NCBI GenBank assembly: GCA_947646735.1
Contig: CANTFK010000863.1
Coordinates: forward strand, 248,001 to 312,000
From: Peronospora farinosa
Taxonomy: Eukaryota; Oomycota; Peronosporomycetes; Peronosporales; Peronosporaceae
DNA length: 64,000 nucleotides
Reading direction: 5' to 3'
This document shows positions 1 to 64,000 of the stretch, piece after piece. The position numbers and the translations under genes are program-made. The notes beneath the pieces are model-generated. The model saw nothing but the letters and a program-made list of their open reading frames with translations, was not told the origin of the DNA and did no database searches. Position 1 is the stretch's first letter. Each line of letters begins with the position of its first letter.

Positions 1-589
1 TTTTCTGACAATCGCCACAAAAAGATGATAAACCGATCGATCTTGCAGGAAAAACTTCTTAAAATTATACCCGTGCGACGCGAAAAGGATAAAGGTGGAA
101 CGATTGGCTTAACGACTGACTCATCATTGAACAATCACTTCTGAGATTATAATTGGAAGTGAAGCTAGAGCTGATGTAGTCTTATGCAACCCTTGAGCTT
201 TGATAGCTACGTAATGACACTAAGGAAGTTTTCTCAGGAGAACATTGTGGTCTGCAGAACTACATTGCACCGGATACTCGTGCATCGAAAGACCCGTGAA
301 TTTTTTTGTGGATGTGTGAGCAGACTGTTATTGACCGTTTTGGTTGACAAGATTTCTGAAAAGTCGACAGTGATTCTTGTACCCCAAGAGATGTCTCCTG
401 TCTGTTACGAGGGCTGTGCAGTGCCGGCTGCCGATTGACGATGGTGTATTGGAACATTTTTGTCGCTAGGAGGTGGTAGGCGCCACTGCTCACGTCCCTA
501 TCTCTCCGTTGTTCGTTGATAGCGACCGCTTGGAGTTGACGAAAAAGGACTTGTTTGACTGTCGCTACCTCTTGCTATGTGGCCGCACT
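1..589. other. No recognisable gene
   Basis: I see no coding region, RNA gene or clear repeat here. Short open frames exist on both strands, but none has recognisable protein motifs. The stretch may belong to the same decayed repeat as the next entry. Confidence 0.5.
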
Positions 590-1270
590 TACCTGCTTAT
601 GAACACTCTTGTTACGCCGAAGTGGTTACGCAGACGGAGCAAACTATCCACCATATTCTTTTCCAGGCCCGGCCAACGATGTCTGTGTTGTCTGGGAACA
701 CGTGCAAGATAGTCGCCCGCACTTTTGGAGGTAGCTCCGGTGCCAATTGTGAGAACGCTGCTTGTTTGTACAAGACCATATGATACCTCCGATCGTGTCC
801 ACGTGCATGATAATATGTGCCCAAGATCTGGACGCACCGACGCAGTCCAAGAGGATATGTAGTAGTCCTTCGTGTTGCTTGGTGCAGGCCACATGCCTCT
901 TGCATGTCGAGCCATGTCGCGTCATGGCAAGTGCAGATTCAACTGATGGGTAGCTGCTCTGCAGCATACCGACCTGGTGTTGCGTGAGAGTATGTCCGTG
1001 TTCCCAGAGATGTGCCGGTGAATACGACATTGGAAAGTAGGTGCCGTCTTGTGAGCCGTCTCGGTGTTGTAGCTTGGCGACTACCGCCGTAAGCGCTGGA
1101 TGTAGCTTTCGTTTGGCGCGATAAAGGTTGGCGATGTTGTTGTTGGAGAGCGCTAGGCTCCATGGGAACCCATGCAGCTGCGGATGCGCTGTGATTACAA
1201 GCGCCGTGTTCCGTAATCGGTGTTGTATATTCACCAGCCCCTGTTGATCCGTTTCGAGCACATTGGTCAT
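590..1270 (-). pseudogene. Possible decayed non-LTR retrotransposon (reverse transcriptase 3' end)
   Basis: The minus strand holds an open frame of about 208 codons. Its last third contains a Cys/His pattern (C-x2-H, then H-x-L-L-x-C about 15 residues on, then A-x3-W). This resembles the zinc-binding tail found after the reverse transcriptase of LINE-type elements. Overlapping minus frames continue the likeness with Trp-rich segments, which suggests several frameshifts. No catalytic reverse transcriptase motif is visible, so this would be only a 3' remnant. It could also be chance open DNA. The call is weak. Confidence 0.3.
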
Positions 1271-1834
1271 GTAATCGATGATTCAATGAACTCCGTTGCT
1301 GGCTTGATTAAGGGCGATAAAGGCGAGGTTGCCGCTGGCGTGTGCTTGCTGGTGCTCGTGTATAACCCCCTCGCTTCTATATATCCACATGTCCTTGTGC
1401 AGTACTTCAGGTCCGTTCCGCAGCGTTACCTGAGCCGGTATTTGCATTACTTCTGCTTCGTGTAGATAGGGACTTGCTACCAGTATAGCCCCAGTTTAAA
1501 AATTGCATGGTAAGTATCAGCCCTGATCTTTTGAGCCGATTACGGTAATCCAGTGTTAACACTCATCGAATGTGTATGGAGCTAGCATGCAGGTGTGTCG
1601 CAGTGGATACTTCTTTGTTAATAGCATCATCTCCTTGTCATTCACTATCCAAAGATTCTGATCCCACCTGTAAGTCGCCCGTCCGACAATCCTTGTGCTC
1701 CTGGATGGACAAGTTTGTACGAGTCGGGATGTCTTCTGCTTCTAGATCCGTCTGGTAGAATGATTGTTAAGAATGGTTGTCAACTTCAAGCCTACATAAC
1801 CACATAGTATGCCAATCATCAGGTCCTTTATTCG
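1271..1834. other. No recognisable gene; upstream region of TRMO
   Basis: I see nothing coding in this stretch. The end nearest position 1834 presumably carries the promoter and 5' UTR of the tRNA methyltransferase gene, but I could not recognise an initiator or TATA motif. Confidence 0.4.
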
Positions 1835-2863
1835 ATGATTTTGATGCAGTGGACAACAGCGTCGTTAGTGGCGTCAGGTGCTCTTTGCGCGACATTAGGC
1901 GCTTGCTTCAGTCGGTATATTTTCTTCAAAGAATCGCGAGATCCTCAAAGCAGCTACGACTCTTTAGTGAAAGAGCTGGAGCAAGAAATTGAGCGGCAGA
2001 AGCATCTACGGGCGCAGGAACGGACCGGCCGGACCAACGCCGAGCGGGAGGCGCGTGAAGCTGTACAGCGGCAACAGGAGGCTGTAGGTTATCAATTGAA
2101 GGCTGTGGCCTATGTGCAGTCATGTTTTGCAGACCGACGCGGCACTCCGAGGCAAGGCGGCCTTGTGAAGAACTCACGAGCACGCATCACGTTCAAGACG
2201 AGTATCTCGCCGGCGTCTCTCGAGTGTCTGGAGCAATTTAGCCACTTATGGGTGCTCTTCGTCTTCCACGAAAACACGAACCTTGCCAAAGGAGCCGCTA
2301 AGTCCACATTCCCAGCCAAAATTGCACCTCCTCGACTTGCTGGGAAGAAAGTTGGCCTCTTTTCAACCCGCACGCCACACCGTCCGAACTCTGTCGGCCT
2401 TTCGGTCGTCAAAATTGAAGCTGTTTATGATCGGTGCATTGAGATCAGTGGCCATGATCTTGTGGATGGCACGCCAGTGCTCGATGTGAAACCATACGTG
2501 CCTGCAGACAATGTGCTGGGCTATGTTGTGCCAGATTGGGTGGCTGCTGAGACAGATGTGATTGCAAGACCTGTCGAGTTCATGGCGGAAGCTACGGCGT
2601 CACTGACAGAACTCGTGGACGCAAAGTTGTCGTCTTTCTACTCAAATGTGGCAGATTTGAAGACTGCGATTGAGCAGATGCTCGTCTTGGATATTCGTAG
2701 CGTGCACCAGGGACGCGGACAGACTGCTGCGGCCCAGCAGTTTCAGTGTCGTTTTGATACCGTGCAAATCGAGTTTACAACACTGGACGAATGCATCCGC
2801 GTGCTGAGCTGCACATGTTATACCAAGCCACAGCGGTCGCATCTGGGCCTGCTAAAACAATAA
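1835..2863 (+). CDS. TRMO: tRNA (adenine(37)-N6)-methyltransferase, TrmO/TsaA family
   Basis: This single-exon gene encodes 342 residues. The TsaA-like fold starts near residue 86. It contains the signature RTPHRPNSVG (residues 179-188) and the block DLVDGTPVLDVKPYVP (208-223), both typical of TrmO. The family uses S-adenosylmethionine to methylate N6 of t6A37 in tRNA(Thr), as in bacteria and human TRMO/C9orf156. The C-terminal part keeps the eukaryotic/bacterial TrmO extension (IEQMLVLDIRSVHQGRG and a late SHLGLLKQ end). Residues 5-24 form a hydrophobic stretch, followed by a charged, Gln/Glu/Arg-rich coiled coil (about 40-85). This suggests membrane anchoring or an organelle-targeting leader. 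The start is the first Met of the frame, and it precedes the hydrophobic segment directly. The gene converges with UGGT, whose stop lies about 100 bp downstream. Confidence 0.9.
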   Translation: MILMQWTTASLVASGALCATLGACFSRYIFFKESRDPQSSYDSLVKELEQEIERQKHLRAQERTGRTNAEREAREAVQRQQEAVGYQLKAVAYVQSCFADRRGTPRQGGLVKNSRARITFKTSISPASLECLEQFSHLWVLFVFHENTNLAKGAAKSTFPAKIAPPRLAGKKVGLFSTRTPHRPNSVGLSVVKIEAVYDRCIEISGHDLVDGTPVLDVKPYVPADNVLGYVVPDWVAAETDVIARPVEFMAEATASLTELVDAKLSSFYSNVADLKTAIEQMLVLDIRSVHQGRGQTAAAQQFQCRFDTVQIEFTTLDECIRVLSCTCYTKPQRSHLGLLKQ

Positions 2864-2966
2864 CAGGAAGGAATAGTTTACAACCCAGATATTAACTCAA
2901 GTCACGATTGCTGGCTTTGAAGTCCCCTTTTTGTTAAAGCGATTGGTGGACCGCGAAAGTTCATAC

Positions 2967-5900
2967 TTACGCAGCAGCCTGAGCTGTGTATTTCGTCTCA
3001 GCATCCTTAATCTCTTGGTCAAGCTCAATCCAGGACTCTTTGAAGAGTTCGCCTGCGATGACACGCTTGGCCATATCCAGCTTCGGCTCCTTGTGCTTCG
3101 GGTTGTTGCACAAGTCAATAGTCTTAGCTGTAGCCTTGGTCTCGTCACTACACCACGATTCACACCAGAGCCACTCTTGTGGCAACGAGAAAATAGGAAG
3201 CTGGTGCTGCACAAAGTTCGGCAGGTCCTGGTCCAGGTTCGCCAGTGAGTTGGGGTCAGCGCTCAGTTGGCTATAGGTTGCACGCAGCATGTCGCCTGCA
3301 GCCATCTGACGGAAAACCGCCAGGTCAACTACGTAAAGAGCACTGATGTGATATGGTTTTCCGCGCAGATGGTCCTTCCAGTAACCTTGACGCCAAAATT
3401 GAAAGCCAACGTTGCGAGAATCGCAGAACGGCGTGTAGCCATATGGCTTCCCTTCCATATCAAGTTCCAGGAGTTCCTTCAAGTCAGCACGCACGACTTG
3501 GTCAGCATCCACATATATGATCTTTTGCACACCCAGCGGGAACAACACGTCCAGAAAGAGAATCTTGTAGCCCCAGATAATGCGCTGCTTCTCAGTCTGT
3601 TGACGCAGCCAATTAGGCCATTTGTACGTAATAAGTCGAATATCCATGCCAAGCTGTTCACGCAGCGCTGGAATGGATGCTTTAAAGTCAGGTGACAAAA
3701 AGTTCTCAAGCACCCAAAATGTCACCGGATTGTTGGTGCGCTTGAGAACGCTTAACATCATGATCTTGACAAAGCGTTCATATAAGTAACCGGATGCTAC
3801 CGAGAAAACGTGGATGGTCTCTCCCGTGCGCTGCTTCTGCTGCATGGCATTACCCTCATTAGTAAGGTCTGTTTCGTCAGTTTTGTCAGCCACAGCTTGA
3901 GGAGTCGATTCTATCTCATTGTCGTGCTTGCCCATCACCTTAAGCATTGAGCTCCAGTACGAGCGAAGAGCTCCATCATCCTTGCCGGTCGATTTCGCAT
4001 CAGCGTCAGACTTTGATTTACTTGATGTTGCTGCATCCTCGACCGACTGCAATAGCTCTTCGTGTTCCATGCCATCTTTCTTACGAACAAGCAGCTGGAA
4101 AATGTGAGAGCCAAAGTCGTAAACTATGATGGGGTGGGTCTTCAACGTAAGATCTGTCTCTGGGTCAATGATGTCGAAAAGATCGGCTGCTCTTCCTCTT
4201 GCCAGATGCAAGGACCAGACACCAGGCGTTGCCTGCAGTTGAAAGTACCCCAAGTTCTTCATAACTAGGGTGTCACGGTGCAGTAGTTGAGCACCAACTT
4301 CGCGCTCAAGGGCCAGCTGCAGACCGTTGGGCGGTGAATACATCTGCAACGTCGCATCGCGGCACTGGCCATACACCAGAAGACTCTCCAACCGGAACAC
4401 CGCTCTGGTCGTAGACTTCACCTCTGTCAAACTTTCAGGATCCACCCTCAAATTGTCCAGGTCATCACCAGCGTGAAGGCTCTGTACGTTCCACGCCTCA
4501 GGGGTGTCAATTTTCATAGTCAAAATTGGTTGCACAGGTAATTTGCGAAACTCGACGCTTGTTGCAGCAAGTGATGGCCTTTTCTCAAAGAGGTATCGGT
4601 AAAAGCGATGCAAGGGGAATTCCGTGTACTCATCTGCAGGTACCAGCACCAGCTCGATAGTTGCGTTTAGCTGTGAGTGAAACGTCCGGAGCATGGAGCT
4701 AATCACCTGCGCTGCCTCGGATAGCGGATCCACGTAGGCTGCGACCTGAAGGGACGGATCACCAGGCAGTCGAACAGAGTTCAGAGAGTTCTCTTCCACT
4801 TCCAGGCGCGATTCTCGCTCGGTCTTCACGTACTTATCAACAATGCCTGTAGTCTTCATGATATCAAAACTTAGTTTATCAGCATCTTCAGTCGTCTGAA
4901 TGACACTGCGCTTGAGAAGCGCCTTGGCCACAGGCTGGGTGCGGTACTGGAGGTCGAATTTCGCGATAGTTGCCATATCTCCATCTGAAAACGACTGAGA
5001 CGGAAGAATCACTTGCCTACCGTTGATAAACAGGTGTGGAAGGGCAATCTTGGAAGAGCCTTCTTCACTTTCTTCTTCAAATGCAGGCGGGAACCGCGAG
5101 CGTAGAAGCGTGTTAAACTGCGTAAGGATGTCGCGCTGCGTTGTGGTCAGCCATCCCCCTATCTTGTTTTCCAAAAGAGCTAGAACCTTATCATACACCA
5201 GGTCCTTGCTACTATCTTTATTCTTCGTCGTTTTCCAAATTCCTATAAGCTTCTCTTTCATCGCATCAGCCGTCTTCTGCATGATAACACAGTTTAGCGC
5301 TTCCAATATGAACTTAATATGGGCTTCTTTGTCTGAATTACCCACAGCAACAAGAATGGCAGCTACAAGTTCCCCCACATTGTTGCTCATATCATTGGTC
5401 TTGCTTTCGCCCTTTAGCTGAGGTACAACTCCAACTCGTAAAGATTGCTCAGAGTCTTCTAGTACAGCCTTTACAACCCGATAGGCATAACTGGCATCCC
5501 GCAAGTCACTCAAGTCCGCTGGGAAAATCACAGTCTGCATTTTTGGCACAATCCTAGAGCCAGGCGCATGCAAATACGTGATTGCAGGCCATGCTGCAGC
5601 CTCAAGTCGACCATCCACATCATCAGCAAAAAGATGGGATTCCACTTCTATGTCCCCTGGATGTCTGTTTTCCGGGCTCTCGAAAATTGACAAGAAAGCA
5701 GGGTGCGCGTTTTGAGCAATCAAAAGTTCCTCAACAAGATCCATCTCATTGTCCAGCATGCCTCGGTGAGCCATGTCAACATACAATGGTTGGTCACGTC
5801 CAAAGCTGTTCATCATCGACCGCTGAATGTCCAGATCCTTTTGAATCACACCATTGAAAACGAATGAGCCCAACGGCACGTGCTTCATGTGAATAAACTC

Positions 5901-8133
5901 TGTCATGGCCAGCAATTCATTGTCGAACTGGTCGCTTCTCAGGTATGCCAGCGCCTCCTCTTCGTTTTCTTCAAACGTTCCAATGTCGACAGCAGCACCG
6001 GTGTAAGCTTCTAGCAAGTTTTCTACCAGAACCTCAGCCTGTTCAATTCCACCGACCCGCTCTAGAAATGCTGAGGCGATTTTTCTTGTAGAGACGGTAT
6101 GGTCAGTTTCCACTTCTGCTTCGCCGGTCTTCTCGTTCCCACTCTCTGGAGTCTTGTTTTCCGCGCTAGCAGTATCCTTAGACTGCGCCAGCATCAACAG
6201 CTTAGCAAAATGCCAGGGAGTTGCCTTTTCGTAATCCTTCAATGACTTGTACTTCTTTAACAGAGCTCGGCGATCATCAGATGTCTTGCTCGCCATGAGC
6301 TCCTTCGAAGAAATGAGAAGTGCCCATTGTACAGGAGCACCACGCATACGCATAAACGCAATGTGGGTTAGCGCTGCACGGCCTGCGCCTGTTAGTGGGT
6401 CAAGTACAAGAATGCATTCATACATATTCTTGCGAACAAAAATGAGGTTCCAAGCAGGACGTCTAAGCAGGTTTACATCAGGCGGCCAGTCGGCATAGTT
6501 CGAATCAATTTCAATGTTGTTCAGGTACAAAGGGGTCGTTCCATTCATGGATCCACGCATGTGGATACGAACCACAGGTTGCTCTTGGTTCGTTTCACGC
6601 ACATGTGTCAGCATGTCCTCCAGTTCCGATTGGTTCAAGGCTAAACGGCCTAGCTGCTTCGCTACCGACCACTCTTCTTTTAGTGTCTTCATGAAGTCAA
6701 ATACATTGAAAGAGCGTTCCATCGGGTCCACCGCAATACCATTCATGATGAACTTGTTTGTCAGTAGTCTACTTGCAGCTTGCATTCGCGTAACAGAAAT
6801 TTCTTTACGAAGCTCGGGGGAAATTATTTTTCGCGAAAACACCAGCTTTTTTACTTGCACAGGGAAGTCCTGTGAAAGTGTTTCAAGCATCTTCAGTGGA
6901 TTCTTTGCATCCATGATTGCACGCGCAGCACTCACGCCTACATCCTTCAAATGCCAGGCCTTCAGCTCCTGCTCTTGATCGCCATCTGCCTTTTTGACCA
7001 AGATGTCGTAAAAATGTTTCAAATCATCAGCAATAGCTTTATGACGAGCCATAAGAGGTTTAAACAGGAATCCTCCGACCTCTTCGTCCTCAATATCTTC
7101 CTCCTCTTCATTCTCTTCCTCATCCCCTTTACCATCGCCAACGGCATTCTCCTCTCCTGTCTTTTTCGAATCATCAAAAGTCTTGTACTCCATATTCTTG
7201 ATATCTAGCGCCACACCATATCCTTGTAATAACGTATCCAACGGCGAATCACGCGGATAGTGACGGACCATATACTGAATCTCATCTTTCTTTGCTTTCT
7301 TGGCAAGGTTCGTGTGAAAAGCATAGAACTTTTCCGTGCCCACAAGTCCATATAGAATCACCGACATGGGCGTTTTCACAGCGCTTGACGCAATGTGCGG
7401 ATACTTGTGGTCCACCTGCAACTCGACATCATTGCTACCAGCGGCCACACACACTTCGTGAGTCTCCTGTTGCTTGTTTCCATGTAGAATAGCCTCCAAC
7501 TCATTAACCGAGCAAGCCACAGACTCGACACATTGTGGTTCTTGATAAAATACCGCCCACGTGTCCACATCCGCTCCACACAGACGTGCCTTCGAGTCCA
7601 GAGCTAATTGACGGAACATCTCCACCTTCACTGAATAAGCGCGTGTTGCCAGCATCAGTTCCAAGATCTAGAGCACTCACAGTATAGTCAATCGACATTT
7701 CAATTGTATTCCTACTAAGTACCGTAAAACCAGTCTTTACGCACATTTTTAGAGCCAGGAGCGATACTCTCAGCAATAAACACTGCAAGTGCCCCCAGTG
7801 CATCCACGTCGTTCCTTATGTCATTAACGTACGATGTGCGTGTACTGAGCTCATCGACAAATTTCCAGAAGTAAAGCGGATTTTCCTCTGCTAGAAACTC
7901 GCTATATCACCCATACAAAAACACTGTCAAAAAATCATCGAGATCATTGGAAAGAATCTATTGACTGACTCATACCTCGTCTCTAGAAGCGGGAAAAACG
8001 GGGAGCTGGGCCAACTTGCCGTCAAGTTCACATGGACACCACGTGCAGACGTCACCGAAAGCTGCACCGTCGCTACCAATGCTGCTAAGCCGGCGTTTAG
8101 CAACGTTGTCACCCTCATTTTTTTGTCTTCCAA
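2967..8133 (-). CDS. UGGT: UDP-glucose:glycoprotein glucosyltransferase
   Basis: UGGT is the ER-lumen folding sensor that re-glucosylates misfolded N-glycoproteins so they re-enter the calnexin cycle. I reconstruct three exons: 8133-7976, 7901-7745 and 7667-2967. The introns are 74 and 77 nt with donors GTATGA and GTGCGT. The phases agree and give about 1,671 residues, the usual family length. Exon 1 gives a signal peptide and the conserved start VNLTASWPSSPFFPLLET, which joins to SEFLAEENPLYFWKF in exon 2. The middle holds the thioredoxin-like and beta-sandwich regions, with an acidic loop near residues 280-300. The C-terminal ~280 residues are the GT24 catalytic domain, with the DxD motif in IYVDADQVVR. 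Met at 8133 or 8118 could be the start; the latter lies directly before the hydrophobic signal. No KDEL/HDEL-type tail is visible. The stop codon lies inside a perfect GTAAGT donor, so a further 3' exon is possible. Confidence 0.93.
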
Positions 8134-8463
8134 TGATCTTATAAACTTGACTGATTCTTGATAGCCACGTGGAAGTGAGGGCGTTATATATTGTCATTCC
8201 GTCGCATTGGGATGTTTGTCATGTACTGTACTGCTCCTCTTCCCTCCGTTATCGCATAGGTGCTTACCTATCATTTCGCATACGTCCCCACTCCACTCGC
8301 CGCTAGTACGAAGTGAGATCGGCAGCGCGTGGTGCTTGCGTTTGTGCGTCTCTATCATTCTCTACAGAAGCAGTCGAGGATTTGCAAATCATCCGTTGTT
8401 ATTGCCAGTGTCTTCTCTACCTATTCATACCTTCTTTTACCTCTTAATCGTCCCATATCCACC
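8134..8463. promoter_or_regulatory. Shared divergent promoter region of UGGT and SNRNP70
   Basis: About 330 bp separate the start codons of two divergent genes, so both promoters must lie here or in the 5' UTRs. The part next to SNRNP70 is rich in C/T (for example around 8215-8310 and 8395-8460). I recognise no TATA box. The call is from context only. Confidence 0.45.
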
Positions 8464-9432
8464 ATGAACAATCCAAACGCGCACCGCAAGATGACGCCCA
8501 AGGGCCAGATGAGCTCTAGCGGCATGGGACCCGCCATCATGCACTTGCCCACGCACCTGAAAGTTTTGTTTGAGCCTAATGCACCGCTGGACCATTTACC
8601 ACGTCTAGTGAAGCGCAAAATGCCGCCGTATTCCGGTCTTGCCGACTTCTTGGACACGTTCGAGACGGAGAAGCCACCGCCTCGAGAAGTGCAAGAGACG
8701 CCCAAGGAGCGTCGTGACCGTCGTCGACAGGAAAAGATGGCAGAAAACAATGCCAAGATGAAGGAAGATCAAGCCAAGTGGGATCCAAACGCAGAAGACC
8801 CAAGGAAAACTCAAGACGCGTACAAGACGCTCTTTGTAGGACGCATTAGCTACGAGACTACAAAGCAGCAGCTTCGTCACGAGTTTGAGCAATACGGACC
8901 TGTCAAGAGTGTTCGACTGGTGGAAGATCCAGAAGGCAAGTCACGCGGCTACGGCTTTGTGGAGTATGAGAAGGAGGCGGATATGAAGGCTGCATTCAAG
9001 TTTGCTGATGGCAAAAAGATCGATGGGCGGCGTGTAGTCGTGGATGTTGAGAGAGGACGTACCGTGCGTGACTGGTTGCCTCGTAAGTTTGGTGGTGGCA
9101 TTGGTGAAACTCGCAAGGGAGGGGCGGATGTTAATGTCAAGTACTCGGGAAGAGAAGCAATTGGACACTTTCAGGTGGGTGCGTCCCGTGATGAGGGAGC
9201 GACAAGGACGGATCGGTTTGGACCTCGCGAACCTCCGCGCGATAGAAGCCGCAGTCGTGGACGTGGACGTGAGCGACGTCGATCACGATCAAAATCGAGA
9301 TCGCGGGACCGACGACGCGATCGCGGCGGTGACCGCAGTCGTGACCGTGATCGCAGCCGTGACCGGGATCGTGGTCGTGATCGTGATCGCCGTAGCAGCC
9401 GTGGTTCGCGTGACTATTCCCGTAGACATTAA
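8464..9432 (+). CDS. SNRNP70: U1 small nuclear ribonucleoprotein 70 kDa
   Basis: The 322-residue protein binds stem-loop I of U1 snRNA and helps select 5' splice sites in the nucleus. Residues 1-95 match the U1-70K N-terminal domain (FEPNAPLDHLPRLVKRKMPPYSG). An RRM follows with RNP2 LFVGRI (123-128) and RNP1 RGYGFVEY (161-168), then the conserved DVERGRTVRDWLPRKFGGGIG. The C-terminal ~85 residues are Arg/Ser/Asp dipeptide repeats, the RS domain. I chose the Met at 8464, which is preceded by CCACC. The frame is open further upstream to 8329, but those 45 residues look like leader DNA. No introns. Confidence 0.96.
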   Translation: MNNPNAHRKMTPKGQMSSSGMGPAIMHLPTHLKVLFEPNAPLDHLPRLVKRKMPPYSGLADFLDTFETEKPPPREVQETPKERRDRRRQEKMAENNAKMKEDQAKWDPNAEDPRKTQDAYKTLFVGRISYETTKQQLRHEFEQYGPVKSVRLVEDPEGKSRGYGFVEYEKEADMKAAFKFADGKKIDGRRVVVDVERGRTVRDWLPRKFGGGIGETRKGGADVNVKYSGREAIGHFQVGASRDEGATRTDRFGPREPPRDRSRSRGRGRERRRSRSKSRSRDRRRDRGGDRSRDRDRSRDRDRGRDRDRRSSRGSRDYSRRH

Positions 9433-10037
9433 GCTCACATCGAAATGATGGCCGCGCTGAGGCGACGAAGGTACATTGTATTAGCGCATGGTTTTTTTAA
9501 CTATTACAAAGGTAAGGAAACCTTCATTGTGGAGCGGTGTCTCGCTTGTGCTCAGAAACGTTCCTGTCGAATGTCGTCGTATAATGCCATTACGTTCACT
9601 TCTCCGCCAGCGTAAGTTGTTTTGCTATATACCTTCAGCGTTTTACTGACGCCATTGCTACAATGACGCTACTGACTGATTGCTGAGACCGTGAGGAATG
9701 TGTATTGATCGTGACTAAGAACAAGCACCAGTTCCGAAATATCCGTCGTTGATAGATGGACATGATTGTATCGGCTTGATAAACTCGCATTGCTAGTTTT
9801 TTCGAAAAAGCTCGAATAACACTTCGTCCGATGAATATGCACCTATGCGAGCTTTTGATACTGTTGTCCCTACTGCAGGCGCAAAATGAAGTGGACGTGA
9901 TGGTTGAACGAGTGCAAACAACCGGGATGATTGTCGCTACGGAAGTGTCCAAAACAGACGACAATGACGGTATCAACCAAGCATTTTTTTGTCTTTTTGA
10001 GAGGTCATTTTAGTACCGAGATTACTATGACAAAGGT
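9433..10037. other. Intergenic, no recognisable gene
   Basis: This is the 3' side of SNRNP70. Open frames on both strands (the longest is about 113 codons, minus) have no family resemblance. I see no RNA gene. Confidence 0.5.
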
Positions 10038-10134
10038 GATGATGACGATGATGACGATGATGATGACGATGATGACGATGATGATGACGATGATGACGAT
10101 GATGATGACGATGATGACGACGATGATGACGATG
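10038..10134. repeat. Microsatellite/minisatellite of GATGATGAC units
   Basis: This tract of about 97 bp is built from GATGAC and GATGATGAC units with few interruptions (near 10118-10122). It is open in several frames, giving poly-Met/Thr or poly-Ile/Val translations that I regard as artefacts. Confidence 0.95.
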
Positions 10135-11628
10135 GAAACAGCGATGATGCCTGTTAGTTTCTTAGCACCACTGACACCGTAAGCCGCTTGGACCATCACT
10201 TTTGCATTGATCAAAAGCTGTCGATGTGGTTTGAGAACTCACTTCCAGCTATCACTTGCAAAATGAAACAAGTGAGCTTCACATCTCGTGTTATCGTGCG
10301 AGTATACAGGTCACAAAAGTGCTGTGGTTTTATGCTGCCTCAATCAGCTGTGAGATCGCACACACCATATAATCCTGGGACCATCCTGGACATATCTTAT
10401 GGTCTAGTTATTTAAGCACCGACCTACCGACCTGTTATTTACGCACCGACTTCGGTCTCGGGTTCGATCAAGACTTTTCGATACTCTTGTATCGGAGTGC
10501 ACGACCGACCGCTCCAAAAGCAAAGATAATAACCTCTTAAAAATTGATGCTATCGATCTTTCCTAGCGAAGTTGATGACAACATTAATAGAATGAGTACT
10601 AGGGTGTTTACCCGTCGTTCCGACGGACACGGCGCGCGAACTCTACGCTGATATATATTGCTTATCATTTTACCTTAGAATATCCGGTTGACTCATGTAA
10701 ATTGATAAGAATGAAAGTCAATGTTAGAAAGGATAGTGTTGACAGGTTGTCAGGCTTTCAAGGTTCGAGTGCAATACCTTGGGATGGCGTCAATGTTTGT
10801 GTGACAGCTTGAAAGTTTAGACAAAGCATACGGTTTCAATGTGGGAGACACCGTACGAGATGGTCAGGTAAGACGGATGCCATCTGACACTTACATGGTC
10901 AAGGTGCAGTGTCGTTAGGGTGCATGTTGTTAAGTTGACAAGCTAGAGTAGTAAATGCTAAATATATTTTTCTTTTACTTCCAACAACCTTGCACAAGTG
11001 CAGTAATTACAAGCATCAAACTTCTACAGGCTATGAGGCGCCATTAAGTGTGATGGCGGTGCAGCTAGAAAAGATGGAACCGCCGTAGTAAACGACGACC
11101 TTAACCAAGCCGACGACCACCACTTAGTAGAGAAGTCAACAGCGCCCGTGGCGATGATGGACAAGGTGCTAGCTATGATCGGGGACCTATCCGAGGATAA
11201 AGGTCTCGCAGAAGGAGCAAGTCGGCAAGCACCAAAAGGCTCCCCGGAACCGATAATTTTTGGTTCAGTTTTGGGTGTCGGAGCGGAGACGAGTCTTCAG
11301 GCTTTGAAGCGCACACCGTCACCAAAGAAGTCGTCAAATGTGTCGCCAGCGATCTAGTCCAGGGTCAGGTGTCACAATCAGGCAGATGTTGGAGGACGTC
11401 CTGCGGCCCATGTTGCCGCGGACTACACCATAGGGGTAGGTAGGTATTATAGGCAGGAATGCTTGCAGGTTACTATTCCGGTGTGGTTATTCCGAACAGG
11501 ATGTATGCTCACCCTAGACCGCAAGCTGCGGGTAAGCTGGACGCACAGCATCGACAGACGCGTTACCTTTTGATGGCAAGGAACTTTACCATGGACTTGA
11601 TAGTGGGTTTTTTAGAATAGGGCAAGGG
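10135..11628. other. AT-moderate intergenic DNA with a small ORF remnant
   Basis: I recognise no gene. A 69-codon plus-strand frame at 11148-11357 (…PEPIIFGSVLGVGAETSLQALKRTPSPK…) reads like a low-complexity fragment of a protein. It might be a gag remnant of another retroelement, but I cannot place it. The stretch ends at the target-site duplication of the outer gypsy element. Confidence 0.4.
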
Positions 11629-11633
11629 ATTTG
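11629..11633. repeat. Target-site duplication (left) of the outer gypsy element
   Basis: The 5-bp sequence ATTTG precedes the left LTR. The identical ATTTG follows the right LTR at 27422-27426. A 5-bp duplication is typical of Ty3/gypsy integration. Confidence 0.9.
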
Positions 11634-12092
11634 TGTAACGGGGTGAGCCGTTTCATAATATTGACACTTATATGAAGTGTCAATAAAAATATTATAATAG
11701 CTAGTAATATTTGACAATATTACCTTTTCTTATAATATTGTTCCTAGATCTCCTTGAAGTTGGAGATGCCCTCTCATTGGTTGATATGGGCCATCATATC
11801 AACCAACGCGCTGACCAATGACCGATGGACGCGCGCAATGAGTGGAGGGCAAGTCGTCAACATACATAGTTGTAGTTTAATATAGTTAACATAGGTTATA
11901 ACAGATTAGTTTTATTAGATAGCTAACTATATTAAATACAGTTTCCTTTTTCTCTACTTCTAAGCGTATCGTTTAGAAGTAAAGCTTCATCTACCTCTTG
12001 TGTAAGAGAGGTAATTGAGGCACCTGCTTTCACTGTAATCAGTGAAAGTAGACTATACTGTAATCAGTATAATCGGAGGGTGCCCCATTACA
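11634..12092 (+). repeat. 5' LTR of the outer gypsy element
   Basis: This LTR is 459 bp, begins TGTAACG and ends CCCCATTACA. It is AT-rich at its start and pairs with 26962-27421. The 3' part contains hairpins such as CTTTCACTG-TAAT-CAGTGAAAG. Confidence 0.95.
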
Positions 12093-12094
12093 CC

Positions 12095-12112
12095 TGGTAG
12101 CACTTCGCAGTC
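12095..12112 (+). promoter_or_regulatory. Primer-binding site of the outer element
   Basis: The sequence two bases after the LTR begins TGGTAGCACTTCGCAGTC. TGG is the complement of a tRNA CCA end. The same first 11 bases occur in the inner element's site. It does not match the initiator-Met start TGGTATCAGAGC that I would expect in many gypsy elements. Confidence 0.7.
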
Positions 12113-12138
12113 CGTTCAGCGACCACCGCACCATCCGC

Positions 12139-13083
12139 TATGGAATCAGCGGGTGTGAACGTCATCACGCAACGCGTGATGATTTCCGCCATTTGAGTGA
12201 CCTCGAATGGAATGCGGTTCAGCGTATGGCTGAAACCATCGGCAACCCTGCCGTTGGTGCCATGTTGCTCTCTCTTAGCGGAGACGACCAACATGAAATC
12301 ATCGCCAAGTTCATACAACATGAACTTGACGAAGCTGTAAAGAAACTCACCTTGCTAGAGACGCAAGGTTCTCAACAGGTTAACCTGTTGAGAGAACAAG
12401 GCGCTCAACAAGCTGACTTGTTGATGCAGCAGGGTGCTCAACAGTCTGAACTGTTGAGACAACAGCAGGCTAGTGCTGTTGCTGCCGGGTCGACGTATGC
12501 ACGTCGACCCGAGTCCTTGAAGATTGATGTCTCCAAGTACAAGGCAGTCGAAAGCGACTCCTTGTTAAGATGGTTCGTCGAGCTCGACGATGCCATTGAG
12601 GCTCGTCGCATCGATGACGATGCGATGAAGGTCAAGTTCGCCATGTCGAACTTGGCAGGACGTGCCAAAGCTTGGGCCTTAGGGCTCAAACTGCACGACC
12701 CATACGTTTTCCCAACGTATGACGTCTTTAAGGCGCGGCTCAAACACACGTTTGAACCGCCTCGCGCCGAATTCAGGGCTCGGGCTGAGCTCCTGGATTT
12801 GAAACAAGGTAAGCGTGATATACACGCTTACGCCCAACACGTACGATACCTCGTTAGCTGTATCGTACTGAACCCAATCGATGAACACACGCAGGTTACT
12901 GTGTTCATCAAGGGTCTGACAGATGGTCCTGTTAAGACCCACCTGTTCCGCTTGGAACATAGAATCGCTGGATCAAGCGATCTCTGCAGCGGAACAGGAG
13001 GACTTTAGCCTAAACAACAGGCTCACGTCCACTCGGGGTCCTATCGTCCACCGAGACGACAGGAGGGCGGAGGTCCAGAACCA
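12139..13083 (+). pseudogene. Gag of the outer element (frameshifted)
   Basis: This is capsid-type Gag. A likely ATG at 12139 is in a frame that closes at about 12190, and the body continues in another frame (FRHLSDLEWNAVQRM…). The body is homologous to the inner element's Gag (…[13 protein letters not shown]…). It contains four Gln-rich QGAQQ/LLRQ-type repeats near 12360-12465 and a retrotransposon Gag core (DIHAYAQHVRYLVSCIV). Two more frameshifts, near 12957 and 13015, precede the zinc-knuckle part in the next entry. It is not translatable as one protein. Confidence 0.85.
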
Positions 13084-13923
13084 ATGGACCTCTCCTATGT
13101 AGAGAGCGAGCGACCTCGCTCTCCAGGGTACAAGCGATTGCAAAAGTGCAATCGCTGTCAGAAGTTGGGCCACTACGCTTATGAGTGTAGTGCCCCACGC
13201 CCAGTGTCTCGTAACACTGGTAGTGACGATCGATCGTCTGCCAAGAAGGGCCAGAGACGTGGGTCCCACGTTGCTGCGAAATCGCAACAACGTGGTGGAC
13301 CATCAAAAAAACGGTCGGGGTCAGTAGGGGCGGAGCGCCCTACTGATCCAGCAGCGTCAAGAGAGTTCGCGGGACTCTTGACGAGGGTTGCTCCCAACAC
13401 ACAGTCACTGTGTGTTGCCGCTCCTAGTGATGAGGTATCCCTCATCACCTTGAAGATCGAAGTGACAAAGAACATGTCACTTCGCGCCCTAGTTGATTGT
13501 GGGGCTTCGAACAACTTTGTTCGACGCCAATCGCTAGATGATCGTAGGCTCAAATATGTTGAGCGCGAGACCTCTCCAACGAGGATGACGGTGCGCCTTG
13601 CAACTGGCGCATTTGTTACCGTAAAGAAACGTGTAGTGGGAATTAACTACACGCTTGAAGGCAAAAAGTACGATGATGATTTCATCGTACTTGATCTGGA
13701 TGACAAGTTTGATGTCATCCTAGGATTACCATGGCTCAGAAGGTACGAGCCATGGGTCAGCTGGCAGCATCGAACCGTGAAGATGCCTGCCGCTTGTTCA
13801 TCAGATGGCCATCTGATGAACGTCTTGGAGCGTTCACAAGCGTGTGAATATACTACGAGTTTATGTGTGATGGCCTCACTTGTGGTTCGGTCGTTAGTAC
13901 GACTGCACAAGAACTCAGCGTGA
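13084..13923 (+). pseudogene. Gag zinc knuckle and protease of the outer element
   Basis: This 279-codon frame begins with the nucleocapsid zinc knuckle CNRCQKLGHYAYEC (about residues 22-35). An aspartic protease domain follows. The catalytic motif is VDCGASNNFVR, with Cys where most families have Ser or Thr, and the later flap/strand motif is DVILGLPWLRRYEPWVSW. The frame ends by frameshift at 13923, and about 370 bp of linker follows before RT. Confidence 0.85.
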
Positions 13924-14301
13924 CAGACAGTCACGCTGTGAAGCAAGCTGCCGGCGGCTGTGCACAAGCACAGGCAGCGCCGAAGGTACACCACTCGAAT
14001 AAGTCGAGTGGACCGGGACATGAATGCTCGCCTAGAGGGCAGCATTCACCGAAGAGTAAACCGGTTGCCCAGTAGCGGCAACAAGGTAATCCTAGATCAA
14101 CTGGAGAGTTAATCGTAGAGGATCTCGCTGTGGTTGCGCCACCACAGCTAGAGGAAGTAGATGTAACAAGTTCCATCGAGCCTGCGGGGATCAAGTTCCC
14201 AGGAAATAATCACTGAGGGAATAAGTCCCCAGTGCCCTGAGGAAATAAGTCCCCAGGAAGTAAGCGAGACGTTGAACTCAGTTGCCTACGCTAGAACCTA
14301 A

Positions 14302-15687
14302 AAGGTTCTGCGTGATCTGCGTAATGGCAAGGTCAAGCAGATCTGTTTGCTTGTCGCAGAGGACGAGTACATGACTGACATTCGGTCAGCAGCAATTTTT
14401 GCCGAGAACGAACGGGTTCTCAGCAGCTCATCAATGGACGAAAGTGTCCTTGATGAGAAGACTCGGATTGAACGATATACATCGCAATCCTGGGAGTCGC
14501 TGAAGTCAAATCCTTTGTACAAGGATTTGGTCGAATTCAAGGATGTATTCCCTAAATCCGTTCCGTGCGAGTTACCTAAGGATAAAGGTACTCGACACGA
14601 GATCGAACTTGTTTCTGGCACAAAATATTGTGTCATGAAGCAGTGGCCACTGCCTCGAGAACAGGTCGAGGCGATCGACAAGTTCTTTGCCGATCGCCTA
14701 GCAGCGGGCCATGTGAGGGAGTCAACTTCACCTCACAGCTCTTCGACCTTCTGTGTGCGCAAGGCCACAGGAGGGTGGCGGATAGTACACGCGTTCAACA
14801 AGTTGAACGCTGCAACGATACCGGCGCAAAGGCCGATACCGAGAAAGGACGTAATCATAGATGGTATGTCTAAGAGTACCATCTTTTCGTCCATGGATCT
14901 GATGGATGGTTTCTATCAGATCCTAATGCGTGAACGAGACATCCCGTACACAGCAGTGAGCACTCCCAGTGGTATGCTCTGGGAATGGTTGGTGATGCCG
15001 CAAGGGCTTAGTAATGCACTAGCCACATTCAATAGATGTGTTTCACATCTATTGAGACCGGTGCGCGAATTCGCACCGAGTTACTTCGATGATGTGTTCG
15101 TCCATAGTCGAGCTATGGACGGGAAAACAGACGTGGTAGTCCATAGACTCCACGTCCGTAAGGTTTTTACACTTATGCGCGAGCATAAGTTGTACGCCAA
15201 CCTCAAGAAGTGCATATTCGCAGCTAGCGAAATACCACTTCTTAAGTGCATCGTCGGAAAGAACGGCGTACGCCCTGATTCAGAGAAGATCAAGGCGATC
15301 ACCGACTGGCCAGTACCAGTCGATGTCAAGGGACTAAGGAAGTTTCTTGGGCTAGCGGCGTACTTGCACAAGTACTCGCGCAATTACGCCGAAATGACAG
15401 TACATCTTTCTTGTTTACTCAAGAAAAATGTAAAGTGGAACTGGAACGCTGACTGTCAGCGTTCCTTTGAACGTATCAAGCAAAGCTTGATGCAATCGCC
15501 AGTATTGGCGATTGCCGATCAAGACAGACCATTAAATGTGGTCTGTGACGCCAGTGATTTTGTAATCGGCTGCGCACTGATGCAATATGATATAGACGGC
15601 GCCGAGCGTGTCGTCTGTTATCAATCGCGTCAGCTGCAACCGGCTGAGCGCAATACCCGGTGCATGACAAGGAACTCCTTGCCATGA
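14302..15687 (+). pseudogene. Reverse transcriptase and start of RNase H, outer element
   Basis: The frame opens after an in-frame stop near 14299. It contains the RT entry motif (ELPKDKGTRHEIELV), the first catalytic Asp in SSMDLMDGFYQI, and the active-site box SYFDDVFVHS, a variant with Phe before DD. It continues through the RNase H start (VVCDASDFVIGCALM) and ends by frameshift after QLQPAERN. The catalytic residues themselves are intact. Confidence 0.9.
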
Positions 15688-15908
15688 AGTATGCACTGGC
15701 TAAGTTTCGCGTCTATCTCTTAGAAGATAGACCGTTCATTGTATATACAGACCATGCATCACTACGCACAGCTGTAAATAGTCCACACCTCTCGCAACGA
15801 ATGGCGAGATGGTTGTCGTTCTTCGCGGAGTACAACTTCTCCGTGGAGTATAAACTGGGACAACTTAACGTCGTCGCCGATGCTCTTTCACGTCGGCCTG
15901 ACCTATAG
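15660..15908 (+). pseudogene. RNase H C-terminal part, outer element
   Basis: This frame continues the RNase H domain after a frameshift, with HDKELLAMKYAL, YTDHASLRT and VADALSRRP. An in-frame stop at 15906-15908 separates it from integrase. Confidence 0.9.
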
Positions 15909-15914
15909 CCGACT

Positions 15915-17524
15915 GTGCAATCCGACAGTGATGTAAACACCACTGTCGCCACTCTGAGTACCAGCGTCTTGTCGTCGAGCTTACTCGACGACATTAGAAG
16001 GGCATGCGCACAAGATAATGATCTTGTACGCCTGATGGAGTACCTCAAGGACCCATCCACGCAAGCTAAGAAGCGCTTGCCTGCCATGTATCGATCTTCT
16101 CTCGATCGATACACCCAGCGGAACGGCTTACTGTACTATACAGCCGTCAACAACGACACGCCTCGTGTCGTTGTACCACCACAACATGATCTCAGGTTAC
16201 GGATCATGTTAGAATGTCACGATGCACCAATAAGTGGGCATCGCGGCCGTGAGAAGACTTACATCACGGTCAGTCGCGACTTTTACTGTCCACGCCAGTA
16301 CAAGTTTGTGCGCAAGTACGTGCGTGCTTGCGAGGTGTGTCAACGAGTGAAGCCTAGTCCTTCACTCCGTGCACCATTGCATCCTCTACCTGTTCCGGCA
16401 GAGTGCTGGGAGTCCGTATCAATGGACTTCGTCTTTGGGTTTCCCAAAGACGCTCACGGGAATAATGGTATTCTTGTGTTTGTAGACAGGTTCAGCAAAA
16501 TGGTACATCTTGTTGCTGTACCTGAGTCGATCACAGCAGAGGGCTGTGCTCGAGTGTTTATCAAATCAATCTTTCAATTGCACGATTTACCCCGTGAACT
16601 TGTGTCCAATAGGTACCCCCCCCCCGGTTCACGGCTGAGTTTTGGCGTTCCGTTTCCAAACACTTGGAACACGGCTCACAATGTCTACTTCTGACCATCC
16701 AGAAACTGATGGACAGACTGAACGCGCCAATCGCGTCTTCGAAGAGATTCTTCGAGGGTACGTCCACTCGTTTACGAGTTGGAGTGAGTTCTTGTCGATG
16801 GTCGAATTCGCCATCAACAACTCCGTGCATGCCTCCACGACGCATACACCGTTCTACGTGAATGGCCTTCGCCATCCACGTGTCCCCACCTTAGTAGAGG
16901 GTGACTTTAATTTAAGGGGGGGAGAGACTCGCTCGAGCGAGAACCAATCTGGCTCTTGCTCATTACGCGACGACGTTATGGTCGACGCGAAAGTAACCGA
17001 AGTCGTACCATTCGACTTCGGTGAAGAGGAAGAAAGTAAGAGCAATGACGCTCCTACTGATAACGATGCTGAAGATGTAAGCATCGTTCGAGGTATCACA
17101 AGTGAGAACAGTAATGTTCTCGCTGAATTAGTAACCGATATCTCTGCAGTGCACTCACAATGCACTGCAGCCAAAAGCAACGAGTCAGCTGAGGAATTCC
17201 TGCTGACTCGTGAAGCGGTAGTCCGTTTCGTGCAAGACTCCATCGCAGAAGCGGTGGACAAGCAAAAGCGAAACGCAGACAATAATGGAAGGGAAAATGC
17301 TCAGACATTTATTGAAGCTGGTTTAGTTTTACTGTCAACAGTAAACCTACCTAAACATGTAGTGACTAACGTGAGCAGCAATAAATTGTTGCCCAAGTAC
17401 ATCGGCCCGTTTCGTGTATTGCGCCGCCTAGGCAACGCATACACGATCGAGTTTCCATCCTACGTTTTACGTGGGACGTCTTCGTCCGTACGTTCAGTAC
17501 GCTGCTTCTTCGAACGACGAAGAT
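15915..17524 (+). pseudogene. Integrase of the outer element (broken)
   Basis: The N-terminal part has the HHCC zinc motif (HDAPISGHRGREKT … CEVCQRVK) and the first catalytic Asp in SVSMDFVFGFP. The second catalytic box, normally SDRDPRF, reads SNRYPPP at a run of ten C residues (16615-16624), which also shifts the frame. The next frame (from about 16642) holds HPETDGQTERAN and the catalytic Glu region. It then runs through a linker to the SH3-like C-terminal domain (PKYIGPFRVLRRLGNAYTIE). Another 1-base shift occurs near 17455. The restored frame HPTFYVGRLRPY runs into the insertion point at 17524. Confidence 0.88.
17520..17524. repeat. Target-site duplication (left) of the inner gypsy element
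   Basis: The 5-bp sequence AAGAT lies directly before the left LTR and is repeated at 25256-25260 after the right LTR. Confidence 0.92.
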
Positions 17525-17862
17525 TGTAACGGGGCTAGAACGTACCGTCACTAGCTTACACGCGCGCTCGAGAAAGACTCAAGCCCAAGTATTAGGTATT
17601 AAGTAAATTTAACTCTGATTTTTATTTTGGTTTTAATTCGTACTAATTACGAAGATTTTAGTCGTAATAAATACGACAGTGTTCCCGCCTTTCGGGAACC
17701 ACACAATTTCAGGTTGATTTATCATTGGTCCATATTGGGGACTTTAGGCCCAATAATAAACCAATAATAAATTACCACGCTGTGCCCGCTATTCGAGCCC
17801 AGCACCTACCTACATATGTAATTGTTTATTCATATTAATCCTATGTAATGTAGCCCATTACA
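17525..17862 (-). repeat. 3' LTR of the inner gypsy element
   Basis: On the plus strand it begins TGTAACGGGG and ends CCCATTACA. It is paired with 24918-25255. Confidence 0.95.
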
Positions 17863-17873
17863 TCACCCCCTTC
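17863..17873 (-). promoter_or_regulatory. Polypurine tract of the inner element
   Basis: On the minus strand the sequence GAAGGGGGTGA abuts the 3' LTR. It is the expected plus-strand DNA primer. Confidence 0.75.
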
Positions 17874-17875
17874 AC

Positions 17876-19329
17876 ATGACAGCGCTCACCAACCGTGAGC
17901 GCTCAACTGTCGAAAACCCTTCGCCTACAAACGAACAAGCAATGTCCGGAGACCCAACACCCAGTCCAGCAGCACCCCTAAGGAACGTCAGCGGGAGTGC
18001 ATCAGCCAACATCATGGCGCGGCAGCTCATACCTTTGTCGCTGTACGACTTGTCCGGAGCTCACGCTCCGGACTCACTGGACATGATGCGGGACTATTTC
18101 CGCCGATTTCGAAAACTACGCGGGAAAGGTCTTGATGGAATCGAGCATTAAGCTCTACAACGTTCTTGGTGCGCATTCATACAAAGTTGGAATCGGATGC
18201 TTGAGGATGGTAGCAGCTTCTAGTTATGGCTCGCCAATCGAGAGGAGATTCGCGCCGATCACTCCATCGGCGCGCTACGCGAAAGAGTGTGTGAGGATGC
18301 TTGGAATGAGGACCGTCTCTGCTTCGTCCATGTCAATGAAGGATGCCAATCTTGTGACTCGACTCCACGCCCAACTCATGACGAATGGCGACGACACATC
18401 GCTGAAGTGATCGCGAACGAAGTTGGATTGCGAAGTATGAGCGAAGTCTGGGCGAACGGAGAAGCGCAGTTATTCGTGGTGCGCCCCGCTGGCGGCACCA
18501 CTCGCGACAGTGGAGTCAATCTCCGCGGGATCATCAGCGCAGGGCAGCGACACGTTCGCCTGCCCGTCCAGTTGCGCGATTCTCGCCTCGCAATTGTGAT
18601 ATGTATTCACCGCGACATTCTCGATCACGGCATCGATCTCGTTCGCGACATCGTTTGCGTTCGCGACATCGTTCTCGTTCGCGTCATCGTTCTCGTTCCC
18701 GACGACGTGGATCTCCTTATCGCTCTCGTTTGTCACAAGAGCGTTCGCGTGCTCGCCCGCCTTGGAATAGCCCGACTTCGTGGCTTCATACGACAGAACC
18801 ACATCTGGAACGTCACGAAGGAGCGAGAAACGTGGTTCCCATGTATCCTGCTCGGGAGGGAATCCAAGCCAACGTACTCGGTACCTACGCACGGATGGAA
18901 CCGCACGCTTCTCATGAGCCGACTGCAGTAATGGTGGTGGAGGGTCCTCGTGACCCACAATGCGGTCTACAATCCAGCGCACCTGTCCCTCCGCATCAAC
19001 AAGCGGAGGAGGGCCCTCGCGGTGGTAGTGCTGGCGTCCTGGTTGCTCAGGACGATGTTGATCAGGCCGTGAATATAGCTGCCGATGCTCGGCTGGAGGC
19101 TGAGGCTGCCAGTGAACGTGCTGCCCAGGCGGAGAAGACTTCGAGTGAGACCCGGCAGTCGAACCGTGAACTGCTCGAGCGGATAAGGATTCTGGAGCGC
19201 CAGATTCTTGGTCAGGACCAGACGGGATCGAGACCCCGCCCCATGTCATCGGCGCGTCGATCACGACGGGAAGGCCGTTCGACTTACGAACCCCTGAAGC
19301 CGGCGTCGGAGCCAAACCGTGAAGCGTAG
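17876..19329 (+). pseudogene. Antisense reading frame of the inner element
   Basis: This frame runs against the element's own genes. It starts with an ATG 14 bp from the 3' LTR. It continues in one frame to about 18590, interrupted only by TAA at 18149 and TAG near 18221, then shifts into the frame open to 19329. The predicted protein of about 480 residues has a Trp-containing N-terminal region and then an Arg/Ser/His-rich tract (SRSRHRSRSRH type, 18601-18715). It ends with an Ala/Glu-rich coiled coil (near 19045-19210). It overlaps the sense integrase/chromodomain frame. I recognise no family. The outer element has an antisense frame at the same place, so I doubt it is chance. Confidence 0.5.
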
Positions 19330-19537
19330 CCGGACGATATTCCTTCAGCCGCCCGACATAGAATGTCGGGTGGAGTCGCAGTGAAGAGGGGACGTCGAGT
19401 GTATAAGCGTCGCCGATTGCCTTCAGAACCTTGAATGGACCGATGAAGCGTGGCGCGAGTTTACTCGCGCCCAGGTTAGTGACCGCTGAATCCCTTAAAC
19501 CTTCCTTAGATAATAATACGCGATCACATTTTCTCAA
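18470..19537 (-). pseudogene. Integrase C-terminal domain and chromodomain, inner element
   Basis: This minus-strand frame of 355 codons contains the SH3-like integrase tail (APRFIGPFKVLKAIGDAYTLD, LHPTFYVGRLKEY), a Pro/Gln/His-rich linker and a chromodomain (IVDRIVGHED … YRVRWLGFPPEQDTWEP). Chromodomains direct chromovirus integration to particular chromatin marks. The frame is joined upstream by shift to the linker frame 19524-19880 (…MAVSEFILQRQAITHFVRDAL…). Confidence 0.9.
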
Positions 19538-19880
19538 ACTTGCTCATGTTCTTTCTTCCATGTTTGTCAGCGTTCTCCTTCTGTTGGTCTACAGCAGTTT
19601 GTAGTGCGTCGCGTACAAAATGGGTGATGGCTTGACGTTGGAGTATAAATTCCGACACGGCCATGTCATCAATTGGTCGTGCCGAATCAATCGGCGCGTA
19701 GTTGGCAGTAGGTGAACGCTTACCCGAAGACGGGTCAATCAATGTCTGCGCAGTCCATCGAGCTAATGGGGACGCCACGTCTGATGGCGTCAAAATGGCC
19801 ATCAGACGTGGCGTCCCCATTAGCTCGTCATTTACAAGTTGGAGTGCATTTTTACCACTCGCTGAGTTCGCACTCAACAA
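19524..19880 (-). pseudogene. Integrase linker region, inner element (rearranged)
   Basis: This minus-strand frame holds the conserved linker helix preceding the integrase tail (QRQAITHFVRDALQTAVDQQKENADKHGRKN). Its upstream end runs into the fold-back repeats, so part of the original linker is lost or inverted. Confidence 0.75.
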
Positions 19881-19968
19881 CGCCGTGCACGCCCTGTTGA
19901 CGCGTGCACGGCGTTGTTGAGTGCGAACTCAGCGAGTGGTAAAAATGCACTCCAACTTGTAAATGACG
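19759..19968. repeat. Two adjoining long inverted repeats (fold-back rearrangement)
   Basis: The first palindrome has 30-bp arms (19759-19788 and 19798-19827) around a 9-nt loop. The second has 67-bp arms (19826-19892 and 19902-19968), again around a 9-nt loop. The arms appear perfect. The shared CG at 19826-19827 is the junction. The middle block 19798-19892 is thus an inverted copy made of pieces from both sides, as expected from template switching. Confidence 0.95.
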
Positions 19969-21511
19969 TAGCATAACTCCGAAGAACATCTTCGAGGACT
20001 CGGTTCACGCGCTCGGTCTGCCCATCCGTTTCCGGATGGGATGCCGTCGACATCAGCAGTTTTGTCCCGAGGAGCTCGAAAAGTGATGTCCAAAATGCGG
20101 ACGTAAATCGCGGGTCACGGTCCGAAACAATGTTTTCTGGAAGGCCATGATGACGGAACACCGCGTCGATGAAGTGCGCCGCGGTCTCTGCCGCGGTGAC
20201 CTTAGCGTGAACAGGCACGAGATGTGTCATCTTGCTGAATCTGTCAACGAAGACCAAGATGCCCGTTCGAGCTTGGCTATCGGGCGCAAGCCCGAAGATA
20301 AAGTCCATCGAAACTGATCTCCAGGCCTCTCCTGCAATTGGCAACGATCCCAAGGGAGCCTGTGATGATGGAGATGGCTTCACACGCTGGCATTTTTCGC
20401 ACGTTCGGATCCAGTTGCGTACCCACTCATACATGTGGGGCCAGAAGAAGTCTCGAGACACAGCCGCGAAAGTCTTTTCGCGGCCTAAATGGCCGCCAGC
20501 AGGAGCATCGTGATACTCGTGAATGATTCTTGCACGCAAATTCATGTCATTGGCAATCACCGTGCGAGGAGAATCGAATTGGTCGATGCTATACAGAAGC
20601 AAATCGCCATCTAAACTGTATCGATGAATATGATCGCGCTTGGTACGAGATAATGCTCCCAGTGCAGCATTGCTGTGAGCACGCAGATACTCGATAATGT
20701 CTGCATAATCTGAGTCACCCTTGTACGCTGCGACGATCTCATCAAATAAACACGGCTCGGGTGTAACCCGAGTTAAGTTCAGCGATACACACATTGCACA
20801 TCGGTCATCATCGTCCTCTTCATCAGTAGCCTGGCGACTCAGAGCAGTCCGAGATTCGTAGTCGGGACGTCGTGACAAGGCGTCAGCGAGAATATTGGTC
20901 TTGCCTGGCTTGTAATGCACGACGAAGTTGTACTCAGAGAAGAATGAGAGCCATCGTGCCATCCGTTGGGACAGGTGTGGGCTCTTCATCGCTGTGCGCA
21001 GCGATGCATGATCGGTATACAAAGCAAACGTACGTTCACCAAGGAGATGCACGCGAAACTTGATGAGTGCATAGCGCATCGCTAATAACTCTTTGTCGTG
21101 AACCGGATAGTTCTTCTCAGCTGGCTTCATCTGTCGCGACTGGTAACTCACGACTCGTTCACGGCCCTCATCATCAAATTGCATGAGGGCACAACCGATT
21201 GCAAAATCACTGGCGTCGCAAACCCCGTGGAACGGCTTGGAATCGTCTGGTAGGACCAGGACTGGCGCTGACGCCAGGCTCTTCTTTACTGCTTCGAAGG
21301 CTGCTTGGTGCTCGGGACGCCACAACCACGTGGCGTCTTTCTTCAAGAGTGACGACAAAGGCTGGATAGAACCAGCATAATCCTTCGTATACTTGTGCAA
21401 ATAATTAGCCAAGCCGAGCCACTGGCGCAACTCCGTAGGGTTCTTGGGCGTGGGCCAAGAACAGATGGACGACACCTTCTCTGGATCAGCTCGAACTCCC
21501 GATTTACTCAC
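19874..21511 (-). pseudogene. RT thumb, RNase H and integrase core, inner element
   Basis: This minus frame of 545 codons contains the RT connection (LGLANYLHKYTKDYAGSIQPL) and RNase H (GVCDASDFAIGCALM, YTDHASLRT, LADALSRRPD). Integrase follows with the zinc motif (HDAPAGGHLGREKT … CEKCQRVK), first Asp (SMDFIFGLAP), second Asp (VSDRDPRFTSAFW) and the Glu region (HPETDGQTERVNRVLED). All three integrase catalytic residues are present, unlike the outer element. The frame ends in the fold-back. Confidence 0.92.
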
Positions 21512-21514
21512 ATA

Positions 21515-22129
21515 TCAACCTAACACCGGAATCTCCGGTGCACAAAAGACACACTTCTTGAGATTCGCGTACAACTTGTTGTCCCGCATAACTTGAAACA
21601 CTTGCTTCAGGTGTTGAAGGTGAACTTGGACATCGTTGAGGTTGCCCTCGGCGCGACTATGGACGAAGATATCGTCAAAATAACTTGGAGCAAAGTTCCG
21701 AAGAGGTCTCAACACTTGAGACACCATGCGATTGAAAGTGGCCGGAGCGTTCTTCAACCCTTGTGGCAGTACCAGCCACTCCCATAACATGCCACTCGGG
21801 GTGCTCACCGCGGTGAGTGGGATATCGCTCGGGCGCATCAAAATCTGGTAAAAGCCATCGGTCAAGTCGATGGCACTGAAGATGACACTTCCTACATCGA
21901 ATTTAGCACCATGTCCTTCCTGAAAAAAGGCGTTTGCGCAGGAATAGTGGCATCATTCAACTTATTGAACGCATGCACTATCCGCCAGCCTCCCTTAGTC
22001 TTCTTCACGCAGAAGGTTGGACTCAAATGTGGTGAGAAACTTTCTCACGCACATGACCCGCTTTGCGGCGGCCTTCAAAAAATGCGTCAATAGCTTCAAC
22101 TTGATCTCGAGGCAACGGCCACTGCCGTG
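21515..22129 (-). pseudogene. Reverse transcriptase core, inner element
   Basis: The minus strand has TDGFYQILMR, LPQGLKNAPATFNRM and the active site SYFDDIFVHS in the frame 21515-21865. Further upstream pieces (GGWRIVHAFNKLN) lie in other frames with at least two shifts and a stop near 21895. The RT is not translatable as one chain. Confidence 0.88.
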
Positions 22130-23890
22130 TCACACAATACTTCGACCCTGGCACGAGATCAATCTCGTGCCGAACACCGCGGTCCGAGGAAGTTCAGCCG
22201 GGATCTTGTCCGGGAACACGTCTGCATACTCACGAGCAATGTCGTAGACGGGGTTACCAGACTCTCGCAGGGCCTCCCAAGACTGTGATGCAAACCTTTC
22301 TTCACGCGCAGACTTCGGCTCAGCGCTTCGAGGACGCGCTATATGCTCTTCGTTTGCCACGGTAACCACCTCGTTGGTGATTAGACACACTTGTTCCACA
22401 GTGCCTCCCTTAAGGTCACGTAGGAAATGCTTCCAGGAAAGCCCTGGAAGACTTGTAATGGAAGACGCATTACGAGGAGGACTCTCGACCTCGATATATT
22501 GGCGCCTTTGTGGACTCCCTTCCACGTACACGATAGCGTGGACACATTCCAACGCTAAATTCTCGGTGCTGTTGTCCCCATCGTGCTTCGAGTCACTACT
22601 CGAAGCTGGCGAACCGCAGTCAGGTGATAAACCATCACCCCCCTCTAGGCACTGGATGTCGTCATCCAAGATGCCGGAAACACTGGACGGGAGTAACCCA
22701 AACTCGACCGTCGACACTTGATGCGGGAGCTCCTGCTCGGCCGCCGTAAACCCGTGTGGGAGCCCCTGCTTAACCACAGTATGCCCATGTGGGAACCTCG
22801 GTTCGACCACAGTGGGTGATGATGGGAACCCCGGTTCGACCATCATGCTCTCGCGTGGGGACTCCTGTCCTTCCACGTTGTACTCGTGTGGGAGCCCCTG
22901 CTCAACCACAATATGCCCATGTGGGAACCTCGGTTCGACCACAGTGGGTGATGATGGGAACCCCGGTTCGACCATCATGCTCTCGCGTGGGGACTCCTGT
23001 CCGTCCACGTCACACTCGCTGGCGAGCTCTTGCTCGTCGCCACAATGCCCTTGTGGGAGTTCCTGCTCGACCACAGTAGGTGCAGATGGGAACCCCGGTT
23101 CAACCACTGCATTCACGTGCAAGAACCCCTGTTCAACCGCATTAATGACGCGCGGAAACCCCTGTTCGACCGCGTCGTCCTCGTCGTCCTCTTCGCTCTG
23201 TAGCGAGGAGTCACTGTCACTTGTGTCTCGAAGAACAGCACAAGCAGTGCAGAGAGGGCCATAGCTCGCTCTGTGCACCGCCAACGTCGTGGAATCACGA
23301 TCCACGACTGTGACGTTCGGCCAGTCACTTGGAGATACCAAGAGATGGGTAAACACTTCACTGACATCAAACTTGCGTCGACGTCTCACTGATCTGGATA
23401 ACCAGTCGATCTGGGGCTTATAACGTGCCAACCATGGCATGCCCAGTATGCAATCGAATGCATAATTCATTGCGATCACCAAGAAATCATCATTACTGCG
23501 AAAGCCATCAAACGTATACGGCAACGACACTTCGCGCCGCGATACGCGGTGTGGTTTCCCGTCAGCTAACTTGACGACGACTTGGCCAGGTCCCTCACGG
23601 ACCTGAATGCTGGGAGGCAGCATCGACAAACAAGATTCACGAAAAAAATTATTCGTTTCTTCTGAGTCCAGGAGTGCTCGCAGAGGTCGCCGGACGCCGG
23701 CGACATGTAAACTGACAATAATCAGACGTGAATCACCACTCGTAGTGGTGGCATTTAACCGTGCGCGTAGCGCAGGAGGACTGGAAGGTTGGGCTGCCAC
23801 CGGAGGACCCGGACCTCCGTTCCAACCAGTAGGGCGCCCTGCACCTACTGGTCCCGACCGTTTTTTGGACGTGCGGCCGGTACAGCACAC
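22130..23890 (-). pseudogene. Protease and protease-RT spacer, inner element
   Basis: The minus frame of 586 codons overlaps the end of Gag by 46 bp. It contains an aspartic protease fold ([19 protein letters not shown]), but the catalytic box reads [11 protein letters not shown], with Glu in place of the invariant Gly. A long acidic spacer with in-frame repeats follows, then the start of RT ([14 protein letters not shown]), where the frame is lost. Confidence 0.85.
22740..23180 (-). repeat. In-frame tandem repeats in the protease-RT spacer
   Basis: Two near-identical units of 132 bp (44 codons; compare 22781 onward with 22913 onward) encode [24 protein letters not shown] sequence. They are flanked by shorter degenerate units of the VVEQxLPHG type. 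The repeats keep the frame open. Confidence 0.85.
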
Positions 23891-24891
23891 TCATGATGGG
23901 CGTCCACTACTTGCACCGATATTGGGGCTGGCGCACGGCACTCTGCCGCGCGATGTCCTGGCTTGCGACAACGAAAGCAAACCATTTGACGCCCGTTGCG
24001 AGCGTCACCTTTATGAAAGACACGTCGCCGGTCACCCGACGACTCAATAACGTCGATCTCCATAGGTTCTGGACCAGAAGGCCGGGGAACGCTGACGACC
24101 GAGGGTTTGGCATATGCCTTTGTGACCCTAAAGTCTTCACGGAGTGCGATGGAAAATGCCTCCTCCAATGTGGCAGGCTCGGCGCGCTCCAGCGATAAGC
24201 GGGTCTGCCCCTCACGCATACCATCCACAAAGACATTCAACTGCGTGTACATGTCCATGAGGTGCGTGATAATACACGACGCCAGATGCCTAGCCATCTG
24301 TACGTAGTCGCGCATCGCCATTTTACCCTGTCGCATCGACAGGAATCTTGATCGCACCAGTTTCTCCTCTTGTGGTGGCTCGAAAGCAAGACGGAGATCG
24401 TCCTGGATGGTATCCAAGGTGGGGAATGCGTGCTCGTCCACAACGAGCTTACCAAGGGCCCACTCCTTGGCCTTCCCGGTGAGGCGGGAAAGAAGAAAGT
24501 TGACCTTCACCTGGGGAGCCTCAAGAAGTCTCGAGGCGATGGCGATATCAACTTCTCGGAACCACCGATTCAGCGATAACCGGTCCTTACCTTCTCCAGA
24601 GTAGGAGGAGGTTTCCATCTTCACGGCCTCATAACGTGAAGGGCGCGAGGGAGTTAAGCCTCGCCGGTTGGATTCGGCGAGCTCGCGTGCCATAAAGTCA
24701 TGTATGGCGAGACGTTGCGCGTCAGGAGTCGCTGATCTCATCAACGACGCGACGAATACCTCTCCCGATATCGCCGCGAGGCGATTCAGGGCATCCCACT
24801 CAACACCAGTAAGATGGGGGAAGGTCGCGTGCTCCATAAATAAATCTGGAGCGTCAAAGTACGACGATTCGCTCATCCCAAACTCGGGCAT
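23845..24891 (-). CDS. Gag of the inner element
   Basis: This open frame of 348 residues encodes a retrotransposon Gag. It has a capsid-like core ([14 protein letters not shown] … [16 protein letters not shown] … [19 protein letters not shown]) and a C-terminal zinc knuckle [14 protein letters not shown]. It is the only inner-element gene that looks intact. It starts 27 bp from the 5' LTR; the Met at the sixth codon is also possible. Gag forms the particle that packages element RNA. Confidence 0.9.
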
Positions 24892-24897
24892 AGGAAG

Positions 24898-24915
24898 GAC
24901 TACAAAGTGCTACCA
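24898..24915 (-). promoter_or_regulatory. Primer-binding site of the inner element
   Basis: On the minus strand the sequence two bases after the 5' LTR begins TGGTAGCACTTTGTAGTC. It equals the outer element's site except at two positions. Confidence 0.72.
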
Positions 24916-24917
24916 GG

Positions 24918-25255
24918 TGTAACGGGGCTAGAACGTACCGTCACTAGCTTACACGCGCGCTCGAGGAAGACTCAAGCCCAAGTATTAGGTATTAAGTAAA
25001 TTTAACTCTGATTTTTATTTTGGTTTTAATTCGTACTAATTACGAAGATTTTAGTCGTAATAAATACGACAGTGTTCCCGCCTTTCGGGAACCACACAAT
25101 TTCAGGTTGATTTATCATTGGTCCATATTGGGGACTTTAGGCCCAATAATAAACCAATAATAAATTACCACGCTGTGACCGCTATTCGGGCCCAGCACCT
25201 GCCTACATATGTAATTGTTTATTCATATTAATCCTATGTAATGTAGCCCATTACA
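24918..25255 (-). repeat. 5' LTR of the inner gypsy element
   Basis: This 338-bp LTR is nearly identical to 17525-17862 and would drive the minus-strand transcript. It is followed by the AAGAT target duplication. Confidence 0.95.
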
Positions 25256-25260
25256 AAGAT
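25256..25260. repeat. Target-site duplication (right) of the inner element
   Basis: AAGAT, identical to 17520-17524. Confidence 0.92.
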
Positions 25261-25796
25261 AGCCATTACTCTCAAGAATCCCCTTCATATTCTTGTTGTC
25301 ACGAACCAGGTTCGATACCTGGTCGTGTAGAGATTAGATCGTCGCATGATATTGGACGATCTACTGACGAGCTGTCGTCAGCTCGTTACTTAGAGAATGA
25401 AGTCGCCGTTCATTCTACAATAGTGCGACAGCATTTTTTGCCCGAGACTTCTCATGTCAAACCCAAGCTGTCGCACAATGTCCTCTAAGCAGAGACGCTT
25501 ATCCCGTTCGTGATCAACATCACAACGGAGCTCACGAGTTACACGGGCAAACCCGTCTAGCTCAGCAGCCACGTCCGATGAAAGAATCGGACAGGGTTTT
25601 TCCTCCACCACCGCATCCGCTGGTGAACTCCCATGGTGGGAAGCGCTTCCTCGTGGAACGCTTACTAAAGCACCGCGAGGTGAAGGGACGTCGGGCGAGT
25701 TATCTCGTCCGGTGGCGTGGCTATCCGCCTTTGGCGGATAGCTGGGAACCTCGGACCCAACTGATGGCTGACGTTCCCGGCCTTGTCGAACAGTAA
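25261..25796 (+). pseudogene. Chromodomain end of pol, outer element
   Basis: Reading across the insertion, the integrase tail frame continues here (SHYSQESPSYSCCHEPGS…) until a stop near 25487. After a further shift, the frame 25578-25796 encodes a chromodomain (KRFLVERLLKHREVKGRRASYLVRWRGYPPLADSWEP). The continuity of sequence across the inner element supports the nesting model. It lies entirely opposite the antisense frame of the next entry. Confidence 0.88.
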
Positions 25797-26861
25797 GACA
25801 AGGGACACCCGATGGTGAAGGACCATCCAAAAACGAGCGCCCAGCGCGCTCGTAAAGGGATTGCAAAGTAGCAATCCTTTCACGCATCTCAGCAGAGATG
25901 CGAGCCCTCCACCAGGGCTCAGTAAGGAGGTACGCCTCCTTAGGCGCTCTTGACGAGGTGCTCAGGGACCACGGGCATGGGTCGCCCCAAGAGAGGCATA
26001 ACAGGCCTGCCTCTCTAGATAACCGGTGCAAACGATAGCATGCACCGGACGTACTTCGTTTCTCAAACTTATTGCGGCTAGCATAAATTCTTTGAAACCA
26101 AGCCTCTTTCCCAACGTTTAAATCGTTGGTGATAAACGCGTTCCAAGATTGGAGGAACGCGTCAGCCTCACGCTTCTTGTGTGGGCCATACCATCGATGT
26201 TCAAGAAACACATCGATGTAATAGTAGATCTCAGTGCGAAAGTTCTTCGCACTGGCGTCAAGGCCATGAAGCTTTGACGCATCAAACAACGGTATGGGAA
26301 ACCGTTCGTTGGTCTTTCCAGACCAACGATCAAGCAGATGCTTAGGTAGCATCCATGGCTTGCGATCAGGAGCAAGACGCAATACGTTGCGGTCTAAAGC
26401 CTCCTGCGTGGTGTCAACAGAAGTACCGACACTACGAGCATTGATGTCAGTAGAAGCACTGACATCACCCTTACGGTCCCCACTCGAGTCACTATCCTTC
26501 GACTCGTTTGGCGAGTCGTCTGATTCATCAGACGACCCGAACATTTCACGGTACATTGATTCACTCAATGTACCACGATCCCTCTTCGTAACATTCGACG
26601 ACGAGGTATCACCCCGGGGAGAGCTCAGGAGTGACACAGGTGGCTTTGAGTCGGATGCGTCATCCGACTCACCAGAGTAGTCAACGACTAACTCTGGGTC
26701 AACATCTTCACGTGGCGAAGCGCTACGTGAGCCTGCAACGCCTGTTGCAGGTTCACTAATGTGTCTGCTGTCTGAGGCTGTGAAGCCTCAGTAGCGGCTG
26801 CACACAGGCGTGCAGCCGAGCTCTTAGCTGCCTTAGCAGCGACGCGCATTGACTTTGTCAT
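25390..26861 (-). CDS. Antisense protein frame of the outer element, unknown function
   Basis: A minus-strand frame of 415 codons (26637-25390) continues upstream through one frameshift near 26745 to an ATG at 26859-26861. This gives about 490 residues. It runs against the element's own genes and covers the chromodomain. The N-terminus is Ala/Lys-rich, followed by an acidic Ser/Asp region. The central segment (about 26390-25850) is Trp/Tyr-rich and looks globular (PWMLPKHLLDRWSGKTNERF, YYYIDVFLEHRWYGPH, FLQSWNAFI). The C-terminal part is polar, with helical ends. The core may be distantly like the inner element's antisense product (…IQSWN…), but I recognise no family. The ATG lies about 90 bp from the polypurine tract, so antisense transcription from the 3' LTR is conceivable. 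Confidence 0.55.
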
Positions 26862-26948
26862 AGCGAGAAAAATGTTGGAATAAAAGAAAATTCAACAAGT
26901 GCTCCTTTTCCATAGTCACTTAACAGTCACTAATGTGACTGTTGGTTG

Positions 26949-26961
26949 AGGGGGGGGGTGA
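26949..26961 (+). promoter_or_regulatory. Polypurine tract of the outer element
   Basis: A G-rich run (GAGGGGGGGGGTGA-like) abuts the 3' LTR. It matches the position of the inner element's tract. Confidence 0.75.
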
Positions 26962-27421
26962 TGTAACGAGGTGAGCCCGTTACATAATATTGACACTTAT
27001 ATGAAGTTTCAATAAAAATGTTATAATAACCAGTAATATTTGACAATATTACCTTTTCTTATAATATTGTTCCTAGATCTCCTTGAAGTTGGAGATGCCC
27101 TCTCATTGGTTGATATGGGCCATCATATCAACCAACGCGCTGACCAATGACCGATGGACGCGCGCAATGAGTGGAGGGCAAGTTGTCAACATATATAGTT
27201 GTAGTTTAATATAGTTAACATAGGTTATAACAGATTAGTTTTATTAGATAGTTAACTATATTAAATACAGTTTCCTTTTTCTCTACTTCTAAGCGTATCG
27301 TTTAAAAGTAAAGCTTCCTCTACCTCTTGTGTAAGAGAGGTAATTGAGGCACCTGCTTTCACTGTAATCAGTGAAAGTAGACTATACTGTAATCAGTATA
27401 GTCGGAGGGTGCCCCATTACA
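26962..27421 (+). repeat. 3' LTR of the outer gypsy element
   Basis: This 460-bp LTR is paired with 11634-12092 and ends CCCCATTACA. It is followed by the ATTTG duplication at 27422-27426. Confidence 0.95.
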
Positions 27422-27426
27422 ATTTG
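27422..27426. repeat. Target-site duplication (right) of the outer element
   Basis: ATTTG, identical to 11629-11633. Confidence 0.9.
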
Positions 27427-27889
27427 TACGCCAAGTCGGGTTGCGGAGTGTGTGCGGGTGGTTCTGTGTGACCGGAGGACATCAAGATCGATGTCCTGGG
27501 ACATTTTTGGCCTCTTGGCGCAGCACTTGGTGCGCAGGCACACCAGCTTCTTTAGTCTTCTCGACAGACTCAATTTTTTAGGCGCCGACAATTCGGATAT
27601 TCAGAAAGATTGGTGAAGGGATTGTGGTTATGCTCTTCGCACTTCACTTCGAAGTCCATCATTCCGCTTAATTCCAACTGGTTTTCACTTCCAGTCGGTT
27701 ACATGCGTCCCTTCTCGTTTATTATGTTCCGGAACAAGGACTGATTGTCACTTTCGAAATGAGCCACCAAGGTCACATCTTAGTTTCACACGCGGATGGG
27801 TGCGCGTTTTGTCTGCTTATTTGATTGTGTATGCGAAGCCTGTCTCCAGTCAATAATTCTTGACATGATCGATAAGGCGCCTCGATCCA
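27427..27889. other. Intergenic, no recognisable gene
   Basis: I see no coding region or clear repeat in this stretch. Confidence 0.45.
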
Positions 27890-28560
27890 CCAAGATGCTA
27901 ATGGTGTGGTGCGGTGTAGCGTGGTGTGTGAGGAACACCAATGTGACTCAACCTCGTGAATGTGATATCTATTGATGGATTCACATTCGACGTAGATGAC
28001 GCCCAGTTGGGACTAAGCGTCATGATGACGTCACAGACGAACGTAATTAGCGATCTTAGATATACTTTAGCTCTTACGAAGTAAGACGCTTCTAAAAAGA
28101 CGCGTATTCGATCTTTACATATAAACCATTCAGTTATAGGATTTATATTTGACGATTTTCTATATAAATCTGTAACGAGCTCAACGTTACACGTATCCGT
28201 TAAGTATGCGATACTTAACGGGCAGGGTTAAAAAGGTACGTAAGTACTTAAGACCTGCCGCTCGGGTGAGACACACCATGTGTCACACCCTTGCGTATGT
28301 GATATACACTAGGTGTATTCACATTGATGGGGATGACACATGGTGTGTGGGGATGACGCCCAGCTGGGACTAGGCGTCATCAAATGACGTCAGTCAGCTA
28401 CGTCATTGAGCGAGCTAGAATATTTAAGCTCGCACGTTGGGATGCGCATCTATAGAGATGGCACCCATCATTACATATTAACCAATCAGTAGTTAGATTT
28501 ATATTTAGTTAAGTTCTATTAAATATAAATCAGTCTTGAATTTGCTAAATCAAAAGCACC
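27890..28560. repeat. Two diverged copies of an LTR-like repeat
   Basis: The blocks around 27950-28175 and 28290-28535 share an order of motifs: GTGATAT…, a GATGACGCCCAG(T/C)TGGGACTA(A/G)GCGTCAT segment, TGACGTCA, then TTACATAT-AACCA-TCAGT and an AT-rich TTTATATTT…TATAAATC end. They look like old tandem or paired LTRs of another retroelement. I could not fix their ends. Confidence 0.6.
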
Positions 28561-28609
28561 ACGCACGAGAAGCCGAATAGCTTCTACGTGACGTCGGTGC
28601 CTTCTTGTC

Positions 28610-28687
28610 TTAGGAGTTCGTTGCACTCTCGCTTAAGCGAGAGGCAACTGGTGGTACGACTGCTTAAGCAGTCGACCAACCTCCTAA
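28610..28687. repeat. Nested palindromes forming a possible three-way junction
   Basis: An outer stem TTAGGAG/CTCCTAA (28610-28616 and 28681-28687) encloses two perfect palindromes, CTCTCGCTTAAGCGAGAG (28626-28643) and CGACTGCTTAAGCAGTCG (28657-28674). Each is extended by 4-5 bp after a single bulged base (GTTGC/GCAAC and TGGT/ACCA). No product is known to me. Confidence 0.7.
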
Positions 28688-30178
28688 CCACCCTCACACG
28701 CGAAGGTAAGACGGTCTAACCGCTTCCTCGCTTGTGCTGAAGGTGTGTGCTAGTAGCACGAGGCAACTTCGTAGAAGTGCCCGTCCACAAAATTAGTCTT
28801 GAATTTGCTAACTACCGCTCACTTCCTAACGAGATTCTGTACAAGCTTCGGCGTGGTGAAAGTGAAGCACTTGTTTAAAAGTTCATTGCGCGGTTCGCTT
28901 CGGCGACCAGCAACCGTTGGTACATCGATTTAACGCCGACCAACACTAACACCACCGCTGTTAAATACTTGCACGTGGTACAGCTAATTGATTAGATGGC
29001 GGCAAAAGCCGAAGAGGATATATTATGCATGTAAACTTTTATCTCTCTTTTCTGCAGTCTTACCTGTCCTTTGCGCGACTTTTGCGCCTTGCAACCCCTA
29101 TAACTCCTCGACCTTGATCAGTTCCTCCTTCTGGCGTAACCACCGCGCCGTGATCTGTACAACGCAAGGCGTTACGAACCCTGATATGTCAGGGACATAC
29201 AGGTGAACTCAGCGAGTATATTCTTATCTAATTTTACCGAGTCCCGAGGACTCGGCACAATTATCTTCTTTCGACAAATGCACGCGGAGATATACAGTAG
29301 CCGCTTCCTCGCACGTACTTGAAGGTGTGTGCTAGTAGCACGTGGCAACAGCTTGAAAGTGCTCGTTTACATGTGCTGTAGTGGCTGAGCAATGAAGGTC
29401 ATTCTAACGCCGTTGAGACAAACGACATTGCATGAAAGCATGTGAGTTCTTGTCGAGTCGATGAAGCGCCCTCGCGATCATGTTCTCGGTCTGAGGATAT
29501 ATTTGATCAGTCAATTGGATTACATTCAGTCAAGAGCTTGTTACTCTATGAGAAAGGACGCATTGTACAACACGCTCACCTCGTGGTAGCAGTCTGCTGC
29601 AATCTCTTCGCTAGTGCTCTTACAGTTGCGTAACTTCTGCAATATTAATCTCGTCAAGCCTATCTTGAATCTTGGCCCAATCCCAATCTGACGCGGCTGT
29701 AGTGCGATACTGCCACTGGCTTGCAAAAATCATAGACACCGGTCACTAAGCCATCCAATGAAACCTTTTAAGGTAAGCAAGCATCACAAGTTTTTTGGCA
29801 TTCGTACCATGCAACCATTATTTCTCAATCACGTGAATGCCAGGTGGAAACATACTTCAAGCATCCGGCTGCTTCTCCAGGCACAATAACTTACAATGCA
29901 GCCACAACCACATTGTCTTGTGGTTTATCTGCAGGACAGTTGTCAGACAAGGCTTGGATGAAATACCAAGACATGACTCTATCACAACAGGCAGCCTCTA
30001 GCGACCGTCAGGAGCACAAGGTAGACACGACCAAATTTCTTTGGCTCGTTCGCGTTAGTACGACCGATAGGTCGAACTGAGCGGTAACAACATGCGTGAC
30101 CAAAGATTGAGAGACCAAATAAATATCGAATTAGGATATTCTACATGTTGCTTCAACTTCGACATGACATCGTGTCAA
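28688..30178. other. Decayed repeat-derived DNA
   Basis: The segment CGCTTCCTCGC…GAAGGTGTGTGCTAGTAGCACG occurs at about 28719-28763 and again at about 29303-29345. The phrase TTAGTCTTGAATTTGCTAA recurs near 28793, and its core is at 28531. No gene is recognisable. A 78-codon frame at 29844-30080 has no family likeness. Confidence 0.5.
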
Positions 30179-33100
30179 TCACCCAAGATCTGCGTCACAG
30201 ACTTCCGCTCCAAGAAGCTCCATGCAATCGACTGACGGGAAGTAGTGAAGGCGATCTCGAGAGAAATCAACGTGTCGTAGTTCTCCAGGTGACAAAGCCA
30301 TAATATCGGCCTTGCATCCTTGAGGACTCTTTTGTATGTCGAAGACATTGGTGACACGCGGTTGAGGATCACGGGACACTCTAGCGTAAATTATCCCACT
30401 AGCCATCAGTTCTTCCAAGAGGAAGCGCATGTCCTGCAGACTAAAAATCTTGCGCATTTTCCTGTGAATAGCGTCATCTCGGATTCCAGGGCAGCACATG
30501 ACGATGTTTACGACCTTGCGCTTCAATTTGAACGCTATCCTTATGTTGACGCTTCCATCCAAATGGAACCACGGACGTGCAACAACACTACTATCTTTAT
30601 CGAACAGAAAGTGCACCTTCTCCGCTGTCGATTCGCTTGCAATCCGGTAGGGATGAAGCGTCCAGAGGTCTGAAAATTCCTGAAGTATAAAGCGGCTCTG
30701 ATCATACCCATTCACCTCGAGCACTTTGCCTTCGTGTATCATGTTATCTATCTCGCGCTGGATCAATAGGGTTGCCGAAGTGTTGCATTTTGATTCTTTT
30801 GCAAGTCCAGATGCTGCATATTTTTCGCTCAATTCATCCAGTGTCGAGCCTATCTTTGCAGATTCAGTCAGCGTGATGGATAGCCATGATAGAATGGAAT
30901 CCTCCGGCGTGTGTTTTCTTGATTTAGTATTCATACATTGGCTTACTTCTTGGTAGATTCGACCGTTGTCTGAAAAAGCTTGCATCGCCTTCATATTTTG
31001 CGCTTTCGTATTCACATCAGAATTCCCAAACACGGACTTCACCGTCCAATAGTCCCTCAGAAAATCCTCCGGGAATACCCCACCCCACTGCTGCGATAAA
31101 TGACCTGCTAGACCCTTCACAGCCATCATCCGCTGAATCTCGCGTCTTTCTGGGCGCCTACTCGGTGCGACATATGCTGGGATAAGTTGTGAGAATCCAA
31201 GAACCATCGAAGACAATGCCACAGCAGCCTGCCCAGGTGACATGTCCGCTTCAATTTCGTGTTCAAAGCAGCGATCATTCTCTTCAGCAACCATCATAGC
31301 TTCGTCGACATTTTCGTTGACGAATGATAAAAATTTGGCAGCCTCGCAAAACGTTTCCATTAAGTAATGGGCAATCTTCAAGCTTTTCATCTCGAACACC
31401 TTGGAATGGACTTGAAAGCCTCGCTGTTTTTGATCTTTCCCTTCGTTTGCCTGAGGTGTCCGCGTGATGAGCCCAGCCAACCATAAATATCGCCATACCA
31501 ATTTCACCTCACTTTCGTTCCAGCGATTCATGAGCATATCCGCCATAACAGAGTAATAACTGGATTGTTCATGTAAGACGACTTGCAATGCTCGGCAAAG
31601 TAATGCTGTTAATCGCGGTTGGCGCATGATTGCGACTTCCTCGTGAAATTCTCCACCAGGATTTTTCATTTGTGTAATAGTGACTTTAGCTCGCTCCAGC
31701 CTTGCATGAATAGCGGGTGCATCCAGTAAATCATTTATGCGTAACATACATTCAATTGGTTTCTTTTTGAAAGCTTTTCCAAGCTCCTTCCAAGATATCA
31801 AAGTACGGGACAGCTTTGTGGTCCGGAACGCAACCCGCTCTTCTTTCTTTTGCAGCGCTAAAGGTACTTCGATAAACCACCTGCATGACACTTGCTCAAG
31901 GTAGAGATCAATCAGCTGTAAGTCTTCTTCAAGAGTCCATGTATGGGTCCGACGCGTTTTCTTTGCGCCAATGTGCTTGCGGAACTTACTGACACCACTC
32001 TTATCGACTGGAGCCATCGAAGCCGAAAATGAGCCATTGCTGGGTTTGGCAATCTTGCATCGCTTTTGCAAAGACACTTCCGCAAAAGGCATCTCCGTCT
32101 GATAGCTCTTACGCTTCAACGCCTGGATAGGCCCCGCTGCTGCTTTGGCTCGAGCAGTGCTGTTTCTAGTGCTCGTCGTCGCGTGGGGTACCCACGCTTT
32201 CAAAACGTAGATGTTATAATCTGATAAAGGGGCCGACTGAATCAGGGCACCATCAAGCTTTATACTCACACTGTTGGGTTCGTGTGATTTAGTACCCAGT
32301 CGTGCCCCTTCGACGCTCAAAAAGCGTAGCGACTTCCAGTATGCTTTAACATCGTCCTTTTCGTTCAAGTCGAATTCGAGAGGAACACGTCCAGCGAAAT
32401 GATCACTTTTGCTCTTGCAAGAAAAACCTGGTGCATAAGCGTATGAAAATTTGGATGGAAGCTTGTGCAACACGGTCTTTCCCTGCTTTACACTGATGTG
32501 AACATGGCGCTTGATCTTAAACAATCCTCCCGATAATGTCGCAAATGCCACCCTTGAAACAATTGAATCAAAGTCATCGGATGTTTGAAACACATTGAAG
32601 AGACCAGTTGAAGAAGTATCGCGCACTATCTGTAAGAGCCTTAGATCGAGCAGCACACGAACAATCTTCGAAAACCGATCTGCTTCACACCCTCGAAGCT
32701 TTTCAGCAATGGATTGAGGCAGCGTGTCCCACGAGCCACCCTTGGTGACGGCTACCCTAACGGCAGCCTCTTCTCGATCAGTAAGCAATTCCGCCACGCC
32801 AACAAGTTGGACATACTCTTTCACCGTCAAAATATCCAGAACATCCTTTAGCACGAATGGCACCTCCTGAGAACTGTCATGGTTCACACCGTGCCCAGCA
32901 CAATGTGACCCGTCCAAAGGTGTAACCTTATACCTCTCCATATTATCTCCAGCCCCTAGCAATTTTATTCGATCCCAGAGCATGAGATGAAACGTCCGGC
33001 ACTTGTACATCATGCCAAAAAACATTCCAAGCCTCCGACTTTGCTTTTGTAGTTTAACTAATCCAAGGCGTGCCAATTTGTAAGACACCGCGTTGTACGT

Positions 33101-35479
33101 TACAACCTCTTGGTCATGAGTATCCTGAGTCTGAACCTTCTTTACCATATTTCCACCACTATAGCCCTGCTTGCGGCGATTGGTTACTACGACGTAGTCA
33201 TCATTGTCGTGGTCCACGAGATTAGCCTGATATTTTCTTTGGTGCTCCTCCTCATACGATTTGACAAACTCTCGTATTACTTCACGGCTGCGCTGGTACC
33301 CAATTAACACGGCACACTTCACTTTCCGATGCGCTTTGTGGAAAAGCTGCTTTGGCGGCAAGGCAATATCCATTGTAGTTATTTTTTTCTCTTCGACCAG
33401 TTCATCAACAATACGGCGTACTGATCGGATGTCCATGGTGCTAGATTCTGCTACTCGCTCCATCTCGATTAAACTAGTACGTAACTGATGCAGCGACACT
33501 ACCTTTTCCATTTGTACCCGCTTCAAAATATACTTTCTTCGTCTGTCAATTGTTGATGCCCTTACCATCCCCCGTGTTGCCTCCTTCATCGTAGCTGGTT
33601 GAGGCTGACCGTTACCATCGTCATTATTGTTCACTATTTTAGGTGTACTATACTTGCCAACAGCGCGGGTTACTCGCACGCCCACATTAGAATCTGTCGA
33701 CTTCGAGCTATTGTTAGCTGTAATATGTTGACTACTTGCATTTCCTTTCGTGGCGCCAGGAACAAACATTCGATACATTGTGCTCTTACCCAGAACAACT
33801 TGTTCCACGGAAATATTATAATTTGTAATCAATCCCTGGGCCAACTTGTATGGTAGCTTAAACGTTGGAACACCTAGCACATCTCGAAGTTCAGGTACCG
33901 TAGCGCCAATATCCTCTCGGTCTTCAATGGCCACATACATTTGCTCCATGATTCCACGTTCGACAACAAGGCGGGCTACAGTCTTTGTATCAGGACAAAG
34001 TTCCTCGAAAGTCCCTGATGAGCCCCGTTGCCGACTAGACTCACGAGATGAACCAGATAAACTTTTACGTAAACGAACGCACCACAATTTTCGCCCAATG
34101 TACTCGCTGCCTGTTTTGCACCGCGCCATAAACAACTGTAGAGGAAAGTTCGGGTTCGTGTTCATCTGCTGGATAAAATAATTCCGTAATTGCTCCTGCT
34201 GTCGCTTTCCGTAGCCCAACTCGCGTCCCATGTCTGCAAATACACAAGTCTGTTCTTCTCGTGCTTTCATCATGCTCACGATGACGTGTGCCAAAACCTT
34301 TTTCGGGAACGTTTGTCCCGCTATTGTAGCGGATGGCGATATCATGGATGGGTGAAATTTGCTGGCAAATCGCCGCAAGTGAACGATATTAAATCGTCGT
34401 TGATCAGCTGTCACGATATTTTTTACGACGTAGTTCGAAACAATCAACATATCTAGCAGGTAGTGCAGCTTGCGTGAGTCTCCAAACAATCTCGAATTTG
34501 TCAATTCTGCAGCATTTTCTCCACGTACTCTTGCACGACCAATAATCTCCAACAAATCAAATTGTGGAGATATCGTATCCATAGTGCTTGCGTCTTGCAC
34601 TCCGAGATACTTTAGCCGTAAATCCTCGCATGCTACGACACCTAAAAGCACGCCATTTTGGTTACTTGTCACAGCCTCTTCATAACTTAGTCCACCAATG
34701 TCCACCTCCTCTCCGAGGCGGAAACCTCGTGGACTTCGTAAGACCCACCGAGTTTCATCTGCTGCATCTTTCATATCCTCTTCACTATCAACCTTTAGGC
34801 TTTCCTTCACTTGTACCTGTTTTTCACCCTGTTTCTCCAAGAAATCATCATCTTTCACCATTACTTTCTTCGTCTCGGTATCTTCATCTTCCTCTACTGT
34901 CACCATTTTTCCGTCTCCATCCCCCCTACTGCTCTGTCGCCGTGTCCGTAGTCGACTACCATTATGTGCTTTATCTCGACCGTCACTATCAGCATCGGAC
35001 AACCGTCGACGCTGTTTTTGGGCAGCAATTCGTCTCATGGATGGTAGTACAGGCTGCAATGGCTGGTTCTTGTGTTTCTGTCGTTTTGGCATCCTATCCG
35101 TGTCCTCATCCAGTCGAGTCTTTATCCTTGACGACTCACAGTTGTGACTATAAAGTAACGTCGTCTTCCACTTGCGTTTTCGACGTGGAAGTGCACCGTG
35201 ATTCGTCATTGTACCAAAGACCGGTTTCTTCTCCATTGCACTGCTCGTATCATCAACCGAGTTCTCCACTGGCCACATGATGTGAAAATGAAGCTGATTC
35301 TCCATACTACGAAGCACGTGCCAAGCATAACGACGGTATTCCACGTCATTGTCTGGGTCCATAACGTCCAAAAGCTCGCGCAAAGGCATTCCACAGCGAC
35401 CTTCAAGCCCAATTTCCTCCAAACAACGCGCAATAAACTCTGGCATCGAACACTTTACGGACATTCCTTGGACGTACAA
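30179..35479 (-). CDS. GTF3C1: TFIIIC B-block-binding subunit (GTF3C1/Tfc3 homologue)
   Basis: This single exon encodes 1,766 residues. TFIIIC binds the internal A and B boxes of tRNA genes and recruits TFIIIB and RNA polymerase III; this subunit contacts the B block. Residues about 305-360 (FDLLEIIGRARVRGENAAEL … LHYLLDMLIVSNYV) match the winged-helix B-block-binding domain. A Trp/Asp/Glu segment with THTWTLEEDLQLIDLYL (minus strand near 31950) is the SANT-like middle region. The C-terminal block RPWFHLDGSVN … MCCPGIRDDAIHRKM … LEELMASGIIYARV is diagnostic of animal and plant TFIIIC220/TFC3. Basic, Lys/Arg-rich segments at 98-180 may be nuclear signals. Divergent from XPO4, with 293 bp between starts. 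Confidence 0.88.
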   Translation of the reverse strand: MYVQGMSVKCSMPEFIARCLEEIGLEGRCGMPLRELLDVMDPDNDVEYRRYAWHVLRSMENQLHFHIMWPVENSVDDTSSAMEKKPVFGTMTNHGALPRRKRKWKTTLLYSHNCESSRIKTRLDEDTDRMPKRQKHKNQPLQPVLPSMRRIAAQKQRRRLSDADSDGRDKAHNGSRLRTRRQSSRGDGDGKMVTVEEDEDTETKKVMVKDDDFLEKQGEKQVQVKESLKVDSEEDMKDAADETRWVLRSPRGFRLGEEVDIGGLSYEEAVTSNQNGVLLGVVACEDLRLKYLGVQDASTMDTISPQFDLLEIIGRARVRGENAAELTNSRLFGDSRKLHYLLDMLIVSNYVVKNIVTADQRRFNIVHLRRFASKFHPSMISPSATIAGQTFPKKVLAHVIVSMMKAREEQTCVFADMGRELGYGKRQQEQLRNYFIQQMNTNPNFPLQLFMARCKTGSEYIGRKLWCVRLRKSLSGSSRESSRQRGSSGTFEELCPDTKTVARLVVERGIMEQMYVAIEDREDIGATVPELRDVLGVPTFKLPYKLAQGLITNYNISVEQVVLGKSTMYRMFVPGATKGNASSQHITANNSSKSTDSNVGVRVTRAVGKYSTPKIVNNNDDGNGQPQPATMKEATRGMVRASTIDRRRKYILKRVQMEKVVSLHQLRTSLIEMERVAESSTMDIRSVRRIVDELVEEKKITTMDIALPPKQLFHKAHRKVKCAVLIGYQRSREVIREFVKSYEEEHQRKYQANLVDHDNDDYVVVTNRRKQGYSGGNMVKKVQTQDTHDQEVVTYNAVSYKLARLGLVKLQKQSRRLGMFFGMMYKCRTFHLMLWDRIKLLGAGDNMERYKVTPLDGSHCAGHGVNHDSSQEVPFVLKDVLDILTVKEYVQLVGVAELLTDREEAAVRVAVTKGGSWDTLPQSIAEKLRGCEADRFSKIVRVLLDLRLLQIVRDTSSTGLFNVFQTSDDFDSIVSRVAFATLSGGLFKIKRHVHISVKQGKTVLHKLPSKFSYAYAPGFSCKSKSDHFAGRVPLEFDLNEKDDVKAYWKSLRFLSVEGARLGTKSHEPNSVSIKLDGALIQSAPLSDYNIYVLKAWVPHATTSTRNSTARAKAAAGPIQALKRKSYQTEMPFAEVSLQKRCKIAKPSNGSFSASMAPVDKSGVSKFRKHIGAKKTRRTHTWTLEEDLQLIDLYLEQVSCRWFIEVPLALQKKEERVAFRTTKLSRTLISWKELGKAFKKKPIECMLRINDLLDAPAIHARLERAKVTITQMKNPGGEFHEEVAIMRQPRLTALLCRALQVVLHEQSSYYSVMADMLMNRWNESEVKLVWRYLWLAGLITRTPQANEGKDQKQRGFQVHSKVFEMKSLKIAHYLMETFCEAAKFLSFVNENVDEAMMVAEENDRCFEHEIEADMSPGQAAVALSSMVLGFSQLIPAYVAPSRRPERREIQRMMAVKGLAGHLSQQWGGVFPEDFLRDYWTVKSVFGNSDVNTKAQNMKAMQAFSDNGRIYQEVSQCMNTKSRKHTPEDSILSWLSITLTESAKIGSTLDELSEKYAASGLAKESKCNTSATLLIQREIDNMIHEGKVLEVNGYDQSRFILQEFSDLWTLHPYRIASESTAEKVHFLFDKDSSVVARPWFHLDGSVNIRIAFKLKRKVVNIVMCCPGIRDDAIHRKMRKIFSLQDMRFLLEELMASGIIYARVSRDPQPRVTNVFDIQKSPQGCKADIMALSPGELRHVDFSRDRLHYFPSVDCMELLGAEVCDADLG

Positions 35480-35772
35480 TAGATAGAACGATAAAGTAAA
35501 CTAGAGTTTCTCGTCTCGTCTTGTAGGAATGCGCAACAGACTGCCGCTCTTCCAATACACGTAATGGTGCGATCGGTATTGACCGTATATGTCGGTAGTT
35601 TGTCGGTATTTTTACCTTTTGTCGACAGGTTAAAACGGTAGCTTCAGTACCGGTACTACCGGTGCAGGTAAATATTACTTACTCTATGGATAGTTTACGA
35701 TAAATACTATTGTTTTAACCATTTCATTTTAGCGATAAAACTACCATTTCATCACCTTTATATCGTGCCAGA
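35480..35772. promoter_or_regulatory. Divergent promoter region of GTF3C1 and XPO4 with repeated CGGTA motifs
   Basis: Within 90 bp the pentamer CGGTA or its complement recurs: at 35574, 35593, 35604 and 35636, and as TACCGGTA (35648-35655) and TACCGGT (35657-35663). Such clustering may be a transcription-factor site array. The last 70 bp before the XPO4 start are AT-rich and include CCATTTCATTTTA. Confidence 0.5.
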
Positions 35773-38700
35773 ATGGAGACGTTAGAAGCAGCGTGTGTAG
35801 CGCTACATGCCCCACCCACGGGTCCTGAAGCTGAACGTCGTCGTATTGAAGCCGAAGGTGTCTTGAATCAGTTTAAACGTAGCTCGAATGCAGTCATTGA
35901 CTCCATGACACTGCTTCGTTCGAGTCACACGTCGTCCATTGTACAATTCCATTGTGTTGCAACCATTTGTGAAGTGACACTGCAACGTTGGCCGCTTTTA
36001 GGACATTCCGATCGATCTCAGACACTGGATATTCTTATGCAATTACTATTGGAACAAGGTTCAGTATTGCCGCGGTTCGTGGCGGCTTCAATACTGCAAA
36101 CAACGGTATTACTCGTCAAAAGAGGTTGGATTGATCGACTGGAATCAGAACGTACAACTGTAGTACAGACAATGGGTGCAATGGTACAGCCTCATCATGT
36201 CATTACGCATCGTCTATTGGCTGTAAAATGGCTACTTGCCTTTGTGACGGAGTTTTCATCCGCGTCGAGAGCTAGTAATATGATGCAACCTATTGAATTT
36301 CATACCAAGTCACGACGGACATTGGAAAAGAGTGGAGGATTGAAAGAGATTGTTGCCGTTGCTGTGCCATTATTGGAAGATTCAATTCGTAGCACATCGA
36401 CAATTGGTGGAGATACAAGGGCTGCTGGAGAGATAGCACCAGAGCAAATGGAGTTACTGGATGCAGAGTTTCGACTTTGTGTCGAGTTGTTAAACTGGAA
36501 AGTTGAAGATTCACATGTGGAAAAGTTGTCGTGGAGTTTTAGTGGCTCAATAAATGATGATCTTACTGGGACTCGACCAGTGCTAAGGCCACAGGCTTCG
36601 TGGAGACCAATTTTAGTACGATTGGAACTGATTCACTCAGCTTTTAACACGTATGCTTTCTTTCGGAAAGTAGCAGCCAAGAATGAGACGCTACTTCACT
36701 TGGCTCGCCAATTTTTGATTCAGCTGGCGTCTCTGCAGGGACCCATCTTCGAGAGCAAGATGGAACAGGTGCAGTTCTTGAGTGAAATCTTTCGTGGCGT
36801 TGTCACAGTTGTGCATAATCCGTTCTTGGACCTGCTAGCGGAGCGGGATGTCACTGGGTATGAGTTAGCCACTCGCGAGCTGATCGATTGCTGTCAACTC
36901 CTCTTTCGGCTCGTAAATAACATTGGGCTTAAGGATCTTTTGCAAGTTGACTATGGACAACTGTTCTCTTCGTTTATCGAGGAATTAGCGTCGCTGACCA
37001 GCAAACTCTTACACTCGGCGTTAGTGCGCATTCAACGCCACTTGCGTGAAAATTCTAATGAGACAATCGATGAGCTGTGGGAACTAGAGGGTGTCGATAT
37101 TCTGCTGGATGCGTGGGTGGCGCTCGTAAACGACCCTCAGTTGCTAGAGGCGGGCTTATCGGGATCCTCTAAACAGGATTTGGATCAAGCACTGATACTT
37201 CTCAGTAATGCCTCAGCTCCTGTTGTAGAGCTCTACATTCAGGTTCAACTAGAGTTATGTGCGGTGGAGGTTCAAACGGATCAGGATGAAGACGTGGAAG
37301 ACAACGCCGCCAGTAGTGCACGGGAGCAGTATGAGCTGGCGGCAGCACTTGCTAGGGTAAACGTTTCGGCGTCAGCTGTCTTGTTAGTGTCGCTTGTCCA
37401 GTCATTGATGACTAATATTCAGGAGGAACTAGGGAAACTAGAGGGGCGCGATGAAATGACACCGGTGCTCTCACAACTTTTCGAGAAGCTGCATTTTGCT
37501 GTTCTTTTTGTGGGACTATTTCTCGCAGACGACTTCGACGGCGAACGGCCAGGCATCCCAATCCGAATTCGTGCCACTCTTGATGGCGTTGCCGTAGCTG
37601 ACGATTCTCCTGTGATTAACCTCGTCATGCTTATTTTGAGCCATGTGCTTGAATTCGAAGCATCACGTCTTGCCCGAAATCCAACGAGCAACTGTGTCAG
37701 CCCGTTTGTGTCGGAAGGACTTATTAAGACGATTACACGGTTGTGTGCTACATATCTCGCCCCGGATGTTCTACTCGACTCGAGAAGTGTGTCACCGGCG
37801 GTTTTGCAAGTTTTTGATTGCCAGGGTGGAGGTCGTGGAAGCGAGTTGTTGAATTTTCTGGTACAGCAGGCTATGGTGTATCTCCTTCACTGGCCGACAC
37901 AACCTGTGGTCATGGAAAACCTGATCGGATTCTTGCTTGTTCTTTCTAACACGCGAGCCATCAACCCCGTTCTAAGTTCGCAAATGTGGCAATCACTTGT
38001 CCAAGCTAATGCATCTGCTGAGTCGTTTATTGTTACGTCAGCAGGTAAGAATGAAGCAACACTACATGCTGCAGTTGCCAGAATCCCGGCTAACCTCCGC
38101 GGCCACCTTACAGAGGCGTTATGCCGAGCAGGAATGGCATCAGTTGATCCGAACATGCGCACGGCTCATTTTGAGGCTATGAGTGGGCCTGTCGAACGGC
38201 GACTGCAACAACTCATTGCACTACCAACCTTTGAGTCCAAGCAAACGGTAAATGATGTGCGCCTGCAGGAAGAGCTCAAGCTGTTAATCGAAATGTATTC
38301 GGGCATCGCGCGGTCGGCTGAATCAAACAGTCATACCGCTATCACAGCATTCTGTCTGCCTGCTCTGCCTGTCATTGTAAAGATTTTCCAGATCTTCCAG
38401 GGTGATTCGCAGATTGCGAACCTTATCCTCAACTTCTTCTGCCTGATGGTGGAGGCCCAATTGTGCTATCTGTCTCCTCGAGATGCGCTGCAAGTGTACA
38501 CCGCTAGCGACAACCTTATCCGTGCATACTGCCGCTATAATTTGGGCAAGAAGAGCATGCTGGGTGACGCCGAAGAGGAAAATTACGTCGACTTGTTGGC
38601 ATTGCTTACACTGCTGTCGCATCTGGTGTCAAAGGACTTCATTGATTTTTCGGAAAACGCAACAACTAAACAAGAACATGCTGACGCTAGCTGTGCTTCA

Positions 38701-39360
38701 AGCGTCGTTGCTGACGTGGTCTTCTCTGGTTTAAGTCAGGTGATTCCGCTTATGACGGAGCAGCTATTGGCTTACTCGAACTTGAGCAAGCAGTATTTTA
38801 CGTTGGTGTCGTATATGGTGGAAGTATACGGGGAGAAGCTTGTGTCGTTGTCGAGCGAGCTTTTCCAAATGCTTTTGCACTCGCTGTTGGTAGGCATCCG
38901 TCACGTGTCGGTAGACGTTGTGCGCAACAGCTTTCAGGCGCTAGGTGAGTTGGCTAGTTATCACTGGAAAGCAATGCAAAGCCAGAAGCCAGGACTCGAT
39001 GCACATCGTCAACAGCATCCCGAGATGTTTATGGCGTGCCTGCGCCTTATCTTCCGTATGGCGCTTTTCGATGATTTCAATCCCGCCATCCTTGATGCAT
39101 GTGCTGGTACGCTATACCCACTCATTCTGATTGAACAAGCACGCTACTCAGCGCTAGCCGACGAGATTATTCGCGAGCAAGAAAGTTTGGACGTCGCCAG
39201 TCAGCAGCGGTTGGCCTCAGCATTTGCAGAGCTCATCAGTTTTGTGTCACCTGGAGATATTGCAATGGGCACGGCAACTACGCGCAAGATGCGCGTACAA
39301 TTCAAAACGAACCTGTACGCTTTCTTGGCTGAGGTGCGGGGATTTCTTCAGGTCAAGTAA
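35773..39360 (+). CDS. XPO4: Exportin-4
   Basis: This 1,195-residue single-exon gene encodes an importin-beta-family nuclear transport receptor. In animals exportin-4 carries eIF5A and Smad3 out of the nucleus and imports Sox factors. The protein is helical HEAT-repeat sequence throughout. The N-terminal start (LEAACVALHAPP … ERRRIEAEGVLNQF), the VLPRFVAASILQTTVLLVKRGW segment (about residues 96-117) and the conserved C-terminus (LRLIFRMALFDDFNPAILDACAGTLYPLILIEQARY) fit exportin-4 rather than exportin-7 or RanBP17. The length matches the animal protein (about 1,150). Confidence 0.87.
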   Translation: METLEAACVALHAPPTGPEAERRRIEAEGVLNQFKRSSNAVIDSMTLLRSSHTSSIVQFHCVATICEVTLQRWPLLGHSDRSQTLDILMQLLLEQGSVLPRFVAASILQTTVLLVKRGWIDRLESERTTVVQTMGAMVQPHHVITHRLLAVKWLLAFVTEFSSASRASNMMQPIEFHTKSRRTLEKSGGLKEIVAVAVPLLEDSIRSTSTIGGDTRAAGEIAPEQMELLDAEFRLCVELLNWKVEDSHVEKLSWSFSGSINDDLTGTRPVLRPQASWRPILVRLELIHSAFNTYAFFRKVAAKNETLLHLARQFLIQLASLQGPIFESKMEQVQFLSEIFRGVVTVVHNPFLDLLAERDVTGYELATRELIDCCQLLFRLVNNIGLKDLLQVDYGQLFSSFIEELASLTSKLLHSALVRIQRHLRENSNETIDELWELEGVDILLDAWVALVNDPQLLEAGLSGSSKQDLDQALILLSNASAPVVELYIQVQLELCAVEVQTDQDEDVEDNAASSAREQYELAAALARVNVSASAVLLVSLVQSLMTNIQEELGKLEGRDEMTPVLSQLFEKLHFAVLFVGLFLADDFDGERPGIPIRIRATLDGVAVADDSPVINLVMLILSHVLEFEASRLARNPTSNCVSPFVSEGLIKTITRLCATYLAPDVLLDSRSVSPAVLQVFDCQGGGRGSELLNFLVQQAMVYLLHWPTQPVVMENLIGFLLVLSNTRAINPVLSSQMWQSLVQANASAESFIVTSAGKNEATLHAAVARIPANLRGHLTEALCRAGMASVDPNMRTAHFEAMSGPVERRLQQLIALPTFESKQTVNDVRLQEELKLLIEMYSGIARSAESNSHTAITAFCLPALPVIVKIFQIFQGDSQIANLILNFFCLMVEAQLCYLSPRDALQVYTASDNLIRAYCRYNLGKKSMLGDAEEENYVDLLALLTLLSHLVSKDFIDFSENATTKQEHADASCASSVVADVVFSGLSQVIPLMTEQLLAYSNLSKQYFTLVSYMVEVYGEKLVSLSSELFQMLLHSLLVGIRHVSVDVVRNSFQALGELASYHWKAMQSQKPGLDAHRQQHPEMFMACLRLIFRMALFDDFNPAILDACAGTLYPLILIEQARYSALADEIIREQESLDVASQQRLASAFAELISFVSPGDIAMGTATTRKMRVQFKTNLYAFLAEVRGFLQVK

Positions 39361-39875
39361 AGCATTCGAGAGTACTTTCTTCACGATTGGACCGTTGTTT
39401 TGTGCTTGGAAAAGCGTCTTGCCACGCTAGCTATGCTGCCAGGATGTGAAGTCGAATTCATTGCGAACTGAATTTCGTTTAGTAGAACAACACATTATAT
39501 CTGCCAAGCGAGGAATCCGGTCATCATTTGTGATGATCAATTTTTGGCGATAACCTCGATCCCAGCGGTTTGTTGCCGGACACTCGCTTCGACATATTAC
39601 TTTGCTCAGAAGGCCGCAGAACCCTTACAGAATCAAAGCATATCTGTTTGAGTTCTCACAATCGCCAGCTCTTGAGCCACTTTTACGCTAGGATTGCTTG
39701 CTGCCCTCAGTCTACAGTAAAACTCGATCATAGCAATCACGCCTCACTATATGCTTCAGGAACACGAAAAAGAAGCAAACATGCCACAATCCCTAGAAGA
39801 AAACAATGGCAGTTAGAAAGAGATTGAGAGTTAGTATATTTGTAGAAGCACATCACACGCTTGCAAGCGCCGCAG
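39361..39875. other. Intergenic region between two converging genes
   Basis: This is 3' flanking DNA of XPO4 and WRNIP1. I see no gene, RNA or repeat. Confidence 0.5.
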
Positions 39876-41595
39876 TCAGCAGGCATCTCGGTCTGCGTCG
39901 TTATGTTCAAAAAAATTCCTGCCTGCCAGCTCATCCGGCAAATAAGTCTGATCTTTGAGCTCGTCTGCACTATAGTGCGGGTTGTACTTATACTCCTTGC
40001 CATACCCAAACTGCTTCATAAGTCTCGTCGGGGCGCTACGGAGATGAAGCGGGACGTCAGGCAGTGCGCCTTTATCCCACTCATTGATTGTTTGTTTGGC
40101 TCGCTTGTATGCGGCATAAACCTCAACAGACTTTGGTGCGCGAGCAAGCATCGTTGCAACATGAGCAAGCACGACATCACACTCGGGCATTCCAATAAAG
40201 TGAGCGGCCTGGTATGCTGAAACCGCCATGGGGAGCAATTCAGGAGCTGCCAGACCAACATCTTCACTTGCAATTCGAATGAGCCGTCGAGCAACATACA
40301 ATGCGTTCTCGCCGCCTTCGAGCATGCGAGCCAACCAGTAGAGCGTAGCATTTTCATCGCTACCGCGCACTGACTTATGGAGCGCACTAATGCAATCGTA
40401 GTGCATGTCGGCGTTTCGGTCGTAGAAAAGCGTTTGTCGATGGGCAAAACAATGGTGGACATGGGTGGCCGTTACATGCAGAACATGCTTTTCTGCATCC
40501 AATGGAGCCGTTTGTATGGCCATCTCCAAACAGTTTAACGCGACTCGGGCGTCGCCCGCGCATTGCTTTGCCAGGTAGTCAATGGCCTCATCGTCTGCTT
40601 CGATAGAGATTTCTTTCGAGTCACTTCCCGCACTGTCGCCATCGTCAACAGCCTTTTCCTGCGTCTGTGTCAGTGATTGTACAACCCCAGCAGCATGATC
40701 ACGCACTGCACGTCGAAGGATTGTTTCGATTGACTCCGGTGAGTGTTTCTTGAGTGTAAATACACGGCATCGGCTCAATAACGCATTATTCACCTCGAAC
40801 GACGGATTCTCAGTCGTAGCACCAATCAGCGTAATTGTACCATCTTCCACAGAAGGTAAAAATAAATTCTACATGATAGGCAATCAATCCATCGTTAGTC
40901 AGAAATGCATGTCAAGTTTGACAAGTGACGTACCTGCTGACTTTTATTCAAGCGATGAATTTCATCGACAAAGACAATTGTCCGTCGACGAAACATTTTC
41001 CTTTCTCCTCTTGCTTGAATCACTGCGTCCTTTATATCTCCTACTGTAGCTGTTCCTGACACGGTAATAAATTTACATTCTGTCTTCTTCGAAATGACAT
41101 TTGCCAAGGTCGTTTTCCCGCATCCTGGTGGCCTGATTGCGTCAACAAATTGTCCCAAAATCCTCAGCATTAGATCGATTTCATACCTCGATAAAGCAAG
41201 ATTTTATCTTACCCCCAGATAATCATATTCGGCACTTGATCGGCTTGAATAAGTGTCGCTAGAAGACTACGAGGGCCTAGTAGATCGTCCTGGCCTACCA
41301 GATCGTCCATATGCTTAGGCCTCATTCTTTCAGCCAATGGCACAGCAGAAATATCGTCATATGTCGAATGTTTACGCTTCTTTAACGCTGAAAACGATGA
41401 CTCGGATCTTGGAGTTGATCGATTGCAACGGCTGCTTGTATGGGGTTCAAACTTGATAGATAAAGACTGAAGGGGTGACTCAAGCTGTTGCTTCTTCTGC
41501 TGCTGCTGCTGCTTGGTCAGACATGTCTCAACATGCAGCGGGAGGTTTTCAAGACGCACATGACGCGAACAGATTGGACACTCGGTCGACGGCAT
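39876..41595 (-). CDS. WRNIP1: WRNIP1/Mgs1/RarA-type replication-fork ATPase
   Basis: This AAA+ ATPase acts at stalled replication forks. I reconstruct three exons: 41595-41213, 41132-40934 and 40868-39876. The introns are 80 and 65 nt (donors GTAAGA and GTACGT), all phases agree, and the product is 524 residues. The N-terminus has a UBZ-type zinc finger (C6, C9, H21, C25) that binds ubiquitin, followed by a poly-Gln tract and a basic region. The Walker A motif GPPGCGKT forms exactly at the first splice junction. Walker B (VFVDEIHRLNK) and sensor 1 (LIGATTENPSF) follow, and the second junction restores QQNLFLPSVEDG. The C-terminal tetramerisation domain ends with AVSAYQAAHFIGMPE and MLARAPKS. 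Confidence 0.95.
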
Positions 41596-41903
41596 GACTT
41601 TTGGCAGGTCAAATGAATTTGATTATGTATCGATTTTGGACCAATCATATGAAGTGGCTTAAAACAGACCGGACCTGATCCCAATACGAAAGTCATGCTT
41701 TTTCTCAGCCTCAGACGCATCAGCGTATAATTAATGCAGTATATACAGTAGTAAACATGGGGGGATACTTAGTGTTTGGGGAGGGATACTTAATGCCTTC
41801 CTTATTAAATTGCTACTGCCATCTTGAAGTGTGCTCAATTGCACTATTCGTACTTAGTCCGTTTTAAACTGTTTGGTCGACAAGAATTGTAAAAGAAGAG
41901 TCA
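41596..41903. promoter_or_regulatory. Divergent promoter region of WRNIP1 and the HECT ligase
   Basis: The 308 bp between these genes hold both promoters. I see no clear TATA box or oomycete initiator. The region 41755-41795 contains the twice-repeated phrase GGGATACTTA. Confidence 0.4.
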
Positions 41904-42070
41904 ATGGAGCAGTCTCTTGGTCCCAATGGGGACGATCTTACGCATCATAGCGGCAAGCGTAAGCGTAAAACAAGTGATGAAAGTGTAGAAGAAGACGAGG
42001 ACTTCAAGACTGAAGAAGAGCAGGAAAAAAAGACCAAGAAGAAGCGAAACAAGAGGCAAAAAACAAGCTC

Positions 42071-45000
42071 GTGTCGAAACACTGGAGTTGTCCTGCCTGC
42101 ACGTTCCTTAACGAGACGTCACGCTGTTTCTGTGAAATGTGTGAGACTCCTAATCCCTCGACATCTTTATCCGCTGCCCGAAGCGCCATCTCTGCCTCAG
42201 AATGGAGCTGTGCAGCCTGTACGATGGTAAACCCCACAGTTATGCGGGGCTGTGCTGTCTGTGGGACGCTGAATCCACGGCCTGTCGCGCCTTTAGGTCT
42301 GAGTATTTCTAGTATTTCCGAGTCTCTTGGAGACGAATCAGTTTCTTCTTGTAGTGAAGACAGTGATGAAAACGACAGTGACAGTGATGAGGAAGATGAA
42401 GACGAAGCAGATGACGAGAAGTGGAGCTGTAAAAGCTGCAACACGCAGTCCAGTGGACGAACGTGTCTGAATTGTTGTGCACAACGGCCAAAAGTTGCGG
42501 GTAAAATTGACAATGCAGAGTCAAAGGAGAAGAAAAAACAGGCATTTGAGAAAAAAAGAAAGCGACGGAAACGTGAAAAAAAGCTGCACAAAAGAGCAAA
42601 GATAGCGTATGGAGTGTCGATCTATGAGCTAGAAAAAATGAGTCAAGAGCCGATAAGTAGCCGCTTGGTTGACACTTTGCAGTCGTTGACACATACCCTT
42701 GCGATGATGGACGCATCAGCGGATAATGAGTGGGCCGATGGTTCGTCTTTTTTGATTCGAAGCTTTGGTAGTAGCTCCTCGTCAGCGACAGCTAAAAACC
42801 CAGAGCTAGTCACAGTGCTAGCAAATATTTTTTATGGACATGAAAAAACGTATCCAGCGGAAGTTCGACTTTTGGCAGTCCAGTCCATTAACTATTTGAT
42901 GAAGATGGATCGACACATGTTTGCACGGTCGAAGATAGTAGAGGTTGTCAGGTTATATATCACTGAGCTATTAGCCTGGAAGCACAAGACCAGCGCAAGT
43001 GCTTCGAGCTCTGGTGTTGTGAAGAGTGGACAGATGATCGTGGAGGAGTGCTTGAGCGGCTTATCGAGTATATGTAGCACCGAGGGGTTCGCTCTTCGTG
43101 AGGTGATGGCGCAAGGGAACTTTGTTGGATATCTATCTTTTCTGCTGAGGTTAGTGAATGGAGATGAAGAAAACTATCGTGACTTTCATCCCAGTATTGT
43201 AATGACTGCCCTTGGAATTTTACAAAAATGCTGTATGAAGTTGCGATGGAGCGGAAAGTGTTGTCAACAACACCACTCGGCCGGAAATGCGACCGCAAAA
43301 AAACCTACCGCACTGGGTCAGGTTGATCAGCTTACGCTAGGGCTTGCTACGAAGCTGATTGATTTTTTGCGTCATGTGCTACAACACAAACATGTCCCGT
43401 TACACGTCAAGGCAGCCAAGTGCTTGCTGCTTATTTTTCATCGCACTCCTTATGACTGCCCTGAGGTCATGGCGAAGCTTGTGACATCTGAAGTGTTACG
43501 CAAGTTTGTATCAGTGGTGGTAAACACAAATAGCGACGAGTCAGAAGAATCGCGTCTTGCAATGGTCACTCTCTTGCTCCATTTGTTTGATGATCGCCCG
43601 CAGCTTGTCAGCATGTTTGTACGGGAGAAAATATATACAGATTTATTTAGTGGCATATTGCCATTGCTGCAGTCTTCGTCGGGAGCTCTCCGGACCAATG
43701 CGTTGAAACTCACATCTATGCTTACGCGAGTGGTATGTAGAAAACATTCGTTGGAATTTGCAAACAGCTCTCGTCGCAGTTCAATGGATGGATCCGCTTC
43801 AGGGGACAAACGATCTTCTGCTTCTACAGGCTCCGCCTCACGATCGCCTCAGAACAAGCGCAATCGGCAACGATTGAATTCGCTGCCGGACCCAGATGTG
43901 CTGTCAACATTGCTTCTGGACTTCATTCGTGCAGATTCGATTGCTGCTGTGAATGTCCTTTTGAAGGACGGTGCCGATTTGAACGCCCCGAAACTGTTTG
44001 ATGTTCGAGGAAATGAGTTTGATAAGCCGCTTAATGTCGCGGTGGAGTGCGCATCTCTTGGAATGGTACGACTTCTTCTGAAGCGAGGTGCTGACGTCCA
44101 CCAGGTTGGTATCGGAGGCACCGCTCTCCACGTTGCAGCTAGGACTGGTCGCTGCCATATCGCTGCTTTTTTGTTGCAATGTGGAGCACGCGTGCAAGCA
44201 AAAGATCGTGAAAAGAAAACTGTTTTGGATGTAGTAAACCTAGCAGACAAGGCAGCAAGTGGAGACAACTCAACGGAATCAGTTACGTCCCCAATGAAGA
44301 AGTTGCTAGAGCTTCATCAGCGACCTGATGGTATGCAAGATAACGACAGCGATTTATCAGAGGGTGATGAAATGTCTGGTGGTAGGAGTCGGGCGTGGTT
44401 TTACGCATCAGATCAGGACGACGAATATGAAGATGATGATGGCGATGACACGGACGATGACGAACTTGAAGGCGAGGAAGGTTACTACATGGATTATGAT
44501 GAAGATGATGAAGATGATTTAGAAGGTTTCGAAGAAGCAGGCCAATATAATGAAGAAATGAGCGGTCACAGTGATGATGATATGATAAACACGGAGACAC
44601 AACCAAGCGAACGCCGCCCGGACTCAAATTTATTGGAATCAGAAATGAAGTTAGAGGGGCGCTACCAAAATGCAAGTGGCGATAGTTCAAGATTCATCAG
44701 CCGGAGTCATGCATTTAGTGGAAACGACAAATGTTGCCCAGATGATGATGTGATGTTGGAGTACAGAGCCTTCAGCGCCACAGCTGACGAGGTTTACGAA
44801 TTTAGTGTCGCTATTACCCAATGTCTATTAGCAGTGCTACATGACATGGATATCCAAAACGTGGAACGCTCTGTTATTTCTACTGTGGCATGTGTGCTGG
44901 AAATGGCACCATCACAGCTTATTCGCACGTTAAAAGAGGTGGACGTGGTGCTCATATTGGACACAGTACACTTCTTACTTCAAGGCGAGAAGCTGCACCA

Positions 45001-48000
45001 AGCTAGTGCAACTGCACCAACCAGTTCAGCAAAGGAGGCGACATCAAGGTCTTCTTTGCAAATGGCCACGCACGGAGGTGCATCAAGTGCCGCTCACAAC
45101 TTGCCGTCATTCATTTTAGCAGTTCGCATATTGGACGCTGTTATCAGGAAATCTTCCAAAAAATCTTCTCTGTTTCATCAAATCGAAAGGAGGGGCATCC
45201 GTGAGCAAATTGAGCTATTAAATAATGCATCGGCATGCTGGGTCAGCACTACCTACGACGGCAATTATTCTCGGGGTCCTTGCGACACAATCTTTGGAAG
45301 ATGCCTAAATATGCTGAGTTTGCTTTGGTCAGACGTGCTCGAAAGTGGTATGCTTCATCTACACAAGCTCCGCAATCTTGCGAGGCGTTTGAAGGATTTT
45401 TCTGATGAGTCTCGTTCATGTGATAAAGAACTTATTCTGATAGATTTAGTGGATCTTTTTGAGCAGCCAAATTCCATTACAACGTACGAATTTAAGCGGT
45501 CGCAGCTTTTGCCTGCAGTCCTTCAGTATCTCACTCCGCGTGGTAAACTTGATGAGCCTCGAGCTTTGGCGTTAATGCGCGCTTTCGAACGCTGTCCGTC
45601 TGCACTGAAGCATCTGATTTTTCGTCTTCAGAGTATCATCACTCAAGAGGAAACGTTTCCATTAATTTCTTTCAGTACTGGGAAGGGAAGGGAGCTGTAC
45701 CCGCTAACTCAACAGATAAAGATTACGTTTGTGCGTCCTGGTGACATAAATGCTGACGATAAGCAGCCTACGGGCGATTGTGACCGTCCAAAGGAAAAAT
45801 CGATCCAGTCATTGCCATTGACGCACTTTCAGTCGTTTGAAAAATCGGTTTTTCGATGCATGCCTGTGATCGATTCAAATCTGTCTTTGCTGTACCGCAA
45901 CTTGGTGGGCCATTCTATCCAAAAAGTGGTGGATGGAAAATGGAGAAAGTTCTTAATTGTGGGGTATGACGATACACGATCTTATCACCTGGTCAAACCA
46001 ATCGGTGGAACAGACGACGATCTAAATGAGATGGTACTGCACGACTCGCAATGCAAGTTGATTGGAGGTGTCGAAGTTTACGAAAATGTTGCGCTGGATC
46101 TAACGCTTTTCGGATCGCCTAATGCTGTGGATACTGTTCGCCTCGCGGATGGCAAGAAAAAACGAAAGAACAAGCGAAAACGAAAATCTGCCACTCAGAA
46201 ACAGCAGCATGATAGCGAAAGCACCTGCCAAGTGGAGGCGAAAAATGCTGGTATGTTGAAAATGGCGAAGCTACCAGGAGCTTGGTATGCAGCAATACTC
46301 GTAAACGATTTAGGCGAGACCTGCAAGTTAGAAGGCCAAACACGTGGAGAAGTACTTGGCCTGCAGGGCACTAAATCGGTAAAAGAAATTTGCAACTTAA
46401 GATACGAAACCTGCGAAGAAGTGCTTGTCTCGCAGGTCACTCACTCGGTAAAAGTGCTGGCTGACAACCGAATTATTCGTAATGTGCCAGCTGATTGCCT
46501 CCGCCCACGAACGCTTCAGCCACAAGTGGGTAGCGTGGTTGAGCTGGATGGTGTTTTAGGTGAAGTCACTCGAATTTATAGTAATCACTGCCCATCGAGT
46601 GGTGCTGCAAACGTATTGCTTGATGTGAAAATGGATTCTGGTACTGAGAAAAGTCGCGTGAAGAAGGATCGTGTCCGCTTTCCCGCACGTCAGACAACTA
46701 CTCTTACAGCCGGAGAGGAGGGCGATCGAATCGAAGCAATGAGTATGCAACGATTATTTCCAGCTAGGGACAGCTCGTTGGTCGGAAACATTGGCGACCG
46801 CGTGTGGGTTTTGCCTCCTTCCGGATCACAAATTGCTGGTCTATGTGTGGCAGGAACGATCAAGAGCTTTCCTTCTGGGTCGGCATCTGTTCGCGAATCC
46901 ACTACTGCTATTATAGAAATTTCTTTTGGGTTAACCCAACCTCCTCTTGCTGTGAAGGTGAATCAGGATCGAATACTTAATTTTGCTGTCGATGGTGGTA
47001 TTTTGTCCGGTAGTGATCCTTCTCGCCTTCTGGCAGCACTGCAGATGGCTTCGGGGCGCGGTCGCTCTAGCAGACTATTTGGCGGTGGACAAACTGGCCA
47101 AGACGGTAGCACCTCTGCCATTCACCGAGCGGTTGAAAGGGTTACAGAATCATTACAACAACGTCGACATGGAGGTGGACAAGGATTATCAGGCACAGCG
47201 ATGGACCAACTTCGAAGTTTCATATCCCGTAACTCTACGAGTAGTGGTAATGTGCTCGGCGATGTCAGCAATGCTGACCGAGTTTCGACAACTACACATG
47301 ACGCACAATTAATTCCTTCACCGAATGAGCCAATTGGGAGTGAAGTGCAAACTGAAGACGAAGCATCAACATCGGCGCCTTCTTGCTTTAGTACACTGCG
47401 AAGGTATCTTAAGCCTCAGTGTGCCAAACCCAAGACGATTCTTTTGCAGTTGCCAAAAGTTAGTCTGGTGGTGGGATTCCGCAAGTGTGATACAACAAGT
47501 GTCACAGAGCAGGATCGAGTTGTTGTTTCGTCTGAACTCGGCCTGAAGCGCGTTGACAAAAGTACAGCATGTAAAGACACACCTGCACCGTCATTTCTGA
47601 TTCAGCTGAACTCATCGACGCAGCGATATAAGGCAAGTGCTGGTGCACGTAAGGCCTTGCTAGAAATCTTCAATTCATTCAGCGTATTGGGGTCATCACA
47701 AGAGAAGAAACGGAGGAAGCTGTCACATGTAGGCAGTCAACGTGCTGTACAAATCGGATTTCCTTGGGATATTGAGAAGTTTATTGCGTTTATGAAGGCA
47801 GTACATGGCCCAAGGAATTGCGGTCACACCGAATCCATTGCAAAGTATTGCATTATCTTTTCGAAATATGCAGACCCTGATACAAATCGGAGACTGTTGA
47901 AGTCCGAGGGATTTATTTCATTTGTGGTGCACGAATGCAAGGATGCAACAAAGCTGAAACAGATGCTGAAATTTTTACGGTCACGAGGGTACTCGGAGAA

Positions 48001-50101
48001 ATTTTTGGCTTCGAGTGCATCCCGATGTAGCAGTGGTGACGACCAAAAGGAAGAGAAGGATTCGTCCGATACCGACTCCAGGACTGCTCATGTAAGAACA
48101 TTTAGCAATAAAGTGCGACATCCATTGGTTCTTCGTGGATTCCCTGCCGACCAGAACGTGCTCAAATGTGTGGAGGAGCTGCGTCACGAACACCATACTC
48201 GGACCTGTACAAATTCCTCCTGCAGTGATATGACCTCCACCATGGCAGGCACATCCCTACCGCCTTGGAAGCTAACGTACGAGTTATACTGTGATTTCCA
48301 AGTCGAGTGGATGGCGCAGTCCTTCTCCAAGACAAGCGTATCTGATTTGGTGGGCCTTGGTACTAAATCGCTGGAATCTTTCTCTGCGATGGCGGCCAAA
48401 CCACCGACGCGATTACTGTCGTGCGGTATCGTCACGTTTGACAGCGATGACGCTACAGAAGAGTCGCGGTGGCTAGGTCAGATCATTGGTTCACAAGCTT
48501 GCAATAGTACGCACAATGGGATTGTCGTGCCTGACTCGGTGGCAAGCGCTGTACGCTTGCTCCGCTATTTATTCCACTTCCGCGCGGATGTGGCGTCTTC
48601 AGATGAAGCATTATGGACGAGCCCGCGCTTGTATAACAAGCTGGAGAGACAGATGCAAGATGTGCTCTCCATGTGTAGTGGTATCTATCCGCCCTGGTGC
48701 GATGAACTAGTGACCCATTGCAAATTCTTCTTCCCACGCGATCTACGAGAGAGGCTGTTTCGATCTACATCCTTTGGCTGCACCCGCTCGCTGCACTGGT
48801 TCCGGAATCAACTGAATATCGATGAAAGCTCAGCCGACTCGGGAATGTCTTCCATGGTTGTGGGAGGCGGCATTTATAATCAAGAGATTTCCATTTCACC
48901 TGTCCCGAAAGAACGCGTCAAGGTCTATCGCGAAAATATCCTGCAATCCGCAGAAGCAGTGATGAAAATGCACGCGAAGCGCAAAGCTGTCTTGGATGTG
49001 GTATTCGTTGGCGAAAAGGGCTATGGCACTGGAGTGACGGCGGCGTTCTACTCAACGATAGCACACGCACTTCAAATGATTACAGAAAATCAGAAGAATA
49101 AATTCTGGGTCCCTGGCGAGGATGACGAGGCTGAGACCGTGCACAGAGTTGACGCCGTCGGTGACATTGCAGACGATACACCGGTGATTCGTCACTCCAA
49201 CGGTTTGTTTCCGTATCCTCACCGCACACCGAGTCGGAAGCTAGTCGAGCGTTTTCGAACGATGGGGAGACTAGCGGGTAAAGCACTGATGGATGAGCGT
49301 TTGCTTCCGCTACCATTATCACCGCAGTTTATGAAGCTAGTGGTTGGTGAAAGTTTTGGACTCGAAGAGCTAAACGACATTTTCTTGAGCCACGGGCGTA
49401 TTCTGTATTCGATGTACAAAGCTTCAGAGAAGCTCATCGCAGGAAAGAAGAATGTTGAAATCGATCATACTGACGTCCAGGAGTGGTTGGGTGCAGTAGG
49501 ATTCACGTTTATTGATCCATTTACGCAGGAGCCTCTCGTGGTTGGCGGGGAAGATATTGCTGTGACCTCAAACAACATGACGTTATATGTGCAATCTGTG
49601 CTAGATCTGTGGCTCGACTCGGGCATTCGTGCTCAGGTGCTAGCATTCCGTGAAGGTATCAGCGAGGTACTCCCATTGGGAAAATTGCGCTTGCTGTTTG
49701 TGCCGGAGCTGCTGTCACTGCTATGTGGTGAAGATGATATCAAGTGGACCGTAGACTCATTGACAAAGAACACGAAGCTTGCGCACGGGTATACGAAGGG
49801 CAGCCAGCCAGTGCAATTTTTATTTGAAGTGCTGGAGGAGATGCCAGCCACAGAGCGACGCAAATTTTTGCTTCATGCAACAGGCTGCCCGAATCTCCCT
49901 CCTGGAGGTTTTCAGGCGCTTAAGCCACAATTTGAGGTTGTCCGCCGTATCGTTGAGAATTCAGATGTTGATCATGCATTGCCATTTGCACGTACATGCA
50001 CGAATACGCTGCATTTGCCAGCTTACTCCAGTAAAGAGGTACTTGCAAAGCAGCTGACATTTGCTATTGCCAACAGCCGCGGTGTCATTGATCGTGACTA
50101 A
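42071..50101 (+). CDS. HECT-type E3 ubiquitin ligase with RanBP2 zinc fingers and ankyrin repeats
   Basis: The open frame is 2,676 residues. Three RanBP2-type zinc fingers lie at the N-terminus (WSCPACTFLNETSRCFCEMC, WSCAACTMVNPTVMRGCAVC, WSCKSCNTQ…CLNC). Armadillo-like helices follow (about 190-560), then ankyrin repeats (about 610-720), an acidic Asp/Glu stretch (about 745-860), a basic nuclear-signal-like run (near 1361) and a C-terminal HECT domain (about 2300-2676). The thioester Cys is residue 2643 in FARTCTNTLHLPAYSS. The HECT domain and layout suggest the TRIP12/UPL3/HECTD1 group. The frame has no ATG before the first finger. An ATG at 41904 opens a basic, acidic-patch frame (KRKRKTSDESVEEDED) that would need a 62-nt intron (donor GTAAGC, ending GAAGAG) or a frameshift in the A7 run near 42026 to join it. 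The true start is thus probably 41904. Confidence 0.93.
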   Translation: MSKHWSCPACTFLNETSRCFCEMCETPNPSTSLSAARSAISASEWSCAACTMVNPTVMRGCAVCGTLNPRPVAPLGLSISSISESLGDESVSSCSEDSDENDSDSDEEDEDEADDEKWSCKSCNTQSSGRTCLNCCAQRPKVAGKIDNAESKEKKKQAFEKKRKRRKREKKLHKRAKIAYGVSIYELEKMSQEPISSRLVDTLQSLTHTLAMMDASADNEWADGSSFLIRSFGSSSSSATAKNPELVTVLANIFYGHEKTYPAEVRLLAVQSINYLMKMDRHMFARSKIVEVVRLYITELLAWKHKTSASASSSGVVKSGQMIVEECLSGLSSICSTEGFALREVMAQGNFVGYLSFLLRLVNGDEENYRDFHPSIVMTALGILQKCCMKLRWSGKCCQQHHSAGNATAKKPTALGQVDQLTLGLATKLIDFLRHVLQHKHVPLHVKAAKCLLLIFHRTPYDCPEVMAKLVTSEVLRKFVSVVVNTNSDESEESRLAMVTLLLHLFDDRPQLVSMFVREKIYTDLFSGILPLLQSSSGALRTNALKLTSMLTRVVCRKHSLEFANSSRRSSMDGSASGDKRSSASTGSASRSPQNKRNRQRLNSLPDPDVLSTLLLDFIRADSIAAVNVLLKDGADLNAPKLFDVRGNEFDKPLNVAVECASLGMVRLLLKRGADVHQVGIGGTALHVAARTGRCHIAAFLLQCGARVQAKDREKKTVLDVVNLADKAASGDNSTESVTSPMKKLLELHQRPDGMQDNDSDLSEGDEMSGGRSRAWFYASDQDDEYEDDDGDDTDDDELEGEEGYYMDYDEDDEDDLEGFEEAGQYNEEMSGHSDDDMINTETQPSERRPDSNLLESEMKLEGRYQNASGDSSRFISRSHAFSGNDKCCPDDDVMLEYRAFSATADEVYEFSVAITQCLLAVLHDMDIQNVERSVISTVACVLEMAPSQLIRTLKEVDVVLILDTVHFLLQGEKLHQASATAPTSSAKEATSRSSLQMATHGGASSAAHNLPSFILAVRILDAVIRKSSKKSSLFHQIERRGIREQIELLNNASACWVSTTYDGNYSRGPCDTIFGRCLNMLSLLWSDVLESGMLHLHKLRNLARRLKDFSDESRSCDKELILIDLVDLFEQPNSITTYEFKRSQLLPAVLQYLTPRGKLDEPRALALMRAFERCPSALKHLIFRLQSIITQEETFPLISFSTGKGRELYPLTQQIKITFVRPGDINADDKQPTGDCDRPKEKSIQSLPLTHFQSFEKSVFRCMPVIDSNLSLLYRNLVGHSIQKVVDGKWRKFLIVGYDDTRSYHLVKPIGGTDDDLNEMVLHDSQCKLIGGVEVYENVALDLTLFGSPNAVDTVRLADGKKKRKNKRKRKSATQKQQHDSESTCQVEAKNAGMLKMAKLPGAWYAAILVNDLGETCKLEGQTRGEVLGLQGTKSVKEICNLRYETCEEVLVSQVTHSVKVLADNRIIRNVPADCLRPRTLQPQVGSVVELDGVLGEVTRIYSNHCPSSGAANVLLDVKMDSGTEKSRVKKDRVRFPARQTTTLTAGEEGDRIEAMSMQRLFPARDSSLVGNIGDRVWVLPPSGSQIAGLCVAGTIKSFPSGSASVRESTTAIIEISFGLTQPPLAVKVNQDRILNFAVDGGILSGSDPSRLLAALQMASGRGRSSRLFGGGQTGQDGSTSAIHRAVERVTESLQQRRHGGGQGLSGTAMDQLRSFISRNSTSSGNVLGDVSNADRVSTTTHDAQLIPSPNEPIGSEVQTEDEASTSAPSCFSTLRRYLKPQCAKPKTILLQLPKVSLVVGFRKCDTTSVTEQDRVVVSSELGLKRVDKSTACKDTPAPSFLIQLNSSTQRYKASAGARKALLEIFNSFSVLGSSQEKKRRKLSHVGSQRAVQIGFPWDIEKFIAFMKAVHGPRNCGHTESIAKYCIIFSKYADPDTNRRLLKSEGFISFVVHECKDATKLKQMLKFLRSRGYSEKFLASSASRCSSGDDQKEEKDSSDTDSRTAHVRTFSNKVRHPLVLRGFPADQNVLKCVEELRHEHHTRTCTNSSCSDMTSTMAGTSLPPWKLTYELYCDFQVEWMAQSFSKTSVSDLVGLGTKSLESFSAMAAKPPTRLLSCGIVTFDSDDATEESRWLGQIIGSQACNSTHNGIVVPDSVASAVRLLRYLFHFRADVASSDEALWTSPRLYNKLERQMQDVLSMCSGIYPPWCDELVTHCKFFFPRDLRERLFRSTSFGCTRSLHWFRNQLNIDESSADSGMSSMVVGGGIYNQEISISPVPKERVKVYRENILQSAEAVMKMHAKRKAVLDVVFVGEKGYGTGVTAAFYSTIAHALQMITENQKNKFWVPGEDDEAETVHRVDAVGDIADDTPVIRHSNGLFPYPHRTPSRKLVERFRTMGRLAGKALMDERLLPLPLSPQFMKLVVGESFGLEELNDIFLSHGRILYSMYKASEKLIAGKKNVEIDHTDVQEWLGAVGFTFIDPFTQEPLVVGGEDIAVTSNNMTLYVQSVLDLWLDSGIRAQVLAFREGISEVLPLGKLRLLFVPELLSLLCGEDDIKWTVDSLTKNTKLAHGYTKGSQPVQFLFEVLEEMPATERRKFLLHATGCPNLPPGGFQALKPQFEVVRRIVENSDVDHALPFARTCTNTLHLPAYSSKEVLAKQLTFAIANSRGVIDRD

Positions 50102-50237
50102 ATAAAAGTGGATAACCTCAATGGTAAAGCTGTTATTGCTTCCATGTTATAGTTGCCATGTTATAGTTGAAGTGTAGCCATGTCCATCATTCATTATTCC
50201 CTGTATAAAACGATCACATTTTTGTTAATTGATACAA

Positions 50238-51688
50238 ATGTCGTTCTTCGGGTACCGGAGCTCCTCGAGTCGATCTTCTGTGCAGGAGACGCACTTGAGT
50301 GAGCTTGAGCGATTGTAAGTGACACAATCATCATTTGTTCTATCATTTCCTTTATATAACGTGACAATTTGTACGCTCTAATTGTCTCTGTGGCCTACAG
50401 ACGAGGACGTCAGCTGGCGAGTCTTGTACGTGCTGGAGGTCGAGCCAAAAACCAACAACAAACGATCTTTGAGGTCCCAGTAGCCGATACACCACGTGGC
50501 TCATTATCCTTGAAGCTGTAAGCTAGATTTTCTACTGAAAAGCAGCTAACAAGGGCTCAAAAACAAAGCACTAAAACTGATGTCATGCAGACAATTGCCA
50601 TCGGAATTTCCAGTTAAAGTTCCACAGCTTCAGGTGAAGATGGCAAGAATTGTAACTTTTTCATGGCATTGGAGATTGAATTGTGAACAATTATTTGATT
50701 GTTAGGCGTCTATCCCGGTGCAACATCGATGGCTCGATACTGCAGGCAATGTACAAGGTCATCCGGATCTTAACCAGTGGACGGCACACTCGGATCTTGG
50801 ACGGATTGTGACAGAAATTGTTACGGAATTGCGAGCAGTTGTTGCAAGCAGTGCTTTCGCAAATAAGCCATCGATGTCTTTGGCCAGAGATATCTCGCCT
50901 GCATCTGTAGCATCATTGTCACAGTATCCTGGAGCCAGCGCCAGCTATACACCATTGAGCCGACCGTCTTTACAAGTTCAGATTCAACAGCCAAAGCAAC
51001 AATCTCCTCCGGATACTAGTAAGGCACAACGATCACAGATGCCAGAGATTCCTACGATCGTTCCAGAATTGGAAGAGCTCTCGTAAGTTTAAAACTACTG
51101 TTTTTCTTCTGGAGAAGATGGAGGTAGGACGGTTCTAAATCTGTTTTCTTTATTTGCGAGGCGTGTAGACTTTTAGAGCTCGAGAAACTAAACTCGGACA
51201 AACATGCACTCAAGCGGTTTGTCAAGGAATTACCTTCGGTAAAGGGGTTTACCCAACTAAGAAACGAAGTGTTGCATAGCAACATGGAGATCGCAAAAAC
51301 GACATTGGGCTACGAGAGTGAGCAGCGTGAACTGCAGACAGTGATCGAGGCTCAACGGACCAAGCTACGTGATGCACAACAGATGCTGGCGGATAAACAA
51401 GCGCGTCAGCAGCGTATCGTCACAGTACGTAACCGATTCCGTCTCTATTTCAATGGAGCTCGAGCAAAAATCTAAAGTCTTACTTGTCTTGTACAGCGTC
51501 ATCGACCCGATGCACTACTGGAACAGCTTTCAGTAGCAATAAAAGATGTGGAAAACGAGACGGACGAAGTTGCGACGCAGTTTATTCATGGTGATATCAA
51601 CGTTGTGCAGTTTCTCTCGACGTATGTACCTCGACGGAACTTGTACCACGAACGTACACTCAAGTGGACAAGAGTGCATCAGCATTAA
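50238..51688 (+). CDS. VPS37A: ESCRT-I subunit VPS37 (VPS37A-like)
   Basis: ESCRT-I sorts ubiquitinated cargo into multivesicular bodies. I reconstruct six exons: 50238-50314, 50401-50517, 50591-50633, 50706-51082, 51169-51424 and 51497-51688. All phases agree and the product is 353 residues. Donors are GTAAGT, GTAAGC, GTGAAG, GTAAGT and GTACGT. Exons 2-4 give a UEV-like N-terminal domain (IFEVPV … LPSEFPVKVPQLQ … HRWLDTAGNVQGHPDLNQWTAHSDLGRIV), which marks VPS37A rather than VPS37B/C. Exons 5-6 give the Mod(r) helical domain (LEKLNSDKHALKRFVKELP … YVPRRNLYHERTLK) that joins VPS23 and VPS28. It ends 63 bp from the converging ANAPC11. Confidence 0.93.
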
Positions 51689-51689
51689 A

Positions 51690-51709
51690 TGAAGAAGAAA
51701 GAGAGAGAG

Positions 51710-51741
<32 letters not shown>

Positions 51742-51742
51742 C
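51690..51742. repeat. Purine-rich GA microsatellite
   Basis: GAAGAA and (GA)n runs fill most of the 63-bp gap between the converging stop codons of VPS37A and ANAPC11. Confidence 0.9.
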
Positions 51743-51751
51743 TTGAGCCTT

Positions 51752-52009
51752 TCAATTGCGAAACTTCCAGTCTTGACGACACATGGGACAATGTTGACGC
51801 ATGGACTGCAACGACTCGAGCCATTTCACGAGACAGTGCATATGAAAAGCATGATTGCAAGCACCCCATACAGGTGGACAGCCATCACCTGGTCGAATAC
51901 AATCAGGACACGATGTTTCAAAGGCACAACGACAAATTCCACAACATTCTTCATCCACGCCCCATATCCACGTTGCGACACCGTGCCAGCGTTTGATTGT
52001 CACTTTCAT
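51752..52009 (-). CDS. ANAPC11: Anaphase-promoting complex subunit 11 (RING-H2)
   Basis: This 85-residue protein is the catalytic RING subunit of the APC/C ubiquitin ligase and recruits E2 enzymes in mitosis. The family signature is nearly complete: MKVTIKRWHGVATWIWGVDEECCGICRCAFE, then CPDC, PGDGCPPVWGACNHAFHMHC and CPMCRQDWKF. All RING and third-zinc Cys/His ligands are present. The length equals that of the human protein. It diverges from PGAP1, with 137 bp between starts. Confidence 0.98.
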   Translation of the reverse strand: MKVTIKRWHGVATWIWGVDEECCGICRCAFETSCPDCIRPGDGCPPVWGACNHAFHMHCLVKWLESLQSMRQHCPMCRQDWKFRN

Positions 52010-52113
52010 TTAGTATCTTTATCCTTTTTGTAGCTTTTGATTCGTTGGAAGATCGAGTCGGTGACAGAGTGTGGACTCCGTCCACTCGTTTATCATCCAT
52101 ACCGGTATTTGTC

Positions 52114-52130
52114 CACTCATTATTCCAATT
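52114..52130 (+). promoter_or_regulatory. Possible oomycete initiator of PGAP1
   Basis: The sequence CACTCATTATTCCAATT matches about 12 of 16 positions of the oomycete initiator consensus GCTCATTYYNCAWTTT. It lies 17 bp before the chosen start codon. Confidence 0.35.
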
Positions 52131-52146
52131 GAGGAGTTTTAGTCTC

Positions 52147-54861
52147 ATGGTCGTCCACCATGTCTTCCTACTGCCTCTAGTCGCGCTCTGTAGTGTCCTT
52201 CTCACCACAATCTTCATCGTTGATATTGTACAGACAACAAAATTTCCATCTGCATGTAAAATGACGTGGTCGTGGCCCGTGTATACGCCCGTGACGTGGC
52301 GTTCCATTGAGTCGCATCCGAAATACCAGTTGTACCGTGTGGATATGCAAGTCCCCCGTGGGGCGTTCACCGGTATACCGGTTTTATTCGTTCCTGGTCA
52401 TATGGGCAGTTACAAACAAGCCCGTTCTTTGTCCCGTCATTTATGGGACATGAATAATGAACTCTTTGACGTTTTTGCTTTGGATTTTCATCAAGAAGCT
52501 ACTGGACTCAATGGAAATTATATCACTGATCAAGCTTTTTTCCTGAATCATGTGATACGTGGGATCCTTCGAGAATACAAACGACAAATACAAGACGCCT
52601 CTCACTCTCACGTCGTGATTCCTAAAAGTGTCATTATTGTGGCTCATTCCATGGGTGGAATTGTCGCACGGATGGCGGAATTCTTGCCAAATTACAAGAA
52701 ATATTCCATTCAACATGTCGTGGCATTGGGGGTGCCTTATGATATTCCCTCGTTCCCATTTGATCCAGAAATGAGAGCCGTGTATGACAGGATGCAGTCA
52801 AAAAGAGACATAGAGAATGATGTTGTGTATGTGTCGATTGCAGGTGGACATAAAGATACATTGGTGCAGACGTCGTCGACTAGTGTAGACACTGTGACGA
52901 AACCTTCACGTGCCTTTGCAGTACTGGCGTCAGCAATTCCAGCAGTCAAGACACCAGTGGATCATTTCTGCTTGTTGTGGTGTCATCAATTACTTAAGGT
53001 TGTTGCACAGAGTTTGTACAAGGTTGTGGATCTCGAGACGAGGGAGCTCCTGAGTAGTCCAAGTGTACGACTTGCAATTGCAAAAGAGGTGCTGTTTGGT
53101 GGAGAAATTGCTGAAGAGGGTGTGGACAGTAAGACCATTGCAAACGTCTCGTTGCATCAAAGTTACGTGCAGGATGGCTACTACCCCGGCGAGTACATCG
53201 GATATGCGCTGTTGCTCCCATACTCCCTGACCAAGCTGCTACGCACTAGATTCGTGACGGTTATCGTGATCATGTACGCTTTGACGCTGCAAATTTTCTA
53301 CGCACAACTTGCACACTGGCAGACCCGGTTCAATTTGCAGTCGACATCATCTCCTCAAGATCTCAGCCAAGATAACTTCCCATCGTTTACGTCGATGCTT
53401 CACCCTGCAGCACATGCTCCTGCCTACCTCAAGTCTGCTTTGGCATTTTTCTCGAATAGTAGATTCACCATCGTTTCGAGCAAGACGACGACAGCCATTG
53501 CTGTACTCACTCTCGCTATGACGGCTGGGGCAGGTTACTTTGGCTATGGCAAGTTGTTATCTGGCGAACAGTCAATGGAAAAAGTGATTGTTCTTGCAAC
53601 AATGGTTGCCGAGTTTATGATCCTCTACGCCTATGCACTAGGCTTGTTGTACGCGGTCGTGAAGTTCTTTTCGCTACTTCAGCGCTTTGTTGTCTCACCA
53701 GTTGTGTCCACGCTGAATAATGTGACTGATCGACTCAAGCTTCGTAGCTGGATGCTTATTATTGCGATCCACGGGACTACGCAGCTTCTTGGACAAATTG
53801 CGAGCTCATCGTCTGTGAACTTTTCCAGAATATTGGGGCTGCTGGTAATCGTATCATTCGTGATTTTTGTTTTGTATATGCTGGCACTAGGTGGAAATAC
53901 TGACGGAACCTTGGACCAGCAACGTATGAAACGCTCGCTGTTTGCCATCTTATTACTGTCCATTTTTCCATGGGTTGGAAAAGTTTGGTATTTCATTGGA
54001 ATTGTGCGCTTGCCGCCGTCAGATCTCCCAAATGATCTACTGATGGAAGGTGGATCCTACATCCTCATTTTGAGTGTGTCTACGTACCTCGTCAGTCTGT
54101 CGCTTGAATGCATGATTCCACTGCCTCCGACAGCATTTTTCGGGGCTTCATTAGGACAAGATGCTGCATCTGTGTACGGAAAGTCCTCGAGCAATTCAGC
54201 CAGCAACATCAAGATCACGGCTGAAAACTGCCCGAAATGTATATTCGAGGATGGTGGTCCCGGGGCTGTTCTTGTAGAGTATAATGACCGGACTACGCGC
54301 CGTGTAGTGGCGGGCAACACTGGTGAAGTGGTATACGTGGGCTTAACATTCCGTGTGGTTTCGTGTGATTGCGTGTACCGATTCAAGAACTCGCGAGATT
54401 TCTGTGACTTCTGTATCCGATCGTGCCGATTGTGCGGAGGTGGAAATGGAAACTTCCAGGAGGCTGCCAAGTACAAAGACTTTCTGAAAGCGAGCAAGGT
54501 AGACTTGGCAATGCATGCCCTTGTGCCAATGACTTTCCAGATTTGTGCCGCTGTTCAGGCCACCTACGGCTTGTACCGAGCTCATTTGTCATTCTATCTC
54601 ACGCCTCCATGCGTTCTGGCACTAGTGATCTATCACATCGTGCTTCGTCACCCAGTCGAGGCTCGACGCATCAAGAACAAACAGCGCAAGAAATCGACAA
54701 AGAAGAAAAAATCTTCAAGTAAGTCCAAGAGCAAGCCGGTCACGACAAGCTGCGACGCATCGACGACCGCGACTACGACAATCAACGAGACCACCTCTCG
54801 CAACAAAAAGAAAAAGAAACGCAAATTGGGAACATCATCTACTTTCGCTGCACAGCAGTGA
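52147..54861 (+). CDS. PGAP1: GPI inositol-deacylase
   Basis: PGAP1/Bst1 removes the inositol-linked acyl chain from GPI anchors in the ER so that GPI proteins can leave for the Golgi. The protein has 904 residues from the Met at 52147, which opens an N-terminal membrane segment (VFLLPLVALCSVLLTTIFIV). The lipase domain follows, with VLFVPGHMGSYKQARSL and the nucleophile Ser168 in VAHSMGGIVAR. Several membrane segments come later (from about residue 350). The C-terminus is a Lys/Ser-rich cytosolic tail ending near KKKKKRKLG. The frame is open upstream to 51997, but that would overlap the start of ANAPC11 on the other strand. Confidence 0.93.
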   Translation: MVVHHVFLLPLVALCSVLLTTIFIVDIVQTTKFPSACKMTWSWPVYTPVTWRSIESHPKYQLYRVDMQVPRGAFTGIPVLFVPGHMGSYKQARSLSRHLWDMNNELFDVFALDFHQEATGLNGNYITDQAFFLNHVIRGILREYKRQIQDASHSHVVIPKSVIIVAHSMGGIVARMAEFLPNYKKYSIQHVVALGVPYDIPSFPFDPEMRAVYDRMQSKRDIENDVVYVSIAGGHKDTLVQTSSTSVDTVTKPSRAFAVLASAIPAVKTPVDHFCLLWCHQLLKVVAQSLYKVVDLETRELLSSPSVRLAIAKEVLFGGEIAEEGVDSKTIANVSLHQSYVQDGYYPGEYIGYALLLPYSLTKLLRTRFVTVIVIMYALTLQIFYAQLAHWQTRFNLQSTSSPQDLSQDNFPSFTSMLHPAAHAPAYLKSALAFFSNSRFTIVSSKTTTAIAVLTLAMTAGAGYFGYGKLLSGEQSMEKVIVLATMVAEFMILYAYALGLLYAVVKFFSLLQRFVVSPVVSTLNNVTDRLKLRSWMLIIAIHGTTQLLGQIASSSSVNFSRILGLLVIVSFVIFVLYMLALGGNTDGTLDQQRMKRSLFAILLLSIFPWVGKVWYFIGIVRLPPSDLPNDLLMEGGSYILILSVSTYLVSLSLECMIPLPPTAFFGASLGQDAASVYGKSSSNSASNIKITAENCPKCIFEDGGPGAVLVEYNDRTTRRVVAGNTGEVVYVGLTFRVVSCDCVYRFKNSRDFCDFCIRSCRLCGGGNGNFQEAAKYKDFLKASKVDLAMHALVPMTFQICAAVQATYGLYRAHLSFYLTPPCVLALVIYHIVLRHPVEARRIKNKQRKKSTKKKKSSSKSKSKPVTTSCDASTTATTTINETTSRNKKKKKRKLGTSSTFAAQQ

Positions 54862-54956
54862 TAGAAGAGATCTCACCTCGTCCTAAAACGCCTCCAAGTC
54901 ATTAGATAAACCCCACGAGTGCACTTCAATGTACTCATTCGTGCACGTTAACCGAC

Positions 54957-56777
54957 TTACTTTTTCTTCTTCGCTTTGACGTTCTTGCCGTATGTCACGT
55001 TGCAGTACTTAGCGTTGATGCGGTACTTGGTGTCCAAGTATTCCAACACCTCGTTTACCATTTGACCATGGATTTGAATTTCTTCGCCCTTGCTTTTGTC
55101 CTCGGATATCTGCAGTGCAGCTCTACAGCCCCACTTCTTTTGCGCCTCTTTGCAAAACGCGGCACCGTCGATGCCAAACTGCTGATAAAACGCAATGTAT
55201 GTGATCGTCGTGTTGTTTCGGCGCTTTAACTGCTCTGCACGAATCGCAATTGGACGTAAAGCACCACCACGAAACTTTGGTGCATGCGTCAAGAAAAGCT
55301 TGATTCGATGGTAGTTGGTGCACTTGGACAACAAAAGGTTCAAGACGTCCGGTCGAGTGAGGCGCTCGGGGTACCCACCAACAGGCACCTTTTTGCCGTA
55401 AAGAGCGTCAGTAAGAGGGGCGTTTAGTCGCAAAAACTTTTTGTTTCCAGCGTCTACCAGTCCTTGACTTTCAATATACTGAGTCAACAAGTCGCGAATC
55501 ATTGCAACGGACCAGTACTTTTGCAGCAGTTGACCAGTAGAAGCATCTGGTAAAAGCAGCGTTTTGAACGCAGGCGACAGACCGACACTCTCCTCCACTT
55601 CAGGTGCATACTGGCCAGGAGCAAAAGCAGGAAGTCCTGCCGATTTCTCGGCAGCGGCCTGCTCTTCCTGCTGCGCTTCTTCAACGGTCTGATACGCCTC
55701 GTGCGACAGCACATCTCTTTACATAATCAACAAATTATCTTGTGAGTAATGCACGCAGATACGAATAGTTTGGTGACAAAACGATTTAATCACGTACCGG
55801 TGACGTCTGTAAATTGCGGTAATTGACTGCACGCCATCATTATCGACCACTTCCAACAATCCATGCGCTTCCATACCTTTTAAAAATACAGACAGCTTCT
55901 TAAACGAGCTGTGTTTAATGTTCAGCGTTACACCAGCACGACGACATGGCAACAGTACTTTTGCATGGAACAAGCTTGCCAGCATCGGTAACTCCTTTTC
56001 ACGAATCTGCGACGTCCTTAGTGCTTGCAGCAACGCCGCAACATAATAGCTATCCATCTGCTCCTTAGTCACCTCCTTCATCTCTTCATTTTCTTTCTTC
56101 GTCTCTTCTTCCAGTGTAACACCTTCCAAAGTCACGCCAAGATCCTTCACGTCTTCTTTTTCATCTCTTACAATCGGGACCACCCGATCGCCCAGAAATC
56201 CCTCATTTGGAAACGTTTGTGACCCCATTTGCCACAATGAATCTCCCACCACATGCCAAAGCTTCAGAGCTTTTCCCTTCAAGCCACAACGTTCCACTTC
56301 AGCTGCATCCATCAGTATCTCTCCAACACCAATAGCACATGGATTTCCTTGGACATAAACGGCTCTCAATTCTCCTTTTTGCAGCGTCTGGAGCTCGTCC
56401 AAACACGAAAACACGACACCCGGCAGCATCACGTCCGCTCCACGCAGTACGAATTCACTCACAGGTGCATGGACCGTCAGTGCAGGCAAAAGACCTGGCT
56501 CTGTCCACAACGCGTACACAGTAAAGCACAAGTCGCCTTTACCTGTCATATCGAATACAATCGGGTCGTTGTCTATAGCATATACTATGACACGAGATGG
56601 TGCCTGGAAACTGATCTTCTTGACAGGTACCTTCGAGACAAATAAATGCTTGAGTTGTGGATCATCTGAGCTATTAATTGTTGCGTGAAAACACTCGGAT
56701 ACGTCACGACGAAGCTTTTTCGCGTCCTTATTCTTTAGCAGCACATTACCACTTACTTTGGATGACTTGGCAAACAT
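54957..56777 (-). CDS. EIF2D: Eukaryotic translation initiation factor 2D (ligatin)
   Basis: eIF2D delivers or removes tRNA at the ribosomal P site, acting in non-canonical initiation and in 40S recycling. Two exons, 56777-55798 and 55716-54957, are joined across an 81-nt intron (donor GTACGT, phase 2) and encode 579 residues, like the human protein (584). The start MFAKSSKVSGNVLLKNKDAKKLRRDV is the family's; the frame is open 28 codons further but lacks likeness there. A PUA domain lies near residues 95-180 (GKGDLCFTVYALWTEPGLLPALTVH, VFVQGNPCAIGVG-like), followed by an acidic linker, a SWIB/MDM2-like domain and a C-terminal SUI1 domain (NNTTITYIAFYQQFGIDGAAFCKEAQKKWGC … IQIHGQMVNEVLEYL). 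Confidence 0.95.
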
Positions 56778-57115
56778 AGTACTACATTTATAACCAGTAA
56801 GAACTGGAGGAGTGGGGGATTTCAACCAATGAAAGAAAGAGCTGATTTGAGTACATTTCATGAGATGTTACTAAAAATTGACTATCTAAATATGGTACTC
56901 TAATTGTTGGTTGTCGATTAAAGGGGCTCTCAAGACACTAAATTCGTAGAAAAAAGACTGATTAACACCTTCAGTTCCTGTTAATTTAATCCGAAATGTA
57001 GACACAAATAGTGGACTTTTCAAGAAAAGATCACTCACTGTGTGCATGATGATGTTTTTTTTTACTTTAATTTTTTCCTTTTGGTAATGCACGCAATAAA
57101 CGAGCGTAGAAGTTG

Positions 57116-59304
57116 TTAACACTTGGTAATGGTCCTTGCTCTGCTGTTGAGTTTCACATCATTCTTTTTCGACTGGTGCTGCTTCTCACGAGGTTGGCCA
57201 CCAAAAAGCGGTTTCAAGTAATTTTCGTCAAGGCGTTCCCAGATGCCGTGGATACCGCTGATGCTTTGGCGAGAAGGTGATTGGGCAATGGGACGGAATG
57301 AAGTATCCGCATCGTGCTCTTCATCACCAGAAAGCAGGCGCTGGTTTGCATCCTCGCTGCTACCAAACAACATAAAACAGCAATTCAGCATGAAACGACA
57401 AAGTACATTCTGCAACGAGGTAGTTGCCAACGTACTCATCAAGCTCCCGGTCCTCTTCCTGTGTCGACGTCAAGCCAAAGTAGCGCAGCAGAGGGCGTGT
57501 TCCCATTCCGAAAACCTGTTCAGTCAGCATTGATACGTTTTGCGTTAGACGCCACTTATCGTGAATAATAAAATACTGACGGCACCTACTAAAGTCGTGA
57601 ACATGACTGTGAAAAGCGTCGTGCTTTGGATTATGCTAGCGTGAACGCGATTGGGCGTATACACATTCAGCGCTAGCGCAAAGGCAATTGCGCCACGAAG
57701 TCCAGCAAACCAAATTACCACCATGTAGCTCCATGGAATTTTATTGTCTTCCGACCGGCATAGGTTGGCAAGCATACACATCGGGAACGTGTTAAGCATG
57801 CGCCCGAAGACACAAGCGACCATATTGGCAAGGATGAAACCCCAGTCCCACGTAAAGTACCCAGAGTACGCCACCACACTCATTCCCATGTAGATGAAGA
57901 CGAAATTGTCCGCCATGAATGACGAAGTTGTCAGCAAATGCTGCAGAGCTGTTGCGCTCTCATCAGCTATATTATACAGGTGATAGTGACTCATCAGTAC
58001 GCCCGAAAAAAACAGCGCCACGATGCCACTCATTCCAACGAGGTCGGCAATCACGTAACTCAAGTACGCAGAGAGCAACACGATTGAGATCTCGTAGGAG
58101 GGATGCTGATGAAGAGCCGGGTCAGCTTGTTTGAGTAAAAATGCCGACGTGAAGCACACGACTGCTGCCAGACCGACAGAGCCAAAGCCAATTCCAAACA
58201 CCTTGATGATAATGATGCCTGCATCGTGTAGGGTAACATCAGCAATATCATTCCGAATGAGGCCCTGGAACAGCGTGAATGACACGATTGCTATAGACAC
58301 GTAGGAAAGCATTAGCTACAGGTATTGATCTAAAAGTGAAACAAAAACTCACCAACACCGTCATTCAGCATGCTTTCACCAAAAACAAGATTGAAAAGAA
58401 GTGGAGGTACACCATTCTTCTTGAACACTGACAATGTAGCAACTGGATCCACCGCAGATATAAGAGCACCGTAAAGGTACGCCTCTGCAGTAGTCAGTTG
58501 GGTGATAAACCCCATATTTCCCAGCCAAATTAACACACCACCCGTAATAAACGTCGCAATCAGTGTCCCCACAATAGACAACAGCATGATTGCATTAAAA
58601 TTGGAAAAGAAACCCTATCATGATCAGAAACAATAACAAAATATAACGTAAGTTACCACCTCTTTGACACCTCATTTATCAATCATAACAGTCTTAAACT
58701 GTACCCTTTTCTTCATATTGAACCCCGCCTCAAGTATAATCGGTGGTAGCAGTCTATAAAATCCCCAAAATAATCAGCAACTTAAGCTAAAATAACCCAT
58801 TCATAAACGTACGCATAAAAGAGTATTTCAGGATCCATGCCATTGTTCAGCGATTCCTATACCACAGCACCCAGCTCTCAATTAGTATAACAAGTATACA
58901 AGAATCAACACTAAACTCCTTCTCTCTGTCTCTTTCCAACCATCGGGTAAAAGATCAGCACACCAGCTCCAAACTACACGATCACATGATATAAAAACAC
59001 CCACTAAAGGTCATGAGTAAACATAATCATCTCTCTCTCTCTCAGTCGGTAATTGACCCACCAAAACACCAAAAAAGATGGCAACAGCAGACTCAGAAAT
59101 AAGCACAGGATGCTCTGAGCGGTCCAAGCGGTAGGACACCAAGACGAGCGCTAATTGAAGACTCGCTATAACGCACAACTCTAGACGTGTCCATTCCGTA
59201 CGACCTTCTTCTGTGTTTACTGCTGCTCCTGAAGTTGTTATACCACGAGCTGCATCCAGGACGGTATTGCCTGTAGCTGATCCTGAGAAGTTTAATTCAC
59301 CCAT
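57116..59304 (-). CDS. Na+/H+ exchanger (CPA1/SLC9 family)
   Basis: This antiporter exchanges Na+ or K+ for H+ across a plasma or endosomal membrane. I place exons at 59304-59062, 58856-58813, 58753-58705, 58614-58353, 58290-57590, 57515-57436 and 57359-57116. The total is 1,623 nt (540 residues) with consistent phases. Junctions restore family motifs: [51 protein letters not shown] and FTTLVFGMGTRPLLRYFGL. FAGLRGAIAFALA and the C-terminal GIWERLDENYLKPLFGG are also typical. The join between exons 1 and 2 is the least sure: an extra short exon (with FGAGVLIFYPMVG, near 58960) could lie there. NHE6/8-type intracellular exchangers are the closest group I can suggest. Confidence 0.9.
59029..59042. 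repeat. Short CT microsatellite
   Basis: A (CT)n run lies just inside the predicted first intron of the Na+/H+ exchanger. Confidence 0.7.
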
Positions 59305-59528
59305 TGTATAGTCGTATAGTCGTACTAAATATAATAACTGACGAGTCAAATGCTGTACTGTTGCTGCAAGATATATTCTCCAATTTGCGTAGTAGGCTTA
59401 GTAAAGTTGCTTTAATGTTGCTAGAAAAGAAGGTGTCATTGAACTGGACTAAACTACCTCTTCATTAGCCTGTTTATACAGTAAGTATCGACGGAATCGA
59501 CCTGTACTAATCGAATGTTGTACTCACT

Positions 59529-60110
59529 TTACTCGAGATCTTCACTTTCTTCAAGGTCCGACGAAGGAAGCGATGGAAATTCCAGCAATAAGTCCTTCCG
59601 AAACGCGTACATCGTAACATGCCGGAGATATGATGTCTTTTCGGGTAAAAACTTGCCACTCTTACTGTGCGAGATCATTGAGAAGTAGAGTGCATTACTG
59701 TCAACAATAAAGACACGTACAGGTAAAGCATAACACCCTTTCCTTATTCATTCATCCATGAATAGGGACGGGCATTATGACGCACCTGTTGCGATCGGTA
59801 ACGCACCTAACGACATCTCGTCTATGAGCATTCCGCTCGTTATAAGTTGGTGTAACAAGAGTGCTCATGACACTGTCAGGTCCCGCACTGTGCAATGCTT
59901 CAATGTATAGGTCGACATATAGTGGGTCCACCTCTAGCTCCTCGCTTTGAATGTTCACTACAATATCATACTCTTTCAGCTCGTGGGGTCCATCAAATGT
60001 AGTGCGTGCACGATACGGTCCGTTCCAGTGTTACAGAGGCCAGTGAGCACTATGCGACTATTCACTGCTTGTAGGACCTGTAGGACACGCTACCTGTCAG
60101 TGGCTACCAT
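59529..60110 (-). pseudogene. Decayed CMP-KDO synthetase (KdsB-like)
   Basis: CMP-KDO synthetase activates 3-deoxy-manno-octulosonate with CTP. The minus strand shows CNTGTDRIVHAL, then after a 1-base shift YDIVVNIQSEELEVDPLYVDLYIEAL, GPDSVMSTLVTP and RDVVRCVTDRN. An 88-nt intron follows (59785-59698, donor GTGCGT). The last exon reads SNALYFSMISHSKSGKFLPEKTSYLRHVTMYAFRKDLLLEFPSLPSSDLEESEDLE. This is clearly the C-terminal two thirds of the family. The family's nucleotide-binding box NIQGDEP is altered to NIQSEEL. The N-terminus with its PARFxSSRxPGK motif is missing, replaced by degenerate DNA with a tandem duplication. The end stops before the usual QLRVLENG. I judge it a pseudogene fragment. 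Confidence 0.75.
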
Positions 60111-60146
60111 CACTTTTGACCTGTCACTGTCTACCATCACTTTTGA
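60093..60146. repeat. 27-bp tandem duplication
   Basis: Two copies of CCTGTCA(G/C)TG(G/T)CTACCATCAC-type units (60093-60119 and 60120-60146) differ at two bases. They lie where the N-terminal part of the KdsB-like gene should be. Confidence 0.9.
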
Positions 60147-60312
60147 CCGCAATTACGATCTTACTGTAGCTGCATATGTATGTTCAATGATTGTCTTTGA
60201 TAACTAGAGGTCTTCCACGGAAGCGTGTTGAGCCTAATTGCTCACACCCAATCCGTCCTTCGTAGGATTGGTCGTATAAGACTGCAAAAAACGGGTCGAG
60301 TAAACGGGTCTT

Positions 60313-61794
60313 ATGCGAGACCCGTTTCTTGCATTGCCTGCATTCGATCAGTACCCGATCCCAATGCATCTCGAAGAGGGACTTCGAATGCGTGAAGAGC
60401 ACGACGACGGCAAAGACCGTCACTCACCTGTGCGTCGTGGCAAAAGTGGATTAAGCTCAACATTTCATCATGGCATCAACAATTACGAGCAGTGGGTAAA
60501 GTTGATTGCAGTGGGATCTCTAGGAGTCTGGACGATTTTCGCACTCTTCTTTTGGCACATGTATGTGACTCCAGCAAAGCAAGGGACAGCAATTAAGTCG
60601 AGGAATTACAATAAGCCGCCATCGATTCTTGATGGGTTTCCAGTGGAAACCAACTTTATTGTGTTTGGAGACTTTGGAACGGGCGATGAGAACCAACGTA
60701 AAGTGGCGATGGCGCTTGAGAATTACGTGTCTACAATGGATCCACCTCCAGCCTTTGTACTGTCAACAGGAGATCAAATTTATGACCATGGGTCAGTAGG
60801 TGTTACTATGATGCCTGTTGAGTGTTGAGGTGAGGTGCTGATTGGAAGTATTGTGGTGTTTGCAACTAGAATCGAGTCTGTTGATGACCCCCTGCTATCA
60901 ACACACTTTAAGCAAGTACGATAGGATCATTAGAAGTTTTGTCATTCAGGTGAGCAAGTTGTGCTGATGAAGGTGTTTTGCTTTTTGCTACAGATGTACA
61001 CACATAGCAAGATGCAAGTGCCGTGGTATGTAACGTAAGTCGTCATCTCCTGCTGCTGTTATTCTCAGTAAAGACCAAGATTGAGATGTAATATGGTGAA
61101 TGTGCTGCTGGTGTTTCTGTTTAGAATCGGAAACCATGACTGTGAAGGATCGATCGGTGCAATGCTCCAGTATGCTGAACAGAACGACTCGTTGTGGTAT
61201 ATGCCACGTCGATATTATTCAATCGATCGTCCTGTGGCACCTAAGACGATCCTGAGACTCGTCGTCATCGATGCCTGTGACTTGGTCTGCGGTTCTGAAC
61301 CTCGAGATTTTCGCTGCACTCAACGAATGATTGACCAATCTTCCGTAAAGACAAGACAGTCGCAGTACGAGTGGATTGAACAAACGCTGAGTGCTGGTAA
61401 ACCAGCAGGCGTGGAGCAAATGTGGACGATCGTAATGGGTCATTGGGGCGTGTACAGCTTCGCAGGTAACGCTGACACGCCGGAGTTGATTAATATGCTG
61501 GATCCGATACTGAAGAAGTATAAGGTACACTCGTACTTCAATGGCCACGACCACTCGATGCAGCATGTCCGCAAAATGGACACTGACGGTTCTGTCCGCA
61601 ACTACTTTACATCGGGTGCTGGCGGGTTTCGAATTCACGACCTTCAGCCCAATGCTCGCGCAAATCCAGACCTGGTGCACGCGGCTTTGGTCCATGGTTT
61701 CATGTCCGTGCACATGACAAGGACGTCTTTCCGTGTGCAATTTATTGACGACACGAGCGAAATCCTCTACACCACCGACGTGAGAAATCAATAA
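60313..61794 (+). CDS. Membrane-anchored purple acid phosphatase (ACP5-like)
   Basis: This is a binuclear metallophosphatase of the small purple acid phosphatase type. Four exons (60313-60791, 60870-60915, 60994-61034, 61125-61794) give 411 residues with consistent phases. The metal-binding motifs are in order: GDFGTG, GDQIYDHG (the Tyr is the charge-transfer ligand), GNHDC, VMGHWGVYS and NGHDHSMQH. The second junction gives YDHGIESVDDPLLSTHFKQMYTHSKMQVPWYVT, the family pattern. Before the catalytic domain comes a basic cytosolic head and one membrane segment (about residues 63-83, LIAVGSLGVWTIFALFFWHMYV). This predicts a type II protein with the enzyme outside or in the lumen. No signal peptidase site is evident. 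Confidence 0.9.
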
Positions 61795-61941
61795 ACGAGC
61801 CCCATCAGCTCTAAACTTTACTGCATCTTAATGCTATGTCAATGTATAGATAAAGGAGTACGTGTTTCCAGATTATTGTGTGCAAGTAGCTGTCTTCCAC
61901 ACATTGTCTGTTCTAATTAAATGCAAATGCTCTGTTGTCAT

Positions 61942-62436
61942 CTACGCCTCCTTCTTGAGCGAGTGCCAGCTGAGCTCCTTGGCTTTGACGAGCTGCAGCA
62001 CGAGCTGGTCCTCCTTCCGTTTGGTCTTGACATCCGAGATCTCGTCATTAAGCTTGGACACTACAAAGAGACGTGTCTTGCCTTCGTAGTTCTTGATTTT
62101 CACTGTAAGACTCGAGGCCGTCCATTCAATGAGCGTTCCCTCATCCGAGTGGGAGCCAATGCCCGGTAGATTAAGGTACACTGACACATGTTTCTTACCA
62201 TCAGCCCAAGCAAAACTGGCAATGGTTTCCATCACTTCTACAGATTCCGGAGAGATCGCCAGTGACTGCGTCTTTAGCAACCGCGGTGCGGCATTGCCGT
62301 CCCATTCATGAATCTCAACATTCTCACGTTTCTTGTGTGCGTAGTAATAGCTGTTAGTGCCCTTGTTTTTAATATTGGACTGTAGTGCAGAGATATCGGC
62401 AATTGCTATCGAAGACGTGTCTTCCATTGGTGACAA
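61942..62436 (-). CDS. CS-domain protein, CacyBP/SIP-like
   Basis: This 164-residue protein carries a CS (p23-like) domain of the calcyclin-binding-protein type: ETIASFAWADGKKHVSVYLNLPGI, then LTVKIKNYEGKTRLFVVSKLNDEI and LQLVKAKELSWHSLKKEA. CacyBP/SIP links Siah1 to an SCF-type ubiquitin ligase and also binds S100 proteins in animals. The animal N-terminal dimerisation domain and full C-terminal SGS domain are not evident. It could instead be a more general CS-domain co-chaperone. Single exon; the start is the first Met. Confidence 0.75.
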   Translation of the reverse strand: MSPMEDTSSIAIADISALQSNIKNKGTNSYYYAHKKRENVEIHEWDGNAAPRLLKTQSLAISPESVEVMETIASFAWADGKKHVSVYLNLPGIGSHSDEGTLIEWTASSLTVKIKNYEGKTRLFVVSKLNDEISDVKTKRKEDQLVLQLVKAKELSWHSLKKEA

Positions 62437-62754
62437 ATGTGTAAATGACTTTGAAATGTGCTTCGAAACACACTTCTAGAAACTCGTGAAATAAGTTCGT
62501 GTAGTTTACCGTAATTGAATGTGCTATACACAAAAAAATAGATTTTAGGTACGACACACTATTACTGATTCAAAGTTTCAAATGGTTCCTATCTGATCAG
62601 GTGAAGACGCTTTATATTGACCTTATGTAGTATTGATAGAGATATTATAACATCTTGGACTACAAAATAAACCTTGCTTTAAGGACTCTACTAACTTTCA
62701 AGGCCAGTCCACCTCTTCGACGGCCGTTATTGTACCCGATCCCAGCAAGGCGCC
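62437..62754. promoter_or_regulatory. Divergent promoter region of the CS-domain gene and CDC20
   Basis: This AT-rich 318-bp spacer separates divergent genes. I see no recognisable specific motif. Confidence 0.4.
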
Positions 62755-64000
62755 ATGGCAAGTCCCCAAGCGGCAGTACCACGTCTGGAGCGCATTCCAT
62801 CGTCCTCCCTTCTCATCAGTCCGCCTCCAAGCCGCAATAATTCTCGTAAGCGCTCGCACAACGTGTCCGAATCAGATCTTCACAAAGTTTCAAGCGAACT
62901 TAAGAATGGCGTCTCAAGTGCTACAAAGAGCAGAACAGAGCCCTCCAATGGCATCAATTGCAGTGCTAATAGTAGCAAGAAAGTCAGTAATATCAGAATC
63001 CTGCCCTTCTTGCTAAAAACCGAGTCTAAACGCTCTTATTTCGTGTATTTTATGTGTTTTTTCTAGGCTTTAGATCGCTTCATTCCGACGCGCAGTGCCA
63101 TGAATCTCGATTTGGTACAGTGCAATTCACCCGATACAATAGCAGCCATTGAGGCGGCTACTAACAGCAGGAAAAACAATAGTCCCAGTTGCTCAGGAGG
63201 GGCCTCAACTTCTAGTTCTCTAGCTGAAGACGAGGAGAAACAGATTTATAAAAAGAGACTGGCTAGTGCTCTGCTGGGCAAGGAGGATGACACAAATCAT
63301 AAGATCCTTAAGTTTACAAAGGACAAGCCAGCGGTGGCTCCACCGGACTCGTTCAAATCTACGTTACAGGCCAGATTCTCACACAATAAGGTGACGGTGG
63401 TACCCGCTGCTGCAGCTAAGAAACTGAACCGTCACGTTCCGTCGGCACCGATTAAAGTTCTGGATGCACCAGAGTTTATGAATGACTATTACCTTAACTT
63501 GCTGTCATGGGGAGCCAATAACGTCTTGGCAGTGGCTTTGGGTCAGTGTGTCTACCTCTGGAACGCTGTTTCTGGTGAGATTGACGAGCTCATGACCCTC
63601 GATGGCGACGAGTATGTGAGCTCGGTACAGTGGAGTGATGCCGCGAGCGGCTTGTCCCATCTGGCTATTGGAACGAGTGAGTCCGTGGTGCAGCTGTGGG
63701 ATGTCACTGCCTCACGTCAGGTCCGAACAATGAACGGGCATTCATCACGCGTGGGTGCGCTGGCTTGGAACAGCTATGTGTTGTCATCGGGCTCTCGTGA
63801 CAGCACTATCATTCATCACGATGTCCGAGCACGGCAACATCAGCTGTCAACGTTGACTAGCCATGAGCAGGAAGTATGTGGGCTACAGTGGTCTCCTGAT
63901 GGCACCATGCTGGCTTCTGGTGGTAACGATAACGCGCTGTGCCTATGGAAAGCTGGAAGCATTGGCACTAGCCGCAGTATGCAAACCCCCGCTCACCGTT
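62755..64000 (+). CDS. CDC20: CDC20, APC/C activator (3' end outside the window)
   Basis: CDC20 is the WD40 substrate adaptor that activates the anaphase-promoting complex in mitosis. Exon 1 is 62755-62982 and exon 2 starts at 63067 (donor GTCAGT, 84-nt intron). The frame is open to the window edge, giving at least 387 residues. The C-box DRFIPTR begins at residue 79, right after the splice junction. [11 protein letters not shown] segment resembles the KILxxxxKP motif of CDC20. The WD40 start ([39 protein letters not shown]) and the repeats [26 protein letters not shown] and [22 protein letters not shown] fit CDC20 better than CDH1. The C-terminal repeats and IR tail are not in the window. 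Confidence 0.95.

Follow-up and report, generated by a model that had tools for sequence, protein, structure and literature searches.

In positive-strand RNA viruses, genome-scale ordered RNA structure (GORS) consists of consecutive stem-loops along the coding genome, with folding energy well below that of shuffled sequence and structure positions poorly kept between relatives (PMC7642675). The MFED reported there is 7.5-10.7% for hepatitis C virus and about 15% for SARS-CoV-2, the highest recorded in that source being 23.4% (PMC7642675). The ssRNA phages (Leviviricetes; MS2, Qbeta, PP7, GA, AP205 and SP were compared) are, like the main gypsy element considered here, strongly folded on both strands, with a sense-strand MFED of 23-29% in the four measured, and MS2 and Qbeta share the local excess of inverted repeats. 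Two features of GORS, a predicted energy below shuffles and positions unconserved between relatives, are found in a gypsy family, designated A, in a 64,000-nucleotide stretch of Peronospora farinosa DNA (the window). Membership of family A in GORS in the viral sense was rejected: it is an LTR retrotransposon with RT and integrase, replicating through DNA, and no positive-strand RNA virus, and it is therefore GORS-like, outside the class as defined for viruses. Unlike the viral structures, its stems are nearly perfect, and those of a second family, D, are bulged. Full-text literature searches found no description of hairpin saturation in oomycete Ty3/gypsy elements.

The family A element is interrupted by an inner gypsy element, and its parts are as follows.

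11634..17524, plus strand: 5' part with LTR, gag, protease, RT-RNase H and integrase; 76 perfect short hairpins
11634..12092, plus strand: 5' LTR, 97.2% identical to 26962-27421
11876-11936: long-loop hairpin inside the 5' LTR
12370..12511, plus strand: densest hairpin run, in gag, five almost end to end (12370-12393, 12405-12424, 12437-12458, 12460-12481, 12486-12511)
14190..14260, plus strand: short units in tandem, potentially hairpin-forming, within the pro-RT linker
25256..27421, plus strand: 3' part, on the far side of the inner element, with 35 perfect short hairpins
26962..27421, plus strand: 3' LTR, counterpart of the 5' LTR

Two LTRs, gag, protease and RT-RNase H upstream of integrase are present, with Pfam domains Retrotrans_gag, RVP_2, RVT_1, RT_RNaseH and Integrase_H2C2 in the 5' part, confirming the gypsy assignment of a preliminary description made from the sequence. 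The gene order is that of oomycete Ty3/gypsy elements, and the nearest proteins include those of Peronospora matthiolae (86%), Pythium oligandrum (85%) and P. farinosa (80%). The 3' part, absent from that description, has a higher hairpin density than the 5' part.

The hairpin saturation of the outer element is real. Counted as perfect inverted repeats with arms of at least 7 and loops of 0-10, hairpins number 111 in the whole element against 4.6 in shuffles, comprising 76 in the 5' part (3.5 ± 1.9 in 100 dinucleotide shuffles, maximum 8) and 35 in the 3' part (1.1 in dinucleotide shuffles, maximum 5), and the stem excess spans LTR and genes alike. All 14 hairpins quoted in the preliminary description are present with ends within 1 base, and the excess that it had proposed to measure against both kinds of shuffle is strong in each, as synonymous-codon shuffles (200 each) are beaten in all six ORF stretches tested: 14 hairpins vs 1.4 (maximum 6), 15 vs 1.1 (3), 16 vs 1.2 (6), 8 vs 0.6 (3), 7 vs 0.5 (4) and 19 vs 1.4 (5). 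The flanks differ, the left one (1-11000) having no excess (4 hairpins vs 6.3 in shuffles) and the right flank (28000-64000) no clear excess (29 vs 21.6 ± 4.5; 30 shuffles, maximum 31). Sister copies share the pattern, each of the eight family A loci (L001-L008, flanks included, L001 being the window's own copy) carrying 11.0-16.6 hairpins per kb.

In 300-nt fragments of the sense strand the predicted energy of family A lies 40.1% (5' part) and 42.5% (3' part) below dinucleotide shuffles, and the corresponding deficits are 32.9% in family D, 13.0% and 9.4% in two further gypsy families, B and C, and 23.3-29.4% in four ssRNA phages, so that four gypsy families fold beyond shuffles in the graded order A > D > B > C. 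The copia locus compared (0.9%), the two non-LTR loci (-1.9 and 1.8%) and host genes (0.9%) show no such excess. Against codon shuffles the deficit is 41-43% in A, 28% in D, 8% in C, 21-30% in phage genes and 0.2 and -0.2% in two host genes. Every fragment of 11634-17524 (19 of 19) lies 12 to 63% below dinucleotide shuffles, as do all seven of the 3' part (31 to 53%), and the folding-energy z-scores (both strands, both shuffles) are -7.3 to -14.4 for six A fragments and -3.4 to 1.8 for eight gene fragments. The family A MFED of 40-43% compares with up to 23.4% in GORS viruses, from fragments of 300 and 350 nt respectively and different shuffling programs (PMC7642675). By its predicted fold, family A is the most strongly self-folded natural coding RNA among those compared.

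The inner element had been thought free of the pattern, which would have counted in favour of the original idea. Instead, it has 40 perfect hairpins against 4.7 in dinucleotide shuffles (maximum 11), a count that takes in an array of hairpins and a pair of long palindromes.

17525..25255, minus strand: family B element (the inner gypsy copy), inserted within the outer one; 40 perfect short hairpins
19759..19968, minus strand: two abutting snap-back palindromes, perfect arms of 30 and 67 bp, loops of 9 nt
22686..23110, minus strand: bulged hairpins in a 33-bp tandem array, pro-RT linker; 13 units aligned

The palindromes replace about 176-180 bp kept in the three sister B copies compared, an event that could also represent host break repair. 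The array lies in the linker that in A holds the tandem units at 14190..14260, whose number varies between A copies.

Helix style differs by family: A has long perfect stems (hairpins of 8-12 bp), D short helices stepped by bulges, and B and C an array with a 2-nt bulge. Folds of family D contain 57 + 56 single-base bulges against 15.9 + 15.1 in dinucleotide and 18.3 + 17.0 in codon shuffles, 1x1 loops are rarer than in the shuffles (15 vs 34.0 and 31.6), and the D folds have no helix of at least 10 bp; Qbeta and PP7 differ here, having excess 1x1 mismatches where D has bulges. The bulged-hairpin shape is common to the B and C arrays. Among 27 array units (25 distinct), chosen by period, the covariation score is 0.365 against 0.166 ± 0.018 shuffled (0 of 500) and at most 0.113 slid, 43 cells are altered on both sides (17.1 shuffled, 0 of 500; 6-19 slid), and the 2-nt 5' bulge is retained while its letters vary; pairs with double changes (7 vs 5.7, 56 of 500) and pair types (19 vs 17.6, 148 of 500) are not significantly raised. 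Outside arrays, the first bulge adjoining the hairpin loop falls on the 5' arm rather than the 3' arm in A (15:5, p 0.041), in D (11:2, p 0.022) and, for 1-2 nt, in the four families pooled (45:24, p 0.015), with 12:8 and 19:15 in host genes; the bias is absent outside the array in B (8:7) and C (3:3) and in A's 3' part (6:6), and over whole folds bulges are near-even between arms (D 57:56, A 30:26).

Established -1 frameshift sites combine an X_XXY_YYZ heptamer, a 5-9 nt spacer, a stem-loop and a downstream frame at -1. All four are found at the gag-pol junction.

13306..13312, plus strand: A_AAA_AAC slippery heptamer, putative -1 gag-pol frameshift site
13321..13346, plus strand: putative frameshift-stimulating hairpin, 8 nt past the heptamer

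Heptamer, spacer and hairpin are the same in A, B and C, and match retroviral and retrotransposon -1 sites in the X_XXY_YYZ heptamer (here A_AAA_AAC), 8-nt spacer, downstream stem-loop and pol at -1. Unlike in those sites, the gag stop codon sits within the 5' arm of the hairpin (the TAG of other copies corresponds to window 13325-13327). Seven of eight copies examined have pol at -1 with respect to gag (L002, L003 and L005 of A, the inner copy and L039 of B, L041 and L044 of C), the exception being the window copy of A, with gag and pol in one frame. Family D has a similar hairpin, and in the one D sequence examined the heptamer was not found. One hairpin is thus explained, as a candidate -1 gag-pol frameshift signal, and oomycete gypsy elements gain such a candidate site whichever account of the remaining stems is right.

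Most other A hairpins turn over. Only 2 of 14 alignable A hairpins are still at least 80% paired in B, 0 of 15 in C and 1 of 11 in D, and B and C have 7 of 18 and 8 of 23 in common. The conserved positions anticipated by the preliminary description are therefore lacking for most A hairpins, and the compensatory changes that it also anticipated occur in the B/C array and the frameshift hairpin, not in most hairpins of A: between A and the other families double changes preserve pairing in 26 of 73 cells, about the expected third by our own arithmetic. Within A, shared variants seemed depleted in arms only when these were defined on the majority state (5 shared/212 private vs 45/527, p 0.003), an effect not significant once majority-state bias is removed (OR 0.60, p 0.14-0.20).

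The G-U and strand tests do not favour sense RNA in A. The opposite strand folds as strongly (A 43.2 and 38.9%, D 40.4%) and the G-U share of pairs is equal on both strands (A 6.8/6.9, D 4.4/4.4), whereas four of four phages have a higher share on the sense strand (9.9-11.1 vs 7.8-10.6). Single in-stem mismatches in A give no sense-strand preference (G.T 20, A.C 24), a count that does not decide the strand because six phages are also near-equal (20 single G-U stems, 16 single A-C). In phages double G-U stems outnumber double A-C stems by 18 to 4; the corresponding figures in A are just 5 and 3 (counts derived from per-kb values).

The covarying bulged array, the family-specific bulge styles and the frameshift hairpin favour selection at the RNA level. 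On balance we consider it somewhat more likely than not that selection acts on this gypsy lineage to keep its genomic RNA folded locally and nearly completely upon itself, which would make it a retrotransposon analogue of genome-scale ordered RNA structure. The stems would be made by selection and not by a mutational process, the folded form would be the sense RNA, and selection would act on overall foldedness, therefore letting most individual hairpins turn over. The main benefit may be that element RNA neither pairs with antisense transcripts or small RNAs nor offers long duplex to Dicer; alternatively, packaging or compaction may be served. The fuller proposal is a gypsy clade whose hyper-folded genomes, with a helix grammar in the coding sequence that is particular to each family, have evolved as a physical shield against antisense and small RNAs or as a substitute for packaging signals; it is tentative and somewhat less likely than not. 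Three causes were originally offered: a compact genomic RNA, escape from or feeding of RNA silencing, and palindrome perfecting. Feeding of silencing is unlikely, as the longest perfect arm with a short loop in A is only 13 bp and usual Dicer substrates are longer; RNA-level selection is favoured, and palindrome perfecting fits A's perfection but has four negative tests against it (below). If selection for local folding is the cause, large-scale RNA folding would extend beyond RNA viruses and phages, with an LTR retrotransposon as its most extreme case among those compared. Since the families of this lineage span 9 to 40% within a single genome, with different styles, the purpose of genome-wide folding (silencing escape, packaging or translation) becomes directly testable.

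Quasipalindrome template-switch mutagenesis is known from DNA replication in bacteria. Such a process would likewise give perfect, short inverted repeats whose loops are small (PMC7202029). Palindrome perfecting during reverse transcription, in which the nascent strand would snap back at imperfect inverted repeats and copy its own arm until, over many cycles, stems become perfect, proteins acting only as a filter and function being unneeded, is on the whole unlikely, though it would be a new mutational force on genomes. It fits the short loops of A (75 of 111 are 3-7 nt, the excess vanishing above about 12), stems that are strand-symmetric without G-U preference, the turnover of positions between families and the snap-back event in the inner B copy. 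It fits also the density of perfect 9-bp cores (per kb, 6.1 in the window copy, 10.6 in two gag copies and 3.5 in two RT copies of A, just 0-0.7 in the six phages) and the prominence of LTR elements (61 hairpins vs about 26 expected in 12 copia loci, 38 vs about 70 in 29 non-gypsy RVT_1 loci). However, family A shows no signature of ongoing correction: private substitutions mending near-stem mismatches number 21 against 22.6 expected (24 copies; low power, mostly post-insertion changes), loop inversions are not above control (23 places vs 43 for plain reversal), derived changes in A's RT show no arm direction (5' arms 23/93, 3' arms 24/85), and arms there evolve no more quickly than other positions (0.266 vs 0.275). 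Template copying alone would leave neither the B/C 2-nt bulge nor the single-base bulges of D, although the reading frame could shield such bulges; perfecting by reverse transcriptase explains A's perfection and not the bulges.

Dispersed packaging signals are established for MS2 and others (PMC4751978, PMC6281560). Binding of many stem-loops of family-specific shape by Gag or its zinc-knuckle domain is less likely again, its probability overlapping with that of selection for local folding, of which it is the alternative benefit. The family-specific shapes are consistent with it, as is the array of hairpins that B and C carry in the pro-RT linker and to which repeats in A are related, but no common motif was seen when A's loops were compared by eye, 1-2-nt 5' bulges do not exceed 3' ones outside the arrays in B and C, and the median spacing of A's hairpins, 47.5 nt, is in our opinion tighter than a capsid would seem to require. 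A DNA-level role of the palindromes, in cruciforms, chromatin or integration targeting, would suit the strand-symmetric stems and energies of A but is very improbable, as perfect palindromes are scarce in D (6 in 2.8 kb vs 1.4 expected), whose predicted RNA folding comes close to that of A, and the frameshift hairpin is a feature of RNA.

A codon-register preference, absent from A's gag (0.40 vs 0.40 in codon shuffles), is seen among pairs in its RT, where class 2 accounts for 0.54-0.60 against 0.41-0.44 in codon shuffles.

The outer gypsy element (family A) lies where the preliminary description put it, at 11634-17524, but it extends further: insertion of an inner gypsy element (family B) splits it, so that the outer element comprises 11634-17524 and 25256-27421. 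The features concerned are:

11634-12092 and 26962-27421: LTRs of the outer gypsy element (A), 97.2% identical
17525-25255, minus strand: inner gypsy element (B), splitting the outer one; LTRs 98.8% identical

Gag, protease, RT, RNase H and integrase domains are present (Pfam), no Rfam family reaches its gathering score over 11600-27500, and no relatives were confirmed in viral_contigs. A gene near the elements, at 55719-56858 on the minus strand, matches a Peronospora effusa protein at 97% identity across 89% of its length, which makes the host a downy-mildew-like oomycete. The assembly searched (46.85 Mb, 274 contigs) holds at least 40 places that match A over gag at 96-100%, the window's included, the best 40 candidates having been scored.

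Perfect inverted repeats with arms of at least 7 bp and loops of at most 10 nt number 76 in the 5' part of the outer element and 35 in its 3' part, against 3.5 and 1.1 in dinucleotide shuffles, while the two flanks (1-11000 and 28000-64000) contain 4 against 6.3 and 29 against 21.6. Codon-preserving shuffles do not reproduce the count either, so the excess originally claimed withstands both controls, and all 14 hairpins first quoted are present in the sequence. Sister copies share the pattern, the eight A loci L001-L008 (of which L001 lies in the window) having 11.0-16.6 hairpins per kb. The inner element had been thought free of it, which is incorrect, as 40 are found where 4.7 are expected (5.2 per kb). 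Most arms in A measure 7-11 bp, the longest 13; loops of 4 nt are the commonest, and no excess remains for loops above about 12 nt. The density of direct repeats in A does not exceed that of the right flank.

Other gypsy families of the genome show a lesser excess. The B loci (L039, L040, L043) and those of family C (L038, L041, L042, L044) carry 4.3-5.8 hairpins per kb, with about 0.4-1.1 expected, and family D, for which all results come from one 2.8-kb sequence (L078), carries 2.1 against 0.5. D is found at L078 itself (100%) and at 39 further places at 96-99% among the best 40 of 1377 candidates, which alone were scored. There may also be a fifth family. The 29 non-gypsy RVT_1 loci hold 38 hairpins where about 70 are expected, their 'non-LTR' label resting on Pfam for three (L009 and L015, RVT_1 without RNase H or integrase; L029, RVT_1 with endonuclease) and on hit length alone for the remaining 26, many of which look near-duplicate, with identical scores. 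The 12 copia loci (L045-L056) have a weak excess (61 hairpins against about 26), with L048 (11) and L046 (8) having the most, and the one copia locus folded (L045) shows no energy excess over shuffles.

Folding energy, measured in 300-nt fragments as mean excess relative to dinucleotide shuffles, reaches 40.1% and 42.5% on the sense strand of the 5' and 3' parts of A and 43.2% and 38.9% on the opposite strand. Both strands are likewise affected in D (32.9/40.4%), B (13.0/13.1%) and C (9.4/10.7%); the controls give 0.9% (the copia locus), -1.9 and 1.8% (two non-LTR loci) and 0.9% (host genes). In four of the six ssRNA phages compared (MS2, Qbeta, PP7, GA, AP205, SP) the excess is 29.4% in MS2, 28.7% in Qbeta, 26.5% in PP7 and 23.3% in AP205. 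Relative to codon shuffles it is 41-43% in A, 28% in D, 8% in C, 21-30% in phage genes and about 0 in two host genes. PMC7642675 gives 7.5-10.7% for hepatitis C virus, about 15% for SARS-CoV-2 and 23.4% as the highest recorded.

The families differ in how their stems are built. The 5' part of A contains 78 long, uninterrupted helices of at least 8 bp, against 24.2 in shuffles, and about three quarters of the spans in A folds are 30 nt or shorter. D is nearly as strongly folded, through short helices of which none reaches 10 bp, and has 57 single-base bulges on one arm and 56 on the other (15.9 and 15.1 in dinucleotide, 18.3 and 17.0 in codon shuffles) and 15 1x1 loops against 34. This bulged style is stable at window sizes of 150, 300 and 600 nt, the bulged bases being A (44), G (37), T (26) and C (6). 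In the protease-RT linker of B and C there is a 33-bp tandem array of foldable units, each with an outer stem, a 2-nt bulge in the 5' arm, a 4-bp inner stem and a tetraloop. Across 27 units (13 from B, 14 from C; 25 distinct), chosen by period rather than pairing, the covariation score of this structure is 0.365; shuffling lowers it to 0.166 (0 of 500 reach the observed value) and sliding to 0.113 or less. In 43 cells both sides are changed (17.1 expected). No significant rise is seen in the number of doubly changed pairs (7, with 5.7 expected) or of pair types (19, with 17.6 expected), and RNAalifold by itself recovers just the five outer pairs. Within copies of A, B or C covariation is absent or confined to single cases because the copies are recent; pair 25335/25363 (TA versus GC) and the stem of L094/L100 are likewise isolated instances, left uncounted.

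A further conserved structure lies at 13306-13346 in A, where A_AAA_AAC is followed by an 8-nt spacer and a hairpin, which we take to be the anatomy of a -1 frameshift signal, making this a candidate site. It recurs in B and C, where a C-G pair replaces T-A at the stem base, and D has a similar hairpin. The gag stop codon lies in the 5' arm, its start 19 nt downstream of the heptamer's first base, and pol is in the -1 frame in three A copies (L002, L003, L005), the inner element, L039, L041 and L044, pol of L039 being interrupted 339 nt on; in the window copy of A gag and pol share one frame at this site.

Outside the arrays, loop-proximal bulges of 1-2 nt favour the 5' arm 45:24 in the four families pooled (p 0.015). 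For 1-nt bulges the ratio is 15:5 in A and 11:2 in D. B (8:7) and C (3:3) have no bias on their own; comparison sets give 12:8 and 19:15 (host genes), 6:0 (MS2) and 15:9 (six phages pooled). Over whole folds the sides are even (57:56 in D, 30:26 in A), so this bias is weak evidence for the sense strand.

Selection at the RNA level is, in our judgement, somewhat the likelier shaper of the stems, being favoured by the covariation, the bulge styles, the frameshift hairpin and codon register in RT. It is weakened by the rarity with which A hairpins are kept elsewhere (2 of 14 in B, 0 of 15 in C, 1 of 11 in D), turnover of structure positions being described as a property of genome-scale folding in PMC7642675. 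It is weakened also by shared variants in the arms, not significantly depleted under an unbiased arm definition, and by double G-U stems and G-U shares, which show a sense-strand preference in the phages but none in A or D. Double mismatches in A, few in number, lean against sense-RNA selection. A McDonald-Kreitman-like test of shared versus private variants gave p 0.003 but lost significance with the unbiased definition, and G-U versus A-C counts were rejected as evidence for a DNA-level process, the phage controls showing single mismatches to be uninformative.

That reverse transcriptase perfected the stems, by snap-back copying of one arm into the other, we regard as unlikely. Perfect 9-bp cores per kb number 6.1 in the window copy, 10.6 in gag copies and 3.5 in RT copies of A, against 0-0.7 in the six phages, and the short loops, strand symmetry, lacking G-U preference and absence of the pattern from non-LTR elements all suit such copying. 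However, private changes that perfect stems are not in excess (21 against 22.6), loop inversions do not exceed control, changes have no arm-to-arm direction, arms are not accelerated and, weightiest of all, B, C and D have bulged styles. RNA-level selection and perfecting may both be at work in A. A regional or all-repeat property is ruled out by the flanks and non-LTR loci, and chance or composition by the dinucleotide and codon shuffles.

Genomic RNA whose stems, on either strand, are too short for Dicer would be hard for antisense and small RNAs to pair with. Such shielding needs both strands folded, in agreement with their predicted folding; Gag packaging is the main alternative benefit. 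In Phytophthora infestans, according to PMC3522703, small RNAs in both orientations cover two Gypsy element classes over their whole length. Among the open-licence papers listed by full-text searches, titles and opening abstract lines yielded no description of hairpin-saturated gypsy elements.

The A RT (14347-15684 against P0004) shares 85% identity across 79% of the query with a protein of the mycoparasite Pythium oligandrum, and a host gene of the window is just 51% identical to its counterpart there. Horizontal transfer between downy mildews and P. oligandrum is possible. An LTR hairpin with arms of 13-15 bp and a loop of 31-35 nt (11876-11936, 27205-27265) occurs in the 5' LTR of every A locus covering the site (eight, L001-L008) and in the window's 3' LTR. 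The tandem unit number in the pro-RT linker of A (14190-14290) differs among copies (L002-L008, L076, L077, L079, L080), the window copy missing about 100 bp relative to the others shown. The minus-strand ORF 25390-26637 (415 aa) has no Pfam match. On the opposite strand it overlaps a stretch judged chromodomain-like by visual inspection of the alignment, and the ORF may simply mirror palindromic sequence. At 1-1032 of L002 (G000:C42) an inverted, truncated A copy meets a plus-strand copy head to head at the latter's start, by either nested insertion or fold-back. Within the inner element, 19759-19968 is built from inverted copies of its two flanks, which form two adjoining perfect snap-back palindromes with 30- and 67-bp arms and 9-nt loops; between these flanks L039, L040 and L043 carry about 176-180 bp of other sequence. 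The structure resembles the product of a template switch or of a double fold-back at a break by synthesis-dependent end joining.
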